Shown here in pieces: positions 1 through 64,000 of a stretch of DNA of 64,000 bases. The stretch spans positions 1,116,001 to 1,180,000 of the forward strand of contig CANNEA010000001.1 of assembly GCA_947503525.1 (NCBI GenBank). The letters are read 5' to 3'. Each line of letters begins with the position of its first letter. Position 1 is the first letter of the stretch. Both the position numbers and the translations under genes were made by a program. The stretch comes from an uncultured Carboxylicivirga sp. GTDB taxonomy: Bacteria > Bacteroidota > Bacteroidia > Bacteroidales > Marinilabiliaceae. The notes under the pieces are model-generated. The model ran no database searches. It was not told the DNA's origin and saw only the letters and a program-made list of their open reading frames with translations.

Positions 1-8
1 GTTAGTAT

Positions 9-28
9 CTTTTTAATACATTAAAAAG
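9..28. repeat. 8-bp inverted repeat before the histidine kinase
   Basis: CTTTTTAA at 9-16 and TTAAAAAG at 21-28 form a perfect inverted repeat with a 4-nt spacer, 19 bp before the kinase ATG. It may be the end of an upstream terminator or an operator; the window edge prevents a decision. Confidence 0.35.
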
Positions 29-47
29 TGGATTTCCACAGCGTTAA

Positions 48-2306
48 ATGAAAAGTGTAATTAAGGTTTTCATCGTATTTATTGTATTTTTTGTTTGTTC
101 CTTCATGATCTATGGAGTAGAGGTTAAGCAGGTTCAAATTAACAATGGTGTTCTGGATTTAAGTTCTAGAGATTTTATTAATGAAATTTATGAGTTTAAT
201 GGTGATGTATGGTTTTATCATCAAACCTTCATTCATCCCTCTCAAATCAAACACTCAAGTACTTCTCGACAAAGCATTAACACTACAAAAAGCTGGAATA
301 ATCAGAATACTGATGAGGACTATATTCCAACATTTTCATTTGGCACATATCATTTTACAGTTAAGCTTCCGGCTTCAATGCATGGGGAGACTGTAATTAT
401 TCGCCCCAATCATTTTATTGCTTATGCCTCCAGATTGTACGTTAATGGTAAGGAGGCTGCGTCAAACGGAAGTGTTGGTCAATCAAAGGGTGATGTCAGA
501 TATGAGGCATCCAGAATGATGGTTGTTGATCCTGTTTTGGTTGAAAATACGACACTTGATATAGTTATTCATGTGGCCAATTTCGATCATTTTAGAGGAG
601 GAATATTTGATGATATTCATATTGGTAAGGCAGAAGATATGATAATTGATTATCAACGGAATATTCTGTTTGATTTAGGTGTGATCATTAGCTTGATTAT
701 CATGTTTTTATATCATTTTGTTTTGTATTTTGTTAATACTAAGGAGACTGTCTCACTCTATTTTAGTTTAACCGCATTAATATTTGCCGTTGATTTCTCC
801 TTTCAGGATACAATGACATTTTTCGTTCTATTCCCTGAGGCAGGATTCAGGTTATCCTCTTTTTTACATTTATCAATGCCTTACCTATTGCCATCATCTT
901 TTATGTTTTTTCTAAGTGCATTATTTCCCCAAGATGTGTCAAAACGGTTCAGAAACTTTACAGCTATTGCTTCAATGACTTTGGTGGCTATTACCCTCTT
1001 TTTTGGGAGTAGTACAAGTAGCTTTTTTGCCAAGCCTCATTTTCTTTATATCATAGGAGTTGTGTTTTATGTGCTTGTTGTAGCTGTGCGTGCTGCAATT
1101 CTAAAAAGGGAAGGTGCCTGGTTTTTCCTTGTCGCTTACCTCTTGTTTTCTGTTTTCGCCCTCAATGATATTCTTTTTGTTTTCGAGATAATACATACCA
1201 GAAGTTTAGTGTCCACAGGTCTTGTATTATTTATCTTTCTACTGTCAATATTGCAAGGGCGAAGAACTTTGGTGATGTACAATCGCAACCTGTTGTTGTC
1301 GGATAACCTGACTCAATTAAATCAGGAATTGGAAAATAAAGTTGAGCAGCGTACCACCAAACTTAGAAAGTTGCTGATGCAATTAAAGGACTTAAATGGC
1401 TTTAAAGAGAATATGACATATATGCTCGTTCACGACTTGAAGACACCTTTGAATACGATTATTAATTCAGATGTATTACCAAGTAATGAGAGAACAATGG
1501 TAGTTCAACAGTCTGGTTATTACTTGCTGAATCTGGTTGAAAATGTATTAGACGTGGTAAAAAGTGATAGCTCAGAATTACAGTTGCGAAAAGCTGAAGT
1601 TCCTTTCGAAGCATTGCTTGCAAATGCTTTAAAGGAGATTAGTTTATCAATCAAGATACATGGCTTAAAAGTTGAAATAGAAACACAGGATAATTATCTA
1701 TTAAATGTTGATAAAGAACTCTTGCATCGGGTGCTTGTGAATTTACTGTCAAACGCGATTAAGTTTTCGCCAAGAGATGGAGTCATTACAATCAGATCGA
1801 AATGGACAGATGATCAATTGCTTGAAGTTTCAATTGCCAATCAAGGACCGGCTATTTCAAAAAAGGATAAAGAAAATATTTTTGAGCAATTTTTTCAAAG
1901 CAAAGAAGGGCAGGCGAAGTCAGGATCAACAGGATTGGGCTTAACATTTTGTAAAATTGCCATTGAAGCGCATGGAGGACAAATTGGCGTTTATTCAGAA
2001 AATGAGGGTGCTGAGTTTTGGTTTAGCATCCCTGAAGCTATGCAAAGTAACTCCGCATATAAAGCAAGAACTACGATGGATAAGGATCTTGAAGTTCTTG
2101 ATAAGGAAGATAAAATATTTCTAAAGGAACTGGCACTTCAATTAAAGACAATTCAACCCTATGATATTTCTGAAATTACAAAACGCATTAATGAGCTTGA
2201 TCCAACTAGTCAAGCTGCACTTAAATGGCTCCGTAATGTTGAAAATGCGGCCTATGCTTCCGATATAAAGACATACGATAGTCTTATAAAAATGATATTT
2301 GAATGA
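48..2306 (+). CDS. Membrane sensor histidine kinase with 7TMR-DISM-type input region
   Basis: Hybrid of an extracytoplasmic sensor and a histidine kinase, 752 residues. A signal-like hydrophobic start is followed by a beta-rich extracytoplasmic region (about 25-198) and about seven hydrophobic helices (about 200-400), the layout of 7TMR-DISM sensors. A coiled linker (about 415-450) leads to the HisKA H-box (HDLKTPLN, His462) and a HATPase domain with N-box NLLSNAIKF (about 565) and G-box GLGL (about 630). About 85 further residues after the ATPase domain are helical and unassigned. The kinase should autophosphorylate His462 and pass phosphate to the response regulator encoded 95 bp downstream. 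The ligand is unknown; DISM sensors often recognise carbohydrates, but that is family knowledge only. Confidence 0.88.
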   Translation: MKSVIKVFIVFIVFFVCSFMIYGVEVKQVQINNGVLDLSSRDFINEIYEFNGDVWFYHQTFIHPSQIKHSSTSRQSINTTKSWNNQNTDEDYIPTFSFGTYHFTVKLPASMHGETVIIRPNHFIAYASRLYVNGKEAASNGSVGQSKGDVRYEASRMMVVDPVLVENTTLDIVIHVANFDHFRGGIFDDIHIGKAEDMIIDYQRNILFDLGVIISLIIMFLYHFVLYFVNTKETVSLYFSLTALIFAVDFSFQDTMTFFVLFPEAGFRLSSFLHLSMPYLLPSSFMFFLSALFPQDVSKRFRNFTAIASMTLVAITLFFGSSTSSFFAKPHFLYIIGVVFYVLVVAVRAAILKREGAWFFLVAYLLFSVFALNDILFVFEIIHTRSLVSTGLVLFIFLLSILQGRRTLVMYNRNLLLSDNLTQLNQELENKVEQRTTKLRKLLMQLKDLNGFKENMTYMLVHDLKTPLNTIINSDVLPSNERTMVVQQSGYYLLNLVENVLDVVKSDSSELQLRKAEVPFEALLANALKEISLSIKIHGLKVEIETQDNYLLNVDKELLHRVLVNLLSNAIKFSPRDGVITIRSKWTDDQLLEVSIANQGPAISKKDKENIFEQFFQSKEGQAKSGSTGLGLTFCKIAIEAHGGQIGVYSENEGAEFWFSIPEAMQSNSAYKARTTMDKDLEVLDKEDKIFLKELALQLKTIQPYDISEITKRINELDPTSQAALKWLRNVENAAYASDIKTYDSLIKMIFE

Positions 2307-2401
2307 GATATATTGTTTTTAATGAATTTCGCATGTATACTTTTTGCTTACCTTAATCTGTCATAAATTTTACTTTTTTAGGTATTTTACATACCAAACC
2401 A

Positions 2402-3250
2402 ATGCCTATAGAAATGGAAAATTACAAATTATTGATTATCGATAATGACATCGACAACCTGAAGTTGATGGTTTCAATTTTTATGGAGCAATTACCATTT
2501 TCAAAGTGCTATCAGTGTAATAATCCTGAAAAGGCTATGGATATTGCAAAGGAAGTAAAACCAAATTTAATTATTACCGATTGGGATATGCCTCAGATGT
2601 CAGGTATTGAACTGATCAAGCAATTCAGAGCTTCCTCTTTTGCCAAAGAAACACCAATCATTATGGCCACTGGAGTGATGCTGACTGCTAATCATCTTAA
2701 AATGGCTTTAGATGCCGGGGCAATGGATTATATCCGCAAGCCAATTGATGCCATCGAATTAATCGCCCGTACCAGAGCTGCCTTATTAATTACAAGTTAT
2801 TACCAGGAGATTGTAAAGCAAAAAGATCAGGAACTAACGGAAAGTTCTTTGCACATGATTAAGAGTAGTGAGTATATCAGTGATTTTGAACAAAAGGTGG
2901 ATACCATTACTCAAAAAATGGATATTAACATAAATGATGCAAAGGCTCAGCTAAAAGCATTAAAAGAAGAACTAAAATTTTTGAGTAAGGAGGATAGCTG
3001 GCGTCGTTTTAGTGTGTCTTTTTCTAAAGTACATCAGGATTTTGAACGTAACTTAACCTCAAAACATCCGAATTTAACACCAACAGAATTAAAATTGAGT
3101 GCTTTTATTCGCCTTGGGATGCATAATAAGGAAATAGCATCTATTCTGCACCTGTCTTCGGATAGTATAAAGGTTTCGCGATATCGTTTACGAAAGAAAT
3201 TAAAAGTTGAAACGGGGGAAAATCTTGAAGTTTATTTTTTACAGTTTTAA
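2402..3250 (+). CDS. Response regulator with C-terminal LuxR-type helix-turn-helix
   Basis: Two-component transcription regulator, 282 residues. Residues about 8-130 are a receiver domain with acidic residues near the start (IDNDIDN), the phospho-acceptor Asp60 in ITDWDMP and the conserved Lys in RKPID. A long helical linker (about 135-215) follows, then a LuxR/NarL-type helix-turn-helix (about 220-275) with the TPTELK and HNKEIASIL elements. It lies directly downstream of the sensor kinase in the same direction, so the two probably form a signalling pair. The start could also be the second Met (2414). The ORF ends just before a bidirectional terminator. Confidence 0.88.
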   Translation: MPIEMENYKLLIIDNDIDNLKLMVSIFMEQLPFSKCYQCNNPEKAMDIAKEVKPNLIITDWDMPQMSGIELIKQFRASSFAKETPIIMATGVMLTANHLKMALDAGAMDYIRKPIDAIELIARTRAALLITSYYQEIVKQKDQELTESSLHMIKSSEYISDFEQKVDTITQKMDININDAKAQLKALKEELKFLSKEDSWRRFSVSFSKVHQDFERNLTSKHPNLTPTELKLSAFIRLGMHNKEIASILHLSSDSIKVSRYRLRKKLKVETGENLEVYFLQF

Positions 3251-3269
3251 TTACGAAGGATAATTTGAT

Positions 3270-3304
3270 AACAAAGCCTGTGAATTAATTTCACAGGCTT
3301 TGTT
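3270..3304. terminator. Bidirectional terminator between response regulator and S9 peptidase
   Basis: Perfect stem with arms 3270-3284 and 3290-3304 (core AAAGCCTGTGAA) around a 5-nt loop. It lies between two convergent genes and has T-rich or A-rich ends suited to both directions. Confidence 0.8.
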
Positions 3305-3308
3305 AGAT

Positions 3309-5363
3309 TTACCAATCTAATCCATATTGATCACTAATGTCCAGAGGTGGCATTGGGCCATCCAAGGGCTTTAGGTCACGCACGTACCAATCCAACCAGG
3401 CCAACTGGCGATACAATACATCAATCTGACCAACTTGTTTTCTATTACCATGTCCTTCTCCCGGATATTGTACCAAACGAACTGCAGGATGTCCATTCAT
3501 TTTCATGCGACGATATAGTTCGTAGCTTTGAGTAGGGTGAACGCGTGGATCAGCAGCTCCTCCATAAATAAGAGTAGCCGTTTTGCTCTTGTGGGCGTAA
3601 TAAACCGGACTGCGTTCCAGATTCATCTGCCATTGTTCTTCTAAAGGTTTGCCACTATGTACATATAACTCTTCGTATGGGATATCAGTGGTTCCACGTT
3701 TACTAATGATATTACTTATCCCAACAAACATCCCAACTGCTTTTACGTAATCAGTGTAGTAAGTTGCAAACCATGCTGAGGCATAGCCGCCATATGATCC
3801 ACCTGCCATACCAACTCTTTCGCGATCAGCACCTTTTTCTTTTATAAGGTATTCGATGGCATCGGCCAGATCATCAAATTCTTTACCCGCAGGATCCATA
3901 AAACCCTCCATTCCAAAGTCGACACCATAACCTGTGCTTGCTCTATAATTAATGTAAGCTGCCATATAGCCTTTACCAGCCATTACTTGCCCCGGTGTAG
4001 CATATCGACTAAGCCATCCATTTGAATGATGCGACTCTGGTCCGCCATGAACAAATAGTATAATAGGGTATGTTTTATTTGCATCAAATCCAACTGGCTT
4101 AATTAACAATCCTTCAACTTCAAGTCCATCTCTGGCTTCGAAACGGATTACTTCTTGTTCGCCAAGTTGCTTATTTGCTAATTCAGGATTTATATCCGTT
4201 ATCTTTATCAATTCATCTTTGCCATTCCAACTGTATATGTTGGACGGATCAGTAGGTGTAGATCCTGTAAAAATGAACTGTTTGAAATCAGAACTAAATT
4301 TAGGGCTTGAGAAAATAATACCTGAGTTCTGAGAGTTGAGAATAAGCTTTCGTTTTTCATTTTTTAAACTGAAAGTGAATATCTTATTATTCACACCTTC
4401 TCCAGCGAAATAAATCAATTCCTTATCGCTTTTCCAATTAACCCAGCTAATATGCCCCTTGTATTTATCAGGTGTTATGTTTTTCGTAATACCTGCCTTC
4501 AGATCGATATAAAAGGCTTGACTTACTGCATGGTCGTTAATGTTTAATGCAGCGGCATACGCCAATTTTGTTCCATCAGGACTGAATGAATAAGCTCCAA
4601 GTTTACCATTGTTATCTAAAACTCGGCTTACTTTTTCTGATTTCAAATCATATACATGAATTTTTCTAAACATGTAATTCTGATCAACCAACTTTAAAGG
4701 TGTGGCCGTGTAGGCTAATTGCATTCCTTGTTTGTCGAATTCAAAGTTCCATACATTAACAGACTTTGTTAACTGTTTAAGCTCCGTGGTCACAAAATCT
4801 TCGTCGAATTCCTGAAGGAATAAGTTGTCGTTAATAATATCTTCTTCATAGAATATAAAATTGTAACCTCTCTTGTCTAATTCTTTTTGCTTATCGCTTT
4901 TTCCCTGTGAGGCAATATAGGCAATGGCCTTGCCATTGGGGTGCCATTTAAAGGAGTTTACACCCGTTTGACTATTAGTGACTTGAATTTTTTCTCCATT
5001 GTCCTTAAGAATCCAAATCTGGTTTTTACCATCGGTTTTTTCTATGACAGCAAGTTGAGTACCATCATTATTCCAACTTGGAGATTTAAACTTTTCATCC
5101 TCACCAAATAAGGCAGTACTCTGACCTGTTTCCAGGTTTAGGAGTTGGTATTCACTGTGAGCTCCACCTGCTTTTTCGTTAGCGTTGCGTGGGGTGTAAA
5201 GACTGTAAATCAATTGCGATCCATCAGGACTTAGTTGATTGGTTCGTGTGTATTTTAAGGCAAGCAAATCTGCAGGGCTTAAAACATCCTGGGCGTGGCT
5301 TATGTTTCCAATGGCCAATGTTAAAACTAGGATTGCCAAAATTTTACCGAAAGGTGTTTTCAT
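3309..5363 (-). CDS. Secreted S9 family prolyl oligopeptidase-type peptidase
   Basis: Serine peptidase of the S9C (acylaminoacyl-peptidase/DPP-like) group, 684 residues, with a signal peptide ending near SHAQD. The first two thirds form a WD40/TolB-like beta-propeller (repeats such as SPDGTKLAY and WNNDGTQLAV). The C-terminal third is an alpha/beta hydrolase with the oxyanion segment FVHGGPESH and a full triad: Ser523 in GGSYGGY, Asp605 in AADPR and His638 in GEGHGN. It probably trims small peptides in the periplasm or at the cell surface. No T9SS sorting domain is seen. It is a single-gene unit convergent with the response regulator. Confidence 0.9.
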   Translation of the reverse strand: MKTPFGKILAILVLTLAIGNISHAQDVLSPADLLALKYTRTNQLSPDGSQLIYSLYTPRNANEKAGGAHSEYQLLNLETGQSTALFGEDEKFKSPSWNNDGTQLAVIEKTDGKNQIWILKDNGEKIQVTNSQTGVNSFKWHPNGKAIAYIASQGKSDKQKELDKRGYNFIFYEEDIINDNLFLQEFDEDFVTTELKQLTKSVNVWNFEFDKQGMQLAYTATPLKLVDQNYMFRKIHVYDLKSEKVSRVLDNNGKLGAYSFSPDGTKLAYAAALNINDHAVSQAFYIDLKAGITKNITPDKYKGHISWVNWKSDKELIYFAGEGVNNKIFTFSLKNEKRKLILNSQNSGIIFSSPKFSSDFKQFIFTGSTPTDPSNIYSWNGKDELIKITDINPELANKQLGEQEVIRFEARDGLEVEGLLIKPVGFDANKTYPIILFVHGGPESHHSNGWLSRYATPGQVMAGKGYMAAYINYRASTGYGVDFGMEGFMDPAGKEFDDLADAIEYLIKEKGADRERVGMAGGSYGGYASAWFATYYTDYVKAVGMFVGISNIISKRGTTDIPYEELYVHSGKPLEEQWQMNLERSPVYYAHKSKTATLIYGGAADPRVHPTQSYELYRRMKMNGHPAVRLVQYPGEGHGNRKQVGQIDVLYRQLAWLDWYVRDLKPLDGPMPPLDISDQYGLDW

Positions 5364-5455
5364 CTGAATATAATCTGGTTATTAATTTTGAATTGTATTA
5401 AGCCTAAAGTTAAAATAATGCCTTTACAATGCCAATGAATGATTACGCTATGTTT

Positions 5456-5476
5456 TGTTTAAATACTTTTTAAACA
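5456..5476. repeat. TGTTTAA-N7-TTAAACA dyad upstream of the EamA gene
   Basis: Perfect 7-bp arms at 5456-5462 and 5470-5476, 42 bp before the EamA start. The arms are the same as those of the two longer dyads at 21073 and 31664 but with a shorter spacer. It may be an operator or a hairpin in the leader. Confidence 0.4.
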
Positions 5477-5517
5477 GACGAAATTGATATAGCTTAGCGC
5501 ATCCTAAATCGATAATT

Positions 5518-6396
5518 ATGCCTTGGACTAATAAATGGTTTCAGTTTACAGTTTTAATGACTTTAGCATTTGTATGGGGGAGTTCATTTATTCTGATAAA
5601 AGTAGGCCTGAAAAGTTTTGATAGTATTCAGGTTGCCTCTTTGCGTATTGGGTTTGCTTCATTGGTTTTATTACCTTATTCATTAAAACACTTAAAAGGC
5701 CTGAAGAAAAAAGATCTGTCAAGTATTTTGATCGCAGGTTTTGTAGGAAGCCTTATTCCGGCATTTTTATTTACAAAGGCACAAACTCAAATTGATAGTG
5801 CTTTAGCAGGTATGTTAAACTCATTAACACCTGTTTTTACCTTATTAGTTGGACTACTATTGTTTAAAACAAAGTTTAAGCTCTCACAATTAATTGGAAT
5901 CATTTTAGGATTACTTGGAGCCTTAGGTTTGATTACATCTGGAAAAAGCATATCTCTTGATAGTATAAATGCCTATGGATTTTTAATTGTATTGGCAACA
6001 CTATGTTATGGAATAAATATAAATGTAGTTAAAGCACGATTGACGCATTTATCAGGAGTTCAGATCACCTCTTTATCTTTCTTTTTTGTTGGTCCGGTTG
6101 CTCTGTTTTATTTCCTGACTACTGACATACAAGCTGCAACCCAAAATGAAAACTGGTTGATTCATTTCGGAGCGATTGCATTATTAGGCATTTTAGGAAC
6201 GGCCATTGCCATGTTGGCCATGAATACATTAATCCGATATTCGTCTGCTGTATTTGCTTCTTCAGTAACCTATATCATACCTATATTTGCCATTCTGTGG
6301 GGATTTCTTGATGGTGAAATAATTACCTTATTCCATTTACTCTTTATGGGAATCATACTACTGGGTGTCTATTTGATTAATAAAAGGAAAGCTTAA
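5518..6396 (+). CDS. EamA/DMT-family permease
   Basis: Inner-membrane carrier of the drug/metabolite transporter superfamily, 292 residues with about ten hydrophobic helices arranged as two EamA halves (about 10-140 and 155-290). The first half begins with the typical AFVWGSSFILIKVGL segment. The substrate cannot be read from the sequence; relatives export amino acids, nucleobases or other metabolites. It stands alone between a minus-strand peptidase and a cupin gene. Confidence 0.9.
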   Translation: MPWTNKWFQFTVLMTLAFVWGSSFILIKVGLKSFDSIQVASLRIGFASLVLLPYSLKHLKGLKKKDLSSILIAGFVGSLIPAFLFTKAQTQIDSALAGMLNSLTPVFTLLVGLLLFKTKFKLSQLIGIILGLLGALGLITSGKSISLDSINAYGFLIVLATLCYGININVVKARLTHLSGVQITSLSFFFVGPVALFYFLTTDIQAATQNENWLIHFGAIALLGILGTAIAMLAMNTLIRYSSAVFASSVTYIIPIFAILWGFLDGEIITLFHLLFMGIILLGVYLINKRKA

Positions 6397-6462
6397 TGGA
6401 TTCTTTTAAAGTCTTTATATTTAACACTTCGTATTAATAAACTAAATGTATTAGATAAATTA

Positions 6463-6470
6463 TACCTTTG
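6463..6470 (+). promoter_or_regulatory. Probable -7 element for the cupin gene
   Basis: TACCTTTG matches the Bacteroidota TAnnTTTG -7 element and lies 36 bp before the Met codon at 6507. No clear -33 box was found. It overlaps a possible upstream TTG start at 6468, which argues for the start at 6507. Confidence 0.45.
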
Positions 6471-6506
6471 GTAGGTTCTATTGTTTGTTTTATAAAACTT
6501 TGCTAC

Positions 6507-7352
6507 ATGAAAACAAGATTTACTTTTTTGGTTTATTTAATTACATGCTTATCGGTTGGGGTGCTAAGTGCGCAGGAAATACCTATTGAGCACCTTGTAA
6601 TGAAATTAAATGCCAATAAACAAGAATCCAGCAAAACAATACTCAAAAATGAAATTGCTGGAATCGATGTTAAGCACATTACTTTAACAGGAGGAGTTAA
6701 TAAAAAGGAAGACCTCAAAGATGGATATAAATATATTTACATATTTATTAAAGGACAGGGTAGTGTAGTTGCTGATAGAAAAAAGTATAAGCTAGAACCT
6801 GAAACCATATTTTTGCCAAATTCAGTGAATAATGTATCACTAAGTGTTTCTAAAAACGATACGCTGCATTTTCTTAAAATAGCAAGCGAGTTAACGGAAC
6901 AAGATCTTTTAGATTTGAAAGAATTTCCAAAAGAAAATACAAATCAGGTCTACTTTGCAAAATTTACGGACTGTGAGGCTTACACAGAACCTATTAAAAG
7001 TCTTAATACAGTAAGCCGTACAGTTTTACCCAACAAATACATACCACGTATTGCTATGGGAACGGTTGAAACTACTGGTCCCGATAAGGTTGATCCTCAT
7101 GAACATGCAATGTTGGAGCAATTATTTCTGGGACTAACGGATAACCAGGTTATGGTTTTTGCTGATGATGCTAAAGTGAAATTTCCAGCATACTCTTTAC
7201 TTCATATTCCTCTAGGTTCAAGTCATTCAGTAAAGGTTGATAAGGGAAAAAAGATGTATTATATGTGGATGGACTTCTTTTTGGATAAGGAAGGCGAGGA
7301 ATGGTTGAAAACGCATAAAGCGATTGATAAATATGAATCAGATAATGAATAA
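6507..7352 (+). CDS. Secreted cupin-fold protein
   Basis: Protein of 281 residues with a signal peptide (hydrophobic stretch then SAQE). The mature part has two cupin-like halves: an N-terminal one without clear metal ligands and a C-terminal one (about 190-265) with PHEHAMLEQLF, which supplies His and Glu ligands, and a later HSVKV histidine. The function is unknown; periplasmic cupins of this kind may bind or isomerise sugars or small acids. The Met at 6507 is chosen because it opens a normal signal peptide and because a promoter element covers the alternative TTG at 6468. Confidence 0.7.
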   Translation: MKTRFTFLVYLITCLSVGVLSAQEIPIEHLVMKLNANKQESSKTILKNEIAGIDVKHITLTGGVNKKEDLKDGYKYIYIFIKGQGSVVADRKKYKLEPETIFLPNSVNNVSLSVSKNDTLHFLKIASELTEQDLLDLKEFPKENTNQVYFAKFTDCEAYTEPIKSLNTVSRTVLPNKYIPRIAMGTVETTGPDKVDPHEHAMLEQLFLGLTDNQVMVFADDAKVKFPAYSLLHIPLGSSHSVKVDKGKKMYYMWMDFFLDKEGEEWLKTHKAIDKYESDNE

Positions 7353-7417
7353 GTGATTATTTTATTACAGCTTGATGTATGTAATTAATAAAGCGATTTG
7401 ATTTGTAAAGTAATAGA

Positions 7418-7443
7418 AAAGGCCATCCGCAAGGATGGCCTTT
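7418..7443. terminator. Bidirectional terminator with GCAA tetraloop
   Basis: Perfect 11-bp stem (7418-7428 with 7433-7443, core GGCCATCC) closed by a GCAA loop of the stable GNRA type. It sits between the convergent cupin and aconitase genes. Confidence 0.85.
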
Positions 7444-7465
7444 GTTTTATACTTGATTCAAAAAC

Positions 7466-9730
7466 TTAAGCGTTTTGAGTCTTAATCAGGTTTAATGCTG
7501 AACCCGCTTTAAACCAGTCTATCTGTTGTTCGTTATAAGTGTGATTAGCTACAATTACTTCTTTGCTTCCATCACCATGAACTAACTCCAGTTGGAGTGC
7601 TTTGCCCGGAGCAAACTGATCTAAATCCAGGAAGTTAAAAGTATCATCCTCCATGATTTTATCGTAATCAGCTTCATTGGCAAAAGTTAAACCTAACATA
7701 CCTTGTTTCTTAAGGTTAGTTTCGTGAATTCTGGCAAAACTCTTAACCAATACCGCACGAACTCCTAAATGACGTGGTTCCATAGCGGCATGCTCACGAG
7801 AAGAACCTTCTCCATAGTTGTGATCACCAACAACCACCGTTGGAATACCAGCTGCCTTATATGTTCTTTGTGTTGCAGGTACTTCAGCATATTCACCATT
7901 GATTTGGCTTTTTACTTTGTTGGTTTCTTCATTAAAGAAGTTGACCGCACCAATCAACATGTTATTTGAGATATTATCTAAATGACCACGGAATTTCAAC
8001 CATGGACCAGCCATTGAAATATGGTCAGTTGTGCATTTTCCTTTAGCCTTAATTAATAACTTAGCTCCAGTGATGTTTTGTCCATCCCATGCTGTAAAAG
8101 GAGATAATAATTGTAGTCGTTCACTATCATCGCTCACAACTACATTAACATCAGATCCATCTTCAGCGGGAGCCTGATAACCTGGATCTTCAACGCCAAA
8201 CCCTTGCGGAGGCAATTCATATCCACTTGGTGCATCCAGTTTTACCTGTTCACCCTTTTCATTAGTTAAGGTATCTGTAATCGGATTAAAACCTAAATCA
8301 CCTGCTATTGCCAAAGCAGTAACTAATTCAGGAGAACCAACAAAAGCATATGTATTTGGATTGCCATCTGCACGTTTAGCAAAGTTTCTGTTAAACGAGT
8401 GAACGATGGTGTTTTTTTCTTGTTTTTCAGCTCCTGTTCTGGCCCACATACCAATGCATGGTCCACAGGCATTGGCGTATACTTCACCTCCCATTTTATT
8501 GAAAGTGTCGATTAAGCCATCACGGTCGATGGTATAACGAACCGTTTCAGATCCTGGTGTGATTTTAAATTCGCCTTTAGCATTTAGGTTTTTATCAGCA
8601 GCTTGTTTTGCTATTGATGCTGCGCGAGATATATCTTCGTACGATGAATTGGTACATGAACCAATTAAACCCACTTCAACTTTTAAAGGCCATCCATTTT
8701 TTTCTGCTTCAGCACGCATTTCCGAAATTGGAGTTGCACGATCTGGAGTAAAAGGACCGTTTAAGTGCGGCTCAAGAGTATCCAGATTAATTTCAATAAC
8801 CTGATCAAAATATTGTTCAGGATTGGCGTAAACCTCTGCATCAGCTGTTAAATGTTCTTTAATTCCATTGGCCGCATCTGCAACATCGGTTCTGTCAGTA
8901 GCACGTAAATAGCGCTCCATCGATTCGTCGTATCCAAATGTTGATGTAGTTGCACCTATCTCAGCACCCATATTACAGATGGTTCCTTTTCCGGTACAGC
9001 TTAATGATTCAGCACCTTCGCCAAAATATTCAACGATACATCCGGTACCTCCTTTAACGGTTAGTATACCAGCTACTTTTAAAATAATATCTTTTGGTGC
9101 AGCCCAGCCATTTAATTTGCCAGTTAGCTTAACACCGATTAATTTAGGGAATTTAAGTTCCCAAGGCATTCCGGCCATAACATCAACCGCATCGGCACCA
9201 CCAACACCAATTGCAACCATTCCTAAACCACCTGCATTAACAGTGTGTGAATCCGTACCTATCATCATTCCGCCAGGGAAAGCATAATTTTCAAGTACCA
9301 CCTGGTGTATGATACCAGCTCCGGGTTTCCAAAAGCCAATTCCATAACGATTAGATACTGAACTTAGGAAATCATAAACTTCTTTATTACTTACTTCTGC
9401 CGTCTTAAGGTCAGAAGAAGCACCTACTTTAGCCTGTATAAGGTGATCAGCGTGAACCGTTGAAGGAACCGCAGCTCTATTCTTTCCAGCCTGCATAAAT
9501 TGCAACAAAGCCATTTGCGCCGTAGCATCTTGCATCGCCACTCGGTCCGGATTGAAGTTTACATATGAATTTCCCCTTTCGTAAGCACCAGAAGGAAGAT
9601 TGTCCGCTAAGTGTGCATATAAAATCTTTTCAGTCAGCGTTAAAGGCTTACCAAGTAGCTCACGAGTTTTTTCAACCTTGGCTGGCATCTTGGCATATGC
9701 CTTTTTTATCATTTCAATATCAAAAGCCAT
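7466..9730 (-). CDS. acn: Aconitate hydratase
   Basis: TCA-cycle enzyme that interconverts citrate and isocitrate through a [4Fe-4S] cluster, 754 residues. It resembles the mitochondrial type rather than AcnB. The cluster ligands are visible as Cys359 (GSCTNSS) and Cys422/Cys425 (ACGPC). Other family marks are the GTDSHT segment and the C-terminal swivel domain with [17 protein letters not shown]. It is a single-gene unit with its own promoter and shares the divergent region 9731-9918 with the permease gene. Confidence 0.96.
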
Positions 9731-9777
9731 ATTTCTGATTCGTTTAGATAATGATTATTGTGGTATTTTAGAACTAG

Positions 9778-9810
9778 CAAATCTAGCAAAAAGTCTTACC
9801 ATATAACAAG
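9778..9810 (-). promoter_or_regulatory. Promoter of aconitase
   Basis: On the minus strand CTTG (9807-9810) and TAGATTTG (9778-9785) are separated by 21 bp, fitting the Bacteroidota -33/-7 pattern. Transcription would begin near 9771, giving a leader of about 40 nt. Confidence 0.6.
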
Positions 9811-9918
9811 AAGCCTTGCTTTTTGTTGTTGTACTTTATCCGCTTTATATTTCTTTTATTAACTTGACGGTGTTTTTAACTGGATAAGCATAAAAGCATA
9901 GGGCTTAAACCCAAATAT

Positions 9919-11163
9919 ATGAAGCTAATACTTATATATGAAAATCTCCGTATAGCATTAGGATCTATACGTTCAAATCTCTTACGAACCATTCTTACAG
10001 TACTTATTATTGGTATAGGTATAACTGCATTGATTGGAATATTAACTGCCATTTCATCGATACAGGCTGCCATAAGTTCCAAGTTTACAGGAATGGGAGC
10101 CAATTCATTTACCATTGAAAACAGGGGAATGAATGTACAAGTGGGTAAAAATTCGTTGCGTCAAAAGAACTATGGGTACATTTCTTTCCGAGAAGCAATG
10201 ACTTTTAAGGATGAATTTGATTACCCTGCAATTGTTGCCGTGTCGTATATGGCAACAGGAGCAGCCACAATAAAAGCTGAAAATACCAAGTCTAACCCCA
10301 ATGTTGCGGTCTATGGTGTTGATGAGAATTTTATTGAGGTTGAAGGTCACAACCTGAAATGGGGCAGGCATTTTAGTAATCAGGAGATAAGGGATCACAG
10401 ACATATGGCAGTGCTGGGGAGTGCCTTGGCTAAAAAACTATATCCTGAAGGAGAGAACCCAGTTGAAAAAGTGATTGCTTTAGGTGGAGCTAAATATTTA
10501 GTCATTGGTGTGTTAGAGGAGAAAGGGGCAGGATTTGGAAGCCAAAGCGATAATATCATATTGTTGCCTGTAACCAATGTGCGTCAGCAATTTAGTCGTC
10601 CGAAAATGTCGTATAAAATTGTGGTAAAAGCCATGGACAGCCAACAAATTGATAATGCCATTAGTGAGGCCACAGGCTTGTTTCGAATTATTCGACGATT
10701 AACTGTTCATGACGAGGATAATTTCAATGTTAATAAGAGTGATAATCTTTCTCGAATATTAATTGAAAGCACTGGAATGGTTGCTTTGTTGGCTTCTATT
10801 ATTGGTTTGATCACTTTGGTGGGAGCTGCCATTGGATTGATGAATATAATGTTGGTAGCGGTGGCGGAACGGACACGAGAAATCGGTATTCGAAAAGCGA
10901 TGGGAGCAACAACAAAAGCTATACGAAATCAGTTTTTATTCGAATCTATTATAATTGGTCAGGTAGGTGGATTTGTAGGAATTATCCTGGGTATTTTTGT
11001 AGGTAACCTGATGTCAATAGCATTGGAAGCTCCATTTATAGTTCCTTGGAACTGGGTAATATTGGGAGTGGTAATTTGTTTGGTTGTTGGATTATTGTCG
11101 GGTTTAATGCCGGCTATGAAAGCTTCTAAACTGGATCCGATTGAATCATTGCGTTACGAATAA
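9919..11163 (+). CDS. ABC transporter permease, MacB/FtsX type
   Basis: Inner-membrane permease of 414 residues. One N-terminal helix (about 20-45) is followed by a large periplasmic MacB-type domain (about 50-275) and three C-terminal helices forming the FtsX domain (about 285-400), with the ERTREIGIRKAMGA motif that contacts the ATPase. It likely works in mechanotransmission, for example lipoprotein or toxic-compound export, rather than as a channel. No ATP-binding or membrane-fusion partner is encoded beside it, so the partner must be elsewhere. Confidence 0.88.
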   Translation: MKLILIYENLRIALGSIRSNLLRTILTVLIIGIGITALIGILTAISSIQAAISSKFTGMGANSFTIENRGMNVQVGKNSLRQKNYGYISFREAMTFKDEFDYPAIVAVSYMATGAATIKAENTKSNPNVAVYGVDENFIEVEGHNLKWGRHFSNQEIRDHRHMAVLGSALAKKLYPEGENPVEKVIALGGAKYLVIGVLEEKGAGFGSQSDNIILLPVTNVRQQFSRPKMSYKIVVKAMDSQQIDNAISEATGLFRIIRRLTVHDEDNFNVNKSDNLSRILIESTGMVALLASIIGLITLVGAAIGLMNIMLVAVAERTREIGIRKAMGATTKAIRNQFLFESIIIGQVGGFVGIILGIFVGNLMSIALEAPFIVPWNWVILGVVICLVVGLLSGLMPAMKASKLDPIESLRYE

Positions 11164-11199
11164 TTTAGATTCTAAGTTAGAATAAATCCAAAACTATAT

Positions 11200-12057
11200 A
11201 TGTCGATAGTATCAAAAAAGAATGGCTTCCTGTTTGTGTTGGGGCTATTAATACTAATTATGGTAGCATTTTTTATTACCATGAGAATAAAGACAAAGCC
11301 GATCGTTTATCCGGTAACTGAAAGAATTTTAATTAATACGGATTCTATTATTATTCAAAACGATTCCCTGGTTATGCCAATTGTATACCGCGGTAATCCG
11401 GATATGCGCACAGTAAAAGGTAAAGAAAGGAAGGAGCGGTTCTTAAATATGATGTTACCTTCCATTCTAATTGCCCAACGTAAGTTAGAAGTGGAACGTA
11501 ACGAAATAATGAAGCTTGAAAGTAAACTGAGATTGGGGAGAATTAAAGCTGCGGATAGTCTAAAGATCGATTCCCTTCTTACCTATTATAAATGCAAAAA
11601 CATTGAAGAGGTCATTAATAATTTACATTTTCACCCGGTAAGTATTGTTTTGGCTCAAGCTGCAATTGAAAGTGGATGGGGTACATCCCGCTTTTTCCTG
11701 GAGGCCAACAATGTGTTTGGTATTTGGTCGTACAATAAATCAGAGGATCGCATCCGTGCCTTTGAAACCAGGGGCGAAAATTCAATTTATTTACGAAAGT
11801 ATGATAACCTGTATGGATCAGTTTACGATTATTTAATGACAGTGGCCCGGGCACCCGCCTATCGAAAGTTACGTGAAGTGCGATTGGAATCAGATGATCC
11901 TTATGAGTTGATCCAGTATCTGGTGAATTATTCTGAATTACGAGAGGAATATGTGAGAATATTACACAATGTTATTCGACAAAATGAGTTAACAAAGTAT
12001 GACCATTACCAATTGGTAAATATTGATGAAAATGACCCCGTTTGGAAGAGTTTATAA
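11200..12057 (+). CDS. Membrane-anchored glucosaminidase-domain protein (Bax-like)
   Basis: Protein of 285 residues with an N-terminal membrane anchor (about 10-30) and a C-terminal glucosaminidase domain (about 140-275). The probable catalytic glutamate is Glu157 in AAIESGWGTSRF, followed by NNVFGIW, both typical of the Bax/FlgJ/lysozyme-like group. It should cleave beta-N-acetylglucosaminyl bonds of peptidoglycan in the periplasm. Its 3' end overlaps the next gene, a polysaccharide deacetylase, which points to a two-gene cell-wall unit. Confidence 0.85.
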   Translation: MSIVSKKNGFLFVLGLLILIMVAFFITMRIKTKPIVYPVTERILINTDSIIIQNDSLVMPIVYRGNPDMRTVKGKERKERFLNMMLPSILIAQRKLEVERNEIMKLESKLRLGRIKAADSLKIDSLLTYYKCKNIEEVINNLHFHPVSIVLAQAAIESGWGTSRFFLEANNVFGIWSYNKSEDRIRAFETRGENSIYLRKYDNLYGSVYDYLMTVARAPAYRKLREVRLESDDPYELIQYLVNYSELREEYVRILHNVIRQNELTKYDHYQLVNIDENDPVWKSL

Positions 12058-13096
12058 ATGGCTGTTAGTGATGCTTTTGGTTGGCCTTTTTTTTATAGGT
12101 TCACTAAAGGCATGGGAATACGCCATAACCAAGGTGGCGCAGGCCAAAAAATGGAATATTACGACTTTGGTTTATCACCGTTTTGGCGATGAACGCTACC
12201 CATCAACAAATACAAGTGTTGCTGATTTCGAAGCTCAATTGACATGGCTCAAAGAAAATGACTATCAAAGTTTGACCGTTTCAGAAGCTCACAGTAAAAG
12301 AGATAAGCAAGCTGGTAAGTTTATTTGTATAACGGTTGATGATGGATACAGATCATTTATGGAGAACGGATTGCCTGTGCTGAAAAAACTTGGCATGAAA
12401 GCCACTCTCTTTGTAAATACGGAAAGTATAGGATGGGGCGATTACTTGACCTGGGATGAAATTAAAAGCCTTCAGAAGCAAGGGGTTGAAATAGGCAATC
12501 ACTCACACAATCATTCTCATTTTGTTAATAAGGAAGAAGCGGATCGTAGTATTTATTTCGAATCGGATTTAAAATTATCAGAAGAGTTATTTGATAAATA
12601 CTTAGGTCAAAAACCCTTGGTTTATGCCTATCCTTTTGGTGAGTTTTCACAGGAAATGATTGAAGTATTAAATCAGAGACATTATAAGTTGGCTTTTGCT
12701 CAGTTTTCTGGGGTATGGAATGAAACAACCAATAGAAAATCAATTCCTCGTTTTCCGATGTCGGGGAAAGTTAGTATGGAAAAGTTTAAGTCCCGAGTTC
12801 GAATGAAACCGTTTAAATTAAAGGATCAAAGCCAGATTCCAATTCTTGTGAATACAACAGACGATGAAATTGGTTTGGTACTTGAATATAATCAGGATAC
12901 TTATTCAGGACCTGTAAACTGTTTCATCAATGGAAGGCTTTATAAGGATCTCAAAAAAGAGAACGGTGCACTTTGGATTAAATATAATACAGGTAATAGC
13001 CGTAGAAGATCTATTGTCACTCTTACTACTCAAAATAATAATGGAGAATGGTGTTGGTTCACTCAATTGATAATTAATCCGCTTATTGATGAATAA
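12032..13096 (+). CDS. Membrane-anchored polysaccharide deacetylase (NodB domain)
   Basis: Carbohydrate esterase family 4-type protein. An N-terminal anchor precedes a NodB domain with the TVDDGY motif (Asp103/Asp104) and the metal-binding HSxxH motif (His157 and His161 in NHSHNHSH). A C-terminal beta-rich part (about 260-354) is unassigned. It probably removes acetyl groups from an envelope polysaccharide or peptidoglycan. The reading frame overlaps the glucosaminidase gene by about 26 bp; possible starts are 12023, 12026 and 12032, and 12032 is preferred because it gives a compact positively charged start before the anchor. Translational coupling is likely. Confidence 0.85.
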   Translation: MTPFGRVYKWLLVMLLVGLFFIGSLKAWEYAITKVAQAKKWNITTLVYHRFGDERYPSTNTSVADFEAQLTWLKENDYQSLTVSEAHSKRDKQAGKFICITVDDGYRSFMENGLPVLKKLGMKATLFVNTESIGWGDYLTWDEIKSLQKQGVEIGNHSHNHSHFVNKEEADRSIYFESDLKLSEELFDKYLGQKPLVYAYPFGEFSQEMIEVLNQRHYKLAFAQFSGVWNETTNRKSIPRFPMSGKVSMEKFKSRVRMKPFKLKDQSQIPILVNTTDDEIGLVLEYNQDTYSGPVNCFINGRLYKDLKKENGALWIKYNTGNSRRRSIVTLTTQNNNGEWCWFTQLIINPLIDE

Positions 13097-13365
13097 CTTT
13101 GTAGCAAATTCAAAGTTGTTTTTACTTCCTTTTAATTTAAGTCATTAGAGTACTTCATTTAAGAAAAATTAAGATTTCGTATCGAATATTATAACCTTTT
13201 GTTCTGTATAGCGTAATAATAGACAAACACATCCGAATTGCCGATATGTTTACGTGATGATAGGACAAGGGAAGCGAACGTATTAGCATAAAAATTGTAT
13301 TGCGAATTGAGTTGAGCGAAGCTTTAGGGCTTGTGTAATAATGTCGTACGTTTATAATTGAACCG

Positions 13366-16300
13366 ATGAAAAACCTTTTGAAACCTGTTGTAATTCTATT
13401 GGTACTTCTTCTTACAAGTACCTTAACGCAAGCACAAGTTGGGCGTGAGTTTTGGTTTGTTGCACCCGAGGCAACTAGTTCACATGGTGATAAGCCGATC
13501 TTTTTTCGAATTACAACTTTTAATGAAGGTACCAACTTGACCATCGAATTTCCGGCCAATACAAACTTTACACCAATCAATGTTTACGTTCCGGCCAATA
13601 CTCAATACACGACGGCACAGGATGCATTTGAATTAGATGATATTGAAAATCGACCAAGTAATACAATATTAAATAAAGGAATACGAATTACAGCGCACGA
13701 TGCCGATGTTAGTGCGTATTATGAAATTGCCCATACTGGTAACCCTGATAAATTTACCCTTAAAGGACTTAATGCTTTAGGTACTGAATTTTTTATCCCA
13801 TCTCAAAATTCGTTCAGAAATAACAATCGTACTCCAATTGCAGACGAAAAGGTCGATATAGTAGCTACGGAAGATGATACTGAGGTAATAATCGTGCCAA
13901 CAGTTGATGTAGTTGGTCATAATAAAGGAGATACTATACGAGTAACTCTTAATCAGGGGCAGACATTTAGTGTTGAAAACCTTGATATTTCAAAGACCAG
14001 TTCAATGGCTGGTACATATGTTGAATCTAATAAACTAATTGCAATTACCATTTCTGATGACTCTATTCATAATAATGATGGAGGGAGTGCTCATGACATG
14101 ATAGGGGATCAGTTAATTCCTGTAAATGTCATTGGAACAGAGTACGTAATCGTTAATACATCTACAGATAATGTGCCAGGTAACCATGGTACAACACTAC
14201 GTGAAGTTTATATTACGGCCACTGAAGATGGAACGGTTATTTATAAAAATGGAAGTGCTACTATTGAAAGAAGTCTGAATCGAGGCGAGAGTACCCAAAT
14301 GACTATTACTGAAGATAATATGTATTTGGAGGCTAATAGACCCATTTATGTGTACCAGTTAGCCAGTTTACGCTTTGATGGAGATGGAAATGAAATAGGA
14401 AGTTCGCTCTTACCTCATGCTAATTGTACAGGTTCAGACATTGTAACTGTCAAACGTATTTTTGATAATGAGTTTTTTCTTCAACTTATGGTTAAAGGTA
14501 AAGATCGAGCGTCGTTTACCATACGTGATGAAGGTGGAACTAGCTTGGATTATTTGGATAACGTGGACTGGAAAATGGTTTTAGGAACTGATGGTAGTGG
14601 AACTTCTGATGCGTGGTATACTGCTAACATTCAATTAAGTGATAGATTATCTTCAGATGGTGGTAAGGTCTATTTTATTCAAAATACCGGAGGTCTGTTT
14701 CATTTAAGTATATTGGAAGAAAACAGAAGTAGTGTAAGTTATGGCTATTTTTCTTCGTTTAGCAATTTAAACGTAAATGGATTAACGGAAGGTTGTCAGG
14801 GAGATCATATCCTACTTAATACACTTGAGCCAATGCGATCCTATGAATGGTATTCCGATGTGAGCGGAGGCAATACGATTCTTTCAAATACCAGAGAATG
14901 CGAAGCGCGTGAAACAGGAACTTATTGGGTAAAAGCTGAAGTCATGTTTGGTGGTTGTGTTCTTACTGATAGTATTGATGTAGAGTTTATTCAACCTGAA
15001 ATTGATTTGGGTGGTGATACTCTGGTTTGTCCCGGTGAAGTTTTGACATTTGGATCTGATGATGTTACCAATGTATATGATTGGAGCAACGGAACCAATA
15101 ATAATTACACTGATGTTACAGTTACTGATGGATATTCAGGAACATTATCAGTTACGATAACGGATACGGAAGGGTGTTCTAACGCCGACACAGTTGCTAT
15201 AGGTTCATTTTCAGTACCAACAATTAATTTGGATGCAGTTTCTGTATGTGAAGGAGGTAGAATAACTAATTTGTCAAGCTTTGCCAGATATGAATGGAGT
15301 TTAAATGGCGTCATCTTAAATGCGGATCCAACACAAAATTACATTGACCCTGTTTCTTCAGGAAACTATGTGTTAACTGCCTATACAGAGAATGATTGTT
15401 CAATTACTGAAAACTTTGTTGTTACCGTTAGTCCTTTACCAACCTTTACCATAACGGATCAAAGCAGTTGCGAAGGTGAAACACATCGAATCGATGGTCC
15501 AACAGGAGCAACGTATGCATATACCTGGAGTACGGGTAGTAATGCAGCCTTCATTGATGTCGTCACCCCGGGTGATTATTGGCTTGAAGTTGAAGATGCT
15601 AATGGTTGTGAGTTTCGTCAGGATTTTTCTTTCAGACAACACATCTCTCTTCCTATTGATTTAGGTGATGACAGAAATGAATGTGCCGGAACACAAGTTG
15701 TTATTACCAATGATATTGATAACCTTCAAACCTATGCTAATTATCAGTGGTTCTTTGATGATGGTGTAACTTCGCAAGTTGCATTACCATCACCAAGTCC
15801 TGATCCAAGTTTACTAACATTAACCGGTGCTGCAACAGAAAGTGGAATATATACTGTTATAGCTGAGGATGCGAATGGTTGTGAAGTTAGTGATGATGTT
15901 GAAATTATTTTCTTTACAACAGATCCCCCGCCTATAAGCTTAGACAAAGATCTATGTTCAGGTAAGTCAATAACAATTTATTCTTCTCCAGGTTATAATA
16001 ACTATAGTTGGACTCTAAATGGGACTCCTATCCCAGGTACCAATGGCTTAAGTTCAATAATAAATAATCAAGCGGGAACCTATACGCTTACAGCTGAAGA
16101 TAATGGTTGTGTAAAAGAAGTTGAAATTGAAGTTGCACTTCATGAATCTCCAACCGTTGATCTACCAGACAACTTCTCATTTTGCCCGGGAACAGATAGT
16201 ACCATTTATATTACTAACTATACACCAGCTGTAACTGGCGGCGATTTTGCCTATTTGTACTGGAACGGGCAACGAAATAACAGGTACTACGATTGGACTA

Positions 16301-17964
16301 CAGATGGCCTTTCTGTAAATCAAGCCAGATGGTATACTGTAAATGTGGTTGATGAGTTTGGTTGCTCTGATTTTGATAATGTTCAGGTTACAGAACATCC
16401 CGAAACAACACTAACTTTAGTTGATCCAACACCGGTATGTGAGAATGATGGCTTTGAGTTGCAAAATCCTATTACTGATGCCACCTCTTATACTTGGTTT
16501 AAAGAAGAGGCTGCAGGTGATGTGCATTTGGTTGATGATGCCAACCACACTGTATTTCAAACAGGAACGTACCGATTGGATATACTAGATGTTAATGGCT
16601 GTGCGGCCAGTGATGAGTTAGTTTTGATTGCTAACCCTGTACCAAGTGTTGATTTAGGAAATGATTTGGCGATTTGTCAGTTTGAGACTTTAGAAGTGCA
16701 GGTTGATAATGATTATGCACAATACCGTTGGAATGACGACCCTGCATTAAATACCAAATCCATATCGGTTAATACAAGTGGCACCTATAAGTTGGAAGTA
16801 GCTAATGATCATGGATGCTGGGCAGAAGATCAGATTGATGTTACAGTTAGTTCTGCACCTGTTTTTTCTTTGGGTAGACCGGGGCCTGAATGTCCTGGAC
16901 ATCTGTTCACATTAAGCGGACCAGCTGGTATGGCCGAATACCAATGGTCAAGTCTTGAAAATACTCAAACGGTACAAAAATATAATGGTACTTATAGTCT
17001 TAAGGTAAAAGATTTAAATGGATGCGAGTTTGCCGATACTGTGACTTTAAGTAATCATCTTATTCCAAGTGTTAATCTTGGACCTGATACAACTATATGT
17101 CCATTATATGGCGATTTTGAGTTGGATGCTGGTCCTGGTTTTGCCAGTTATGCATGGAGTACCAACGATAATACCCAAACGACCATTGCAGATATATTTG
17201 AAGCTATCAATACCGTGACAGTTACTAGTGCGGAAGGTTGTATTGATGGCGATGATGTTTTGGTTATTCATATGGAACCGCCAGTATTGGAAATTCTGGA
17301 TGATGAAGCGGTTTGTGATTTGGATTCTATTCAGTTGGATGCAAGTGGTGATGATTTGATAGAATGGGAGTGGAGTAATGGTTCAACGGATCCTTATCCT
17401 TGGGTAAAAGAGGCTGGTGAATATATACTTCGAGCCAATGATGGTTGTGTGTGGATGGCGGATACCATGGAGTTAGTTGTGCATGAAACCCCGGTTGTGT
17501 CAAGAATCGATACAACAATTTATGCCCAAGTAGTCATTTATCCTTTAGGAGGCACAGAACCCTATATGTATGCAATTAATGATGAAGCCTATCAAAATGA
17601 AAATGTATTTAAGAATCTGGAAAATGGAGATCACACATTTTGGGTAGAAGATGATAATGGTTGCATAACTTCAGAATTGGTTTCGCTGTATGACGTTTTG
17701 GATATTGAAATTCCTAACTTTTTTACACCTAATGGAGATGGATACAATGATACCTGGAATCTTTCAGGATTTGATCGCGTACCCGACTCAATTATAAAAA
17801 TTTACGATCGCTACGGAAAACTACTTAAAAAATATAAAGTATCAGACCCGGCATGGGATGGTACATATCTGGGTAAGCATTTACGAACCGATGATTATTG
17901 GTATGTAATAGAACTTATTCCAATAGATAAAATTCTCAAAGGACACCTAACCCTAAAACGCTAA
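13366..17964 (+). CDS. Large T9SS-secreted surface protein, IgGFc-binding-like N-terminus, Ig-like repeats, type B sorting domain
   Basis: Secreted protein of 1532 residues. A signal peptide (ends near TQAQ) is followed by an IgGFc-binding-like region (about 25-460). Then come about twelve modules of roughly 75-85 residues (about 470-1395), each with a Cys near the start, a YxWS/T strand and a GCxxxD ending. One SprB-like repeat (GGTEPYMYAIN...DDNGC) and a gliding-associated type B C-terminal domain (IPNFFTPNGDGYND to the end) complete it. The final domain marks it for T9SS export. The gene for a PorP/SprF-type protein starts 6 bp after its stop, matching the known SprB-SprF pairing. Adhesion is inferred. 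Confidence 0.9.
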   Translation: MKNLLKPVVILLVLLLTSTLTQAQVGREFWFVAPEATSSHGDKPIFFRITTFNEGTNLTIEFPANTNFTPINVYVPANTQYTTAQDAFELDDIENRPSNTILNKGIRITAHDADVSAYYEIAHTGNPDKFTLKGLNALGTEFFIPSQNSFRNNNRTPIADEKVDIVATEDDTEVIIVPTVDVVGHNKGDTIRVTLNQGQTFSVENLDISKTSSMAGTYVESNKLIAITISDDSIHNNDGGSAHDMIGDQLIPVNVIGTEYVIVNTSTDNVPGNHGTTLREVYITATEDGTVIYKNGSATIERSLNRGESTQMTITEDNMYLEANRPIYVYQLASLRFDGDGNEIGSSLLPHANCTGSDIVTVKRIFDNEFFLQLMVKGKDRASFTIRDEGGTSLDYLDNVDWKMVLGTDGSGTSDAWYTANIQLSDRLSSDGGKVYFIQNTGGLFHLSILEENRSSVSYGYFSSFSNLNVNGLTEGCQGDHILLNTLEPMRSYEWYSDVSGGNTILSNTRECEARETGTYWVKAEVMFGGCVLTDSIDVEFIQPEIDLGGDTLVCPGEVLTFGSDDVTNVYDWSNGTNNNYTDVTVTDGYSGTLSVTITDTEGCSNADTVAIGSFSVPTINLDAVSVCEGGRITNLSSFARYEWSLNGVILNADPTQNYIDPVSSGNYVLTAYTENDCSITENFVVTVSPLPTFTITDQSSCEGETHRIDGPTGATYAYTWSTGSNAAFIDVVTPGDYWLEVEDANGCEFRQDFSFRQHISLPIDLGDDRNECAGTQVVITNDIDNLQTYANYQWFFDDGVTSQVALPSPSPDPSLLTLTGAATESGIYTVIAEDANGCEVSDDVEIIFFTTDPPPISLDKDLCSGKSITIYSSPGYNNYSWTLNGTPIPGTNGLSSIINNQAGTYTLTAEDNGCVKEVEIEVALHESPTVDLPDNFSFCPGTDSTIYITNYTPAVTGGDFAYLYWNGQRNNRYYDWTTDGLSVNQARWYTVNVVDEFGCSDFDNVQVTEHPETTLTLVDPTPVCENDGFELQNPITDATSYTWFKEEAAGDVHLVDDANHTVFQTGTYRLDILDVNGCAASDELVLIANPVPSVDLGNDLAICQFETLEVQVDNDYAQYRWNDDPALNTKSISVNTSGTYKLEVANDHGCWAEDQIDVTVSSAPVFSLGRPGPECPGHLFTLSGPAGMAEYQWSSLENTQTVQKYNGTYSLKVKDLNGCEFADTVTLSNHLIPSVNLGPDTTICPLYGDFELDAGPGFASYAWSTNDNTQTTIADIFEAINTVTVTSAEGCIDGDDVLVIHMEPPVLEILDDEAVCDLDSIQLDASGDDLIEWEWSNGSTDPYPWVKEAGEYILRANDGCVWMADTMELVVHETPVVSRIDTTIYAQVVIYPLGGTEPYMYAINDEAYQNENVFKNLENGDHTFWVEDDNGCITSELVSLYDVLDIEIPNFFTPNGDGYNDTWNLSGFDRVPDSIIKIYDRYGKLLKKYKVSDPAWDGTYLGKHLRTDDYWYVIELIPIDKILKGHLTLKR

Positions 17965-17970
17965 TCCTTT

Positions 17971-18978
17971 ATGAGAAAGCTTCTAATTTTTGTTTGCCTG
18001 TTGGTTTTATCATCAGGCATGCAAGCGCAAAAGTACTACCTGACAAATCAATATGCTTATGATTTGTTTCAGGTAAATCCTTCTGCGGCAGCTTTTGAAA
18101 AGAATTGTATATCAGCCAATGCCTTCTATCAAAAACAATGGTTTGGCACAGAATTGGCGCCAACTACTCAGATTCTTAGCTTTCAGATGCCTGTTACAGG
18201 TAGTATGGGATCAGGTACTTATGTGTACAATGATCGCAATGGTTATTTCAAAGAAATGGGTTTGCATCAGGCTTTTTCGTATGAAGTACTTTTAACTAAG
18301 AAACGAAAGAAAAGAGTAACCCTCTCATTTGGTTTGGCCTTTATGCTTGAACAAACATCTTTGGATCAAACAAGTTTAGTAGACCCCGGATATTTTGATC
18401 CGATTATTGATGGTTCAAAGGAGGTAGGTTACGGATTCAATGCAAGTGCCGGAGCGGTTTTAAAATACAATGATATGCATATGGGGCTTGCAGTTACGAA
18501 TTTAGCTCCTGAAACTAATCCAATGTATAAATCGCCACTAGAACCGCCTAAAGCAATGGATTTTCACTTTCATGCCGGGGGAAGTTTTAAAGTTGCGGAT
18601 CGTGATTTATACATTGAGCCTTTAGTGATGTTTCGTAGAAATAGTTTAACTGATAGTCGCCTGGATTTAAATATGAAATTGTACCTGCCAACACCTAATC
18701 CTGATTTTGCTACCTGGGGTTTGGTTTCTTATCGTCATAACCTCGATCATCAGATAGGAAAAAGTGTAGGTATGGCTGTAACCGGTGGTGTGGTGTATAA
18801 ACAATTTAGTATGGGTTTAGAATATCAACTTGGATTGACAACTGCGCAAATTGATTACGGTAGTAATTACCAGTTGATTTTAAGTTATCGTATTTGCTTT
18901 AATAAGAAAAAGGGCGCAATACCTTGTTCTAAGGTTCGTATGAATAAAAAGGCGAATTATAAGTTTTTAGGCTACTAG
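17971..18978 (+). CDS. PorP/SprF-family outer membrane protein (first copy)
   Basis: Type IX secretion-associated outer membrane protein of 335 residues with a signal peptide ending near MQAQ. It begins with the family-typical YYLTNQYAYDLFQVNPSAAA segment and continues as alternating beta-strands of a predicted barrel. SprF-like members are known to be needed for export or surface attachment of type B sorting-domain proteins. Its position 6 bp after the 1532-residue substrate suggests that it serves that protein. The stretch 18979-19106 after it holds no recognisable terminator. Confidence 0.9.
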   Translation: MRKLLIFVCLLVLSSGMQAQKYYLTNQYAYDLFQVNPSAAAFEKNCISANAFYQKQWFGTELAPTTQILSFQMPVTGSMGSGTYVYNDRNGYFKEMGLHQAFSYEVLLTKKRKKRVTLSFGLAFMLEQTSLDQTSLVDPGYFDPIIDGSKEVGYGFNASAGAVLKYNDMHMGLAVTNLAPETNPMYKSPLEPPKAMDFHFHAGGSFKVADRDLYIEPLVMFRRNSLTDSRLDLNMKLYLPTPNPDFATWGLVSYRHNLDHQIGKSVGMAVTGGVVYKQFSMGLEYQLGLTTAQIDYGSNYQLILSYRICFNKKKGAIPCSKVRMNKKANYKFLGY

Positions 18979-19106
18979 ATCATTTTAGAGTAATTCTTTA
19001 ACATTTTTAATCTTCTCATAAGTTTTTTATTTACAGTGTGCTTTGGTTTTGCCAAATCATATCTAATAATTAGATTTACGTAAAGAATTCTAAAAATACC
19101 TTAGCT

Positions 19107-20039
19107 TTGATAGACACCCGACTTAGTTTTCTTATTGTCTTATTAATCTGCACTTTCGTTGCCATAGAGGCAGAAGATAATGTGTGGACTGGAATGGTAG
19201 TTGAAGTCATAGCGAATGATGATTTTGCTCAGCTATATGAAAATGAATCAAATTCAATTAATGTACTGCATAACGATTTTGGTTTATATGTAGGGGTTGA
19301 GTCTTTGGAAATTGTGGAAGCGCCACAGTTTGGACAGGCTTCGGTTCAGGAAGACAATACTATTTTATATGAACCTGAAATATCCTTTTGGGGAGATGAC
19401 GTACTGATTTATAAAGTTTGCAATACTGATGGTTCATGCGATGAAGCCCGTGTTCGTATTCGGGTTAACGATGTTGACTTTAAGCCAATAGCGGTTAATG
19501 ATTCAGTAGATTATGTGCATGGAACCGAAGTAAGTATTCCCATTTTAAATAATGATACTATTAAAGGAGACTTTCCTATATCAGTTGAAATTATTCAGGA
19601 ATTTGAACATGCTGATGCTTATTTGGACGATAACGAGCTTATCCCAAGTTTTAATAGAGCATTTGGAGGAATAGACTCCTTGCAATATGAAATCTGTGAT
19701 GCAGATGGAGATTGCAGTTCTGCATGGGTGTTTGCAGATGTAAAGCATGATGGGAGTAGCGATTTTTATATACCCAATGGATTTTCACCTAATGGAGATG
19801 GTTTTAATGATGTGTTTTACATCCCTGATTTTAATACCTATACAAATATCACTGTGAATATATTTTCGGAATGGGGGCAGTTGGTGTATCAAAGTTCAGA
19901 TTACCAAAATAATTGGAATGGCGAAGCCAATGCTGGAAATATGAAAGGTAAGATTTTGGACTCCGGTACTTATTATTATTCTTTCTCTATTAAAGGGCTT
20001 GATAAAATAATTACCGGATATGTTTATTTAAACAGATAG
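19107..20039 (+). CDS. T9SS-secreted protein with two Ig-like (Big_9-type) domains and type B sorting domain
   Basis: Protein of 310 residues. It appears to start at TTG 19107, since the open frame back to the stop at 19071 has no ATG and the TTG opens a signal peptide (LSFLIVLLICTFVAIEA). Two cadherin-like/Big_9 domains follow (about 35-122 and 128-215; motifs ANDDF, VLHNDFG and ILNNDT), then the type B domain (IPNGFSPNGDGFND to the end). It is smaller than most members of this class. It forms a unit with the PorP/SprF-type gene that starts 1 bp after its stop. Confidence 0.85.
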   Translation: MIDTRLSFLIVLLICTFVAIEAEDNVWTGMVVEVIANDDFAQLYENESNSINVLHNDFGLYVGVESLEIVEAPQFGQASVQEDNTILYEPEISFWGDDVLIYKVCNTDGSCDEARVRIRVNDVDFKPIAVNDSVDYVHGTEVSIPILNNDTIKGDFPISVEIIQEFEHADAYLDDNELIPSFNRAFGGIDSLQYEICDADGDCSSAWVFADVKHDGSSDFYIPNGFSPNGDGFNDVFYIPDFNTYTNITVNIFSEWGQLVYQSSDYQNNWNGEANAGNMKGKILDSGTYYYSFSIKGLDKIITGYVYLNR

Positions 20040-20040
20040 G

Positions 20041-21012
20041 ATGAGAAGAAGAATAAACATATTACTTTTTGTCCTTCTATCTTTTATGATTGATATAAGC
20101 GCTCAATTGGAACCATTGTCGACTCAGTATATCAATTCGCAATTACTGATTAATCCGGGCTATACAGGTGTGCGTAATGCTCTTTCTGTAAATATAATGG
20201 CCCGCCATCAATGGATGGGAGTGGATGGAGCCCCTGTTAATTATAATGTAGGTTTGCATTCACCATTAAATAAATCCTTGGTTTCACTGGGTGCTGCTCT
20301 TAATTCCTATCAGGCAGGTCCGGTTCAAAATCATCGTTTAAATCTGTATTATGCCTATTTGGTTCGAGTGCGACATAATATGATGCTGTCGTTGGGAATA
20401 AGTGCGGTGCTTAATAATTACAACCTGGCTCATAAAGATCTTCGCATAATAGATGAAGGTGATCCATACTTTACTGGCGAGAAACTAAGTAAATTTTCCC
20501 CGAATGCTGGTGCAGGATTGTTTTTATATTCGCCTTCATTTTATTTTGGCTTATCAGTTCCACAACTGTTAGAAAGTAAATACAAACGGGAGGATGGCCT
20601 TGTTGTATCTCAAGTACGAAGGCATTATTATTTATCAAGTGGTTATGGATTTGGTATAGGTAAAGATTTCTATCTCAAACCATCTGCATTATTTCGCTTT
20701 GTTGAAAGTGGCCAATCCAGCATTGATTTTAATGCTCAATTGATGTATAAGGAGATGCTTTCATTTGGACTATCGTATCGCTTAAATACCGCAATTGCTG
20801 CTATGGCCGGTTTTCGCTTATCTAAGACGGTTAATATTAATTATTCTTACGATATGTCTACTGCTCCTGCTGGATTGGGGAAGGGAAGTCATGAAATTAC
20901 GATCAGTTTTGATACCAGTGAAATGCTTCGTCGAAATCGCGATCGCTTATTCCGAAAGAAAAAGAAGGATAATAGCGAAGAAGCTGGAATGAGATCGATT
21001 AGGTATTTCTAG
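20041..21012 (+). CDS. PorP/SprF-family outer membrane protein (second copy)
   Basis: Type IX secretion-associated barrel of 323 residues with a signal peptide ending near DISAQ. The start LEPLSTQYINSQLLINPGYTG and the following RHQWMGVDGAP are hallmark PorP/SprF segments. It is clearly divergent from the copy at 17971. The 1-bp gap from the 310-residue substrate implies translational coupling and a dedicated pairing. The C-terminus is highly basic (RNRDRLFRKKKKDN), which is unusual after the last barrel strand. Confidence 0.9.
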   Translation: MRRRINILLFVLLSFMIDISAQLEPLSTQYINSQLLINPGYTGVRNALSVNIMARHQWMGVDGAPVNYNVGLHSPLNKSLVSLGAALNSYQAGPVQNHRLNLYYAYLVRVRHNMMLSLGISAVLNNYNLAHKDLRIIDEGDPYFTGEKLSKFSPNAGAGLFLYSPSFYFGLSVPQLLESKYKREDGLVVSQVRRHYYLSSGYGFGIGKDFYLKPSALFRFVESGQSSIDFNAQLMYKEMLSFGLSYRLNTAIAAMAGFRLSKTVNINYSYDMSTAPAGLGKGSHEITISFDTSEMLRRNRDRLFRKKKKDNSEEAGMRSIRYF

Positions 21013-21072
21013 AGGTATTTTTCTTTCTATTCTTTTATTTCAGATTGATTTATTCATAATTAAATTTAATAG

Positions 21073-21102
21073 TGTTTAATTGATAATGAAAAATATTAAA
21101 CA
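21073..21102. promoter_or_regulatory. TGTTTAAT-N14-ATTAAACA dyad (copy 1)
   Basis: Perfect 8-bp arms at 21073-21080 and 21095-21102 with a 14-bp spacer, about 54 bp before the small-protein/CIA30 operon. The same arms and spacing occur at 31664-31693. It could be an operator, or the two arms could be the -35 and -10 parts of an alternative-sigma promoter. Confidence 0.55.
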
Positions 21103-21115
21103 AATGTTTCATATT

Positions 21116-21152
21116 ACAGTTATATTATTAGTAAACTAATTTCAATAACTGT
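21116..21152 (+). promoter_or_regulatory. Long imperfect palindrome just before the small-protein gene
   Basis: Outer arms ACAGTTAT (21116-21123) and ATAACTGT (21145-21152) enclose inner arms ATTAGT (21127-21132) and ACTAAT (21135-21140). The palindrome ends 3 bp before the ATG at 21156, so as RNA it could cover the ribosome landing site, or as DNA it could be an operator. Confidence 0.45.
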
Positions 21153-21155
21153 ATC

Positions 21156-21320
21156 ATGTGGAAACTGTTTAAAAAATCACCAGAAGATAAATTAAAGAAT
21201 GAGTACAAGAAGCTGATGGATGAGTCCTACCGCTTGTCAACGCTTAATCGAAAAGAGTCGGATAAGAAATATGTGGAGGCGGAAGCAATAATGGATAAAC
21301 TTGAGTCTATAAAAGTATGA
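21156..21320 (+). CDS. Small Lacal_2735-like protein
   Basis: Cytoplasmic protein of 54 residues: a short start (MWKLFKK), then charged helices with the conserved-looking LSTLNRKESDKKY and AEAIMDKLE segments. This matches what I know of the Lacal_2735 family, small proteins of unknown function often found in Bacteroidota light- or stress-response clusters. Its stop overlaps the next start (ATGA at 21317-21320), so it is translationally coupled to the CIA30 gene. Confidence 0.75.
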   Translation: MWKLFKKSPEDKLKNEYKKLMDESYRLSTLNRKESDKKYVEAEAIMDKLESIKV

Positions 21321-21853
21321 TTAAAGTTTTAATTATAATACCGATATTTCTTATGTCCATACCAAAGACAATAAAAATTTTTGACTTCCATTCTTCTGCG
21401 GATATTAGTCAATGGTTAATAATAAATGATGGCGTAATGGGAGGTTTGTCCAAAGGTCAGTTTGAAATCAATGAATCCGGAAATGCTGTTTTCCATGGTT
21501 TTGTATCATTGGAAAATAATGGCGGATTTTCTTCTGTGAGGTATAGACTTCCTGCTCTGGATGTGGAGCAATATGAAAAGATAGTTATTCGGGTTAAGGG
21601 AGATGGCAAGCGTTATCAATTAAGGGTGAAGACAAGAGCCAATGATCGTCATTCTTATATTGAATATTTTCAAACCAAGGGTAACTGGCAGGAATTTGAA
21701 ATTAAATTTTCTTCTATGTACCCAAGCTTTAGAGGTCGCAAGCTAAATATGCCTAACTATTCTGGACAAATAATGTCGGAAGTCACTTTTTTAATAGCAA
21801 ATAACAAGGCTGAATCGTTTCACTTAGAGATTGATGATATTGAATTAAACTGA
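21317..21853 (+). CDS. CIA30-family protein
   Basis: Protein of 178 residues resembling the NADH:ubiquinone oxidoreductase intermediate-associated protein 30 family, a jelly-roll beta-sandwich. Family features are WLIINDGVMGGLSKGQF near residue 35, GGFSSVRYRL, and the RVKGDGKRYQLRVKT strand. An N-terminal hydrophobic segment suggests export or membrane attachment. In bacteria the family has no proven role in complex I; carbohydrate or redox functions are guesses. The gene overlaps the small upstream gene by 4 bp. Confidence 0.82.
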   Translation: MIKVLIIIPIFLMSIPKTIKIFDFHSSADISQWLIINDGVMGGLSKGQFEINESGNAVFHGFVSLENNGGFSSVRYRLPALDVEQYEKIVIRVKGDGKRYQLRVKTRANDRHSYIEYFQTKGNWQEFEIKFSSMYPSFRGRKLNMPNYSGQIMSEVTFLIANNKAESFHLEIDDIELN

Positions 21854-21897
21854 GTTGAAAGATTAATTAATATTTACTTCTGAAATTACTATGAGAC

Positions 21898-21930
21898 AAA
21901 AAACGCCCTCATGCAAATGAGGGCGTTTTT
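21898..21930. terminator. Bidirectional terminator with GCAA loop
   Basis: Stem CGCCCTCAT (21904-21912) with ATGAGGGCG (21917-21925) around GCAA, flanked by an A-run and a T-run. It serves the convergent CIA30 and gap genes. Confidence 0.85.
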
Positions 21931-21952
21931 GAAATATTGTGTAATCAATAAA

Positions 21953-22972
<1,020 letters not shown>

Positions 22973-23010
22973 TTAAGAATTGTTTTAATAAGGTCTTCAA
23001 AAATGCACCA

Positions 23011-23042
23011 CAAAAGTAGCAATTCATAATTAAATCGTCAAG
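23011..23042 (-). promoter_or_regulatory. Promoter of gap
   Basis: Minus-strand CTTG (23039-23042), 20-bp spacer and TACTTTTG (23011-23018). The -7 element is a full match to TAnnTTTG, and the leader would be about 45 nt. Confidence 0.65.
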
Positions 23043-23140
23043 AAATATGAAAATGATTTTTTTTAATATCCTTTAAGAAACCTTAAAGAATGAATAAATT
23101 GTGGAGACAAATTTGAGGAGGTAAAAAAAAAGCATAAAAA

Positions 23141-23181
23141 AAGTAACATAAAAGTGATCGTTACATCCTCTCATGTTACTT
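23141..23181 (-). terminator. Possible terminator of the small lipoprotein gene
   Basis: Nine-bp arms AAGTAACAT (23141-23149) and ATGTTACTT (23173-23181) with a 23-nt loop, followed on the minus strand by a run of T. The large loop makes it weak. Confidence 0.45.
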
Positions 23182-23206
23182 ATAATTTTTTTCTAAGCTG
23201 ACTGGC

Positions 23207-23335
23207 TTAAGCTCTTTCAGCTGGTTGTTCAGTTTGTGAATAGCTGTATGCTGGACAATCTTCAGTACTCTTACATGAACTCATTCCTAATGCAACTAAA
23301 AATAAAACTGCGGCAAATAACGAAATCTTTTTCAT
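23207..23335 (-). CDS. Tiny lipoprotein (42 residues)
   Basis: Small exported lipoprotein. A lipoprotein signal (MKKISLFAAVLFLVALGMSSC) places the lipidated Cys at position 21, leaving a mature part of only 22 residues with a CPAY motif. A promoter and a possible terminator flank it, which supports a real gene. Similar mini-lipoproteins with a C-x-AY motif occur in Bacteroidota; no function is known. Confidence 0.65.
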   Translation of the reverse strand: MKKISLFAAVLFLVALGMSSCKSTEDCPAYSYSQTEQPAERA

Positions 23336-23358
23336 CTTCTTATTCTTTTACTTGTCTG

Positions 23359-23389
23359 TAAAAATAGGAGAATATTACTTATCTCCAAA
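23359..23389 (-). promoter_or_regulatory. Promoter of the small lipoprotein gene
   Basis: Minus-strand TTTG (23386-23389), 19-bp spacer, TATTTTTA (23359-23366; one mismatch to TAnnTTTG). The predicted start of transcription is about 17 nt before the ATG. Confidence 0.5.
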
Positions 23390-23533
23390 ATCTTTATTTT
23401 AATGTCTGAAACGCAACGAAATAGATTAAGTTTCATTTTTAGCTCTCAACTTGGGCAATGAAGCAATTTTCTTAATGAAGGTATCCTTTTCTTACATTAA
23501 GATAAACCTATTATTTTAATGAGCACATTAAAA

Positions 23534-23555
23534 AAGCCCTGCTTCAACAGGGCTT
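23534..23555 (-). terminator. Terminator of the 162-residue gene
   Basis: Stem AAGCCCTG/CAGGGCTT (23534-23541 with 23548-23555), 6-nt loop, with a T-run on the minus strand. Confidence 0.75.
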
Positions 23556-23561
23556 AATATA

Positions 23562-24050
23562 TTATTCATCGTCTCTTATTTCTCGCATCGGCCACCTAAT
23601 GGTATCATCATCAACAAATTCAGGTCCTATTTGTATTGTTGAAACTTGATCACCTTCGAACCAGATATTCACATTTTCCTTTTCAAAGGTGTATTGTTGC
23701 ATATCTTCAAAGCCATCATCATCCAAATCTTCTACCGTGTATTCTCCCATATCAAGTGTAGGTACAGCGCTTAAGAAATCGTCTTTAAACATCCCTACCT
23801 TAATGGTGTCGTGTAAAACGAAAATTTCTTTCTCAAAAGAGATTTCCACTAATCGATAGGCTTCTTCATTGTCGAAAGACATGGATAGGCCTAATTCATC
23901 GTAATAAAGAACGTTGGCTTCGCCACCTTCGCCATAGTTTTGTGTTTCACTTTCATCAGGGTCGCCCAGGTAACTGGAAACCTCATGTTCTTCCATTCCG
24001 AATTTAATACTGCCGAATCCAATGAACGGCAAAATGGCTCTTGTTGTCAT
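23562..24050 (-). CDS. Hypothetical acidic cytoplasmic protein
   Basis: Protein of 162 residues without signal peptide or membrane segment. It is rich in Asp and Glu and seems to contain two related halves, each with a 'GM/KxGMxxxEVxxxLG or F' start and a strand-turn-strand part (about 10-80 and 85-150). This layout recalls small immunity-like or SmpA-type folds, but no family is recognised and no toxin gene lies nearby. It is a single-gene unit ending at its own terminator. Confidence 0.6.
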   Translation of the reverse strand: MTTRAILPFIGFGSIKFGMEEHEVSSYLGDPDESETQNYGEGGEANVLYYDELGLSMSFDNEEAYRLVEISFEKEIFVLHDTIKVGMFKDDFLSAVPTLDMGEYTVEDLDDDGFEDMQQYTFEKENVNIWFEGDQVSTIQIGPEFVDDDTIRWPMREIRDDE

Positions 24051-24127
24051 TTTTGTTTTAAGTTGTTTATAATATTACGGTGTAAATATATACAACCGAA
24101 TGAATAAAATCTAACTCATTTATAAAA

Positions 24128-24160
24128 AAATCCGGTGCTTTGTAAAAAAGCACCGGATTT
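24128..24160 (-). terminator. Terminator of the BNR-repeat gene
   Basis: Thirteen-bp stem (24128-24140 with 24148-24160, core TCCGGTGCTT), 7-nt loop and seven T residues on the minus strand. Confidence 0.85.
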
Positions 24161-24224
24161 GTTAATTCTGTGTTATAAAAGTGTTTATACTACAATAAAA
24201 ACTGTAGGTCTATATGGCGCAACT

Positions 24225-27200
24225 TTAATTCCAATTTGGAATTCTTCCTTTGGTATAAGGAGCTCCAAGATCATCCATCATTTTACGAACTTTTATAATT
24301 TCCACCTCTGCTATGTTTTTTAGCTTAGCTAGTACAGGAGGAAATTCTTCTTTCAATATCTCAAACGATCTGGAAGAAGTAGTTGTAATGTCTGAAGTGC
24401 TGTTTAATTGAGCCCAGATGACACTATTTAATCGATTGTAAATAGGCATTTCAGCAGGAGGAATCTCTTCCCAACTCGCTTTCGCTTTTACACCACGAAA
24501 AGCAAAACTTATCTCGTCTAACTCTTTCTCAATGGCTGATAATGCAGGTAATAGCTCTTCGTGCGCTCCTGGTAAAGCCAAAGCAGTTTGTTTCATTGCT
24601 GCAAGTTCTTCTTTCAATTCACCGTTTAGACGCATTGTTCCATTAATGGCTTTCGACAACTCACTAACGTCTTTTAAGAAGGCAACCATTGCTGGTCGGT
24701 CTTTTGCGGGAAGTGTTGTGTTATTAAGTGCTTCTACCTTAAATTCCTTTGGTCCTGCCAAAAGTGTAGTTTCATTATTTTTAATTTGACTGATTTCAAC
24801 AGAATAAGTACCAGGTAAAACATAAATTCCTCCTTCGGACTTTTTGAAAGGATCAAATTTCTTAGCCTTTACAATATCAGTACTTTGATATTTCAGATCC
24901 CAAGTAAATCGACTAATGTTTTTAGAAGGCTTTTTAGTTAAGGTACGAATAATACTTCCTTCTGAATCTTTTATGGTCACAAGCAGATAAGCAGGTATTT
25001 CTTTGCTTTCGTCTTGTAAGTCTTTCCAACTTGGTTGAGGTATTTTGTCTCCGTTCTTAAATAATTCTTTCTCTTTTTTCTGACGAATCTGCTTTTGAGT
25101 TTTTGGAACTTCTTTTTGGAAGAAAGTAAATGTTGCTCCAAATTCAGGGTTCTTAGCACCGTAATAGGTTGCACCTTGTCCATATATCTTTCCGGTCTGA
25201 ACAAACAGATCAGCTGTTTTGATATCAAACAAGTGTGCATCTTTTTCAGGCAGTTCTTCAGTCAATTCGCGTAAAGGACTATAATTGTCTAAAACATAAA
25301 AACCACGTCCAAAAGTCGCCAGAACCAAATCATTCTCACGTTCCTGAATAGCTAAATCTCGAACTGCAATAGTTGGAATACCGGATTTAAGTTGCACCCA
25401 TGTTTCACCTTCGTTAATTGTGAAGAATAAACCAAACTCAGTTCCTGCAAATAAAAGTTCCTTACGCTCAGAATCTTGCTCCAAGGTATGGACAGTACCA
25501 TTCTCAGGTAAATTGGATGAGATAGAAGTCCATGTTTGTCCCTTATCCGAACTTTTTACAACATACGGTTTAAAGTCATCACTCTTCATGTTATCAAAGG
25601 TGGCATACACCACATTCTCATCAAAACGAGAAGCATATATGTCGCTTACATAAGTATTTGCTGGTACGCCAGGGAATGAACTTATTTTTCTCCAGCTTTG
25701 TCCGTCATTCTCCGTAACTTGAATAACGCCATCATCTGATCCAGCATAAATTAATCCTGCCTTTACAGGTGATTCATCCAGTGAAACTATTGTGTTGTAT
25801 TGCGAGGTAGAAACATCTTTCACCACTGCATCGGTACTCCAGTATTTATCCATTACAGGCCAGGTATTGCGATCTGTCTGAGCTGTTAAATCATTTGAAA
25901 TAACTTCCCAGGTATTACCTCTGTCGGTGCTTTTGAAAACCTTATTGGCCGCCATATATAAGGTCTTATGGTCATGTTTGCTCAATATTAAAGGCGCATT
26001 CCAATTCCAACGGTATGTTAACTCATCTTTACGAGGTTGTGGTTTGATACTTATTTTCTCACCACTCTTTTTATCGTAGCGCACCACATTCCCATACTGC
26101 CATTCGCTATAAACAATATCCGGATTCGTTGGGTCAACTCTCGACCAGAAACCATCACCAAAAACAGTTACAATCCATTCGCCACTGGTAACGCCGAAAG
26201 TACTGGTATTTTGCACAGGGCCTCCCTGAGTAGCATTATCTTGTGTTCCGCCATAAATATTATAGAACGGAGCTGCATTATCAACTGTAACGCGATAGAA
26301 TTGTGTAATTGGCAAATTACTAACCTGACGCCAGGCATTTCCCGCATCATAGGTCATATAAACACCACCATCACCACCAATCATGATGTGTTTATTGTCA
26401 TTTGGATCAATCCATAAAGCATGATCATCAACATGACGGTCTTTTGCGCTTAACCTTTCCCAGGTTTTACCACCGTCATTTGTGAAGTGTGTAAAGGTTT
26501 CAACAGAATAGACCTTATCAAATTCAACAGGGTCACAAAAGATTTCATTGTAATATTGACCACTTGAATGGTGATCACTCATTTTTTTCCATGATTCTCC
26601 TCGGTCGCTCGTTTTGAAAAATCCGCCGGCATCATTAGCTGCTTCAATTATTAAATAAAGTACATCTGGATTTTGCGGGGAAATTGCAATACCCATTCCG
26701 CCCATATGTTCCTTAGGAAGACCACTTTTTAATTTACGCCAGTTTTCACCTGCATCCGTTGATTTGTAGACAGCGGACTCCGGTCCTCCACCAATTTTTG
26801 TATGAACATGACGACGACGTTGTTCCGTTGTGGCATATAAAATGTCAGGATTACGAGGATCGCAAATGATATTATTTACTCCGGTATGAATGCTAATATC
26901 TAATGATTTCACCCATGTTTTGCCGCCATCGATCGTTTTGTAAAGACCTCTGTCTCCGTCCGGGCCCCAGGCCGATCCCTCAGCCGCTACGTAAACAATA
27001 TCCGAATTACGTGGATCTATAAGAATCATACCAATTTGGCGTGAATCTTTTAGTCCCATGTTAAGCCATGATTTACCACCATCAACTGTTTTATAAACAC
27101 CATCACCATAACCTAATGCACGTTGGTGGTTGTTTTCACCGGTGCCGGCCCAAACTACATTACTGTTATTAGGATCCATGGCTAAGCATCCAATGGAGTA

Positions 27201-27512
27201 GGCGCCGTATTTTTCAAAAACAGGTTTGAAGGTTATACCTTTATTAGTAGTCTTCCAGATATTTCCGCTGGCAACACCCACATAAAACTCAGAATGATTA
27301 TTGGGGTTGACCGCAAAATCGGCTATACGACCTGAAGTAAAAGCAGGTCCAATGTTTCGTAATTTTAAACCTGAAACAAGGCTGCTTGTAACAAGTGTAT
27401 CTTTTTCAGATCCACTTTTCTTATCCGCTTTTTTCGCCATAACAGTAGAAGACGAAAGAATTAGGGCAGAAGCCAATAAAATAGCGCTGGCCCTTTTTAG
27501 AAAGGTATTCAT
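24225..27512 (-). CDS. Secreted BNR/sortilin (VPS10)-like beta-propeller protein
   Basis: Exported protein of 1095 residues with a signal peptide (ends near VMAKK). From about 45 to 745 it holds many Asp-box/BNR repeats of the type SxDxGxTW (KTVDGGKSW, KSTDAGENW, KSSDKGQTW), as in sialidases and VPS10/sortilin-like proteins, building one or two large propellers. A C-terminal part (about 800-1095) has an Ig-like stretch and helices. No sialidase active-site set (Arg triad, FRIP) is visible, so hydrolase activity is unproven. No T9SS sorting domain is seen. Homologues of this size are common in Bacteroidota and usually called glycosyl hydrolase. Confidence 0.85.
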   Translation of the reverse strand: MNTFLKRASAILLASALILSSSTVMAKKADKKSGSEKDTLVTSSLVSGLKLRNIGPAFTSGRIADFAVNPNNHSEFYVGVASGNIWKTTNKGITFKPVFEKYGAYSIGCLAMDPNNSNVVWAGTGENNHQRALGYGDGVYKTVDGGKSWLNMGLKDSRQIGMILIDPRNSDIVYVAAEGSAWGPDGDRGLYKTIDGGKTWVKSLDISIHTGVNNIICDPRNPDILYATTEQRRRHVHTKIGGGPESAVYKSTDAGENWRKLKSGLPKEHMGGMGIAISPQNPDVLYLIIEAANDAGGFFKTSDRGESWKKMSDHHSSGQYYNEIFCDPVEFDKVYSVETFTHFTNDGGKTWERLSAKDRHVDDHALWIDPNDNKHIMIGGDGGVYMTYDAGNAWRQVSNLPITQFYRVTVDNAAPFYNIYGGTQDNATQGGPVQNTSTFGVTSGEWIVTVFGDGFWSRVDPTNPDIVYSEWQYGNVVRYDKKSGEKISIKPQPRKDELTYRWNWNAPLILSKHDHKTLYMAANKVFKSTDRGNTWEVISNDLTAQTDRNTWPVMDKYWSTDAVVKDVSTSQYNTIVSLDESPVKAGLIYAGSDDGVIQVTENDGQSWRKISSFPGVPANTYVSDIYASRFDENVVYATFDNMKSDDFKPYVVKSSDKGQTWTSISSNLPENGTVHTLEQDSERKELLFAGTEFGLFFTINEGETWVQLKSGIPTIAVRDLAIQERENDLVLATFGRGFYVLDNYSPLRELTEELPEKDAHLFDIKTADLFVQTGKIYGQGATYYGAKNPEFGATFTFFQKEVPKTQKQIRQKKEKELFKNGDKIPQPSWKDLQDESKEIPAYLLVTIKDSEGSIIRTLTKKPSKNISRFTWDLKYQSTDIVKAKKFDPFKKSEGGIYVLPGTYSVEISQIKNNETTLLAGPKEFKVEALNNTTLPAKDRPAMVAFLKDVSELSKAINGTMRLNGELKEELAAMKQTALALPGAHEELLPALSAIEKELDEISFAFRGVKAKASWEEIPPAEMPIYNRLNSVIWAQLNSTSDITTTSSRSFEILKEEFPPVLAKLKNIAEVEIIKVRKMMDDLGAPYTKGRIPNWN

Positions 27513-27615
27513 TTTTATACGATTTGGGTTTAAAAATTCATTCGAAGCGAAAAGGTAAGGTTTTTCATTGGAAAATATAAGCAGACCAAGTGCTTGCTTT
27601 AAAAAAAGAAGTAAA

Positions 27616-27665
27616 TACTATAGATATAGTTTTGATACTATATTAATAGTACTATATTTGTAGTA
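27616..27665. promoter_or_regulatory. Three tandem BlaI-type operators
   Basis: TACTA-N6-TAGTA dyads occur at 27616-27631 (last base mismatched), 27636-27651 (perfect) and 27650-27665 (perfect, sharing 2 bp with the previous). The half-sites resemble the TACA/TGTA-type dyads bound by BlaI/MecI. They lie over the promoter of the blaI-like gene. Confidence 0.75.
27631..27660 (+). promoter_or_regulatory. Promoter of the blaI-M56 operon
   Basis: TTTG (27631-27634), 18-bp spacer and TATATTTG (27653-27660), a full match to the Bacteroidota pattern. The second operator fills the spacer and the third covers the -7 box, so bound repressor should block transcription. The ATG at 27690 lies about 23 nt after the predicted start. 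Confidence 0.75.
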
Positions 27666-27689
27666 TTGTTTTTTAGAATTACTAGAGAT

Positions 27690-28064
27690 ATGGAAATTAA
27701 ACAACTAACAAAAGCTGAAGAAGAAGTCATGCAGATTTTATGGCAATTATACGAAGCCACTATAAAAGAGCTGTTAGCTGGTTTTACTGCTAAAACTCCT
27801 GCTTACAATACTGTAGCAACTGTTTTAAAGGTATTAAAAAAGAAGGGTATTGTGGATAATAAAGCTGTTGGTAATACTTATGTCTTTTTTCCATTGCTAA
27901 GCAAAGCCGATTATTCATCATATCAAATGAAGTACTTGCTAAATAATTATTTTGGAGGAAGCTTTAAGCGTCTAGCTACCTTTTTTGCTCAGGATAATAA
28001 TATGGATTTGGAAGATCTTGAACTCTTACTTAAGGAATCTCAATCAAAAGAAGAAACCAAATAA
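27690..28064 (+). CDS. BlaI/MecI/CopY-family transcriptional repressor
   Basis: Winged-helix repressor of 124 residues. It begins with the family-typical LTKAEEEVMQILWQL, followed by the recognition region TPAYNTVATVLKVLKKKGIV and a C-terminal dimerisation part. Such repressors are cleaved when the partner M56 protease is activated. The start at Met 27690 is chosen over an upstream TTG (27666) because promoter and operator occupy that region. It is followed after 7 bp by the M56 gene and probably represses its own operon. Confidence 0.92.
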   Translation: MEIKQLTKAEEEVMQILWQLYEATIKELLAGFTAKTPAYNTVATVLKVLKKKGIVDNKAVGNTYVFFPLLSKADYSSYQMKYLLNNYFGGSFKRLATFFAQDNNMDLEDLELLLKESQSKEETK

Positions 28065-28071
28065 CAAAGCT

Positions 28072-29718
28072 ATGGACCTTCTCACTTTTTTTTCTCGCTC
28101 TGTTTCAATACTTGCTGTATTTTTGATGATATACTTGCTTGCTTTGCGTAAGGAGGGCTATTTTAGAATCAATCGAGTATTTCTTTTAATTGGATTGTTG
28201 GCTTCTTTAATCGTTCCAATAATTGAGATTGAATATGCCGTTATTGTTGAAAAGCTAAACCATAGCCAGGTGTTTAAAGAGGTAGCAATTGTTGAACCTA
28301 TTAATACAACGGTTAGTTCTCAAACTCAAACATCATACAGTTGGCTTCAGCTTATAGGTGGTATTTATATTATCGGATTGGTATTCTTACTTCTTAGATT
28401 GTTATTTCAAGTTGCTCGAATTCTTCGTTTGAAAAAGACGTCCAGGATGTACTTCAAATATGGAGTATGGATTTGTATTCATCAAAATGTAGGTGAGCCA
28501 TTTGTATTTGGCAATACCATTTTTCTAAAAGATAAATCCTACCTGAATGATAATCAAAACGAAGTAATAGTTCATGAAAAGGTTCATTTAAGGCAACAGC
28601 ATTGGATTGACATGGTGCTAAGCGAAGTATTTATTGCTTTCAATTGGTTTAATCCTTTGGCCTGGATTTATGCACGACTAATAAAACAAAATCTGGAATT
28701 CCTGGCTGATAGAGGCGTGTTAGATCAAGGTTTTAATCTAGAACAATATATACAAACCATAATATGTGAAACAATGGGAGCGGAAGTGTCAGTGCTAGCC
28801 AATCACTTCCGGTTCTCCCAAAATAAACGACGACTAAAAATGATGAAAAATGTGAGAAAATCCAAATGGCGAAAGTTAAAGCCATTAATTGCACTCCCCG
28901 CCATTGCGGGATTTTTATGGGCATTTAGTGTGCCGGTATACGAATATCAAACTATCAAGGATAATGTTTTAATAAGCTCTCCTCAAAAGAATGTAAAGGT
29001 ATTTTCTATTAATGGTTATGTAGGTGTTAATGATACGATGGAAATTCGTAACACACAAACGAATGAGTATAAAATGAAAATAGTGGAAGCAGCAACACCT
29101 CTACCTGGAACTAGTATTGTTATAAAAGGCACAACTACGGGAACTGTCGTGGATAGAAATGGGAAGTTTAAGTTAGATGCAGCTAAAGGTGATGTGTTGG
29201 TGTTTTCTTTTGTTGGATTTACAACTAAAGAAGTTGAGGTTAAAAGAGAGGAAGAGTTGGTAGTTTCGCTCACTCCGACAGATTATGAACTTGATCCATC
29301 AGCCTATCGTTCTGAATACAAGGGTAAAATTGTACCACCTCCGCCACCAACACCTAAAGCTAAAAAGGAAAAGCTTGTTCCACCGCCTCCTCCGCCACCA
29401 GTAGAAGATAACGAACCTGTCTTTTATGTGGTTGAAGAGTTACCAAGTTATAAGGGAGGAATGGAAGGATATATGGCTCATCTATTTACGCATATTACAA
29501 TTGCAAAGGAGAAAGAAAATTTGAATGGGGTCGTAAAAGTTAGGTTTGTGGTGGACACCAACGGAGGAGTTAAAGATGTGATTGCACTAAACGCTTCAGG
29601 TTCAGTAGAAGCTGCAAAGGCAGAAGAAATAGTAGCTTCACTTACAAATTGGAAACCTGGAAAGCAACGAGGTAAAACCGTTCGATGTTCAATGGTAGTG
29701 CCTGTTGAATTTGATTAA
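28072..29718 (+). CDS. BlaR1/MecR1-like M56 peptidase with carboxypeptidase-regulatory and TonB C-terminal domains
   Basis: Membrane protein of 548 residues. N-terminal helices (about 1-125) flank an M56 metalloprotease domain with the HEKVH zinc motif (His168, Glu169, His172). A further helix (near 285) leads to a periplasmic part: a CarboxypepD_reg-like beta-sandwich (about 340-400), a Pro-rich linker (about 420-445) and a TonB C-terminal domain (about 455-548). There is no penicillin-binding sensor domain as in BlaR1. Probably it senses an envelope signal and inactivates the upstream repressor. The start at 28072 lies 7 bp after that gene. Confidence 0.9.
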   Translation: MDLLTFFSRSVSILAVFLMIYLLALRKEGYFRINRVFLLIGLLASLIVPIIEIEYAVIVEKLNHSQVFKEVAIVEPINTTVSSQTQTSYSWLQLIGGIYIIGLVFLLLRLLFQVARILRLKKTSRMYFKYGVWICIHQNVGEPFVFGNTIFLKDKSYLNDNQNEVIVHEKVHLRQQHWIDMVLSEVFIAFNWFNPLAWIYARLIKQNLEFLADRGVLDQGFNLEQYIQTIICETMGAEVSVLANHFRFSQNKRRLKMMKNVRKSKWRKLKPLIALPAIAGFLWAFSVPVYEYQTIKDNVLISSPQKNVKVFSINGYVGVNDTMEIRNTQTNEYKMKIVEAATPLPGTSIVIKGTTTGTVVDRNGKFKLDAAKGDVLVFSFVGFTTKEVEVKREEELVVSLTPTDYELDPSAYRSEYKGKIVPPPPPTPKAKKEKLVPPPPPPPVEDNEPVFYVVEELPSYKGGMEGYMAHLFTHITIAKEKENLNGVVKVRFVVDTNGGVKDVIALNASGSVEAAKAEEIVASLTNWKPGKQRGKTVRCSMVVPVEFD

Positions 29719-29732
29719 AGTAATAAAACAAC

Positions 29733-29765
29733 AAAGCCTCTGGTCACATCAATACCAGAGGCTTT
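29733..29765. terminator. Bidirectional terminator after the M56 gene
   Basis: Twelve-bp perfect stem AAAGCCTCTGGT (29733-29744) with ACCAGAGGCTTT (29754-29765), 9-nt loop, between convergent genes. Confidence 0.82.
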
Positions 29766-29784
29766 CTTTATAATATGGTAATAC

Positions 29785-30456
29785 CTATTTCTGTTTATAG
29801 GCCGTTTTTAGGTTTTTTAATATTGTAAAACCTCTATCTACATCTTCATCATTAACAATAATGGTGAATTCATTGGTTGTAGAAATCACTTCTTTGATGT
29901 TAACACCTTCCCAGGCAATGGCTTTTAATATGTGGTAATAAAAACCGGTTACCGCCACATTCGCAGTTGGAAGTTTAAGTGTAATAGCGGATAGTTCACC
30001 TTGTTTTAGCAAGCATTCTTCCTCCGAAAAATACTTTTCAACCAGTTCTTCATAGGCCGAACTAACCACCAGGTTAGATTCAAAAACACCTCTAACCAAG
30101 GTGTAAAATACATCCTGATGTGCACCTATGTCCTGCATCACTTTTGTATGACTATTAAAAATGGTATTGCTATTTCTAAAAGTAAAATCCGTTAGGTTGG
30201 ATCGAACGATGATATCGCCCAATGATTCTAGAAGCTTTTGAAGATTCTTGTTTAAAGTATAATCCAGTTGGGGTGTTAGTCGGTTTAATGACATTACAAT
30301 TGCGCCTTGTTTTACTGGTTTCTCAGTTAGTTTCTCAACCATAGGTTGAATTTGCCGCGCTAATGAAGAAATATTGATCAATCCTTCGCATAGTGCTTCA
30401 ATTACAAAAGGCTTAACTTTTATCACTGATTCTACTGCTTGACTTACTGTTTTCAT
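29785..30456 (-). CDS. ACT-domain protein, divergent from dapA
   Basis: Cytoplasmic protein of 223 residues. The N-terminal two thirds are helical with a winged-helix look (INISSLARQIQPMVEK near 25-45). The last about 65 residues resemble the regulatory ACT domain of aspartokinases (VAVTGFYYHILKAIAWEGVN, then ISTTNEFTIIVNDED). It has no kinase domain, so it is not an aspartokinase. The Met at 30456 is chosen because a promoter lies between it and the longer start at 30528. The position opposite dapA suggests a role in sensing an amino acid, perhaps lysine, but this is inference. Confidence 0.75.
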   Translation of the reverse strand: MKTVSQAVESVIKVKPFVIEALCEGLINISSLARQIQPMVEKLTEKPVKQGAIVMSLNRLTPQLDYTLNKNLQKLLESLGDIIVRSNLTDFTFRNSNTIFNSHTKVMQDIGAHQDVFYTLVRGVFESNLVVSSAYEELVEKYFSEEECLLKQGELSAITLKLPTANVAVTGFYYHILKAIAWEGVNIKEVISTTNEFTIIVNDEDVDRGFTILKNLKTAYKQK

Positions 30457-30515
30457 ACCCCTACTTTTAAAAGCAAATGCCAATACACTGTATTGATAAA
30501 TACATATTTGAATGA

Positions 30516-30546
30516 CAAATATAAGCAATGTTAAGATATTAACAAA
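30516..30546 (-). promoter_or_regulatory. Promoter of the ACT-domain gene
   Basis: Minus-strand TTTG (30543-30546), 19-bp spacer and TATATTTG (30516-30523): a perfect match to the Bacteroidota consensus. Confidence 0.7.
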
Positions 30547-30601
30547 GTGTTATAAAGAAGTTTTTTTTGTTTAAAAACTTTAGGAGTGCTATTTCTTTTT
30601 C

Positions 30602-30609
30602 TATTTTTG
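30602..30609 (+). promoter_or_regulatory. -7 element of dapA
   Basis: TATTTTTG fits TAnnTTTG and lies 23 bp before the dapA ATG. Only a weak -33 match (TTAG, 30580-30583, 18-bp spacer) is present. Confidence 0.5.
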
Positions 30610-30632
30610 ACTTATAATTCAATAAACGCAGT

Positions 30633-31523
30633 ATGCAAAATTTAGATTTAACAGGTTCAATTGTGGCTATTGTCACACCATTTAAAGCCAATGGAGATAT
30701 TGATGTGGACGCCTTTGATAAATTGATTGAATTTCATTTATCCAATGGTACAGATGGCTTGGTTGTATGCGGTACAACCGGTGAAACACCAGCCTTATCA
30801 GGAGATGAGGATGCTTTCTTGATTGAACGAGCTGTTAAACAAGTTGGAGGTAGAATTCCAGTGATCGCAGGAACGGGGAGTAATTCAACTCAGGAGTGCA
30901 TTAAGTACAGTAGAAAAGCAGAGGCGATTGGTGTGGATGCTGTATTAGTAGTTGGACCTTATTATAATAAGCCTACAGAAAAAGGAATGTACCAACATTT
31001 TGCAACTGTTGCTGAAGCTATAGAAGTACCAATTATATTATATAACGTGCCATCAAGAACCGGCTCAAAAATATCTGTTGATAATACCATTAAGCTGGCT
31101 AATAATTTTAAGAATATTGTAGCCATTAAAGAAGCAAGTGGGGATTTGGCTCTGTTTGCTGAATTAATTGCGCGTAAACCTGAAGGATTTAAAATCTATA
31201 GTGGAGATGATTTTTTGGCAATGTCAGCAAACTTAATGGGTGCTGATGGTTGTATTTCTGTTATAGCCAATGTTATTCCTAAGGAGTTTGCTCAATTAAT
31301 GAAAAACTCTATTGAAGGCAATGTAAATGAAAGTAATGAAGTGTTCTTCAAATATCGTGAATTGATGGATTTAATGTTTATTGAATCTAATCCAATTCCA
31401 GTAAAAACAGCCTTGTCAAATATGGGCTTAGTTGACGAAGAGTTCAGGTCGCCAATGTGTCAAATGGATGATGCAAATAAGCAATTACTAATTAATGAAA
31501 TGAAGAGCTTAGGAATAAGTTAA
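30633..31523 (+). CDS. dapA: 4-hydroxy-tetrahydrodipicolinate synthase
   Basis: Class I aldolase of 296 residues that condenses pyruvate with aspartate semialdehyde in the lysine/diaminopimelate pathway. The Schiff-base lysine is Lys166 in AIKEASGD. GTTGETPAL and YNVPSRTG, the segments around the active site, are present. Length is standard. It is monocistronic with a strong terminator and is divergent from an ACT-domain gene. Confidence 0.96.
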   Translation: MQNLDLTGSIVAIVTPFKANGDIDVDAFDKLIEFHLSNGTDGLVVCGTTGETPALSGDEDAFLIERAVKQVGGRIPVIAGTGSNSTQECIKYSRKAEAIGVDAVLVVGPYYNKPTEKGMYQHFATVAEAIEVPIILYNVPSRTGSKISVDNTIKLANNFKNIVAIKEASGDLALFAELIARKPEGFKIYSGDDFLAMSANLMGADGCISVIANVIPKEFAQLMKNSIEGNVNESNEVFFKYRELMDLMFIESNPIPVKTALSNMGLVDEEFRSPMCQMDDANKQLLINEMKSLGIS

Positions 31524-31548
31524 ATATAAGTTGTAAAACTAATTTAAG

Positions 31549-31580
31549 GAGGCTGTCTCAAACGAGATAGCCTCTTTTTT
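31549..31580 (+). terminator. Terminator of dapA
   Basis: Eleven-bp stem GAGGCTGTCTC/GAGATAGCCTC (31549-31559 with 31564-31574; one G-T pair), AAAC loop and a T-run. Confidence 0.85.
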
Positions 31581-31927
31581 TATGCGGATTCAAAAAAAAG
31601 CAAATTTTTTTCCAACTTGAATAGTGCATTTTTAAAGGCTTTCGTAAAAATCTTCATATTTAATGTTTAATAAAAAGTAAAAAATATTAAACAAAAAATC
31701 ATATCCTGTGTTTTCTTCTTAGTACTGTTACTTAAGTAATGATTTTGATCGAGCGTGTGTATCTCTCATAGTTTAATAACGATTACATTATTGATTATAC
31801 ATAGCAAGATTTTGTTAACACGATTAAAAACCTGGATAAATCGCTTTTTGCTATAAATCCGCTCTCACCTAGGTTAGATCCTAGTAGCCTCAAATAATGT
31901 TAAAAATCTGTTTAAGAATTATGCTTT
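31581..31927 (+). other. Gene-free leader region of the fasciclin gene
   Basis: AT-rich stretch of about 350 bp with no credible ORF. It holds the 30-bp dyad at 31664-31693 and a small inverted repeat CTAGG-N6-CCTAG (31869-31884). No good TTTG/TAnnTTTG promoter was found, which makes an alternative promoter at the dyad more attractive. Confidence 0.5.
31664..31693. promoter_or_regulatory. TGTTTAAT-N14-ATTAAACA dyad (copy 2)
   Basis: Arms at 31664-31671 and 31686-31693 with the same 14-bp spacer as the copy at 21073. In both places the right arm is followed by A residues and then TCATAT six or seven bases on. It lies 235 bp before the fasciclin ATG. Confidence 0.55.
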
Positions 31928-34684
31928 ATGAAATCACTTTACAAGATTGCCCGTAAAATAATGTTGGCAATAATTGTCACTACATTTCTCCCATTCGGAA
32001 TTTCCGCTCAACGACTTCAGGAAGATTTAAACGCAATTTCATTCAACCATTTCGACTTTATAAATGGTTTGGTTGATGAATTATTAGATAATGCACCCTA
32101 CACGGTTTTCCTACCAACAGAATCTGCATTTTCAAATCTTACTCAGGAACAGAAGGAAAAATACTTTTCTCATCCATACACTAATCTTATCGATTTATTA
32201 AAAGGACATATGGTGAGTGGAGTTTTAACTTCCCATGATTTAGTTGATGGGGCCATTTTGACTGCCATAAATGGAAATAAACTCTTTGTTTCTCAGGTTG
32301 GTCATGATTGGTTTGTGAACGAAATTAAAATTTCATCAGTTGATATTCACCTCCGTCATTCGGTAATACATCGAGTAGATGGTGTTTTGTTAAGACCTGC
32401 CACAGTTTACGATATCATTAAAGATAGCGAAGCTCATACCACTTTGGAAGCAGCCATTGGAGCCGCTAATTTAGATGGCGCATTAATGGGCGAAGGACCA
32501 TTTACCGTATTCGCACCAACTGACGATGCCTTTGCAGCCTTACCAGAAGGAACCGTAGAAGCTTTATTGGAAGATCCTGAAGGCGACCTCGCGCAGATCT
32601 TATTGTACCACGTAGTAAGCGGAACAGCCAAGAGTACTGACCTGAGTGATGGACAAATGATTGCCACACTTCAAGGCAAAGAAGTGACTGTAACGATTAT
32701 GGATGGTAAAGTTTACATCAACGATGCCATGGTAACCGTTGCTGATGTGATGGCCGACAATGGAGTAGTACATGTAATCAATGCTGTATTGTTACCGCCA
32801 ACAACTACCGTATACGATATTATTAAAGATAGCGAAGCCCATACCACTTTGGAAGCAGCCATTGGAGCCGCTAATTTAGACGGCGCATTAATGGGCGAAG
32901 GACCATTTACCGTATTCGCACCAACTGACGATGCCTTTGCAGCCTTACCAGAAGGAACCGTAGAAGCTTTATTGGAAGATCCAGAAGGCGACCTGGCACA
33001 GATTTTATTATACCATGTAGTCAGTGGTTCAGCCAAGAGCACTGACCTGAGTGACGGACAAATGATTGCCACACTTCAAGGTAAAGAAGTTACTGTAAAG
33101 ATTATGGATGGTAAAGTTTACATCAACAATGCCATGGTAACCGTAGCCGATGTGATGGCTGACAATGGAGTAGTACATGTGATCAATGCTGTATTGTTAC
33201 CGCCAACAACTACCGTATACGATATTATTAAAGATAGCGAAGCCCATACCACTTTGGAAGCAGCCATTGGAGCCGCTAATTTAGACGGCGCATTAATGGG
33301 CGAAGGACCATTTACCGTATTCGCACCAACCGACGATGCCTTTGCAGCCTTACCAGAAGGAACCGTAGAAGCTTTATTGGAAGATCCAGAAGGCGACCTG
33401 GCACAGATTTTATTATACCATGTAGTCAGTGGTTCAGCCAAGAGCACTGACCTGAGTGACGGACAAATGATTGCCACCCTTCAAGGTAAAGAAGTGACTG
33501 TAACGATCATGGATGGTAAAGTCTACATCAACGATGCCATGGTAACCGTAGCTGATATAATGGCCGACAATGGAGTAGTACATGTAATCAATGCTGTATT
33601 GTTACCGCCAACAACTACCGTATACGATATCATTAAAGATAGCGAAGCCCATACCACTTTGGAAGCAGCCATTGGAGCCGCTAATTTAGACGGCGCATTA
33701 ATGGGCGAAGGACCATTTACCGTCTTCGCACCAACCGACGATGCCTTTGCAGCATTGCCAGAAGGAACCGTAGAAGCTTTATTGGAAGATCCTGAAGGCG
33801 ACCTCGCGCAGATCTTATTGTACCACGTAGTAAGCGGAACAGCCAAGAGTACTGACCTGAGTGATGGACAAATGATTACCACCCTTCAAGGCAAAGAAGT
33901 GACTGTAACGATTATGGATGGTAAAGTTTACATCAACGATGCCATGGTAACCGTTGCTGATGTGATGGCCGACAATGGAGTTGTACATGTAATCAATGCT
34001 GTATTGTTACCGCCTTCAGATGTTAATGACTATATTGAAGATAATGATGACCTTTCAACATTGGAAGCTGCGCTTAAGCAAACTGGCTTATGGGAAGCTC
34101 TTCAAGAAGGCGGACCTTATACAATATTTGCACCTAATAACGATGCATTTATGGCATTGAATAATTCTGGTTCAAGTAGTGTTCTTAAGAGTTCTAACGA
34201 TGAGTTGAGAGATATCTTATTGTATCATGTTGTAGCAGCCAAAGCCTTTAGCTCAGACCTTGTTGATGGTCAGCAGTTAACTACTCTGAATGGAAATAAA
34301 CTCAAAGTAAGGATTGAGGGTGATGAGGTGTATGTTGATGATGCAATGGTTATTGGAGCTGATGCAGGTGCAGAAAATGGAGTAGTGCATGTTATTAATG
34401 CGGTATTAATTCCTGGCGAAGCGACCGCTATTGGTGAAGATAACGTTATTGAAATGCGAATTTCACCGAACCCTGCAACAGATCAAATTTTTGTTGAGTT
34501 AGGTGATGGTTTTGAAAATAGTGCCAGCATTAAGATTTACGATATCAATGGACAATTGGCTAAAGCAGAACGTATAGAGTTCTCAAGTGCTTATGTTCAG
34601 ATTTCAGACCTCGCTAAAGGCGTTTATTTTGTGGCGGTTGAAACAAACGGTAAGCAGGCCATAAATAAAATAATTGTTAAATAG
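31928..34684 (+). CDS. Fasciclin (FAS1) repeat protein with T9SS type A sorting domain
   Basis: Secreted surface protein of 918 residues. After a signal peptide (ends near GISAQ) come six FAS1 domains: a divergent first one (about 35-158), four near-identical ones of 135 residues each (about 160-697, each starting VYDIIKDSEAHTTLEAA) and a divergent sixth (about 700-832). The last about 80 residues are a type A Por-secretion tail (SPNPATDQIFV, then KGVYFVAV and a final KIIVK). FAS1 proteins mediate adhesion in many organisms. Export through T9SS and anchoring at the surface are expected. The only regulatory signal seen upstream is the dyad at 31664. Confidence 0.93.
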   Translation: MKSLYKIARKIMLAIIVTTFLPFGISAQRLQEDLNAISFNHFDFINGLVDELLDNAPYTVFLPTESAFSNLTQEQKEKYFSHPYTNLIDLLKGHMVSGVLTSHDLVDGAILTAINGNKLFVSQVGHDWFVNEIKISSVDIHLRHSVIHRVDGVLLRPATVYDIIKDSEAHTTLEAAIGAANLDGALMGEGPFTVFAPTDDAFAALPEGTVEALLEDPEGDLAQILLYHVVSGTAKSTDLSDGQMIATLQGKEVTVTIMDGKVYINDAMVTVADVMADNGVVHVINAVLLPPTTTVYDIIKDSEAHTTLEAAIGAANLDGALMGEGPFTVFAPTDDAFAALPEGTVEALLEDPEGDLAQILLYHVVSGSAKSTDLSDGQMIATLQGKEVTVKIMDGKVYINNAMVTVADVMADNGVVHVINAVLLPPTTTVYDIIKDSEAHTTLEAAIGAANLDGALMGEGPFTVFAPTDDAFAALPEGTVEALLEDPEGDLAQILLYHVVSGSAKSTDLSDGQMIATLQGKEVTVTIMDGKVYINDAMVTVADIMADNGVVHVINAVLLPPTTTVYDIIKDSEAHTTLEAAIGAANLDGALMGEGPFTVFAPTDDAFAALPEGTVEALLEDPEGDLAQILLYHVVSGTAKSTDLSDGQMITTLQGKEVTVTIMDGKVYINDAMVTVADVMADNGVVHVINAVLLPPSDVNDYIEDNDDLSTLEAALKQTGLWEALQEGGPYTIFAPNNDAFMALNNSGSSSVLKSSNDELRDILLYHVVAAKAFSSDLVDGQQLTTLNGNKLKVRIEGDEVYVDDAMVIGADAGAENGVVHVINAVLIPGEATAIGEDNVIEMRISPNPATDQIFVELGDGFENSASIKIYDINGQLAKAERIEFSSAYVQISDLAKGVYFVAVETNGKQAINKIIVK
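32405..34017 (+). repeat. Four tandem 405-bp FAS1-coding repeats
   Basis: Copies begin at 32405, 32810, 33215 and 33620, each 405 bp (the last is cut slightly where the sixth FAS1 domain begins). The copies are nearly identical in DNA. Copies 2 and 3 share one set of silent variants and copies 1 and 4 another in the second half, a mosaic that points to recent duplication and exchange. Confidence 0.92.
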
Positions 34685-34704
34685 ATAGTTCTCTAACATT
34701 CTTT

Positions 34705-34734
34705 AAGCCACTGTAATTCCTATTACAGTGGCTT
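34705..34734 (+). terminator. Terminator of the fasciclin gene
   Basis: Thirteen-bp perfect stem (34705-34717 with 34722-34734, core GCCACTGTAAT), TCCT loop and a T-run. Confidence 0.87.
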
Positions 34735-34766
34735 TTTTTATACTGTTTTATGTAACTAGTCATAAA

Positions 34767-34794
34767 AAGCAGCGTAAAAACATTATCGCTGCTT
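34767..34794 (+). promoter_or_regulatory. Hairpin upstream of the chemoreceptor gene
   Basis: AAGCAGCG (34767-34774) and CGCTGCTT (34787-34794) form an 8-bp dyad with a 12-nt spacer, 48 bp before the ATG. It is not followed by T residues, so it is more likely an operator or leader hairpin than a terminator. Confidence 0.35.
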
Positions 34795-34842
34795 AATCCA
34801 CAAAGAATCGACAACCTTATTATTGTACCTTAATTCTCGCTT

Positions 34843-36714
34843 ATGAAGTACAGAAGTAAAATTCAATTATACATATTAGGTGCTACTGCATTAATATATT
34901 TTGCAGCCTTCAGTTTTTTTCTGTGGCGATATGCCAACCAAACTACTCGTGAGTCTTTTAAATTTGTTGATACCACAGTACGCGAAAGTGCTTATAAGGT
35001 GCTATCTGATTTAAGCGTAGATATTGGTTTGTCGCGTTCATTAGCCTATTCAATCAGTACTTTCGAATCAGTTCCGTCAGAAGCGCGTAACGATGTGTAT
35101 CGCAGTATAATGCTTGATTTACAGGAGAAATCACCTGAGTACGTGAGTATTTGGACCAGCTTTGAAAGAAAGACATTTGTAGAGGATTGGGAACAGCCTT
35201 ATGGCCGCGACGTTATTTCTGCCATACGTGTTGGTGATCAATGTCGATTAAGTGAGTATCCTAAAAATTTAGATGGCGATATTCCGGGAAGCACCTATCA
35301 CAATATAAAGCTCTCAAAAGAAGAAACATTTGTGGATCCATATTGGTATTCATTAACCGAAGATGGTAAGAATATGACACTGATAACCAGTGTTTGTATT
35401 CCCATTATGAAAGATGGAGAATTTATTGGTCTTTCTGGTTTAGATGTTGACCTGCAACGATATGATAATATCACAAGCCAAGTTAAACCATTTGAGTCAA
35501 GTAAGGCAGTTTTATTGGCTAACGATGGTCAATTTGTAACAGCACCTGCTGACACTATGCTTGGGCAAACGATTCAGAAGTTATTTCCTGAAATGGCTGA
35601 ACAAAACTCAATACCAGATCACATTAAGAAAGGGGAATCGTTTTCATTCTTGTATGAAGATAATGGAATTGAAAAGTACTATTCTTTTTATCCAATAGTT
35701 CTTGGCAATAGCACTACGCCATGGTCCTTGAGTATTTCAACTCCTAAAAGTGAAATTATTGCTGAGCTCCGAAGCACTCAAAGGCTAATGATTATTATTG
35801 GTATTCTGGGTTTAATCGTCATCTCAATATTAGTGTGGCGTATTGCTGATAGTGTTGTTAAGCTAATTGAGCGGTTCAGTGGTTTTGCCAATAAAATTAA
35901 TGAAGGGGATTTAAAAGCTGAGATTGATGTGGTAAGGGGAGATGAGATTGGTGATTTAGGTAGATCCTTAAAATCGATGGCTAATTCCATTTATGATATG
36001 GCCTCAGGTTTGCATAAAAGTAGTGATGAAATTGCCGGAACTTCGGATTATTTAAATGAAAGCTCTCAATCATTAACAGACCTTGCGAATCGACAAGCAG
36101 CAGCTGTTGAAGAGGTGGCTTCGTCAATGGAGGAAATGGCATCTAATATTGCGGCCAATACAGAGAATGCAAAGAAAACGGAAGAGATAGCTGTTTCGGC
36201 ACAAAGTGAACTTCAGCAAACCGTTGAATCGGTTCAAAATTCTCATACCGAAATACAGGAGATTGTTGATAAGATTGCAGTGATTTCAGATATTGCTTTT
36301 CAGACAAATATTTTGGCGCTTAATGCGGCTGTTGAAGCCAGTAGAGCCGGTGATTCAGGACGTGGTTTTGCTGTTGTTGCAGCTGAAGTGCGTAAGCTGG
36401 CAGAGCGCAGTAGAGAAGCAGCGGATGGTATCTCTTCATCGGCTGAGGATGTATTGAATGCGTCAAATGAAGCAAAAGAAAGAATGGAGCATCTCTTACC
36501 AGAGATTGAAAAAACAACGGAATATGTTCGTGAAATTTCAACTGCTGGAATGGAGCAAAATAATGGAGCAATGCAAATCAATAACTCAATTCAGGAGATA
36601 AATGAGAGTACTCAACATAGTGCTGCAAATGCCGAGGAATTCTCTGTTACGGCTGTTGAGTTAACCAAACAGGCCGAAACACTTAAAAAAGCGATTGGTA
36701 AGTTTAAAGTTTAA
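34843..36714 (+). CDS. Methyl-accepting chemotaxis protein with Cache sensor
   Basis: Chemoreceptor-like protein of 623 residues. Helix 1 (about 8-28), a periplasmic dCache-type sensor (about 35-305), helix 2 (about 312-333), a HAMP domain (about 335-385) and a signalling domain (about 400-623) are visible. The hairpin tip is the conserved segment around [17 protein letters not shown] and [16 protein letters not shown]. No che genes lie nearby. In gliding or non-flagellated Bacteroidota such receptors may steer gliding or control other outputs; the ligand is unknown. Confidence 0.93.
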
Positions 36715-36735
36715 TGGCTTTTATATAAGAAATTG

Positions 36736-36770
36736 AAAAGGTGTTTCGTTAGTAAATCGAAATACCTTTT
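36736..36770. terminator. Terminator between chemoreceptor and hydrolase
   Basis: Thirteen-bp stem (36736-36748 with 36758-36770, one G-T pair), 9-nt loop and T-run, between convergent genes. Confidence 0.75.
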
Positions 36771-36783
36771 TTATTTCTGTTTC

Positions 36784-37809
36784 TTATTTAAAATATTGAC
36801 GAATTACCTGAATTGTTTCCTTAGGTTTTTCGTTTATCATATTATGACCAGCATTGGGAATAATTTTCAGGATAGGTGAAGCGAAATAAACCATGTGTTT
36901 TTTCTGAATATCTTCCCCTATTATGGTATTACATTCACCACATATAAAGAGAACTTCATTGCTGTAGTTTTCAACCCCATTCACCAGGTTAATATTAAAA
37001 TTACCTTTACTATCCATTCCTGTTTGGCGAATAGCTTGAGATGCCTGCATACCTAAACGCCAAAATGTCGTGGCACTTTCATTAGCGATTCCATTACAGT
37101 AGTAACCCGCCATTGGATGGTCTTCTACATCTGTCATGCCAATGATGCGTGCCATTAAATAATCCATGCCTGCTTCTTCATCGGGTCCATCAACTTTCCA
37201 GGATTCTAAAACAGCTTTTAGCATACGCCATATGGTCGAAGATGTCATCTTAGGCATCATGCCCTTAGTTCTTTCCATAAATATCTGAGCTGTTTCGTTA
37301 GTCAGGAAACCAGGCTCAGCCAATACAAGTTTCGTCACTCTATCCGGATATTGAGCTAAGAAGCCAGAGGCCAGCATTGCTCCCCAACTATGCCCAATCA
37401 GGTAAACGGGTTGATCCGGACTGTAATAATCTGCAATTGCTTTTAAATCACTAAGAGAGCTTTCTAATGATAGTTCTGAAGTTGCTACTCGTGGCGATAA
37501 ACCTGTACCTCTTTGATCGTAAAAAACGATATGGAAGGAATCTGCCAAAGATTTTAATGGTTGCAATAATCTATAATCCTGCCCTGGTCCTCCATGTATG
37601 GCAATAACAACAGGAGCGTCTTTCGGGCCAAATGATTCAGCATGAAAGGTAACGGTGTCAATTGTAATATGTGGGATGGTTTTGTCTTGAGTTACCGTCT
37701 TTGGTATTTCAAATTTTGGCGTGACGAAAATGTAGGTTGTAATTAGGAATAATAATATGGCCAAAAATATCCAACCAACAGTTTTGATGAATAATTTTAA
37801 AATCTTCAT
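36784..37809 (-). CDS. Membrane-anchored alpha/beta hydrolase
   Basis: Hydrolase of 341 residues with an N-terminal anchor (about 8-28). The oxyanion segment is AIHGGPGQD, the nucleophile Ser141 lies in GHSWGAML and the general base His322 in NAGHN. HGGPG and the following FYDQRGTG are typical of proline iminopeptidase-like enzymes, so a peptidase or esterase role at the periplasmic face is likely. It is divergent from the nitroreductase gene. Confidence 0.88.
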   Translation of the reverse strand: MKILKLFIKTVGWIFLAILLFLITTYIFVTPKFEIPKTVTQDKTIPHITIDTVTFHAESFGPKDAPVVIAIHGGPGQDYRLLQPLKSLADSFHIVFYDQRGTGLSPRVATSELSLESSLSDLKAIADYYSPDQPVYLIGHSWGAMLASGFLAQYPDRVTKLVLAEPGFLTNETAQIFMERTKGMMPKMTSSTIWRMLKAVLESWKVDGPDEEAGMDYLMARIIGMTDVEDHPMAGYYCNGIANESATTFWRLGMQASQAIRQTGMDSKGNFNINLVNGVENYSNEVLFICGECNTIIGEDIQKKHMVYFASPILKIIPNAGHNMINEKPKETIQVIRQYFK

Positions 37810-37921
37810 GGATAAAAACTAAAAAATGATGTCTATTTAATTGTGCTGTGAAGATATCATTTTTTAATTTTGATTTTTTGATTAAATCGTATCCCTTTAT
37901 AAACAACTTATATAATGTCAT

Positions 37922-38665
37922 ATGCTTAGTGTATTAACTCAACGTAAGTCCATCAGAAAGTATAAAGATAAGCCTATTGAAGAAGATCTGTTAAACGAAA
38001 TTTTAAATGCAGGTATTCGGGCTTCAACAACCGGTAATATGCAGGTTTATAGTGTGGTGGTAACCAAAGATGATTCGATGAAGGAAAAGCTTTCGCCTTG
38101 TCATTTTAATCAGCCTATGGTTAAAAATGCACCGGTTACTATAACGTTTTGTGCCGACTTTAATCGTTTTAACCTATGGTGTCGTCAAAATAATGCGGAG
38201 CCGGGATATGATAATTTTTTGTCATTTGTAACTGCCGCTATTGATGCTTTATTGGTTGCTCAAAATGTATGTGTGGCCGCTGAGGCAAAAGGATTAGGTA
38301 TTTGTTATTTAGGAACTACGACTTATACGGCTGACAAAATCATTGATATCTTAAAATTACCTGTTGGAGTTGTGCCTATTACTACCGTTACATTGGGTTA
38401 TCCTGATGAAGATCCAGCTCAAGTAGACCGCTTACCTTTAGATGCCCTTGTGCACCATGAAGTTTATAGCGATTATTCTACAGACGATATTAATCGACTT
38501 TATAAAGAAAAAGAAGCTCTGGAAGAAAATAAGGCTTTCGTTGAAGAAAATGGAAAAGAAAGCTTAGCGCAGGTATTTACTGATATTCGTTATAAAAAAG
38601 CGGATAACGAGCACTTTAGTAGTGCATTGTTGGATGTCCTAAAAAAACAAGGATTTTTACAATAG
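37922..38665 (+). CDS. Nitroreductase-family NAD(P)H:FMN oxidoreductase
   Basis: Flavoprotein of 247 residues. It starts with the FMN-phosphate binding segment RKSIRKYKDKPI and contains GIRASTTGNMQVYSV, and AAEAKGLGICYLG in the dimer-forming half. It belongs to the NfsA/FRP-like nitroreductase group, which reduces nitro compounds, quinones or flavins. The last about 65 residues are extra and helical, as in several NfsA-like proteins. A terminator follows. Confidence 0.9.
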   Translation: MLSVLTQRKSIRKYKDKPIEEDLLNEILNAGIRASTTGNMQVYSVVVTKDDSMKEKLSPCHFNQPMVKNAPVTITFCADFNRFNLWCRQNNAEPGYDNFLSFVTAAIDALLVAQNVCVAAEAKGLGICYLGTTTYTADKIIDILKLPVGVVPITTVTLGYPDEDPAQVDRLPLDALVHHEVYSDYSTDDINRLYKEKEALEENKAFVEENGKESLAQVFTDIRYKKADNEHFSSALLDVLKKQGFLQ

Positions 38666-38692
38666 AACATTTTATTGGAGTGTGAAATATTT

Positions 38693-38723
38693 AAAGGTAA
38701 ACATATTTGATGTGTTTGCCTTT
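38693..38723 (+). terminator. Terminator of the nitroreductase gene
   Basis: Eleven-bp stem AAAGGTAAACA/TGTTTGCCTTT (38693-38703 with 38713-38723, one wobble), followed by a short T-rich tail. Confidence 0.65.
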
Positions 38724-38854
38724 ACTTTTATACCGTTAGTCAATTATTGATTGCATTGATTCATATTCTGTTCTAACTTGGTGTTTAAATGTATGTATTA
38801 TGGCCTTTTGCTACGAATGCTTACGACCTTACTTTTAAACAAAAACCTAAATTG

Positions 38855-39772
38855 ATGAAGAGAAGTGTATTTATGCTTTTTGCACTAATGTCCTTTACTT
38901 TGGTGCAAAGCCAATCCTTGGAAGATTACCTTTCGAAGTATACGCAGGAAAATGGCAAACAGTATCTGCAACCCTTTGCTGATGCTTTTTCTGCCGATTT
39001 TAATAGCGGTTTATTTCACAATGCACATTTAAAAAAGATGGGCTTTCAGCTCTATATTGGGGTTGCAGCTCAAGTCGCTACTATTCCTTCAAGTGCAAAG
39101 CATTTTCAAGCTTATACTGAAAGTGGATTATTTGAACCTGAAGGGCCGTATAGTGTGCCTACTGTATTCGGACCAACAGAAGGGAAAATAGTGCCTATTG
39201 AAGCAAGTAATGGATTATTAGATTATGCATTTCCTGGAGGCTTCGATATGGATTACGTGCCATTAGCGATGCCACAAATTACCATTGGTTCTGTTTTTGG
39301 TACCGATTTTACAGCTCGCTATATTGAACTTGATGTAACAGACATTGGTAAAATCAAAGTGTTCGGTTGGGGTTTAAGGCACAGTATTGATCAATACCTT
39401 GATATATTACCAATTGATTTGGCTGTTGGTTATTATAACCAATCCTTTAAGATTGGTGAATATATGGATGCGACAGCAAATGTGGTCAATTTACAGGCCA
39501 GTTATTCAATACCAGTTTTGACATTTTATGGTGGCCTTGGGTATGAAAATAGTAAAGTTGATGTACAATACACCTATGAAGGTCCGGATATATCAACAAC
39601 ATCTATTCAGGAAGGAGATAGGGTGTCATTTGAAATGGAAGGTGCTAATACAGTACGCTTAACCCTTGGGATGACCTTAAATTTAGGGCCTGTGAAAATT
39701 CATGGGGACTATAATGTGGCCAAACAAAACACTTTTGTTGTAGGTCTTGGAATCGGAATTAATGAGAAATAA
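38855..39772 (+). CDS. Outer-membrane beta-barrel protein, DUF6588-like
   Basis: Exported protein of 305 residues with a signal peptide (ends near VQSQS). It is built from amphipathic beta-strands with aromatic ends, including GWGLRHSIDQYL and PVLTFYGGLGYENS, which resemble the Bacteroidota DUF6588 group of unknown function. The Met at 38855 is chosen over 38789 because it begins a proper signal peptide. A lipoprotein gene starts 21 bp after its stop, so the two may act together at the outer membrane. Confidence 0.72.
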   Translation: MKRSVFMLFALMSFTLVQSQSLEDYLSKYTQENGKQYLQPFADAFSADFNSGLFHNAHLKKMGFQLYIGVAAQVATIPSSAKHFQAYTESGLFEPEGPYSVPTVFGPTEGKIVPIEASNGLLDYAFPGGFDMDYVPLAMPQITIGSVFGTDFTARYIELDVTDIGKIKVFGWGLRHSIDQYLDILPIDLAVGYYNQSFKIGEYMDATANVVNLQASYSIPVLTFYGGLGYENSKVDVQYTYEGPDISTTSIQEGDRVSFEMEGANTVRLTLGMTLNLGPVKIHGDYNVAKQNTFVVGLGIGINEK

Positions 39773-39793
39773 ACTAAACTTAAAAATATCACA

Positions 39794-40348
39794 ATGAGAA
39801 AAATAGTAATGTTATTGGCTATCATGCTTGGAATGATTGCTTGTGAGGAGAAAGATATCAGTCTTTTTCCAAGTTTTGAAGAAAGCGCAAAGTTTAATAT
39901 AAATACCAATAGTTTCGAGGAGGATGCTACCATTTATTCTTCGGTTATCAGTGATGCTGTTATTGAAGCCACAGATGGTGAAGGTGGAGTAGAAAGACTT
40001 GTTCTCGAAGGGCTATGGTTTGAAGTAACACCTAATAGTGGGAATACGGCACAAGCTATGACCCTAACGTTTCAAATTAAGTCATGGGCCACAGATGAAT
40101 ATCTGCCAATATTAGAAGACTTTACATTTACGGTTAATTCCGGCAAAGTAAATTTTCTAAAGGAACTTAAATCAGAAGGCGTTATTGAATTAAAGAATCA
40201 ATTGAATGCCATTGCAAAAGGTTTACCAAGCAGTGATATAAAATTTGAGTCTGAAGGTATTGTCACTCCTGAAGGAGGAACTGTTGATGTTGATGTTGAG
40301 GTGTTTGTGAATGCTACTGTTGTATATACTACAACCGTAGGTATTTAA
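39794..40348 (+). CDS. Putative lipoprotein of unknown function
   Basis: Protein of 184 residues. A lipoprotein signal ends at Cys17 (GMIAC). The mature part is beta-rich with no recognised family and shows repeated Val/Asp-rich strands near the C-terminus (GGTVDVDVEVFVNA). It lies 21 bp after the barrel gene and ends before a strong terminator, so it probably belongs to the same operon. Confidence 0.65.
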   Translation: MRKIVMLLAIMLGMIACEEKDISLFPSFEESAKFNINTNSFEEDATIYSSVISDAVIEATDGEGGVERLVLEGLWFEVTPNSGNTAQAMTLTFQIKSWATDEYLPILEDFTFTVNSGKVNFLKELKSEGVIELKNQLNAIAKGLPSSDIKFESEGIVTPEGGTVDVDVEVFVNATVVYTTTVGI

Positions 40349-40390
40349 ATAATAAAGTAGGATAGTACAATTCGTCCATACTTATGGTAG

Positions 40391-40428
40391 GAACACTGAA
40401 GTTGGCTGTTAAGCTAGCTTCAGTGTTC
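40391..40428. terminator. Bidirectional terminator between lipoprotein and SDR genes
   Basis: Seventeen-bp stem (40391-40407 with 40412-40428; two wobble pairs), GTTA loop, T-run on the plus strand. Confidence 0.82.
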
Positions 40429-40441
40429 TTTTATTATATGG

Positions 40442-41200
40442 TTATGATCTGTGATTATATACCGCACTGGCCTGCGCTGTTGGCATTATTAGTATATCAT
40501 TAATATTTACATGAGCAGGTCGGGTAAGCATAAATTCAATTGTATCAGCGATGTCATCAGCATTTAAAGGAACTAGTCCTTTATATACATTGTCAGCTTT
40601 TTTCTGATCTCCATGATATCTAACTACAGAAAATTCGGTTTCAACCATCCCCGGAGCTATTGAACCAACCTTGATATTGTGTTTCAACAGGTCAATTCGC
40701 ATGCCTTTGGTTAAAGCATCAGCCGCATGTTTACTTGCACAATATACATTTCCATTGGCATATACTTCTTTACCGGCAATTGAAGTGATGTTTATAATGT
40801 GCCCTTTTTGCTTTTCTATCATACCCGGAATAATCATTTTAGAAATGTAAAGAAGACCTTTAATATTGGTGTCAATCATACGTTCCCAATCACTCAACAA
40901 TCCTTCCTGAACAGGATCTGCACCCGCGGCAAGTCCGGCATTGTTAATTAATACATCAATTTGCTTAAACTCTTCTGGCAGATTAGAGATTGCTTTATCG
41001 GTTTCTTCCCAGTTTCTAATATCAAAACATAGTGTAAATACATTTATCGAAGTCGATTCTTCAATTGTCTTTTTTAACTGCTCAAGCTTTTCTTTTCGCC
41101 TGCCCGTTATTATCAAATTGTAGCTGAGCGATGCCAACTTTAATGCTGCCGCTTCTCCTATTCCAGAAGTAGCACCTGTAATTAATGCGATCTGTTTCAT
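40442..41200 (-). CDS. Short-chain dehydrogenase/reductase, YdfG-like
   Basis: Oxidoreductase of 252 residues with the NAD(P) motif TGATSGIGEAA, NNAGLAAG, and the catalytic pair Tyr153 and Lys157 in VYCASKHA. The overall pattern is that of NADP-dependent 3-hydroxy acid dehydrogenases such as YdfG. The substrate cannot be read off. It is divergent from purL. Confidence 0.9.
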   Translation of the reverse strand: MKQIALITGATSGIGEAAALKLASLSYNLIITGRRKEKLEQLKKTIEESTSINVFTLCFDIRNWEETDKAISNLPEEFKQIDVLINNAGLAAGADPVQEGLLSDWERMIDTNIKGLLYISKMIIPGMIEKQKGHIINITSIAGKEVYANGNVYCASKHAADALTKGMRIDLLKHNIKVGSIAPGMVETEFSVVRYHGDQKKADNVYKGLVPLNADDIADTIEFMLTRPAHVNINDILIMPTAQASAVYNHRS

Positions 41201-41340
41201 TTGATTGTATTTTATGATAGAGTCTGTTTGCTATTTGCGTTATTTTATATACTTTCATCAATAAATATCAGATTGCCTATCTGAAATCCTAAATTTAAGT
41301 TATTCATTCTTTCCACGAAAGAAGGTCAAAAATAGCAATT

Positions 41341-43566
41341 ATGGAAACACCTATACCTACATTAGCTGAAGCTGAGAAATTAAATATTACTTCAAAAGAG
41401 TTTGATCAAATAAAGGAAATACTTCAACGAAATCCAAGTGCGATTGAACTAGAGATTTTTTCGACACTTTGGTCAGAGCATGCGTGCTATAAAAATTCTA
41501 TTCATTGGTTAAAGACTTTGCCCACAAATGGGGAGAAAGTGTTAGTTGAAGCAGGAGCTGAAAGTGCCGGTGCTATAGACTTAGGTAATGGTTTAGCATG
41601 TGTTGTGAAGGTTGAGACTCATAATCATCCCTGCGCAATTCAACCAAGATTAGGAGCTAATACTGGATTACGTCTTTTAAGTAGAGACATTGCCTCAATG
41701 GGTGCAAAGCCCATGGCCATATTAAATTCTTTACGATTTGGCGAAGGTAAAAGAGATACAGCTAAATGGTTATTTGAGGAAGTTGCTAATGGAATGAGTG
41801 AGTTTGAAAAAGGTTATAATGTTCCTATTGTTGGTGGTGAAACTTTCTTTTCAAAAGGGTACAATTCAAGTCCGGTTGTAAATAATTTTGCCTTTGGTGT
41901 AGTTGATAAAAATAAATTATTGTCGGGTGTTGCTAAGGGTGAAGGTAATTTAATCCTAATTATTGGTGCTTTAACCGGTAAGGATGGGGTTGATTCAGAT
42001 GTGTTTACCGATGATGTTATAGCTGGTGTGGATGTAAAATCTGTTCCCTTGGAATTACTAATGGATGTTTCGGTGGAGAAGCATTTGCAGGAAGCCATTG
42101 AAGAGTTAAATGATAAAGGACATTTATTAGGAGCTCAGACCATAGGAAATCAAGGGATAATAGGTGCGGCATGTGAAATGTCTGTAAGAGGAACATCGGG
42201 CCTTAGCTTGCATATGGATAAGGTACCATTACGTGAAAACGATCTTAATGCTCGTGAGATTCTCTTGGCACAAACCTGGTCAAGAATGCTGGTATGTATA
42301 ACTCCAGAGAATTTTGAAACTGTAAAAAAAGTAGCTGATTCAAAACAGTTAGCTGTAGGTATATTAGGGGAAGTTGTTGGAGGAGATAATGTCGTTTGTC
42401 ATTACAACGGAGATGTAATTGCCGACATCCCTTCCAAATTTGTTGGAATGGGAGGTGAAGCTCCGGTTTATGAGCTAAAATATGGGCCTGTTAATATTGA
42501 TGCCGTAGATATTAATATTGAGCAATACGACGAGCCAGATCACTATCCGGATGTGATTAAAGAGATGTTGGTCAATCTTAATGTCACTTCAAAAAAGTGG
42601 ATGACCGATAAATTTGACGAGTCCATAAAAACTGAAGGTTCAAACCAGAGGTTTCCTTCGGATTCGGCATTTGTAGATATTGAAGGTACGAATCAAGCTA
42701 TTGCGGCGACAATGGATTGTAATTCATCATATATGAAAACTGATGCCAATATTGGTGCTCAGATAGCTGTTGCCGAGGCAGCACGTAATATAATATGTGG
42801 TGGAGGTATTCCCTTAGGAGTTTCTGATTGTTTGAATTATGGAAATCCATTTGAAGAAGAAGTATACGGTACTTTTGTTGATTCAATTATCGGAATCACA
42901 AAGGCTTGTAATGATTTTAATCTTCCTGTGCTTAGTGGGAATGTTAGTTTCTTTAATCAACATTCTGAAGGTGGACAATTAAAAGCGATTACGCCAACGC
43001 CTGTTATTGGGATGGTAGGATTAGTTGAAGACAAGCGACATCATTCTACATTATCATTCCGACACAAGGGTGATATGATATTTTTGATAGGTCAATCTCG
43101 TAATGATGTTAATTCTTCGGAATTTGCCAGTAGTGTTTTAAATATAAAATATTCTTTACCTCCTTATTATGATTTCGAAGAGGAAAAAGAATTACAGGAT
43201 GCTGTGGCCGGTATGATCCGTGAAGGCTTGGTTAGATCAGTTCACGATGTGTCCAATGGAGGATTGTTTTTTACCTTATTGGAATCAGGAATTCCATTAG
43301 AATTTGGATTTGATATAACTTCTGACGCTGAAATACGTAAAGAAGCATTCTTGTTTGGAGAATCACAAAGTAGAGTAGTCGTATCTGTTTCTCCAGCTAA
43401 GCAAGACGAGTTTGTTGATTTTATGATTGAAAAGAATGTACCATTCTCTATACTAGGTCATGTCACAAAAGGTGAAATTCGTATTGATGATGAAGCTTAT
43501 GGTTTTATTGGAGATATGAAAAAGGATTTTGAACAAAGATTGGAGCAATGGGTTCTTGGTAAGTAA
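41341..43566 (+). CDS. purL: Phosphoribosylformylglycinamidine synthase subunit PurL
   Basis: Purine-biosynthesis enzyme of 741 residues, the small PurL type that works with separate PurQ and PurS subunits, not the 1200-residue fused form. Two AIR-synthase-like halves are visible: EIEIFSTLWSEHACYKNS near residue 40, the VKVETHNHPCAI ATP/Mg segment near 90, and repeated PxxxxTPVIGMVG elements. purS and purQ are not adjacent. No purine riboswitch was recognised upstream. Confidence 0.94.
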   Translation: METPIPTLAEAEKLNITSKEFDQIKEILQRNPSAIELEIFSTLWSEHACYKNSIHWLKTLPTNGEKVLVEAGAESAGAIDLGNGLACVVKVETHNHPCAIQPRLGANTGLRLLSRDIASMGAKPMAILNSLRFGEGKRDTAKWLFEEVANGMSEFEKGYNVPIVGGETFFSKGYNSSPVVNNFAFGVVDKNKLLSGVAKGEGNLILIIGALTGKDGVDSDVFTDDVIAGVDVKSVPLELLMDVSVEKHLQEAIEELNDKGHLLGAQTIGNQGIIGAACEMSVRGTSGLSLHMDKVPLRENDLNAREILLAQTWSRMLVCITPENFETVKKVADSKQLAVGILGEVVGGDNVVCHYNGDVIADIPSKFVGMGGEAPVYELKYGPVNIDAVDINIEQYDEPDHYPDVIKEMLVNLNVTSKKWMTDKFDESIKTEGSNQRFPSDSAFVDIEGTNQAIAATMDCNSSYMKTDANIGAQIAVAEAARNIICGGGIPLGVSDCLNYGNPFEEEVYGTFVDSIIGITKACNDFNLPVLSGNVSFFNQHSEGGQLKAITPTPVIGMVGLVEDKRHHSTLSFRHKGDMIFLIGQSRNDVNSSEFASSVLNIKYSLPPYYDFEEEKELQDAVAGMIREGLVRSVHDVSNGGLFFTLLESGIPLEFGFDITSDAEIRKEAFLFGESQSRVVVSVSPAKQDEFVDFMIEKNVPFSILGHVTKGEIRIDDEAYGFIGDMKKDFEQRLEQWVLGK

Positions 43567-43587
43567 ATTTTAAAGGGGAAAACAGGA

Positions 43588-44109
43588 ATGAAGTTATATT
43601 GGAAAGTATTATTTGTAATATTATTGGTAGCAGGTGGTTATACTTCACTGGCATGGATGAATACCGAAGAGGTTGATTTTGTAAAGGTAGGTAATCAGGT
43701 GCCGGAGTTTAAATTGGAGACTTCAGAGGCTAAAATTGATGCCAGTAGTTTAAAAGGGAAAGTAGTGCTTGTTAACTTTTTTGCTACTTGGTGTCCACCA
43801 TGTGTGAAAGAATTACCACACTTGGAAAAAGAGGTTTGGTTACCAAATAAAGATAACAAGGATTTTGTTCTTTTGGTGGTAGGCCGTGAGCATTCAGAGG
43901 AAGAAATAAAGGCTTTCGCCGATAAAAGAGGATTGAATTTGCCTTTTTATCCGGATCCAAAACGAGAAATGTTCTCAATGTTTGCCAAACAATCAATCCC
44001 GCGTAACTACATTATTGATAGAGAGGGTAAAGTAGTATATAGTGCGGTAGGTTTTGAGTCAGAAGAATTCGAAAAAATGAAAGCCGTTCTTAAGGAACAG
44101 TTAAATTAA
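43588..44109 (+). CDS. TlpA/ResA-type thioredoxin-like protein
   Basis: Periplasm-facing thioredoxin-fold protein of 173 residues, with an N-terminal signal anchor (about 5-25). The active site is Cys69-Pro-Pro-Cys72 in FATWCPPCVKEL, and the cis-Pro segment is SIPRNYIID. Members reduce periplasmic disulfides, for example in cytochrome c maturation. The gene lies 21 bp after purL and is probably co-transcribed. Confidence 0.92.
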   Translation: MKLYWKVLFVILLVAGGYTSLAWMNTEEVDFVKVGNQVPEFKLETSEAKIDASSLKGKVVLVNFFATWCPPCVKELPHLEKEVWLPNKDNKDFVLLVVGREHSEEEIKAFADKRGLNLPFYPDPKREMFSMFAKQSIPRNYIIDREGKVVYSAVGFESEEFEKMKAVLKEQLN

Positions 44110-44129
44110 GAAAGTAAAATATCGGATCG

Positions 44130-44161
44130 AAGGGAATAATTCATTATAGTATTATTCCCTT
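44130..44161 (+). terminator. Terminator of the purL-tlpA unit
   Basis: Eleven-bp perfect stem AAGGGAATAAT/ATTATTCCCTT (44130-44140 with 44151-44161), 10-nt loop and a T-run. Confidence 0.83.
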
Positions 44162-44218
44162 TTTTAGTAATAATAGTAAACGGTACATAGTATTTAATAA
44201 TATCTAGGTGATAGATAA

Positions 44219-44248
44219 TTCGTATTTTCACCAACTATTGTATTTTTG
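44219..44248 (+). promoter_or_regulatory. Promoter of ubiE
   Basis: A full -7 match TATTTTTG (44241-44248) follows a weak -33 box TTCG (44219-44222) at 18 bp. The ATG at 44268 lies about 12 nt after the likely transcription start. Confidence 0.5.
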
Positions 44249-44267
44249 CCTCAAATAAAATAAACGC

Positions 44268-44990
44268 ATGACAGTAAAGCCCTATAAATCCGAGGAGGGA
44301 TCGAAGAAGAGCCAGGTGGCCGGTATGTTTAATAATATAGCTGCAAAGTATGACTTTCTTAACCACTTTTTATCATTAGGGATTGATAAAATCTGGCGAA
44401 AAAGGGCGATTAATCTCTTAAAAAGTATCGACAAACCATTAATCCTGGATGTGGCAACCGGAACCGGTGATTTGGCCATTGAGGCTAATAAACGGCTTGG
44501 ATGTAAGGTTGTTGGAGTTGATATATCAGTTGAGATGCTGAAGGTAGCCGATGTCAAACTAAAGAAGAGAGAGCTTACGGAATGGATCTCTGTTCAGGAA
44601 GGGGACTCGGAAAATTTACCTTTTGAGGATAATAGTTTTGATGCGGTGATGGTAGCCTTTGGAGTTCGTAATTTCGAGAACTTAAATAAGGGATTATGTG
44701 AAATGAGTCGTGTTCTTAAGCCCGGTGGCAAGATGGTTGTACTAGAGTTTTCAAAACCGGCCTATTTCCCGTTTAAACAATTGTATCTGTTTTATTTTAA
44801 GTTTATATTGCCATTGTTAGGTGGTGTAATATCGAAAGATAAAGCTGCATACACGTATTTACCGGAGTCGGTGTTGAATTTTCCTGATGGTCTTAAGTTT
44901 GACGCCGAATTAGTGAACGCAGGAATGAGACCAGTTAAACGTTATAAACAAACGATGGGTATTGCTACAATTTATTTATCGGAGAAATAG
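44268..44990 (+). CDS. ubiE: Demethylmenaquinone methyltransferase
   Basis: SAM-dependent methyltransferase of 240 residues (UbiE/MenG). The opening MFNNIAAKYDFLNHFLSLGIDKIWR and the SAM motif LDVATGTGDLA are diagnostic, followed by FGVRNF and SRVLKPGGKMVVLEF. In this group the product is most likely menaquinone. It is followed after 17 bp by porT, a neighbourhood I know from other Bacteroidota. Confidence 0.95.
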   Translation: MTVKPYKSEEGSKKSQVAGMFNNIAAKYDFLNHFLSLGIDKIWRKRAINLLKSIDKPLILDVATGTGDLAIEANKRLGCKVVGVDISVEMLKVADVKLKKRELTEWISVQEGDSENLPFEDNSFDAVMVAFGVRNFENLNKGLCEMSRVLKPGGKMVVLEFSKPAYFPFKQLYLFYFKFILPLLGGVISKDKAAYTYLPESVLNFPDGLKFDAELVNAGMRPVKRYKQTMGIATIYLSEK

Positions 44991-45007
44991 CAATATTTAT
45001 TGAATTA

Positions 45008-45751
45008 TTGAGTTTAAAGATTGAACGCATAAATAAAGATTCATTGAAGTTATTTATTCTATCCATTTTTATTTTTTTGATGGTTCAAACCATCAGTTCT
45101 CAGAAAGACGATAAAATTGCCAATTTAAGGGGATTTGATGAACGACCTTTACACTTTGGTTTTCTTATTGGTATTAATGCGATGGATTTTCGTGTCTATA
45201 ATAGTGGACAGCCTCTTGGTCCTAATGGAGAGAAAATGTATGCCGACGTTGTTCACCTTAAACCTGGATTAAATATCGGCATTGTCTCCAGTTACAGGCT
45301 TCGTCCTAACTTAAACCTTCGATTTTTACCAGGTATCAGTTTTGGTCAACGCGATCTGTATTATTTTAATGAAGAAACAGGCGAGCAAGAGTCAGAACCA
45401 CTGAAAATAAAGTCCACTTTTCTGGAATTTCCATTATTGATAAAGTATAATGCGTTTAGAATGCACAATGCTAAGCCATACATTATAGGTGGAGTAAATA
45501 TGCGCTACGATTTAGCCAAAAACAGGCAGGACCGTCTTTTACTAAATTCTCTGGATGGTTATCTCGAAGCTGGAGCAGGATTTGACTTTTATATGACCTA
45601 CTTTCGTCTTTCGGTGGAATTAAAAGCATCTATTGGTTTTGCCAATGTCTTAAATCCTGAAGGTACAGGTGACTTGCTCGACCAACCGTATACCGATGCC
45701 TTAGATGCGTTGCGCTCGCGTATTTTTCACCTTACATTCTATTTTGAATAA
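45008..45751 (+). CDS. porT: Type IX secretion/gliding outer-membrane protein PorT
   Basis: Predicted 8-stranded outer-membrane barrel of 247 residues. The mature start, LHFGFLIGINAMDFRV, then LKPGLNIGIVSSYRL and FLEFPLLIKYNA, follows the PorT/SprT pattern. It is essential for T9SS export in Porphyromonas and Flavobacterium. No ATG precedes the signal sequence, so TTG at 45008 is used; the frame is open into ubiE. It sits just after ubiE and near an RNA-methylase and a BamA-like gene, as in other Bacteroidota. Confidence 0.82.
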   Translation: MSLKIERINKDSLKLFILSIFIFLMVQTISSQKDDKIANLRGFDERPLHFGFLIGINAMDFRVYNSGQPLGPNGEKMYADVVHLKPGLNIGIVSSYRLRPNLNLRFLPGISFGQRDLYYFNEETGEQESEPLKIKSTFLEFPLLIKYNAFRMHNAKPYIIGGVNMRYDLAKNRQDRLLLNSLDGYLEAGAGFDFYMTYFRLSVELKASIGFANVLNPEGTGDLLDQPYTDALDALRSRIFHLTFYFE

Positions 45752-45823
45752 ATTCAATTACTTTTGTCGTAAATAATGATTGTGGGGTATTGTGCCGCAT
45801 AACTAACAATCTAATAGTTACGA

Positions 45824-47401
45824 ATGAAACGTGAAATAGTATTGCGTCTTACACCCAAAGAGGCTTCAGATGAAAAGTTCTATCGTCCTTTGGTGGCAAA
45901 GAAGTTGAAGGTGTCACCTGAGAAGATTACTGCTATGAAGGTAGTTAAACGTTCAATTGATGCCAGAAAAAAGCTAGTCGTTGTACAATTACACATTGAG
46001 GCATACGCAAATACCAAACCTCCGGTTCAAAGCAAAGTAAAATTTGAATATCCTGATATATCTTCTTCACAAGAAGTAATCGTTGTTGGAGCAGGTCCCG
46101 GTGGTTATTTTGCCGCTTTACGTTTGATTGAATTGGGTCTCAAACCCATTGTTTTAGAACGAGGAAAAGGGGTAAATGAGCGAAAGAAAGATTTAGCATT
46201 GCTCAATCGTAACGAACAGGTTGATACAGATTCAAATTATGCCTTTGGAGAAGGTGGAGCAGGTACTTTCTCCGATGGTAAATTATATACCCGAAGTACA
46301 AAACGAGGCGATTTTAAAAAAGTTCTTGAAGTGTTTGAGCACCATGGAGCCAGCCAGGAGATATTAATTGATGCTCATCCCCATATTGGCACTGATAAAT
46401 TACCTGGTGTGATTAAAGCCATGAGGCAATCGATCATTGATGCAGGTGGGCAAGTGCATTTCAATGCCAAGGTTGTTGATTTGTTAATCGATGATCAAAA
46501 AGTTAAAGGTGTAGAAATCGAAGATGGAACAAAAATTTTGGCTGACTCAGTAGTGCTGGCCACAGGTCATTCAGCCAGAGATGTATATTATTTATTGAAT
46601 GATAAGGCCGTTCAATTGGAAGCTAAAACCTGGGCAATGGGTGTAAGAGTCGAGCATCCTCAGGAATTAATTGACCAAATTCAATACCATTCCTTAAAGG
46701 GTAGAGGTCAATATTTACCGGCAGCATCATATTCCTTGTCTTGTCAGATTGAAGAACGTGGCGTTTATTCATTTTGTATGTGTCCGGGAGGTTTTATTGT
46801 GCCGGCTATGACCGATGCTGATGAAATGGTGGTTAATGGCATGTCGCCATCTAAACGGGATTCACCTTTTGCCAATTCAGGTATGGTTGTGGAAATTCGT
46901 CCTGATGATATTGGTGAGTATATGAATAAGGGTGTTCTGGGTGGCTTGGAGTTTCAACAGGAACTTGAACGGTTATCCTTTGTTAATGGAGGGCATGGTG
47001 TTATTGCCCCCGCACAAGGACTCGCTGATTTTGTGCAAGGTAAGTTGTCTTTTGACTTAGCAGAATGTTCGTATGTACCGGGCTTGGTTGCCTCACCTTT
47101 GCATTTTTGGTTGCCCGAGCATATAGGAGCTCGTCTTCAAAAAGGTTTTGAGTACTTTGGAAAAAGAGCTAAAGGATTTGTGACTAATGAAGCTGTAGTT
47201 GTTGGTGTGGAAAGTAGGACATCATCACCAGTTCGTATTCCCAGAGACAAATTTTCGTTTCAACATGTGCAAATTGAAGGACTGTATCCTTGTGGTGAAG
47301 GTGCAGGTTATGCCGGTGGCATTGCCTCTTCTGCCATTGATGGAGAGCGCTGCGCAGAGAAAGCTTATGAGTTTATTTCTGGTAAAACCATAGAATCTTA
47401 A
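45824..47401 (+). CDS. Uncharacterised FAD-dependent oxidoreductase (COG2509-type)
   Basis: Flavoprotein of 525 residues. An N-terminal domain of about 85 residues (LRLTPKEASDEKFYRPLVAKKLKV) precedes a Rossmann FAD fold with VVGAGPGGYFAALRLIELG, then GEGGAGTFSDGKLYTRS and a C-terminal CGEGAGYAGGIASSA motif. This arrangement is that of the conserved FAD-dependent dehydrogenase-like family of unknown reaction. It may act on a sulphur or aromatic compound; this is not resolved. Confidence 0.88.
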   Translation: MKREIVLRLTPKEASDEKFYRPLVAKKLKVSPEKITAMKVVKRSIDARKKLVVVQLHIEAYANTKPPVQSKVKFEYPDISSSQEVIVVGAGPGGYFAALRLIELGLKPIVLERGKGVNERKKDLALLNRNEQVDTDSNYAFGEGGAGTFSDGKLYTRSTKRGDFKKVLEVFEHHGASQEILIDAHPHIGTDKLPGVIKAMRQSIIDAGGQVHFNAKVVDLLIDDQKVKGVEIEDGTKILADSVVLATGHSARDVYYLLNDKAVQLEAKTWAMGVRVEHPQELIDQIQYHSLKGRGQYLPAASYSLSCQIEERGVYSFCMCPGGFIVPAMTDADEMVVNGMSPSKRDSPFANSGMVVEIRPDDIGEYMNKGVLGGLEFQQELERLSFVNGGHGVIAPAQGLADFVQGKLSFDLAECSYVPGLVASPLHFWLPEHIGARLQKGFEYFGKRAKGFVTNEAVVVGVESRTSSPVRIPRDKFSFQHVQIEGLYPCGEGAGYAGGIASSAIDGERCAEKAYEFISGKTIES

Positions 47402-47414
47402 AATCAAGCTGAAT

Positions 47415-48176
47415 TTACATTCTTCGACGAAACTCTGCGCATATTATGGCAGTTGCAACCGATACGTTTAAAGATTCGCTGCTTTCTTTATTAGGAGGAT
47501 AATTAGGAATAAATAGTCGGGAATTGACATGTTTGGCCACATCATTGCTAATGCCCTGGCCTTCATTACCCATAACAATAACGCCGTTTGGAGTGATGTC
47601 GGATTCGTAAATGTTTTCACCATTTAAAAAGGTGCCATACACAGGCAGGTGTAACTTATCAATTTGCTCAAAAAAGGTATCCGTTTCAATGTAGTGAACC
47701 TTAATACGAGCAATAGCTCCCATTGTGGATTGAACTGTTTTGGCATTATAAATATCCGCACATGCTTTGGTACAGAATACGTTTTCAATTCCAAACCAGT
47801 CCGCCATTCTTACAATTGTACCCAGGTTGCCGGGATCTTGTACGTCGTCAAGAAATAAACTTAATTTATTTGAGAGCGAAGTTAAATCTTGTGCATTATC
47901 AGTCTGCTTAAATATTGCTATAACAGGAGGAGGGCTTTTTAAACTTGAAACTTTTTTGAGTTCATTCTCAGTAGTTCTTATTATTTCCTTGGCCGAATCA
48001 AGCTTAGCATACTTAGTTATCCACTCTTCTGTACCAATTAATACTTGACACTTTAATTGTGTGGATAGTAGTTCAAAAACCAATTTGTGTCCTTCTGCAA
48101 TAAAAAGCTTCTCTTGATCTCTGACTTTTTTACGTGATAAGGAACTTATTAACTTTTGCTTACTTTTGCTCAACAT
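47415..48176 (-). CDS. TrmH/SpoU-family RNA 2'-O-methyltransferase
   Basis: SPOUT-fold RNA methylase of 253 residues. The N-terminal part is a ribosome/RNA-binding substrate domain (about 1-90). The knot domain (about 105-250) shows LSLFLDDVQDPGNLGTIVRMADWF, then GVIVMGNEGQGIS and SLNVSVATAII, the three SpoU motifs. It methylates the ribose of a tRNA or rRNA nucleotide; the target is unknown. It is convergent with the FAD gene, with only 13 bp between stops and no room for a separate terminator. Confidence 0.9.
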   Translation of the reverse strand: MLSKSKQKLISSLSRKKVRDQEKLFIAEGHKLVFELLSTQLKCQVLIGTEEWITKYAKLDSAKEIIRTTENELKKVSSLKSPPPVIAIFKQTDNAQDLTSLSNKLSLFLDDVQDPGNLGTIVRMADWFGIENVFCTKACADIYNAKTVQSTMGAIARIKVHYIETDTFFEQIDKLHLPVYGTFLNGENIYESDITPNGVIVMGNEGQGISNDVAKHVNSRLFIPNYPPNKESSESLNVSVATAIICAEFRRRM

Positions 48177-48298
48177 TGTAAAAACATAATGATTGTTGGC
48201 CCTAAAGTTAGAGCTTATCGGTCGAATTAAATATCTTTATCCCAAGTTTGTTTGGCACAAGCCTGTTAGGTTGGTGTAAACAATCAACATTTTTTGAA

Positions 48299-50659
48299 TT
48301 GAGAAGAAAATCCGCTACATATTTTAGATATAGGCTTTATAGGTATAATGTGAGTCAGATTGTATTGGCTTTAATTATGCTGTTTTCTATAATTGGATGT
48401 CGTTCAACTAAATATGTTCCTGAAGGTTCATATTTACTTAATAAGGTTGAGATTGAAAACACAGCAAAGGATGTTTCCAAAGAAGAACTCAAGCGATATA
48501 TACGGCAGAAGGAGAATATTAAAATCATAGGTTTCTGGCGCTTTCATTTGAGCATGTACAACTTGTCTGGTCGTGATGATAGCAAGGGCTTTAATAAATG
48601 GTTAAGGCGAATTGGAGAAGAGCCCGTTTTATATGATGAAGTTCTTAAGCAAAAAACCAACGAGCAATTGGGCTTATTCCTCAATAATAAAGGATACTAT
48701 AATGCTGAAGTTACAGATACAGTAATTGTCACTTCGTCTAAAAAGGTTAAGGTAAAGTATTCAATAAATCCCGGAGAGAGGTATTTTATCAATAAATTGG
48801 ATTATCGCATAGAAGATGATTCAATTAGAAAATTGGTTTTTGCCGACACCTTGCGAACAGCCTTGGGGGAAGGTAAGCCTTTCGATGCTTCGCTACATGA
48901 TCAGGAAAGAGAGAGGATTACTCGTAATATCAGAAATAGCGGTTATTATAATTTTCGAAAGGATTACATCTACTTTTTAGCTGATAGTGCACTTAATGAT
49001 TATAAAGTGAATGATTCTTTGATCATCGCTAAGAATAGAGTGTATATTTCTAAAGATCGTGATTCATTGGTTGATCACCGTAAATCGCGAATTAAAGATG
49101 TTTATTTTTTGGTCGGTTTTGATGCTAAAAAGGCTCTTGAAGAAAAGGAACAGTACTTTAATCAATTTGATACCCTGATGTATTCAGACTGTCATATTTT
49201 ATATGGTAAAAGTTTGAATTTCAGAGCAGATGTTCTTATTAATTCCAATTATATATTTCCGGGTGAATTATATAGTGAAGATGCAGTAAGTAAAACACAA
49301 AATCTGTTATCAGATATACAGTTGTTCCGATTTATAAATATTCGATTCAAGGTTGTTGAAAATGAAACTGATGAAGAAGGTAATCAGTTATTAGATTGTA
49401 TAATTCAATTGTCGCCCTCAAAGATTCAGAGTTATACTTTTGAAATAGAAGGTACCAATTCATCGGGTAACCTCGGTGCAGCTGGTAGTTTTAGGTACAA
49501 ACATAAAAATGCTGTACGTGGAGGTGAAGTCTTCGATTTAAGATTAAGAACAGCGTCTGAAACTCAGTCACCTGCCGAAGGTGTGGATCGTTTTAATACG
49601 CTTGAAGTAGGTGCTGATGTGTCACTCTTAATTCCTAAATTTCTTGTGCCTTTTCGTATCGAGAGTTTTCGAAAAAAGTATAATCCTAAAACCAGTTTAT
49701 CCTTAGCTTATAATTATCAAAGGCGTCCAGATTATACGCGCACTATTGTGAACGGCAGAATTGCCTATAACTGGCGATCGTCGGCAATGGTTTCACATCA
49801 GCTTTCTCCCTTTGAACTGAGTATAATCAATGTGCCCTTTCTTGATCCTGAGTTTGCGGATAGGATTGAAGATACTTATTTGAAATATAGTTATGAAGAT
49901 CAATTGATCAGTAGTACTTCCTATTCTTTTATGTATAATGAGCAGGTATCACCTAAGCAATTAAATTATTGGTTTTTCCAGGCCAACGTTGAAGCCTCAG
50001 GAAATGTACTTAATGGAATAGTAAGTATGTGGGATGATGGAGGAAGTAAGGGATATAAGGAAATTTTTGGAATACGATTTTCGCAATATATAAAGTCAGA
50101 TATAGATATCCGGTATCACCATAATGTAAATGAAATAAATTCGTTTGCCTACCGTGTTTTTATGGGAGCAGCTTATCCTTATGGTAATTCACAGGCTATG
50201 CCATTTATAAAGCAATATTTCTCCGGTGGAGCAAATAGTATTCGAGCGTGGCCTGTTCGTGCATTAGGACCCGGATCTTATAAAGAAGAAAATCCAACCT
50301 ATTACAATCAAACTGCCGATATGAAGTTAGAAGTCAATGCTGAATATCGCTTTAAATTATTCTGGTTGCTGGAAGGGGCCTTTTTTGTTGATGCAGGTAA
50401 TATTTGGAACCTGAGGAGTGTGGTTGAAAATCAAGATGAGGATGTTGGAACCTTTAAGATAAATCGTTTTTACAAACAAATTGCTATTGGAATTGGAACG
50501 GGGGCGAGGCTAGATTTTAATTATTTTGTCTTTCGACTGGATTTGGGAGTCAAAACCAGAGACCCATCACTTCCTGAAGGACAAAGGTGGATTCTTGGAG
50601 TTAGACCATTAACCTGGAGTGATACAGCTTTTAACTTTGCAATTGGGTATCCTTTCTAG
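48299..50659 (+). CDS. BamA/TamA-family outer-membrane protein with lipoprotein signal
   Basis: Outer-membrane protein of about 786 residues. The lipidated cysteine is in FSIIGC, then come POTRA-like repeats (about 25-400) and a C-terminal 16-stranded Omp85-type barrel with AYPYGNSQAMPFIKQYFSGGANSIRAWPVRALGPG. The frame is open from 48248 without an ATG; possible starts are TTG 48248, TTG 48299 and GTG 48350. TTG 48299 or GTG 48350 give a normal signal sequence. It probably inserts or exports surface proteins. Confidence 0.85.
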   Translation: MRRKSATYFRYRLYRYNVSQIVLALIMLFSIIGCRSTKYVPEGSYLLNKVEIENTAKDVSKEELKRYIRQKENIKIIGFWRFHLSMYNLSGRDDSKGFNKWLRRIGEEPVLYDEVLKQKTNEQLGLFLNNKGYYNAEVTDTVIVTSSKKVKVKYSINPGERYFINKLDYRIEDDSIRKLVFADTLRTALGEGKPFDASLHDQERERITRNIRNSGYYNFRKDYIYFLADSALNDYKVNDSLIIAKNRVYISKDRDSLVDHRKSRIKDVYFLVGFDAKKALEEKEQYFNQFDTLMYSDCHILYGKSLNFRADVLINSNYIFPGELYSEDAVSKTQNLLSDIQLFRFINIRFKVVENETDEEGNQLLDCIIQLSPSKIQSYTFEIEGTNSSGNLGAAGSFRYKHKNAVRGGEVFDLRLRTASETQSPAEGVDRFNTLEVGADVSLLIPKFLVPFRIESFRKKYNPKTSLSLAYNYQRRPDYTRTIVNGRIAYNWRSSAMVSHQLSPFELSIINVPFLDPEFADRIEDTYLKYSYEDQLISSTSYSFMYNEQVSPKQLNYWFFQANVEASGNVLNGIVSMWDDGGSKGYKEIFGIRFSQYIKSDIDIRYHHNVNEINSFAYRVFMGAAYPYGNSQAMPFIKQYFSGGANSIRAWPVRALGPGSYKEENPTYYNQTADMKLEVNAEYRFKLFWLLEGAFFVDAGNIWNLRSVVENQDEDVGTFKINRFYKQIAIGIGTGARLDFNYFVFRLDLGVKTRDPSLPEGQRWILGVRPLTWSDTAFNFAIGYPF

Positions 50660-50988
50660 AATTCAACCCTACGCTCTATTCATGTGAATATTAGTTAAAG
50701 TTTTCTAAGATCTGATAAATTGAAATTTGAATTTACTTTTTAAAGGTTGTAACTTTGTGCAACTTATTAAATGAAAATCACGCTTATTTTCTATATAGTA
50801 GTTTTACTCATAGTTTGTTATGTGATTTTTATTCGGTGGACTAATAAAAAAAATGGTAGGATTTGCCAACTAATTGAAAGTGATTAGTGGTCTGATTGTA
50901 GAGAATTGAAATATTATTACAATGTTTTTTATTAGTTTCGTAGTCGATTTTCAAGAGAATAATTTTTTCGAACTATAAAATTAAAGCA
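50660..50988 (+). other. Intergenic region before fba
   Basis: About 330 bp. It holds one small candidate ORF (50771-50887) and an AT-rich segment ahead of fba. TAGTTTCG at 50933-50940 is a near-match to the -7 element, but no -33 box lies at a good distance. Nothing else is visible. Confidence 0.5.
50771..50887 (+). CDS. Possible single-pass small membrane protein (38 residues)
   Basis: The ORF starts with ATG and encodes one hydrophobic helix (LIFYIVVLLIVCYVIFI) followed by a basic tail RWTNKKNG. Such mini-proteins are often real but are easily missed or produced by chance. There is no recognisable promoter or homologue known to me. Confidence 0.35.
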   Translation: MKITLIFYIVVLLIVCYVIFIRWTNKKNGRICQLIESD

Positions 50989-52065
50989 ATGAAGCGAGTT
51001 TTAGACGTGGTAAAGCCAGGTGTAGTTACCGGTGATGATGTAACTAAATTATTTGCAATCGCAAAAGAGCAAGGCTTTGCAATGCCTGCAGTTAATGTTG
51101 TAGGAACTGACTCTATTAATGGAATCTTGGAGGCTGCCAAATTGGTAAATTCTCCTGTTATGATTCAGCTATCTAATGGTGGTGCTGCTTTCTATGCAGG
51201 TAAAGGTATTAAATTAGAAGGCCAGCAAGGACAAATCTTAGGTGCTATTTCAGCAGCTAAACATGTTCACACTATGGCTGAAGCTTATGGTGTACCAGTT
51301 GTTCTTCACACTGACCACGCAGCTAAAAAATTATTACCATGGATCGACGGATTACTTGATGCAAGTGAAAAACACTTTGCAGAAACAGGTAAGCCTTTGT
51401 TTAGTTCTCATATGCTTGATTTGTCAGAAGAGCCAATTGAAGAGAATATTGGTATCTGCAAAGAGTACTTAGCTCGTATGAGTAAGATTGATATGACTCT
51501 TGAAATTGAGTTGGGTATCACAGGTGGAGAAGAAGATGGTGTTGACAACTCTGATGTTGATAATTCATTACTTTATACTCAGCCAGAAGAGGTAGCATAT
51601 GCCTACGAAGAGCTTTCTAAAGTATCTCCTCGTTTTACTGTAGCAGCGTCATTTGGTAATGTACACGGTGTATATAAGCCAGGTAATGTTGTATTGAAGC
51701 CTTCTATCTTAGATGCTTCTCAAAAGTATATTCAAGATAAATACAATACTGCTGAAAAACCTGTTGATTTTGTATTCCATGGTGGATCGGGTTCTACTTT
51801 AGAAGAAATTCGTGAAGCTATTGGTTACGGTGTTATCAAAATGAACATTGATACAGATACACAATGGGCAACTTGGGATGGTATTCGTGCTTTCGAAGCT
51901 AAGAACCGAGGATATCTACAAGCGCAGATTGGAAATCCAGAAGGAGATGACAAGCCTAACAAGAAATTTTATGATCCACGTGTATGGTTACGTGCTGGTC
52001 AGGTAACTCTTGTTGATCGTTTAAAAGTGGCTTTCGAAGATCTTAATTGTATCGATCGTCTATAG
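50989..52065 (+). CDS. fbaA: Class II fructose-bisphosphate aldolase
   Basis: Zinc-dependent glycolytic enzyme of 358 residues that splits or forms fructose 1,6-bisphosphate. HTDHAAKK near the first third contains His107, the probable catalytic Asp109 and the zinc ligand His110. NVHGVYKPGNVVL and FHGGSGSTLEEI supply the remaining metal and phosphate contacts. Codon bias is strong, as for gap. It is the E. coli FbaA type in length and motif order. Confidence 0.96.
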   Translation: MKRVLDVVKPGVVTGDDVTKLFAIAKEQGFAMPAVNVVGTDSINGILEAAKLVNSPVMIQLSNGGAAFYAGKGIKLEGQQGQILGAISAAKHVHTMAEAYGVPVVLHTDHAAKKLLPWIDGLLDASEKHFAETGKPLFSSHMLDLSEEPIEENIGICKEYLARMSKIDMTLEIELGITGGEEDGVDNSDVDNSLLYTQPEEVAYAYEELSKVSPRFTVAASFGNVHGVYKPGNVVLKPSILDASQKYIQDKYNTAEKPVDFVFHGGSGSTLEEIREAIGYGVIKMNIDTDTQWATWDGIRAFEAKNRGYLQAQIGNPEGDDKPNKKFYDPRVWLRAGQVTLVDRLKVAFEDLNCIDRL

Positions 52066-52087
52066 TAGATCATTATCATTAAAATAT

Positions 52088-52121
52088 AAAGAGGCATATG
52101 TATTATACATTGTGCCTCTTT
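52088..52121 (+). terminator. Terminator of fbaA
   Basis: AAAGAGGCA (52088-52096) with TGCCTCTTT (52113-52121), an AT-rich partly paired loop and a T-run of eight. Confidence 0.8.
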
Positions 52122-52158
52122 TTTTTTACTTTGGCTTTTCTTAATCTTTGAATGAATC

Positions 52159-53475
52159 ATGAATTTAAAATCTCGAGATAGTTTTTCAGGTAAGTTTGGT
52201 GTAATTGCAGCTGCTGCTGGATCGGCAGTGGGTTTAGGAAATATTTGGCGTTTCCCGTATGTTGTCGGTGAAAATGGTGGTGGTGCTTTCCTGCTTGTTT
52301 ATTTATTGTTTATTGCCGCCATAGGTATTCCTGTTATGGTTTCAGAATTACTAATTGGAAGGCGTTCTCAGAAGAATGTATTCGGTGCTTTTAAAACATT
52401 GGCTCCTGATAAACCATTATTTATGATTGTGGGAATAATGGGAGTGGGTGCAGCGTTTATGATTCTTGCATTTTATTCCGTAGTTGCAGGATGGACTCTG
52501 GAGTATACTTATATGGCTATAGGTAATAACTTGCTCGATATGTCATCAGCTCAATTATCTTCATTTTTTAAGAACTTTTCTGAATCAAAAACCGGACCGG
52601 TAATATGGATGATTATCTTCATGTTTTTGACTGCAGCAATTGTAATAGGAGGGATCAAAAAAGGTATTGAGCGATATACGAAAATATTAATGCCAATTTT
52701 ACTGGTAATTATTATAATTCTTTGTGTTAATTCAGCTATGCTTGAAGGAGCAGGAGAAGGATTTGCCTTTTTATTCAAACCTGATTTTTCTAAAGTTACA
52801 GGCTCAGTTATTCTTGAGGCATTAGGACAAGCATTCTTTTCATTAAGTATTGGGATGGGTGTTATTGCCACATATGGATCATATATTCAAAAAAAGGAAA
52901 ATCTTTTAAATACAGCCATTTCAGTTTCTATAGCCGATACTTTAATTGCAGTATTGGCAGGCGTAGCTATTTTTCCAGCAGTATTTGCTTTTAATATTGA
53001 TCCGAGTGCAGGACCTGGATTGGTATTTGAAACCTTACCTAATGTTTTTAATCAAATGACCGGGGGATATGCATTTTCTGTAGCATTCTTTCTATTATTG
53101 GTCATAGCCGCATTAACATCGTCAGTCTCATTGCTGGAAGTGGTGGTGGCGTATTTCTCGGAAGAATTAGGGATGCGCAGAGTTGTGGCGACAATTGTAG
53201 CGGCGTCAGTTATTACTTTACTCGGAGTGTTGTGTGTGGTGTATTCAAGTGTATTTAAGTTTTTCGATTTTACTTCATCCAATATACTATTGCCATTAGG
53301 TGGAATATTCATTGCCATATTTGTGGGTTGGATATTAGGTAAACAAAAAACGAAAGATGAACTGGAAGCACATGGAGGTAAAGTGCGATTTGTTGGTATA
53401 TTAATGATTATTCTTAAAGTTGTTGCACCAGTAGCCATTGGGTTTGTGTTCCTGAAAGGAATTGGTTTGTTGTAA
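52159..53475 (+). CDS. Sodium:neurotransmitter symporter (NSS/SNF) family transporter
   Basis: Sodium-coupled transporter of 438 residues with about eleven to twelve membrane helices and the LeuT-type opening SFSGKFGVIAAAAGSAVGLGN, then NIWRFPYVVGENGGGAF. Bacterial members move amino acids, tryptophan or related compounds with sodium. It stands between aldolase and the helix-hairpin-helix gene; no regulatory signal was found. Confidence 0.93.
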   Translation: MNLKSRDSFSGKFGVIAAAAGSAVGLGNIWRFPYVVGENGGGAFLLVYLLFIAAIGIPVMVSELLIGRRSQKNVFGAFKTLAPDKPLFMIVGIMGVGAAFMILAFYSVVAGWTLEYTYMAIGNNLLDMSSAQLSSFFKNFSESKTGPVIWMIIFMFLTAAIVIGGIKKGIERYTKILMPILLVIIIILCVNSAMLEGAGEGFAFLFKPDFSKVTGSVILEALGQAFFSLSIGMGVIATYGSYIQKKENLLNTAISVSIADTLIAVLAGVAIFPAVFAFNIDPSAGPGLVFETLPNVFNQMTGGYAFSVAFFLLLVIAALTSSVSLLEVVVAYFSEELGMRRVVATIVAASVITLLGVLCVVYSSVFKFFDFTSSNILLPLGGIFIAIFVGWILGKQKTKDELEAHGGKVRFVGILMIILKVVAPVAIGFVFLKGIGLL

Positions 53476-53511
53476 TGTTAGCTATATCGATTAGTTATTT
53501 TTCCATAATAT

Positions 53512-54573
53512 ATGTGGCGCGAATTCTTAACATTGAGTCGGCGTGAACAGATTGGTCTCATTTTTCTGTTTACTGTACTTATGGTTTTGATCATCTTTTT
53601 GTTTGTAAAACCAAAGTTTGAAGAGCCTGTAATTGACAAGGATTTACTCAGTTGGATAGCTGATGTGCAAGAGTTGAATGATTCACTATTTCATACACAA
53701 ATGGATCAGAACCAGGAACTGTTTAGTTTCGATCCAAATGAGGTTAATAAGGATGAATTATTTCGATTAGGTTTCTCAGAAAGAGCAACGAATAACTTAT
53801 TAAAGTACAGAGAAGCTGGTGGCATTATCAAGGATTTTCAGAAACTGTCCCAGATTTATGGCATGGATTCTTTGCATCTGGAAAGAATAAAGCCCTTTGT
53901 TGTTTTTGAAAATCACCAGGTAGATAAATTTACCCCTAAAGCAATAAAGAAATTTAGATATAAGATTGATCTGAACTCAATCGATTCAACTGCATTAGCT
54001 GAGTTAAATTTGGATAAGCAGGTTCTCGAAAATATAAGGTTTGTAAAGAAGGATTATTATTTTAATAAAAGGCTTGATCGGGATTCATTGCAGGAATATA
54101 ATTTTGAAGCTTGGTGTTTAAAGAGAGATTCCTTGTTGTTACCCAAAAAGAATCACTCATTATTATCTGACAAGTTTGTGATAGAACTGAATACAGCCGA
54201 CACGGCTGAATTAGTGTTGCTTAAAGGTATTGGTAGAGTTTATGCTCAACGTATAATATATCATCGAAATAAGTTAGGTGGATTCTATAGTATAAAGCAA
54301 CTGCTTGAAATAGATGGGATTTCTCCAATCGTACTTAGTGATAATAAAGAGTATATCAATATTGATACTTCTATAATTAAAAAGGTCAATATCAATACGT
54401 CCAGTTTGAAACGTATGAAAGATCATCCTTACATGGATTTTTATATGGCTAAGGATATTTATGAAGCGAGAAAGGTGAATTGGCCGGTAAAACTGGAAGC
54501 GGTAATGGCTTCCACTTCTTTTGATAAGGCAGATAAAGAACTTATTCGAAAATATTTTTGTGATAGTGAATAA
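53512..54573 (+). CDS. Membrane-anchored helix-hairpin-helix protein
   Basis: Protein of 353 residues with an N-terminal anchor (about 18-38) and several helix-hairpin-helix units: FDPNEVNKDELFRLGF (about 75-110), IDLNSIDSTALAELN (about 152-170), ELNTADTAELVLLKGIGRVYAQRI (about 223-250) and VNINTSSLKRMKDHPYM (about 300). The third resembles ComEA, a DNA-binding competence protein. It may bind DNA at the membrane or simply be a conserved Bacteroidota relative. It is not fused to a ComEC channel. Confidence 0.82.
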   Translation: MWREFLTLSRREQIGLIFLFTVLMVLIIFLFVKPKFEEPVIDKDLLSWIADVQELNDSLFHTQMDQNQELFSFDPNEVNKDELFRLGFSERATNNLLKYREAGGIIKDFQKLSQIYGMDSLHLERIKPFVVFENHQVDKFTPKAIKKFRYKIDLNSIDSTALAELNLDKQVLENIRFVKKDYYFNKRLDRDSLQEYNFEAWCLKRDSLLLPKKNHSLLSDKFVIELNTADTAELVLLKGIGRVYAQRIIYHRNKLGGFYSIKQLLEIDGISPIVLSDNKEYINIDTSIIKKVNINTSSLKRMKDHPYMDFYMAKDIYEARKVNWPVKLEAVMASTSFDKADKELIRKYFCDSE

Positions 54574-54598
54574 AAACTTCCAAAAAATAGCTGGAAAA

Positions 54599-54630
54599 TT
54601 TGTTGTAATCAACAAACTTCAGTTTCTTTG
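54599..54630 (+). promoter_or_regulatory. Upstream promoter candidate of rpsU, overlapping an inverted repeat
   Basis: TTTG (54599-54602), 20-bp spacer, TTTCTTTG (54623-54630; one mismatch to TAnnTTTG). The -33 box lies in the perfect dyad TTTGTTG-TAAT-CAACAAA (54599-54616), which could be an operator. Confidence 0.45.
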
Positions 54631-54674
54631 CACCTGCAAAATTTTAAGGTAGGGAATATTTGAACCCGAAAAGG

Positions 54675-54705
54675 TTGAAGTTTTGCAGTTTAATGGTTAC
54701 TTTTG
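54675..54705 (+). promoter_or_regulatory. Proximal promoter of rpsU
   Basis: TTG (54675-54677), 20-bp spacer and TACTTTTG (54698-54705, full match). Transcription would start about 24 nt before the rpsU ATG. Confidence 0.55.
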
Positions 54706-54735
54706 CAGCCTAAATAAAAAATTAAAGAAAGCGTT

Positions 54736-54927
54736 ATGATAGTTATTCCTATTAAAGAAGGCGAAAATATTGAGAGAGCCTTGAAGAAGTTCAAGAGAAA
54801 ATTCGAAAAGACTGGTTCTATGCGTGAGTTGAGATCTCGTCAAGCATTTACTAAGCCTTCGATTGTTAGAAGAGAGCAAGTTAAAAAAGCGATATACATC
54901 GAGCAATTACAGCGCGAAGAAGATTAG
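54736..54927 (+). CDS. rpsU: 30S ribosomal protein S21
   Basis: Small-subunit protein of 63 residues. VIPIKEGENIERALKKFKRK and the SMRELRSRQAFTKPS segment are typical of S21. It helps initiation at the 3' end of 16S rRNA, next to the anti-Shine-Dalgarno region. xerC follows after 80 bp and then hpf. Confidence 0.95.
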   Translation: MIVIPIKEGENIERALKKFKRKFEKTGSMRELRSRQAFTKPSIVRREQVKKAIYIEQLQREED

Positions 54928-55007
54928 ACCTTTTGCGGAAGAGGGAGTCTGTTTATTGCTAATTTTTTTGTATATTCGTTATAAGCGTAAAAAGGCACCC
55001 TCTGTTG

Positions 55008-55913
55008 ATGCAAAATATAAATTCGTTTTTTAAATATTTAGAGTTCGAGAAGCGTAGTTCGGTGCATACCATAACTGCTTATCGAAATGATATTGGCCAA
55101 TTTTGTAAATATGTAGAAGAACATGGTTTGCAAAATTGGAATCAAGTTACTTCAAAAACCATCCGTCAATGGATGGTTGAAATGCTCGACAAGGGCACGG
55201 CGGCCAGATCTGCTAACAGAAAGATTTCCACACTAAAAGTTTTTTTTCGATTTCTGATTCGTGAAGAGGTGGTGGAATCCAATCCTGCTGATAAAGTTAT
55301 TACACCAAAAGTTCCTAAGCGATTACCTGTTTTTGTAAAAGAGAATGAAATGGATTATCTCTTGGATCAGGTCGAATTTGGAAATGACTTTTCTGGTGTT
55401 CGCAATAAGTTAATTATAGACTTGTTTTACTTAACAGGCATGCGCTTATCTGAGTTGGTTAATCTCAAATTAACACAGCTGGATTTTGGAAATGACATTA
55501 TAAAAGTTCTAGGTAAAAGAAATAAAGAACGTATTGTTCCTGTTACCCGAGAACTAAAACAATCAATTACTGGTTACATTAGTATTAGAAATAAAACATT
55601 TCCGGGAGCAAAGGCACCTGTACTATTTTTAACTGATAAAGGAATGCCGGTTTATCAAAAACTGGTTTATCGGGTAGTTAATCGTTACCTTAGTGAGGTG
55701 TCAACGGTCACTAAAAAAAGTCCACACGTTATACGGCATACTTTTGCAACAGCATTGCTGAACAGAGGTGCCGACTTAAATGCAATTAAAGAGTTGTTGG
55801 GACATGCCAATCTGGCGGCCACTGAGGTTTATACTCACAACTCTTATGAGAAGTTAAATTCTATTTACAAACAGGCTCACCCTAGAGCGGAAAAGAAGGA
55901 GGAATGCATATGA
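55008..55913 (+). CDS. xerC: Tyrosine recombinase XerC
   Basis: Site-specific recombinase of 301 residues that, with its partner, resolves chromosome dimers at dif. An N-terminal SAM-like core-binding domain (about 1-90) and a catalytic domain are present with Arg146, His240, Arg243, His266 and the nucleophile Tyr275 all in place. ATG 55008 is preferred to TTG 55005. No adjacent integrated element was seen, so it is a housekeeping Xer. The stop overlaps the start of the following hpf gene. Confidence 0.9.
   Translation: MQNINSFFKYLEFEKRSSVHTITAYRNDIGQFCKYVEEHGLQNWNQVTSKTIRQWMVEMLDKGTAARSANRKISTLKVFFRFLIREEVVESNPADKVITPKVPKRLPVFVKENEMDYLLDQVEFGNDFSGVRNKLIIDLFYLTGMRLSELVNLKLTQLDFGNDIIKVLGKRNKERIVPVTRELKQSITGYISIRNKTFPGAKAPVLFLTDKGMPVYQKLVYRVVNRYLSEVSTVTKKSPHVIRHTFATALLNRGADLNAIKELLGHANLAATEVYTHNSYEKLNSIYKQAHPRAEKKEECI
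55896..55902 (+). promoter_or_regulatory. Strong Shine-Dalgarno site of hpf
   Basis: AAGGAGG lies 7 nt before the ATG at 55910 but only 1 nt before the ATG at 55904. This decides for 55910, which also gives an ATGA overlap with the xerC stop. Such strong sites are rare in this window. Confidence 0.75.
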
Positions 55914-56209
55914 ACGTAACAATTCAATCTGTGCGCTTTACAGCTTCTGAACAATTGGAGCAGTTTATCCAACAAAAGATTAATAAGTTGGATCAGTTTT
56001 TTGATGGTATAGTATCGGCTGAAGTGATTTTAAAGTTGGATAAATCAGATTCAACAAGTAATAAAGTAGCTGAAATAAGTTTAAATGTACCAGGTGGAGA
56101 TTTGTTCGCGAAGAAACAAACAAAAACTTTTGAAGAAGCGGTCGATCTTTCTGTTGATGCATTGCGTAAACAGTTGATTAAATGGAAGGAAAAGGTGCGT
56201 GCCAAATAG
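55910..56209 (+). CDS. hpf: Short ribosome hibernation promoting factor
   Basis: Ribosome-associated factor of 99 residues, the short HPF/RaiA form. MNVTIQSVRFTAS opens the fold, and FFDGIVSAEVILKLD and GDLFAKKQTKTFEEAVDLSVDALRKQL follow the family pattern. It binds the 30S mRNA/tRNA channel during starvation. The start at 55910 rather than 55904 is set by the Shine-Dalgarno site. It is coupled to xerC by a 4-bp overlap. Confidence 0.9.
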   Translation: MNVTIQSVRFTASEQLEQFIQQKINKLDQFFDGIVSAEVILKLDKSDSTSNKVAEISLNVPGGDLFAKKQTKTFEEAVDLSVDALRKQLIKWKEKVRAK

Positions 56210-56229
56210 CCAAAAAAATAAGTGTTTTT

Positions 56230-56260
56230 TTTGTGTTGTTGAAAATAAATTATACATTTG
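56230..56260 (+). promoter_or_regulatory. Promoter of the tRNA-Tyr/tRNA-Gly/tuf unit
   Basis: TTTG (56230-56233), 19-bp spacer and TACATTTG (56253-56260): a perfect match. Transcription would start near 56267, leaving a leader of about 130 nt before tRNA-Tyr. Confidence 0.7.
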
Positions 56261-56308
56261 CACACCGTTTTTAGGATAGTACGGATTGTATGTCTTGAGA
56301 ATGAATTT

Positions 56309-56341
56309 AATAGGCTGATTGACTGAGGTGATCGGCCTATT
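56309..56341 (+). promoter_or_regulatory. Leader hairpin ahead of tRNA-Tyr
   Basis: AATAGGCTGAT (56309-56319) pairs with ATCGGCCTATT (56331-56341), 11 bp with one G-T wobble and an 11-nt loop. No T-run follows, so it is not a simple terminator; it may aid processing. Confidence 0.4.
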
Positions 56342-56400
56342 GAAATGAAAAAAAGGGAAGTAAACGTACTTGTCTTCAATTAAATTACTGAAATACAGTT

Positions 56401-56483
56401 GGGGAGATACCAAAGCGGCCAACTGGGACGGACTGTAACTCCGTTGACTTATGTCTTCGCAGGTTCGAATCCTGCTCTCCCCA
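56401..56483 (+). tRNA. tRNA-Tyr (anticodon GTA)
   Basis: Complete cloverleaf with a perfect 7-bp acceptor stem (GGGGAGA with TCTCCCC), a long variable arm as expected for tRNA-Tyr, and the T-loop TTCGAAT. The discriminator base is A. The 3' CCA is not encoded. Confidence 0.95.
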
Positions 56484-56532
56484 CTTTTTTGGAATCAAAG
56501 ATTCTATTTTGCGAACTGTATGTTGGTAAAAT

Positions 56533-56605
56533 GCGAGAGTAGCTCAGTTGATAGAGCATCAGCCTTCCAAGCTGAGGGTCGCGGGTTTGAGCCCCGTCTC
56601 TCGCT
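56533..56605 (+). tRNA. tRNA-Gly (anticodon TCC)
   Basis: Cloverleaf of 73 nt with acceptor stem GCGAGAG/CTCTCGC, anticodon loop CTTCCAA and discriminator T. It lies 49 nt after tRNA-Tyr in what is probably the same transcript. Confidence 0.93.
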
Positions 56606-56732
56606 CAGTGTTTTGATTGGAAAGAAAAAGATTTCAAAAAATTTAGGATTGAAACAACTTAAGGTTGACAATTCTAAAAATAAGAGTTAGTTTAAGATTC
56701 AATTTATATCTAATTGTCTAATATTTCGAGTT

Positions 56733-57920
56733 ATGGCTAAAGAAACATTTCAAAGGACGAAGCCTCACGTTAATATCGGAACCATTGGTCACGTTGACCA
56801 CGGTAAAACTACATTGACTGCTGCAATCACAACTGTTTTAGCATCAAAAGGATTTTGTGATGTAAAAGACTTTGATCAAATCGACAATGCTCCTGAAGAG
56901 AAAGAAAGGGGTATTACAATTAACACTGCTCACGTTGAGTATGAAACTGAAAATCGTCACTATGCGCACGTTGACTGTCCAGGTCACGCGGATTATGTGA
57001 AGAACATGGTAACTGGTGCTGCTCAGATGGACGGTGCAATCCTTGTTTGTGCTGCTACTGATGGTCCTATGCCTCAGACTCGCGAGCATATCTTACTTTG
57101 TCGTCAGGTAAACGTTCCTAAAATCGTTGTTTTCTTGAATAAAGTTGACATGGTTGATGACGAAGAACTTCTTGAATTAGTTGAGATGGAAGTTCGTGAC
57201 CTATTAAGCTTTTATGAGTTTGATGGTGACAATTCTCCTGTAATCATGGGTTCTGCACTTGGTGGATTAAATAATGATCCTCAGTGGGTAGACAAGATTA
57301 TGGAATTAATGAATGCCGTTGATGAGTGGATTCCACTTCCTCCTCGTGATACTGAGAAAGATTTCTTGATGCCTGTTGAGGATGTATTCTCTATTACAGG
57401 TCGTGGTACTGTTGCTACTGGTCGTATTGAAACTGGTGTTATCAACTCTGGTGAAGAAATGCAGATCATCGGTCTTGGTGCTGAAGGTAAGAAAACTGTA
57501 TGTACTGGTGTTGAGATGTTCCGTAAGATTCTTGATCGTGGAGAAGCTGGTGATAACGTAGGTTTGTTATTACGTGGTATCGACAAAAACGAAATCAAGC
57601 GTGGTATGGTATTGGCTAAGCCAGGATCAATCAATCCTCACTCTAAATTTAAAGGTGAGATTTATGTGTTGAAGAAAGAAGAAGGTGGTCGTCACACTCC
57701 TTTCCACAACAAATACCGTCCTCAGTTCTATTTACGTACTCTTGATGTAACCGGTGAAATTTCTCTTCCAGAAGGAACTGAAATGGTTATGCCTGGTGAT
57801 AACGTAACAATCACTGTTGACTTGATTTACCCAGTAGCCTTGAACCAAGGTCTTCGTTTCGCTATCCGTGAGGGTGGACGTACCGTAGGAGCTGGTCAGG
57901 TAACTGAAGTAATGGACTAA
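56733..57920 (+). CDS. tuf: Elongation factor Tu
   Basis: GTPase of 395 residues that delivers aminoacyl-tRNA to the ribosome. GTP motifs [17 protein letters not shown] and NKVD are present, followed by domains 2 and 3. Codon use is highly biased. It lies in the conserved block of tRNA-Tyr, tRNA-Gly, tuf, tRNA-Trp, secE and nusG. Confidence 0.98.
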
Positions 57921-57940
57921 TCATTTATTAGTTATATATA

Positions 57941-57966
57941 TAACCGGAAATGAAAGTTTCCGGTTA
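57941..57966 (+). terminator. Hairpin between tuf and tRNA-Trp
   Basis: Perfect 10-bp stem TAACCGGAAA (57941-57950) with TTTCCGGTTA (57957-57966) and a 6-nt loop, ending 4 bp before the tRNA. The T-run is short, so it may be a partial terminator or a processing signal. Confidence 0.5.
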
Positions 57967-57970
57967 TTCT

Positions 57971-58043
57971 ACGGGTGTAGCTCAGTTGGTAGAGCACTGG
58001 TCTCCAAAACCAGGTGTCGGGCGTTCGAGTCGCTCCTCCCGTG
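57971..58043 (+). tRNA. tRNA-Trp (anticodon CCA)
   Basis: Cloverleaf of 73 nt, anticodon loop CTCCAAA, discriminator G. The acceptor stem ACGGGTG/CTCCCGT has a T-T mismatch at the sixth pair and the T-stem has one G-T wobble. The location just before secE is conserved in bacteria. Confidence 0.9.
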
Positions 58044-58101
58044 CAATAAAGCCGGATTCAATCTTATAAAAGTTTGAAGCCGGCAAATTAATGAAACAGT
58101 T

Positions 58102-58296
58102 ATGAGTAAAATCACAGCATATTTTAAGGACGTACAAAACGAATTGGTTCACAAAACTTCATGGCCTACTTGGCCTGAACTTACCAATAGTGCTATTGTA
58201 GTAATGGTTGCATCTGTAATTGTTGCGGGTATTATTTTTGGTATGGATATCACTTTTGAAAAACTTACCAATTTGATCTACGAAGGTCTTTATTAA
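58102..58296 (+). CDS. secE: Preprotein translocase subunit SecE
   Basis: Short one-helix SecE of 64 residues. An amphipathic N-terminal helix (YFKDVQNELVHKTSWPTWPEL) precedes the membrane helix (about 32-55). It clamps SecY in the general secretion channel. It is followed by nusG after 17 bp. Confidence 0.92.
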   Translation: MSKITAYFKDVQNELVHKTSWPTWPELTNSAIVVMVASVIVAGIIFGMDITFEKLTNLIYEGLY

Positions 58297-58313
58297 TACG
58301 ATAGAATAATATA

Positions 58314-58859
58314 ATGGCAGACGTCAATAAGAAATGGTATGTGCTCCGCGCTATTGGTGGTAAGGAGAAGAAGGTTAAGGAATATGTTGAGAGCGAAATA
58401 GCTGGCTTAAAACTAACTGACTATGTAAGTCAGGTTCTTATACCTACCGAAAAAGTCTATCAAATACGTAATGGTAAAAAGGTGAGCAAAGAGCGTCCTT
58501 ATTTACCGGGATATGTTTTGGTGGAAGCCGCTATGGTTGGTGAAATACCTCATATTCTTCGTAATATACCTAATGTAATCGGTTTTCTTGGAGACAATGA
58601 TTCTAAACCGGTTCCATTGCGTCAGTCTGAAGTTAATCGTATATTAGGTAAAGTTGATGAGCTTAATGAAACCGACGAGGAAATCAATATTCCTTATTTT
58701 GTTGGTGAAACAGTTAAAGTTATCGATGGTCCTTTTAATGGCTTCAATGGTTTAATTGAAGAGGTTAACGAAGAGAAGAAGAAATTAAAAGTTATGGTGA
58801 AAATTTTCGGAAGAAAAACACCATTGGAATTGAGTTTTATGCAGGTAGAAAAAGAGTAG
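58314..58859 (+). CDS. nusG: Transcription termination/antitermination factor NusG
   Basis: Transcription factor of 181 residues with an N-terminal NGN domain ([21 protein letters not shown] to about 115) and a C-terminal KOW domain ([16 protein letters not shown] to the end). It is in the secE-nusG-rplKAJL order. Bacteroidota also carry specialised NusG paralogues (UpxY) for polysaccharide loci; this context shows the housekeeping one. Confidence 0.95.
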
Positions 58860-58883
58860 TTGCTTAGTAGAATAAAGACTTCC

Positions 58884-58904
58884 ATGTAAACGTAATGTTT
58901 GCAT
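58884..58904 (+). promoter_or_regulatory. Small leader hairpin before rplK
   Basis: ATGTAAAC (58884-58891) pairs with GTTTGCAT (58897-58904), one wobble, 5-nt loop, about 60 nt before rplK. It could take part in ribosomal-protein autoregulation, but no known motif is matched. Confidence 0.3.
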
Positions 58905-58962
58905 CTACAAGTAATCAATTTTATTTTATCTCATTATTTATTAATAAATACGAATTGCTACA

Positions 58963-59406
58963 ATGGCTAAAGAAGTAGAAGCTTTTATCAAACTTCAGAT
59001 AAAAGGTGGTGCTGCAAATCCTTCACCTCCGGTGGGACCTGCATTAGGTGCTAAAGGGGTGAACATTATGGAGTTCTGCAAGCAATTCAATGCCAGAACG
59101 CAGGAGAAAGCTGGAAAAGTTTTACCTGTTGTTATCTCGGTGTATAAGGACAAATCTTTTGAATTTGTTATTAAAACACCTCCGGCAGCTGTGCAAATTA
59201 TGGAAGCGGCAAAACTTAAGGGAGGTTCTCCGGAATCTAACCGTAGGAAAGTTGGTTCTATAACCTGGGAACAGGCTAAGGCTATCGCAGAAGATAAAAT
59301 GGCTGACTTGAATTGTTTTACAGTGGAATCTGCAATGAGGATGATCGCTGGTACCGCCAGAAGTATGGGAGTAACCATGAAAGGTGAATTCCCTGGTAGT
59401 AACTAA
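58963..59406 (+). CDS. rplK: 50S ribosomal protein L11
   Basis: Large-subunit protein of 147 residues in the GTPase-associated stalk base. The Pro-rich segment [25 protein letters not shown] and the [11 protein letters not shown] region, which contact 23S rRNA, are standard. It is first of rplK-rplA-rplJ-rplL. Confidence 0.97.
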
Positions 59407-59425
59407 TTAAGACCTTTTTGCGAAA

Positions 59426-60121
59426 ATGACAAAACTAACAAAAAATAAAAAGTTAGCGTTAGAAAAAATCGATGCATCAAAACAATACTCTGTTGATGAA
59501 GCAGCAAAATTGGTAAAGGAAATTACTTCTACCAAATTTGATGCCTCAATTGACCTTGATGTTCGTTTAGGGGTAGATCCTCGTAAAGCGAATCAGATGG
59601 TAAGAGGGGTTGTGACTTTGCCTCACGGAACAGGAAAAGTAACTCGCGTTTTAGTGATGTGTACTCCTGATAAAGAAGAGGAAGCAAAGGCTGCTGGTGC
59701 CGATTATGTTGGACTAGACGAATACATTGAGAAAATCAAAGGTGGTTGGACTGATGTGGACGTGATTATAACCATGCCAAGTGTTATGGCTAAGGTAGGT
59801 GCTCTAGGTCGTATATTAGGTCCTCGTGGCTTAATGCCGAACCCTAAGAGTGGTACTGTAACCATGGACATCTCCAAGGCGGTAAACGAAGTTAAAGCGG
59901 GTAAAATCGACTTTAAAGTAGACCGTTATGGTATTGTACATACATCTATTGGTAAGGTATCATTTACAGAAGATAAAATCGTTGAAAACGTAAGAGAATT
60001 CATGGCTACAATCATGAAGCTTAAGCCAAGTTCGGCTAAAGGAACTTACGTTAAAAGTATTGGTCTATCTAGTACCATGAGTCCTGGTATTCGCATCGAA
60101 CCTAAGTCGGTTGATGCTTAA
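59426..60121 (+). CDS. rplA: 50S ribosomal protein L1
   Basis: Large-subunit protein of 231 residues that forms the mobile L1 stalk near the E site. It contains [17 protein letters not shown] and the conserved [18 protein letters not shown] segment. It probably also represses its own operon, as in other bacteria, but no binding motif was identified here. Confidence 0.97.
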
Positions 60122-60149
60122 TGTTTAATCTTTAAAGAAAGAAGGAATC

Positions 60150-60671
60150 ATGAGAAAGGAAGATAAAAAAACGGTTATCAATGATTTGGTTGCTAGTATT
60201 GGCGAGTACAATCACTTCTATATTACGGAAGCGGCCGGGTTAGATGCTGAAAAGAGCAGTAACTTACGTCGTGAGTGTTTTAAGCAGGATGTTAAAATGG
60301 TGATGGTAAAAAACACCCTTTTACAAAAAGCGTTAGAACAATTAGAAGGTGAGTACGATGAAATGTACGCAACTTTAAAAGGAACTACTGCTGTATTATT
60401 CTCCAATACAGGTAACGTTCCTGCTAAGTTGATTAAAGATTTTTCTAAGAAAAATGACAAACCAACACTTAAAAGTGCTTTTGTTGAAGAGTGCGTTTAT
60501 GTTGGAGAAGATCAACTAGAAGCATTATGTAGTATTAAGTCTAAGGATGAGCTTATTGGCGAAGTCATTGGATTACTGCAATCACCGATGAAAAATGTTG
60601 TTTCTGCCCTTCAATCAGGTGGATCTACTATTCACGGATTATTGCAAACATTAGGAGAAAAAGAACAATAA
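60150..60671 (+). CDS. rplJ: 50S ribosomal protein L10
   Basis: Stalk-base protein of 173 residues that anchors L7/L12 dimers through its C-terminal helix. The N-terminal half has KVVMVKNT-like ([14 protein letters not shown]) and [10 protein letters not shown] elements typical of the family. It is 28 bp after rplA. Confidence 0.95.
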
Positions 60672-60700
60672 AGTACAAACAATATTTAATAAATAGAAAA

Positions 60701-61078
60701 ATGGCTGATATCAAAAAGCTTGCAGAAGAATTAGTAAATTTGACTGTTAAAGAAGTTAACGAACTTGCTGAAGTACTAAAAGAAGAACATGGTATCGAAC
60801 CTGCTGCTGCTGCTGTAGCTGTTGCTGGTCCTGCTGCTGGTGGAGATGCTGGTGATGCTGCTGAGCAAACTGAGTTCGACGTAATCTTGAACTCTCCAGG
60901 TGGTTCTAAGTTAGCTATCGTGAAGTTGGTTAAAGAAATGACTGGTGTAGGTCTTAAAGATGCTAAAGAATTAGTTGACAAGGCTCCAACAGCATTGAAA
61001 GAAAAGGTAACTAAAGAAGAAGCTGAAGCATTAAAATCTCAATTAGAAGAGGCAGGAGCAGAAGTTGAACTTAAGTAA
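60701..61078 (+). CDS. rplL: 50S ribosomal protein L7/L12
   Basis: Acidic stalk protein of 125 residues that recruits translation factors. The N-terminal dimerisation part is followed by an Ala/Gly-rich hinge (about 36-55) and the C-terminal domain with [21 protein letters not shown]. It ends before an attenuator-like hairpin and rpoB. Confidence 0.97.
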
Positions 61079-61101
61079 TTCAAATTCCTATATAAGGATA
61101 C

Positions 61102-61136
61102 GGTTTAGGAACCCTTTTGGGCTCCTAAACCTTTTT
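61102..61136 (+). terminator. Attenuator-like terminator between rplL and rpoB
   Basis: GGTTTAGGA (61102-61110) pairs with TCCTAAACC (61123-61131); an inner CCC/GGG pair extends it past one A-C mismatch, with a TTTT loop and five T residues after the stem. Its position equals that of the partial terminator in the E. coli rplL-rpoB gap. Confidence 0.7.
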
Positions 61137-61174
61137 GTGCTTTAATATTTTAGGTTCAATAAATTTGTTGATAG

Positions 61175-64000
61175 ATGACTCCAAATACTACCGAAAGGAT
61201 TAGTTTTGCTTCCATACAGAATAGGTTGAATTACCCTGACTTGTTGGAGGTTCAATTAAAATCTTTCCGCGAATTCTTCCAAATGGGTACAACCCCAGAA
61301 GAGCGGAAATTGGAGGGATTATACCAGGTTTTCAATGAGAATTTCCCAATTACGGATACAAGAAACAACTTCGTACTTGAGTTTCTTGATTTCTCAATTG
61401 ATCCACCGCGTTATAGCCTCTCTGAGTGCATAGAAAGAGGATTAACCTTTAGTGTTCCTCTAAAAGCCAAATTAAAATTGTATTGTACCGATCCTGAACA
61501 TGAGGATTTTGATACAGTTGTACAAGATGTATATTTGGGCACCATTCCTTACATGACCGATAAGGGAAGTTTTATTATAAATGGAGCTGAGCGTGTTGTT
61601 GTTAGCCAGTTACACCGTTCACCTGGTGTATTCTTTGGTCAAAGCGTACATGCCAACGGTACTAAATTGTACTCAGCCCGTATAATTCCTTTCAAAGGAT
61701 CATGGATTGAATTTGCTACCGACATTAACAGCGTAATGTACGCCTACATTGATAGGAAGAAAAAGCTTCCTGTTACTACGTTGTTAAGAGCCATAGGTTA
61801 CGAAGGGGATAAAGATATTCTTGCCATCTTCGACCTGGCTGATGAAATTAAAGTCAATAAGGCAGGTTTGAAAAAAGTAGTTGGTCGTAAATTGGCCGCT
61901 CGTGTTTTGAAAACCTGGATTGAAGATTTTGTGGATGAAGATACTGGTGAGGTTGTTTCCATCGAGCGTAACGAAGTTGTGATCGATCGTGAGACAGTTA
62001 TCGCTGATGAGCATGTTGAAGAAATCATTGACTCTGGTGCTAAAACCATTCTATTGCACAAGGAAAATCAGAACTTGTCTGATTTTGCAATCATCTATAA
62101 TACTCTACAGAAAGATCCTTGTAACTCTGAGAAAGAGGCTGTAGTTCATATCTATCGACAATTAAGAAATGCTGAGCCACCTGATGAGGCTACGGCACGT
62201 GACGTTATTGATAAGTTATTCTTCTCTGATAAGCGATATGACTTGGGAGAAGTTGGGCGTTACAGATTAAATAAAAAATTGAATCTGAGTGCTGATTGGG
62301 AAAGTAAAGTTCTTTCTCGTGCTGATATAATTGCCATTATTAAGCACCTTATTCAGTTGATCAATTCAAAAACTGACGTTGATGATATTGACCACTTAAG
62401 TAACCGTCGTGTTAGAACGGTAGGTGAACAAATGGCTAATCAATTTGGTGTTGGTTTAGCACGTATGGCACGTACTATTCGTGAACGTATGAACGTTCGC
62501 GATAATGAAGTATTTACTCCAATAGATTTGATTAATAGTAAGACACTATCGTCTGTTATTAATAGTTTCTTCGGAACAAATGCTTTATCTCAGTTTATGG
62601 ATCAAACCAATCCATTAGCCGAGATTACGCACAAACGTCGTATGTCGGCATTAGGACCAGGTGGTCTGTCACGTGAGCGTGCAGGTTTTGAGGTTCGAGA
62701 TGTACACTATACGCATTATGGACGTCTATGTCCAATTGAGACACCAGAGGGACCAAACATTGGTTTGATTTCTTCATTGTGTGTTTATGCAAAAATTAAT
62801 GACCTTGGCTTTATCGAAACTCCTTACCGTCAGGTAGAAGAAGGAAAAGTAGATTTAAGTAATGAAGGTGTTTCATATTTAACTGCTGAAGAAGAAGAAG
62901 AAAAAATTATTGCTCAGGCAAATGCGCCGGTGGGTGAAGATGGATTTTTCATTAACGAAAGAGTTAAGGCACGTGAAGAAGGTGATTTCCCGGTTGTAGA
63001 ACCTAAGGAAGTTCACATGATGGACGTTGCTCCTAACCAGATTGCTTCTGTAGCAGCCTCATTAATTCCTTTCCTTGAGCATGATGATGCCAACCGTGCA
63101 TTGATGGGATCCAACATGATGCGTCAGGCAGTTCCATTATTACAGCCTCAGGCACCTATTGTTGGTACAGGATTGGAAGGAAAATTAATTCAGGATTCAC
63201 GAACTCATATTGTTGCTGAAGGTAATGGTGTGATTGAGTATGTAGATGCTGATGAGATAGTAATTCGTTACGAATATACCGATAATGAGCGTTTTGTTAG
63301 CTTCGAAGGAGAAACTAAGCGTTATGCAATTACAAAGTACCAAAAGACGAATCAAAATACTTGTATCGATGTTAAACCATTGGTAAGTAAAGGTCAGAAG
63401 GTAACTGCTGGTCAGATTTTGACTGATGGTTATTCTACTGAAGATGGTGAACTTGGTCTTGGACGTAACCTTAAAGTAGCATTTATGCCTTGGAAAGGGT
63501 ATAACTTTGAGGATGCGATTGTAATTTCGGAAAAAGTTGTTCGCGATGATGTATTTACATCTGTTCACATCGATGAATATTCTTTAGAAGTAAGAGACAC
63601 TAAACGAGGATTAGAAGAATTAACTTCTGACATTCCTAACGTTAGTGAAGAAGCTACTAAGGATCTTGATGAGAATGGTTTGATTCGAATCGGTGCTCAT
63701 GTAACTCCTGGTGATATCTTAATTGGTAAGATTACACCTAAGGGAGAAAGTGATCCAACACCAGAAGAAAAGTTACTTCGTGCTATTTTTGGTGAAAAAG
63801 CAGGTGATGTAAAAGATGCATCATTAAAAGCTTCTCCATCATTAAAAGGAGTTGTAATTAATAAGAAGTTGTTCTCACGTATCGTTAAGGATCGTAAATC
63901 ACGCACTTCTGAGAAGAGCCAGATTACGAAAATTGATGAAGATTTCGCAAGGTCAGCTGAGGAGTTGAAAGGTAGATTAATTGATAAATTGTTTACTCAG
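61175..64000 (+). CDS. rpoB: RNA polymerase beta subunit (3' part outside the window)
   Basis: The first 942 residues of RpoB, open to the right end; the complete protein should be about 1270 residues. The start [18 protein letters not shown] matches Bacteroidota RpoB. The rifampicin pocket region is intact: [19 protein letters not shown], then [31 protein letters not shown] follows. It belongs to the rplJL-rpoBC block, with an attenuator-like hairpin before it. Confidence 0.97.

Follow-up and report, generated by a model that had tools for sequence, protein, structure and literature searches.

Two cassettes for type IX secretion (T9SS), each made up of a type B cargo gene and the PorP/SprF-type carrier gene directly behind it, stand as one block at positions 13366-21012 of the window, the 64,000-nucleotide stretch of an uncultured Carboxylicivirga sp. 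analyzed here. The pairing of cargo and carrier is ordinary for this organism, and the notable properties of the locus are the age of its two-slot block and the difference between the C-terminal tails of the two carriers, with conserved cysteines in PorP1 and an S-x-R-x-F end in PorP2. From these tails we infer, in a form open to experiment, that PorP1 may be coupled to a moving track and PorP2 held static. The features of the block are the following:

13366..17964, + strand: cargo 1, T9SS type B, 1532 aa, with an IgGFc_binding domain (residues 134-404), Ig-like repeats and a C-terminal sorting domain (CTD) (ORF and profile matches)
17704..17961, + strand: CTD of cargo 1, a type B sorting domain (TIGR04131, 104.2 bits; 111.2 bits in the genome-wide match)
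17971..18978, + strand: PorP1, PorP/SprF carrier of cargo 1, 335 aa, with a Cys tail (profiles and orthologue alignment)
18106..18108, + strand: PorP1 Cys46, invariant, where the first predicted barrel strand begins (23/23 orthologues; alignment A1 with 21 rows; strand from the model)
18895..18897, + strand: PorP1 Cys309, invariant, where the last predicted strand ends (23/23 orthologues; tail Cys pair in 43/43 loci)
18925..18927, + strand: PorP1 Cys319 in the motif A-I-P-C-S, putative track-reactive cysteine (orthologue alignments)
19102..19109, + strand: TAGCTTTG, candidate Bacteroidota -7 promoter element over the assumed start of cargo 2 (sequence)
19107..20039, + strand: cargo 2, small type B protein, 310 aa, with Big_9/cadherin-like domains carrying Cx5C pairs and a CTD; start codon unsure (ORF and profiles)
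19770..20036, + strand: type B CTD of cargo 2 (profile matches)
20041..21012, + strand: PorP2, PorP/SprF carrier of cargo 2, 323 aa, without tail Cys (profiles and orthologues)
20995..21009, + strand: C-terminal S-I-R-Y-F of PorP2 (S-x-R-x-F or S-x-R-x-FF in 21/21 orthologues)

As evidenced by the reading frames, the intergenic gaps and the profile scores, two type B cargos of unequal size each stand directly before a PorP/SprF gene, just as the original prediction had described, and chance does not account for this. The gaps are 6 bp between cargo 1 and PorP1 and 1 bp between cargo 2 and PorP2, and the two cassettes are separated by 128 bp that contain the promoter-like box. Cargo 1 and cargo 2 reach 104.2 and 53.4 bits with TIGR04131 (cut-off 35) and scores of 58.7 and 80.6 with CHU_C (cut-off 27). 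Both carriers are full-length PorP/SprF proteins above the family cut-offs, with 145.9 bits for PorP1 and 235.4 bits for PorP2 against TIGR03519 (cut-off 90.55) and scores of 142.6 and 233 against PF11751 (cut-off 22.3), and with 25% identity in the core they are indeed the divergent partners that had been claimed.

We then viewed this arrangement against the whole genome (6.56 Mb in 39 contigs), which holds ten PorP/SprF matches and ten TIGR04131 matches, two of the latter below the TIGR04131 cut-off. Nine of the ten PorP genes directly follow a gene that ends in a type B CTD, and nine of the ten TIGR04131 matches precede a PorP gene, so that the order of cargo and then carrier is the rule of this genome and no peculiarity of positions 13366-21012. 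The single unpaired carrier stands directly before a gldK homologue (GldK by alignment), as in the porPKLMN operon, the single unpaired CTD belongs to a 424-aa frame of contig C2, and contig C8 has two further modules in tandem, separated by a PorE-like gene. Across the paralogues, the identities of CTDs and carriers co-vary both in this genome (Mantel r 0.75, p 0.0004, 9 pairs) and in a genome that we presume to be F. johnsoniae (r 0.80, p 0.0006, 9 pairs), a pattern that may be expected of cognate pairs or of any pairs inherited jointly. Cognate pairing of each cargo with its carrier, as originally proposed, is consistent with this co-variation and with published work on F. johnsoniae and P. 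gingivalis; in the former, two type B cargos require their cognate carriers (Paillat et al. 2025, PMC12618676).

The claim that the cassettes are specialised is supported in a form that the first reading had not seen, namely in the C-tails of the carriers, a Cys pair in one case and S-x-R-x-F in the other. What seems to be new here is that the predicted periplasmic tails differ. PorP1 carries three conserved cysteines (46, 309 and 319) in all 23 orthologues, and its tail Cys pair is present in 43/43 loci of a genome scan, spaced C-x9-C in 42 and C-x10-C in one. For PorP2, a conserved tail Cys was not found among the orthologues, with any Cys at all within the final 30 residues in 1/21, but all 21 end in S-x-R-x-F or S-x-R-x-FF, and an R-x-F or R-x-FF end is present in 31/31 scan loci where the script found PorP2. 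No PorE-like gene was found within 700 bp of PorP2 or of its surveyed orthologues. In the organism itself, three of the ten carriers have a tail Cys, all three within an A-[IV]-P-C-S motif: PorP1 and the carriers of cargos in 7054-aa and 1642-aa frames. As the latter two also end in K-I-F or R-I-F, a Cys tail and an aromatic end are not exclusive. Note that [ILVM]-P-C recurs in 35 of the 66 Cys-tailed carriers of the first survey sample described below, many of which are PorP1 orthologues.

A precedent for the function of such tails comes from F. johnsoniae, where Cys326 of SprF is disulfide-bonded to Cys343 of GldK and the tail Cys-X-Cys of SprF is required for movement, not for export (Liu et al. 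2025, PMC12635249). The corresponding residue of the organism studied here, GldK Cys322, aligns with F. johnsoniae Cys343; it is weak evidence for track coupling, since the reactive GldK Cys is published as invariant, in non-gliders too (PMC12635249). GldJ is likewise above the cut-off in this genome, and as it is present in 37 of the 40 genomes searched, this one included, with E-values up to 1e-60, its presence fails to separate the holders of the block from the others. The excerpts of the literature consulted on gliding of Carboxylicivirga or of this organism yielded no evidence for it, with one mention in a methods section only. Among the cargos of F. johnsoniae, SprB and Fjoh_4750 are mobile and Fjoh_3952 is static, and SprB fitted with the CTD of Fjoh_1123 forms mostly static foci, moving in 3% of 525 cells (PMC12618676). 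Complexes of PorE-PorP-PG1035 and of SprF-SprB were reported, and static cargos were postulated to be held via PorE (Gorasia et al. 2022, PMC9143113). Both the distinction between mobile and static cargos and its connection to adjacent PorE genes therefore belong to the published record, and in the portions of the SprF, type B CTD, PorP and PorE literature covered, the tail class of the carrier is not found as a sign of either state.

In order to relate tails to known mobility we turned to genome G417, presumed to be F. johnsoniae because CTD identities, GldK cysteine positions and the SprF cysteines agree with published ones. Its L209 CTD shares 68.0, 44.3 and 26.1% identity with the CTDs of L211, L213 and L216, where 68, 43 and 26% are published for Fjoh_3952 against 1645, 3971 and SprB (PMC12618676), its GldK cysteines are at 17, 285 and 343, as published for F. 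johnsoniae (PMC12635249), and C347/C349 of its SprF frame would be numbered 324/326 with a start placed 23 residues further in. Six of its eleven PorP matches have a PorE-like neighbor, and all six end in [ST]PRFF; this agrees with the 'six' given in one source (PMC9143113), where another has five operons (PMC12618676). The carrier of the static Fjoh_3952 is of this type, ending in SPRFF and adjoining a PorE-like gene. Three further carriers have a tail Cys, and none of them has a PorE neighbor: SprF with NCPC (C-x-C), the probable Fjoh_1677 with CNC (C-x-C) and the probable Fjoh_4749 with CFGC (C-x-x-C). The probable Fjoh_1677, a carrier without adjacent cargo at 1.95 Mb, and the CFGC carrier at 5.74 Mb, taken as that of Fjoh_4750, were both assigned by position, strand and neighbors, not by sequence. 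Of the remaining two carriers, one is without tail and one lies within a 1589-aa frame. Two clearly mobile cargos and one partly mobile cargo would thus go with Cys-tailed carriers and one clearly static cargo would not, a comparison of four points, one of them weak and two indirectly assigned.

A survey of carriers extended this comparison, with a tail Cys defined as any Cys in the last 30 residues, a definition that includes strand cysteines (L217 and some PorPs ending in R-F-L). The first sample comprised 178 distinct carriers, after one cut entry, three with short flanks and nine duplicates had been dropped. A PorE neighbor was found for 0/66 carriers with a tail Cys and for 72/112 without, and for 68/99 with an R-x-F end and 4/79 with another end, in a sample that consists in part of best matches by E-value, is weighted towards Flavobacteriaceae and block orthologues, and was searched with three PorE query proteins that are neighbors of Cys-free carriers in the genome studied here, a source of bias. 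With the block loci removed (134 carriers left), the counts were 0/38 with Cys vs 72/96 without, and 68/82 for R-x-F vs 4/52 for other ends. The second sample was drawn from 26 genomes outside Flavobacteriaceae and Marinilabiliaceae, with about half of the stretches from Bacteroidales, and comprised 97 carriers after removal of three duplicates, one long entry, two with short flanks and those already in the first sample. Here a PorE neighbor accompanied 7/53 carriers with a tail Cys vs 4/44 without (p 0.75), and 4/5 with an R-x-F end vs 7/92 with another end (p 0.0004), by Fisher tests that, as in the first sample, ignore kinship. The link between R-x-F and PorE was thus replicated, on few R-x-F rows, and the Cys half was not; that a Cys tail excludes a PorE neighbor throughout the phylum was rejected as a universal rule by this failure. 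When kinship was considered, the starred branches of the first tree gave seven independent Cys contrasts, with PorE changing the same way in none and the opposite way in one or two, and the joint tree of 275 carriers gave 12, with means of 0.6 the same way and 1.4 opposite, neither being significant. The R-x-F contrasts, which mostly changed in the same direction as PorE, with means of 2.5 same vs 0.1 opposite out of four in the first tree and 2.0 vs 0.1 out of four in the tree of 275, were not significant either; for both tail features, independent contrasts are too few for significance.

Structure models were computed for PorP1 and PorP2, each folded with its CTD as a natural fusion (numbering in PorP1 is the fused numbering minus 105). 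The individual domains are confident and the models reach a pTM of 0.63 and 0.66, but with few paired rows in the alignments the docking of the CTD is not visible. A Foldseek search matched the PorP1 model to FadL and to PorV of the complex with the RemA CTD (8gl6_F, TMt 0.54), which suggests that PorP1 is a carrier with a FadL/PorV-like barrel. In sequence searches of the PDB neither PorP1 nor the L144 carrier had a match, and the L183 carrier matched spurious designed proteins only. In the PorP1 model the first strand begins at residue 46 and the last one ends at residue 309, so that Cys46 and Cys309 would be neighbors once the barrel is closed; the two may lie opposite one another on its periplasmic side, at the rim, with Cys319 left over.

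Taken together, we tentatively favor, at somewhat less than even confidence, a block of two export-and-display cassettes in which PorP1 would be track-coupled, with a moving cargo, and PorP2 static. Each cargo would be exported through the T9SS translocon, collected via its CTD by the FadL/PorV-like barrel of its own carrier and kept bound to that carrier at the surface, as has been demonstrated with homologues from F. johnsoniae and P. gingivalis. PorP1 would then be disulfide-bonded through Cys319 to GldK in the moving track, which would allow the large cargo to be towed, and Cys46 and Cys309 might be a structural or resolving pair. PorP2, with its S-I-R-Y-F end and without a tail Cys, would be held static, and its most likely anchor is a PorE-type protein that binds peptidoglycan and is encoded at another site. 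We propose track coupling for PorP1 because of the tail Cys in 43/43 loci, the published SprF-GldK disulfide and the aligned GldK Cys322, and a static PorP2 because the R-x-F end accompanies a PorE neighbor and the carrier of static Fjoh_3952 ends in SPRFF. Counted against the proposal are the C-x9-C spacing, the lack of a PorE gene beside PorP2, the failure of the Cys half in the second sample and the small number of contrasts, and also the non-exclusive tails, the mostly static foci with the Fjoh_1123 CTD, the invisible docking and the missing evidence for gliding.

The cysteines of PorP1 might serve another purpose. Both cassettes could be ordinary static adhesins, with Cys46, Cys309 and Cys319 stapling the barrel of PorP1 itself and neither carrier touching the track, a reading that we regard as rather unlikely but of some weight. 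It agrees with the predicted proximity of Cys46 and Cys309, with a cysteine spacing unlike that of SprF and with the presence of Cys tails beside PorE-like genes in other lineages, but three cysteines leave one unpaired, and the single tail Cys in A-[IV]-P-C-S recurs in two other carriers of the same genome. The reactive Cys retained in GldK also speaks against it, although that residue is published as invariant in non-gliders too (PMC12635249).

The age and integrity of the block bear on the further alternatives. Each carrier was searched against 40 genomes, the organism's own included, and stretches of up to 20 kb were compared. The order cargo 1-PorP1-cargo 2-PorP2 is kept in all 13 other genomes of the genus and the block is contiguous in 5/10 genomes of other Marinilabiliaceae genera (G014, G015, G017, G020 and G021). 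Within the same ten, the parts of the block are divided between two contig ends in G019, the contig of G022 carries cassette 1 alone, and no PorP1 orthologue was found in G016, G018 and G023; in a further block of G014 (L083), cargo 2 is broken up into two frames. A pattern-based genome scan with the PorP1 alignment yielded 43 loci, 40 from Marinilabiliaceae by NCBI ranks and three titled only 'Bacteroidales bacterium'; as at least 24 of them coincide with stretches already present in the 40-genome search, the two sets are not independent. According to the script, all four genes are present in 30/43 loci. Five of the 13 incomplete ones (L225-L229) are extra stand-alone copies of cassette 1 in Carboxylicivirga, and in the remaining eight the contig ends within the block, or a gene is broken, was missed or is absent. 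One MAG contig has cassette 1 without cassette 2 (L088, L239), and in some relatives cassette 1 is duplicated by itself (L070; L225-L229). In intact loci, cargo 1 ranges from 1389 to 2460 aa and cargo 2 from 301 to 355 aa.

This conserved order of a large and then a small cargo, together with the narrow size range of the latter, would suit a single functional unit, in which cargo 2 is accessory to cargo 1, as its cap, base or co-adhesin, and the two carriers share a site, which we consider quite improbable. In the 30 full blocks the four proteins co-vary in their pairwise identities, in line with such a unit, but a shared species tree would give the same co-variation. Against a single unit, cassette 1 occurs alone in five Carboxylicivirga loci and one MAG contig, and the cassettes are separated by the 128-bp gap with its promoter-like box, TAGCTTTG, which resembles the Bacteroidota -7 promoter element. 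Note that the assumed start of cargo 2, a TTG at 19107, coincides with this box (19102-19109), so that its N-terminus and its length of 310 aa are unsure. The pattern TAnnTTTG lies over the cargo 2 start or at most 90 bp before it in 15 of 34 orthologous loci having cargo 2, where 500 rounds of shuffling the same stretches gave a mean of 2.3/34 and a maximum of 8/34, and cassette 2 may therefore have its own promoter.

The duplicated cassette of the original prediction, a recent tandem duplication followed by fast divergence, has next to no chance: gene order is identical twice and cassette 1 is duplicated in relatives, but the carriers are 25% (core) and the CTDs 32% identical (by alignment), and either carrier is less similar to its partner in the block than to its own orthologues from different genera, so that this origin was rejected. 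By sequence comparison the block is old and without recent duplication. Cross-handling in F. johnsoniae was seen for a CTD sharing 68% identity with the one that normally belongs to the carrier, not at 43% or 26% (PMC12618676), and at 32% identity cross-handling between the two cassettes is by analogy unlikely.

The tentatively favored reading of one towed and one static cargo can be carried further. The C-tail of a carrier might be an address label, with Cys directing it to the moving GldJKN track and R-[FYW]-F to PorE at the cell wall, and the block a fixed two-slot device that always presents one moving large and one stationary small adhesin, a generalization that we think unlikely to hold in full. 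If true, mobile and static adhesins would be predictable from sequence, at least in Flavobacteriaceae and Marinilabiliaceae. For the choice between towed and fixed T9SS type B adhesins, the published hints known to us are the postulated PorE link (PMC9143113, PMC12618676) and the SprF-GldK disulfide (PMC12635249), and carrier tails would provide a sequence-level test of it. With two unlike carriers and two cargos at one locus, the block is a natural paired experiment.

Among known systems, cassette 1 resembles SprB-SprF of F. johnsoniae in the position of the cargo directly before its carrier, in the C-tail cysteines and in the partner Cys of GldK present in the genome, but it differs in the C-x9-C of the PorP1 tail vs C-x-C in SprF and in the third invariant cysteine, Cys46, and the two carriers are not grouped together in the tree. 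As the C-x-C spacing is absent, we do not file PorP1 as an SprF, only as a carrier possibly working alike. Cassette 2 is comparable to the static type B systems Fjoh_3952-Fjoh_3951-Fjoh_3950 and PG1035-PorP-PorE, in that PorP2 is without a tail Cys and has an R-Y-F end similar to the PRFF of carriers with a PorE neighbor; unlike these, PorP2 has no adjoining PorE-like gene. PorV bound to a type A CTD (8gl6) shares the FadL-like barrel, its chain F being matched by the PorP1 model, but PorV serves type A CTDs as their common shuttle, whereas here each type B cargo has a carrier of its own.

In a relative of the window's genome, G002, the cassette of cargo 1 and its PorP carrier is found twice in succession:

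L070 (G002), 5062-18903: tandem of two cassette-1 copies, followed by cassette 2

This is a real duplication of a cassette. A second copy of the two-cassette block is found in L083 (G014, from another genus of the Marinilabiliaceae) and in L258 (Breznakibacter), in which cargo 2 is broken or divided between two frames, and these second copies are apparently decaying.

A promoter-like box lies at the start of cargo 2:

Window 19102-19109: TAGCTTTG, overlapping the TTG codon at which cargo 2 is taken to begin

As boxes resembling TAGCTTTG occur near this start in 15 of the 34 named orthologous loci with cargo 2, versus a mean of 2.3 after shuffling, the sequence pattern suggests that cargo 2 may have a separate promoter, or that its start was assigned wrongly.

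In five loci (L093, L296, L297, L306, L309) the PorP proteins end in R/K-[FYW]-L, and no cargo was detected directly upstream; in the representative from the window's genome, gldK is the next gene downstream. In another family of the phylum (L157, L158, L159), two PorP genes lie on the same strand with approximately 3.5 kb between them, and both proteins end in [IM]PCF[KR]Y. In presumed F. johnsoniae (L219, G417:C1:1119112), a 1589-residue frame contains a PorP domain and a long Ala/Lys-rich stretch, preceded by a gene with a type B sorting domain.

The window's genome encodes further type B sorting domains. One (G000:C2:1119621-1119836) lies within a 424-residue frame without a PorP neighbor. 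Another belongs to a cargo in a 7054-residue open frame (L095, G000:C6:214001-224000), with a PorP that carries a cysteine in its C-terminal tail, as do SprF and PorP1, encoded next downstream; this cargo is a candidate SprB-like giant adhesin.
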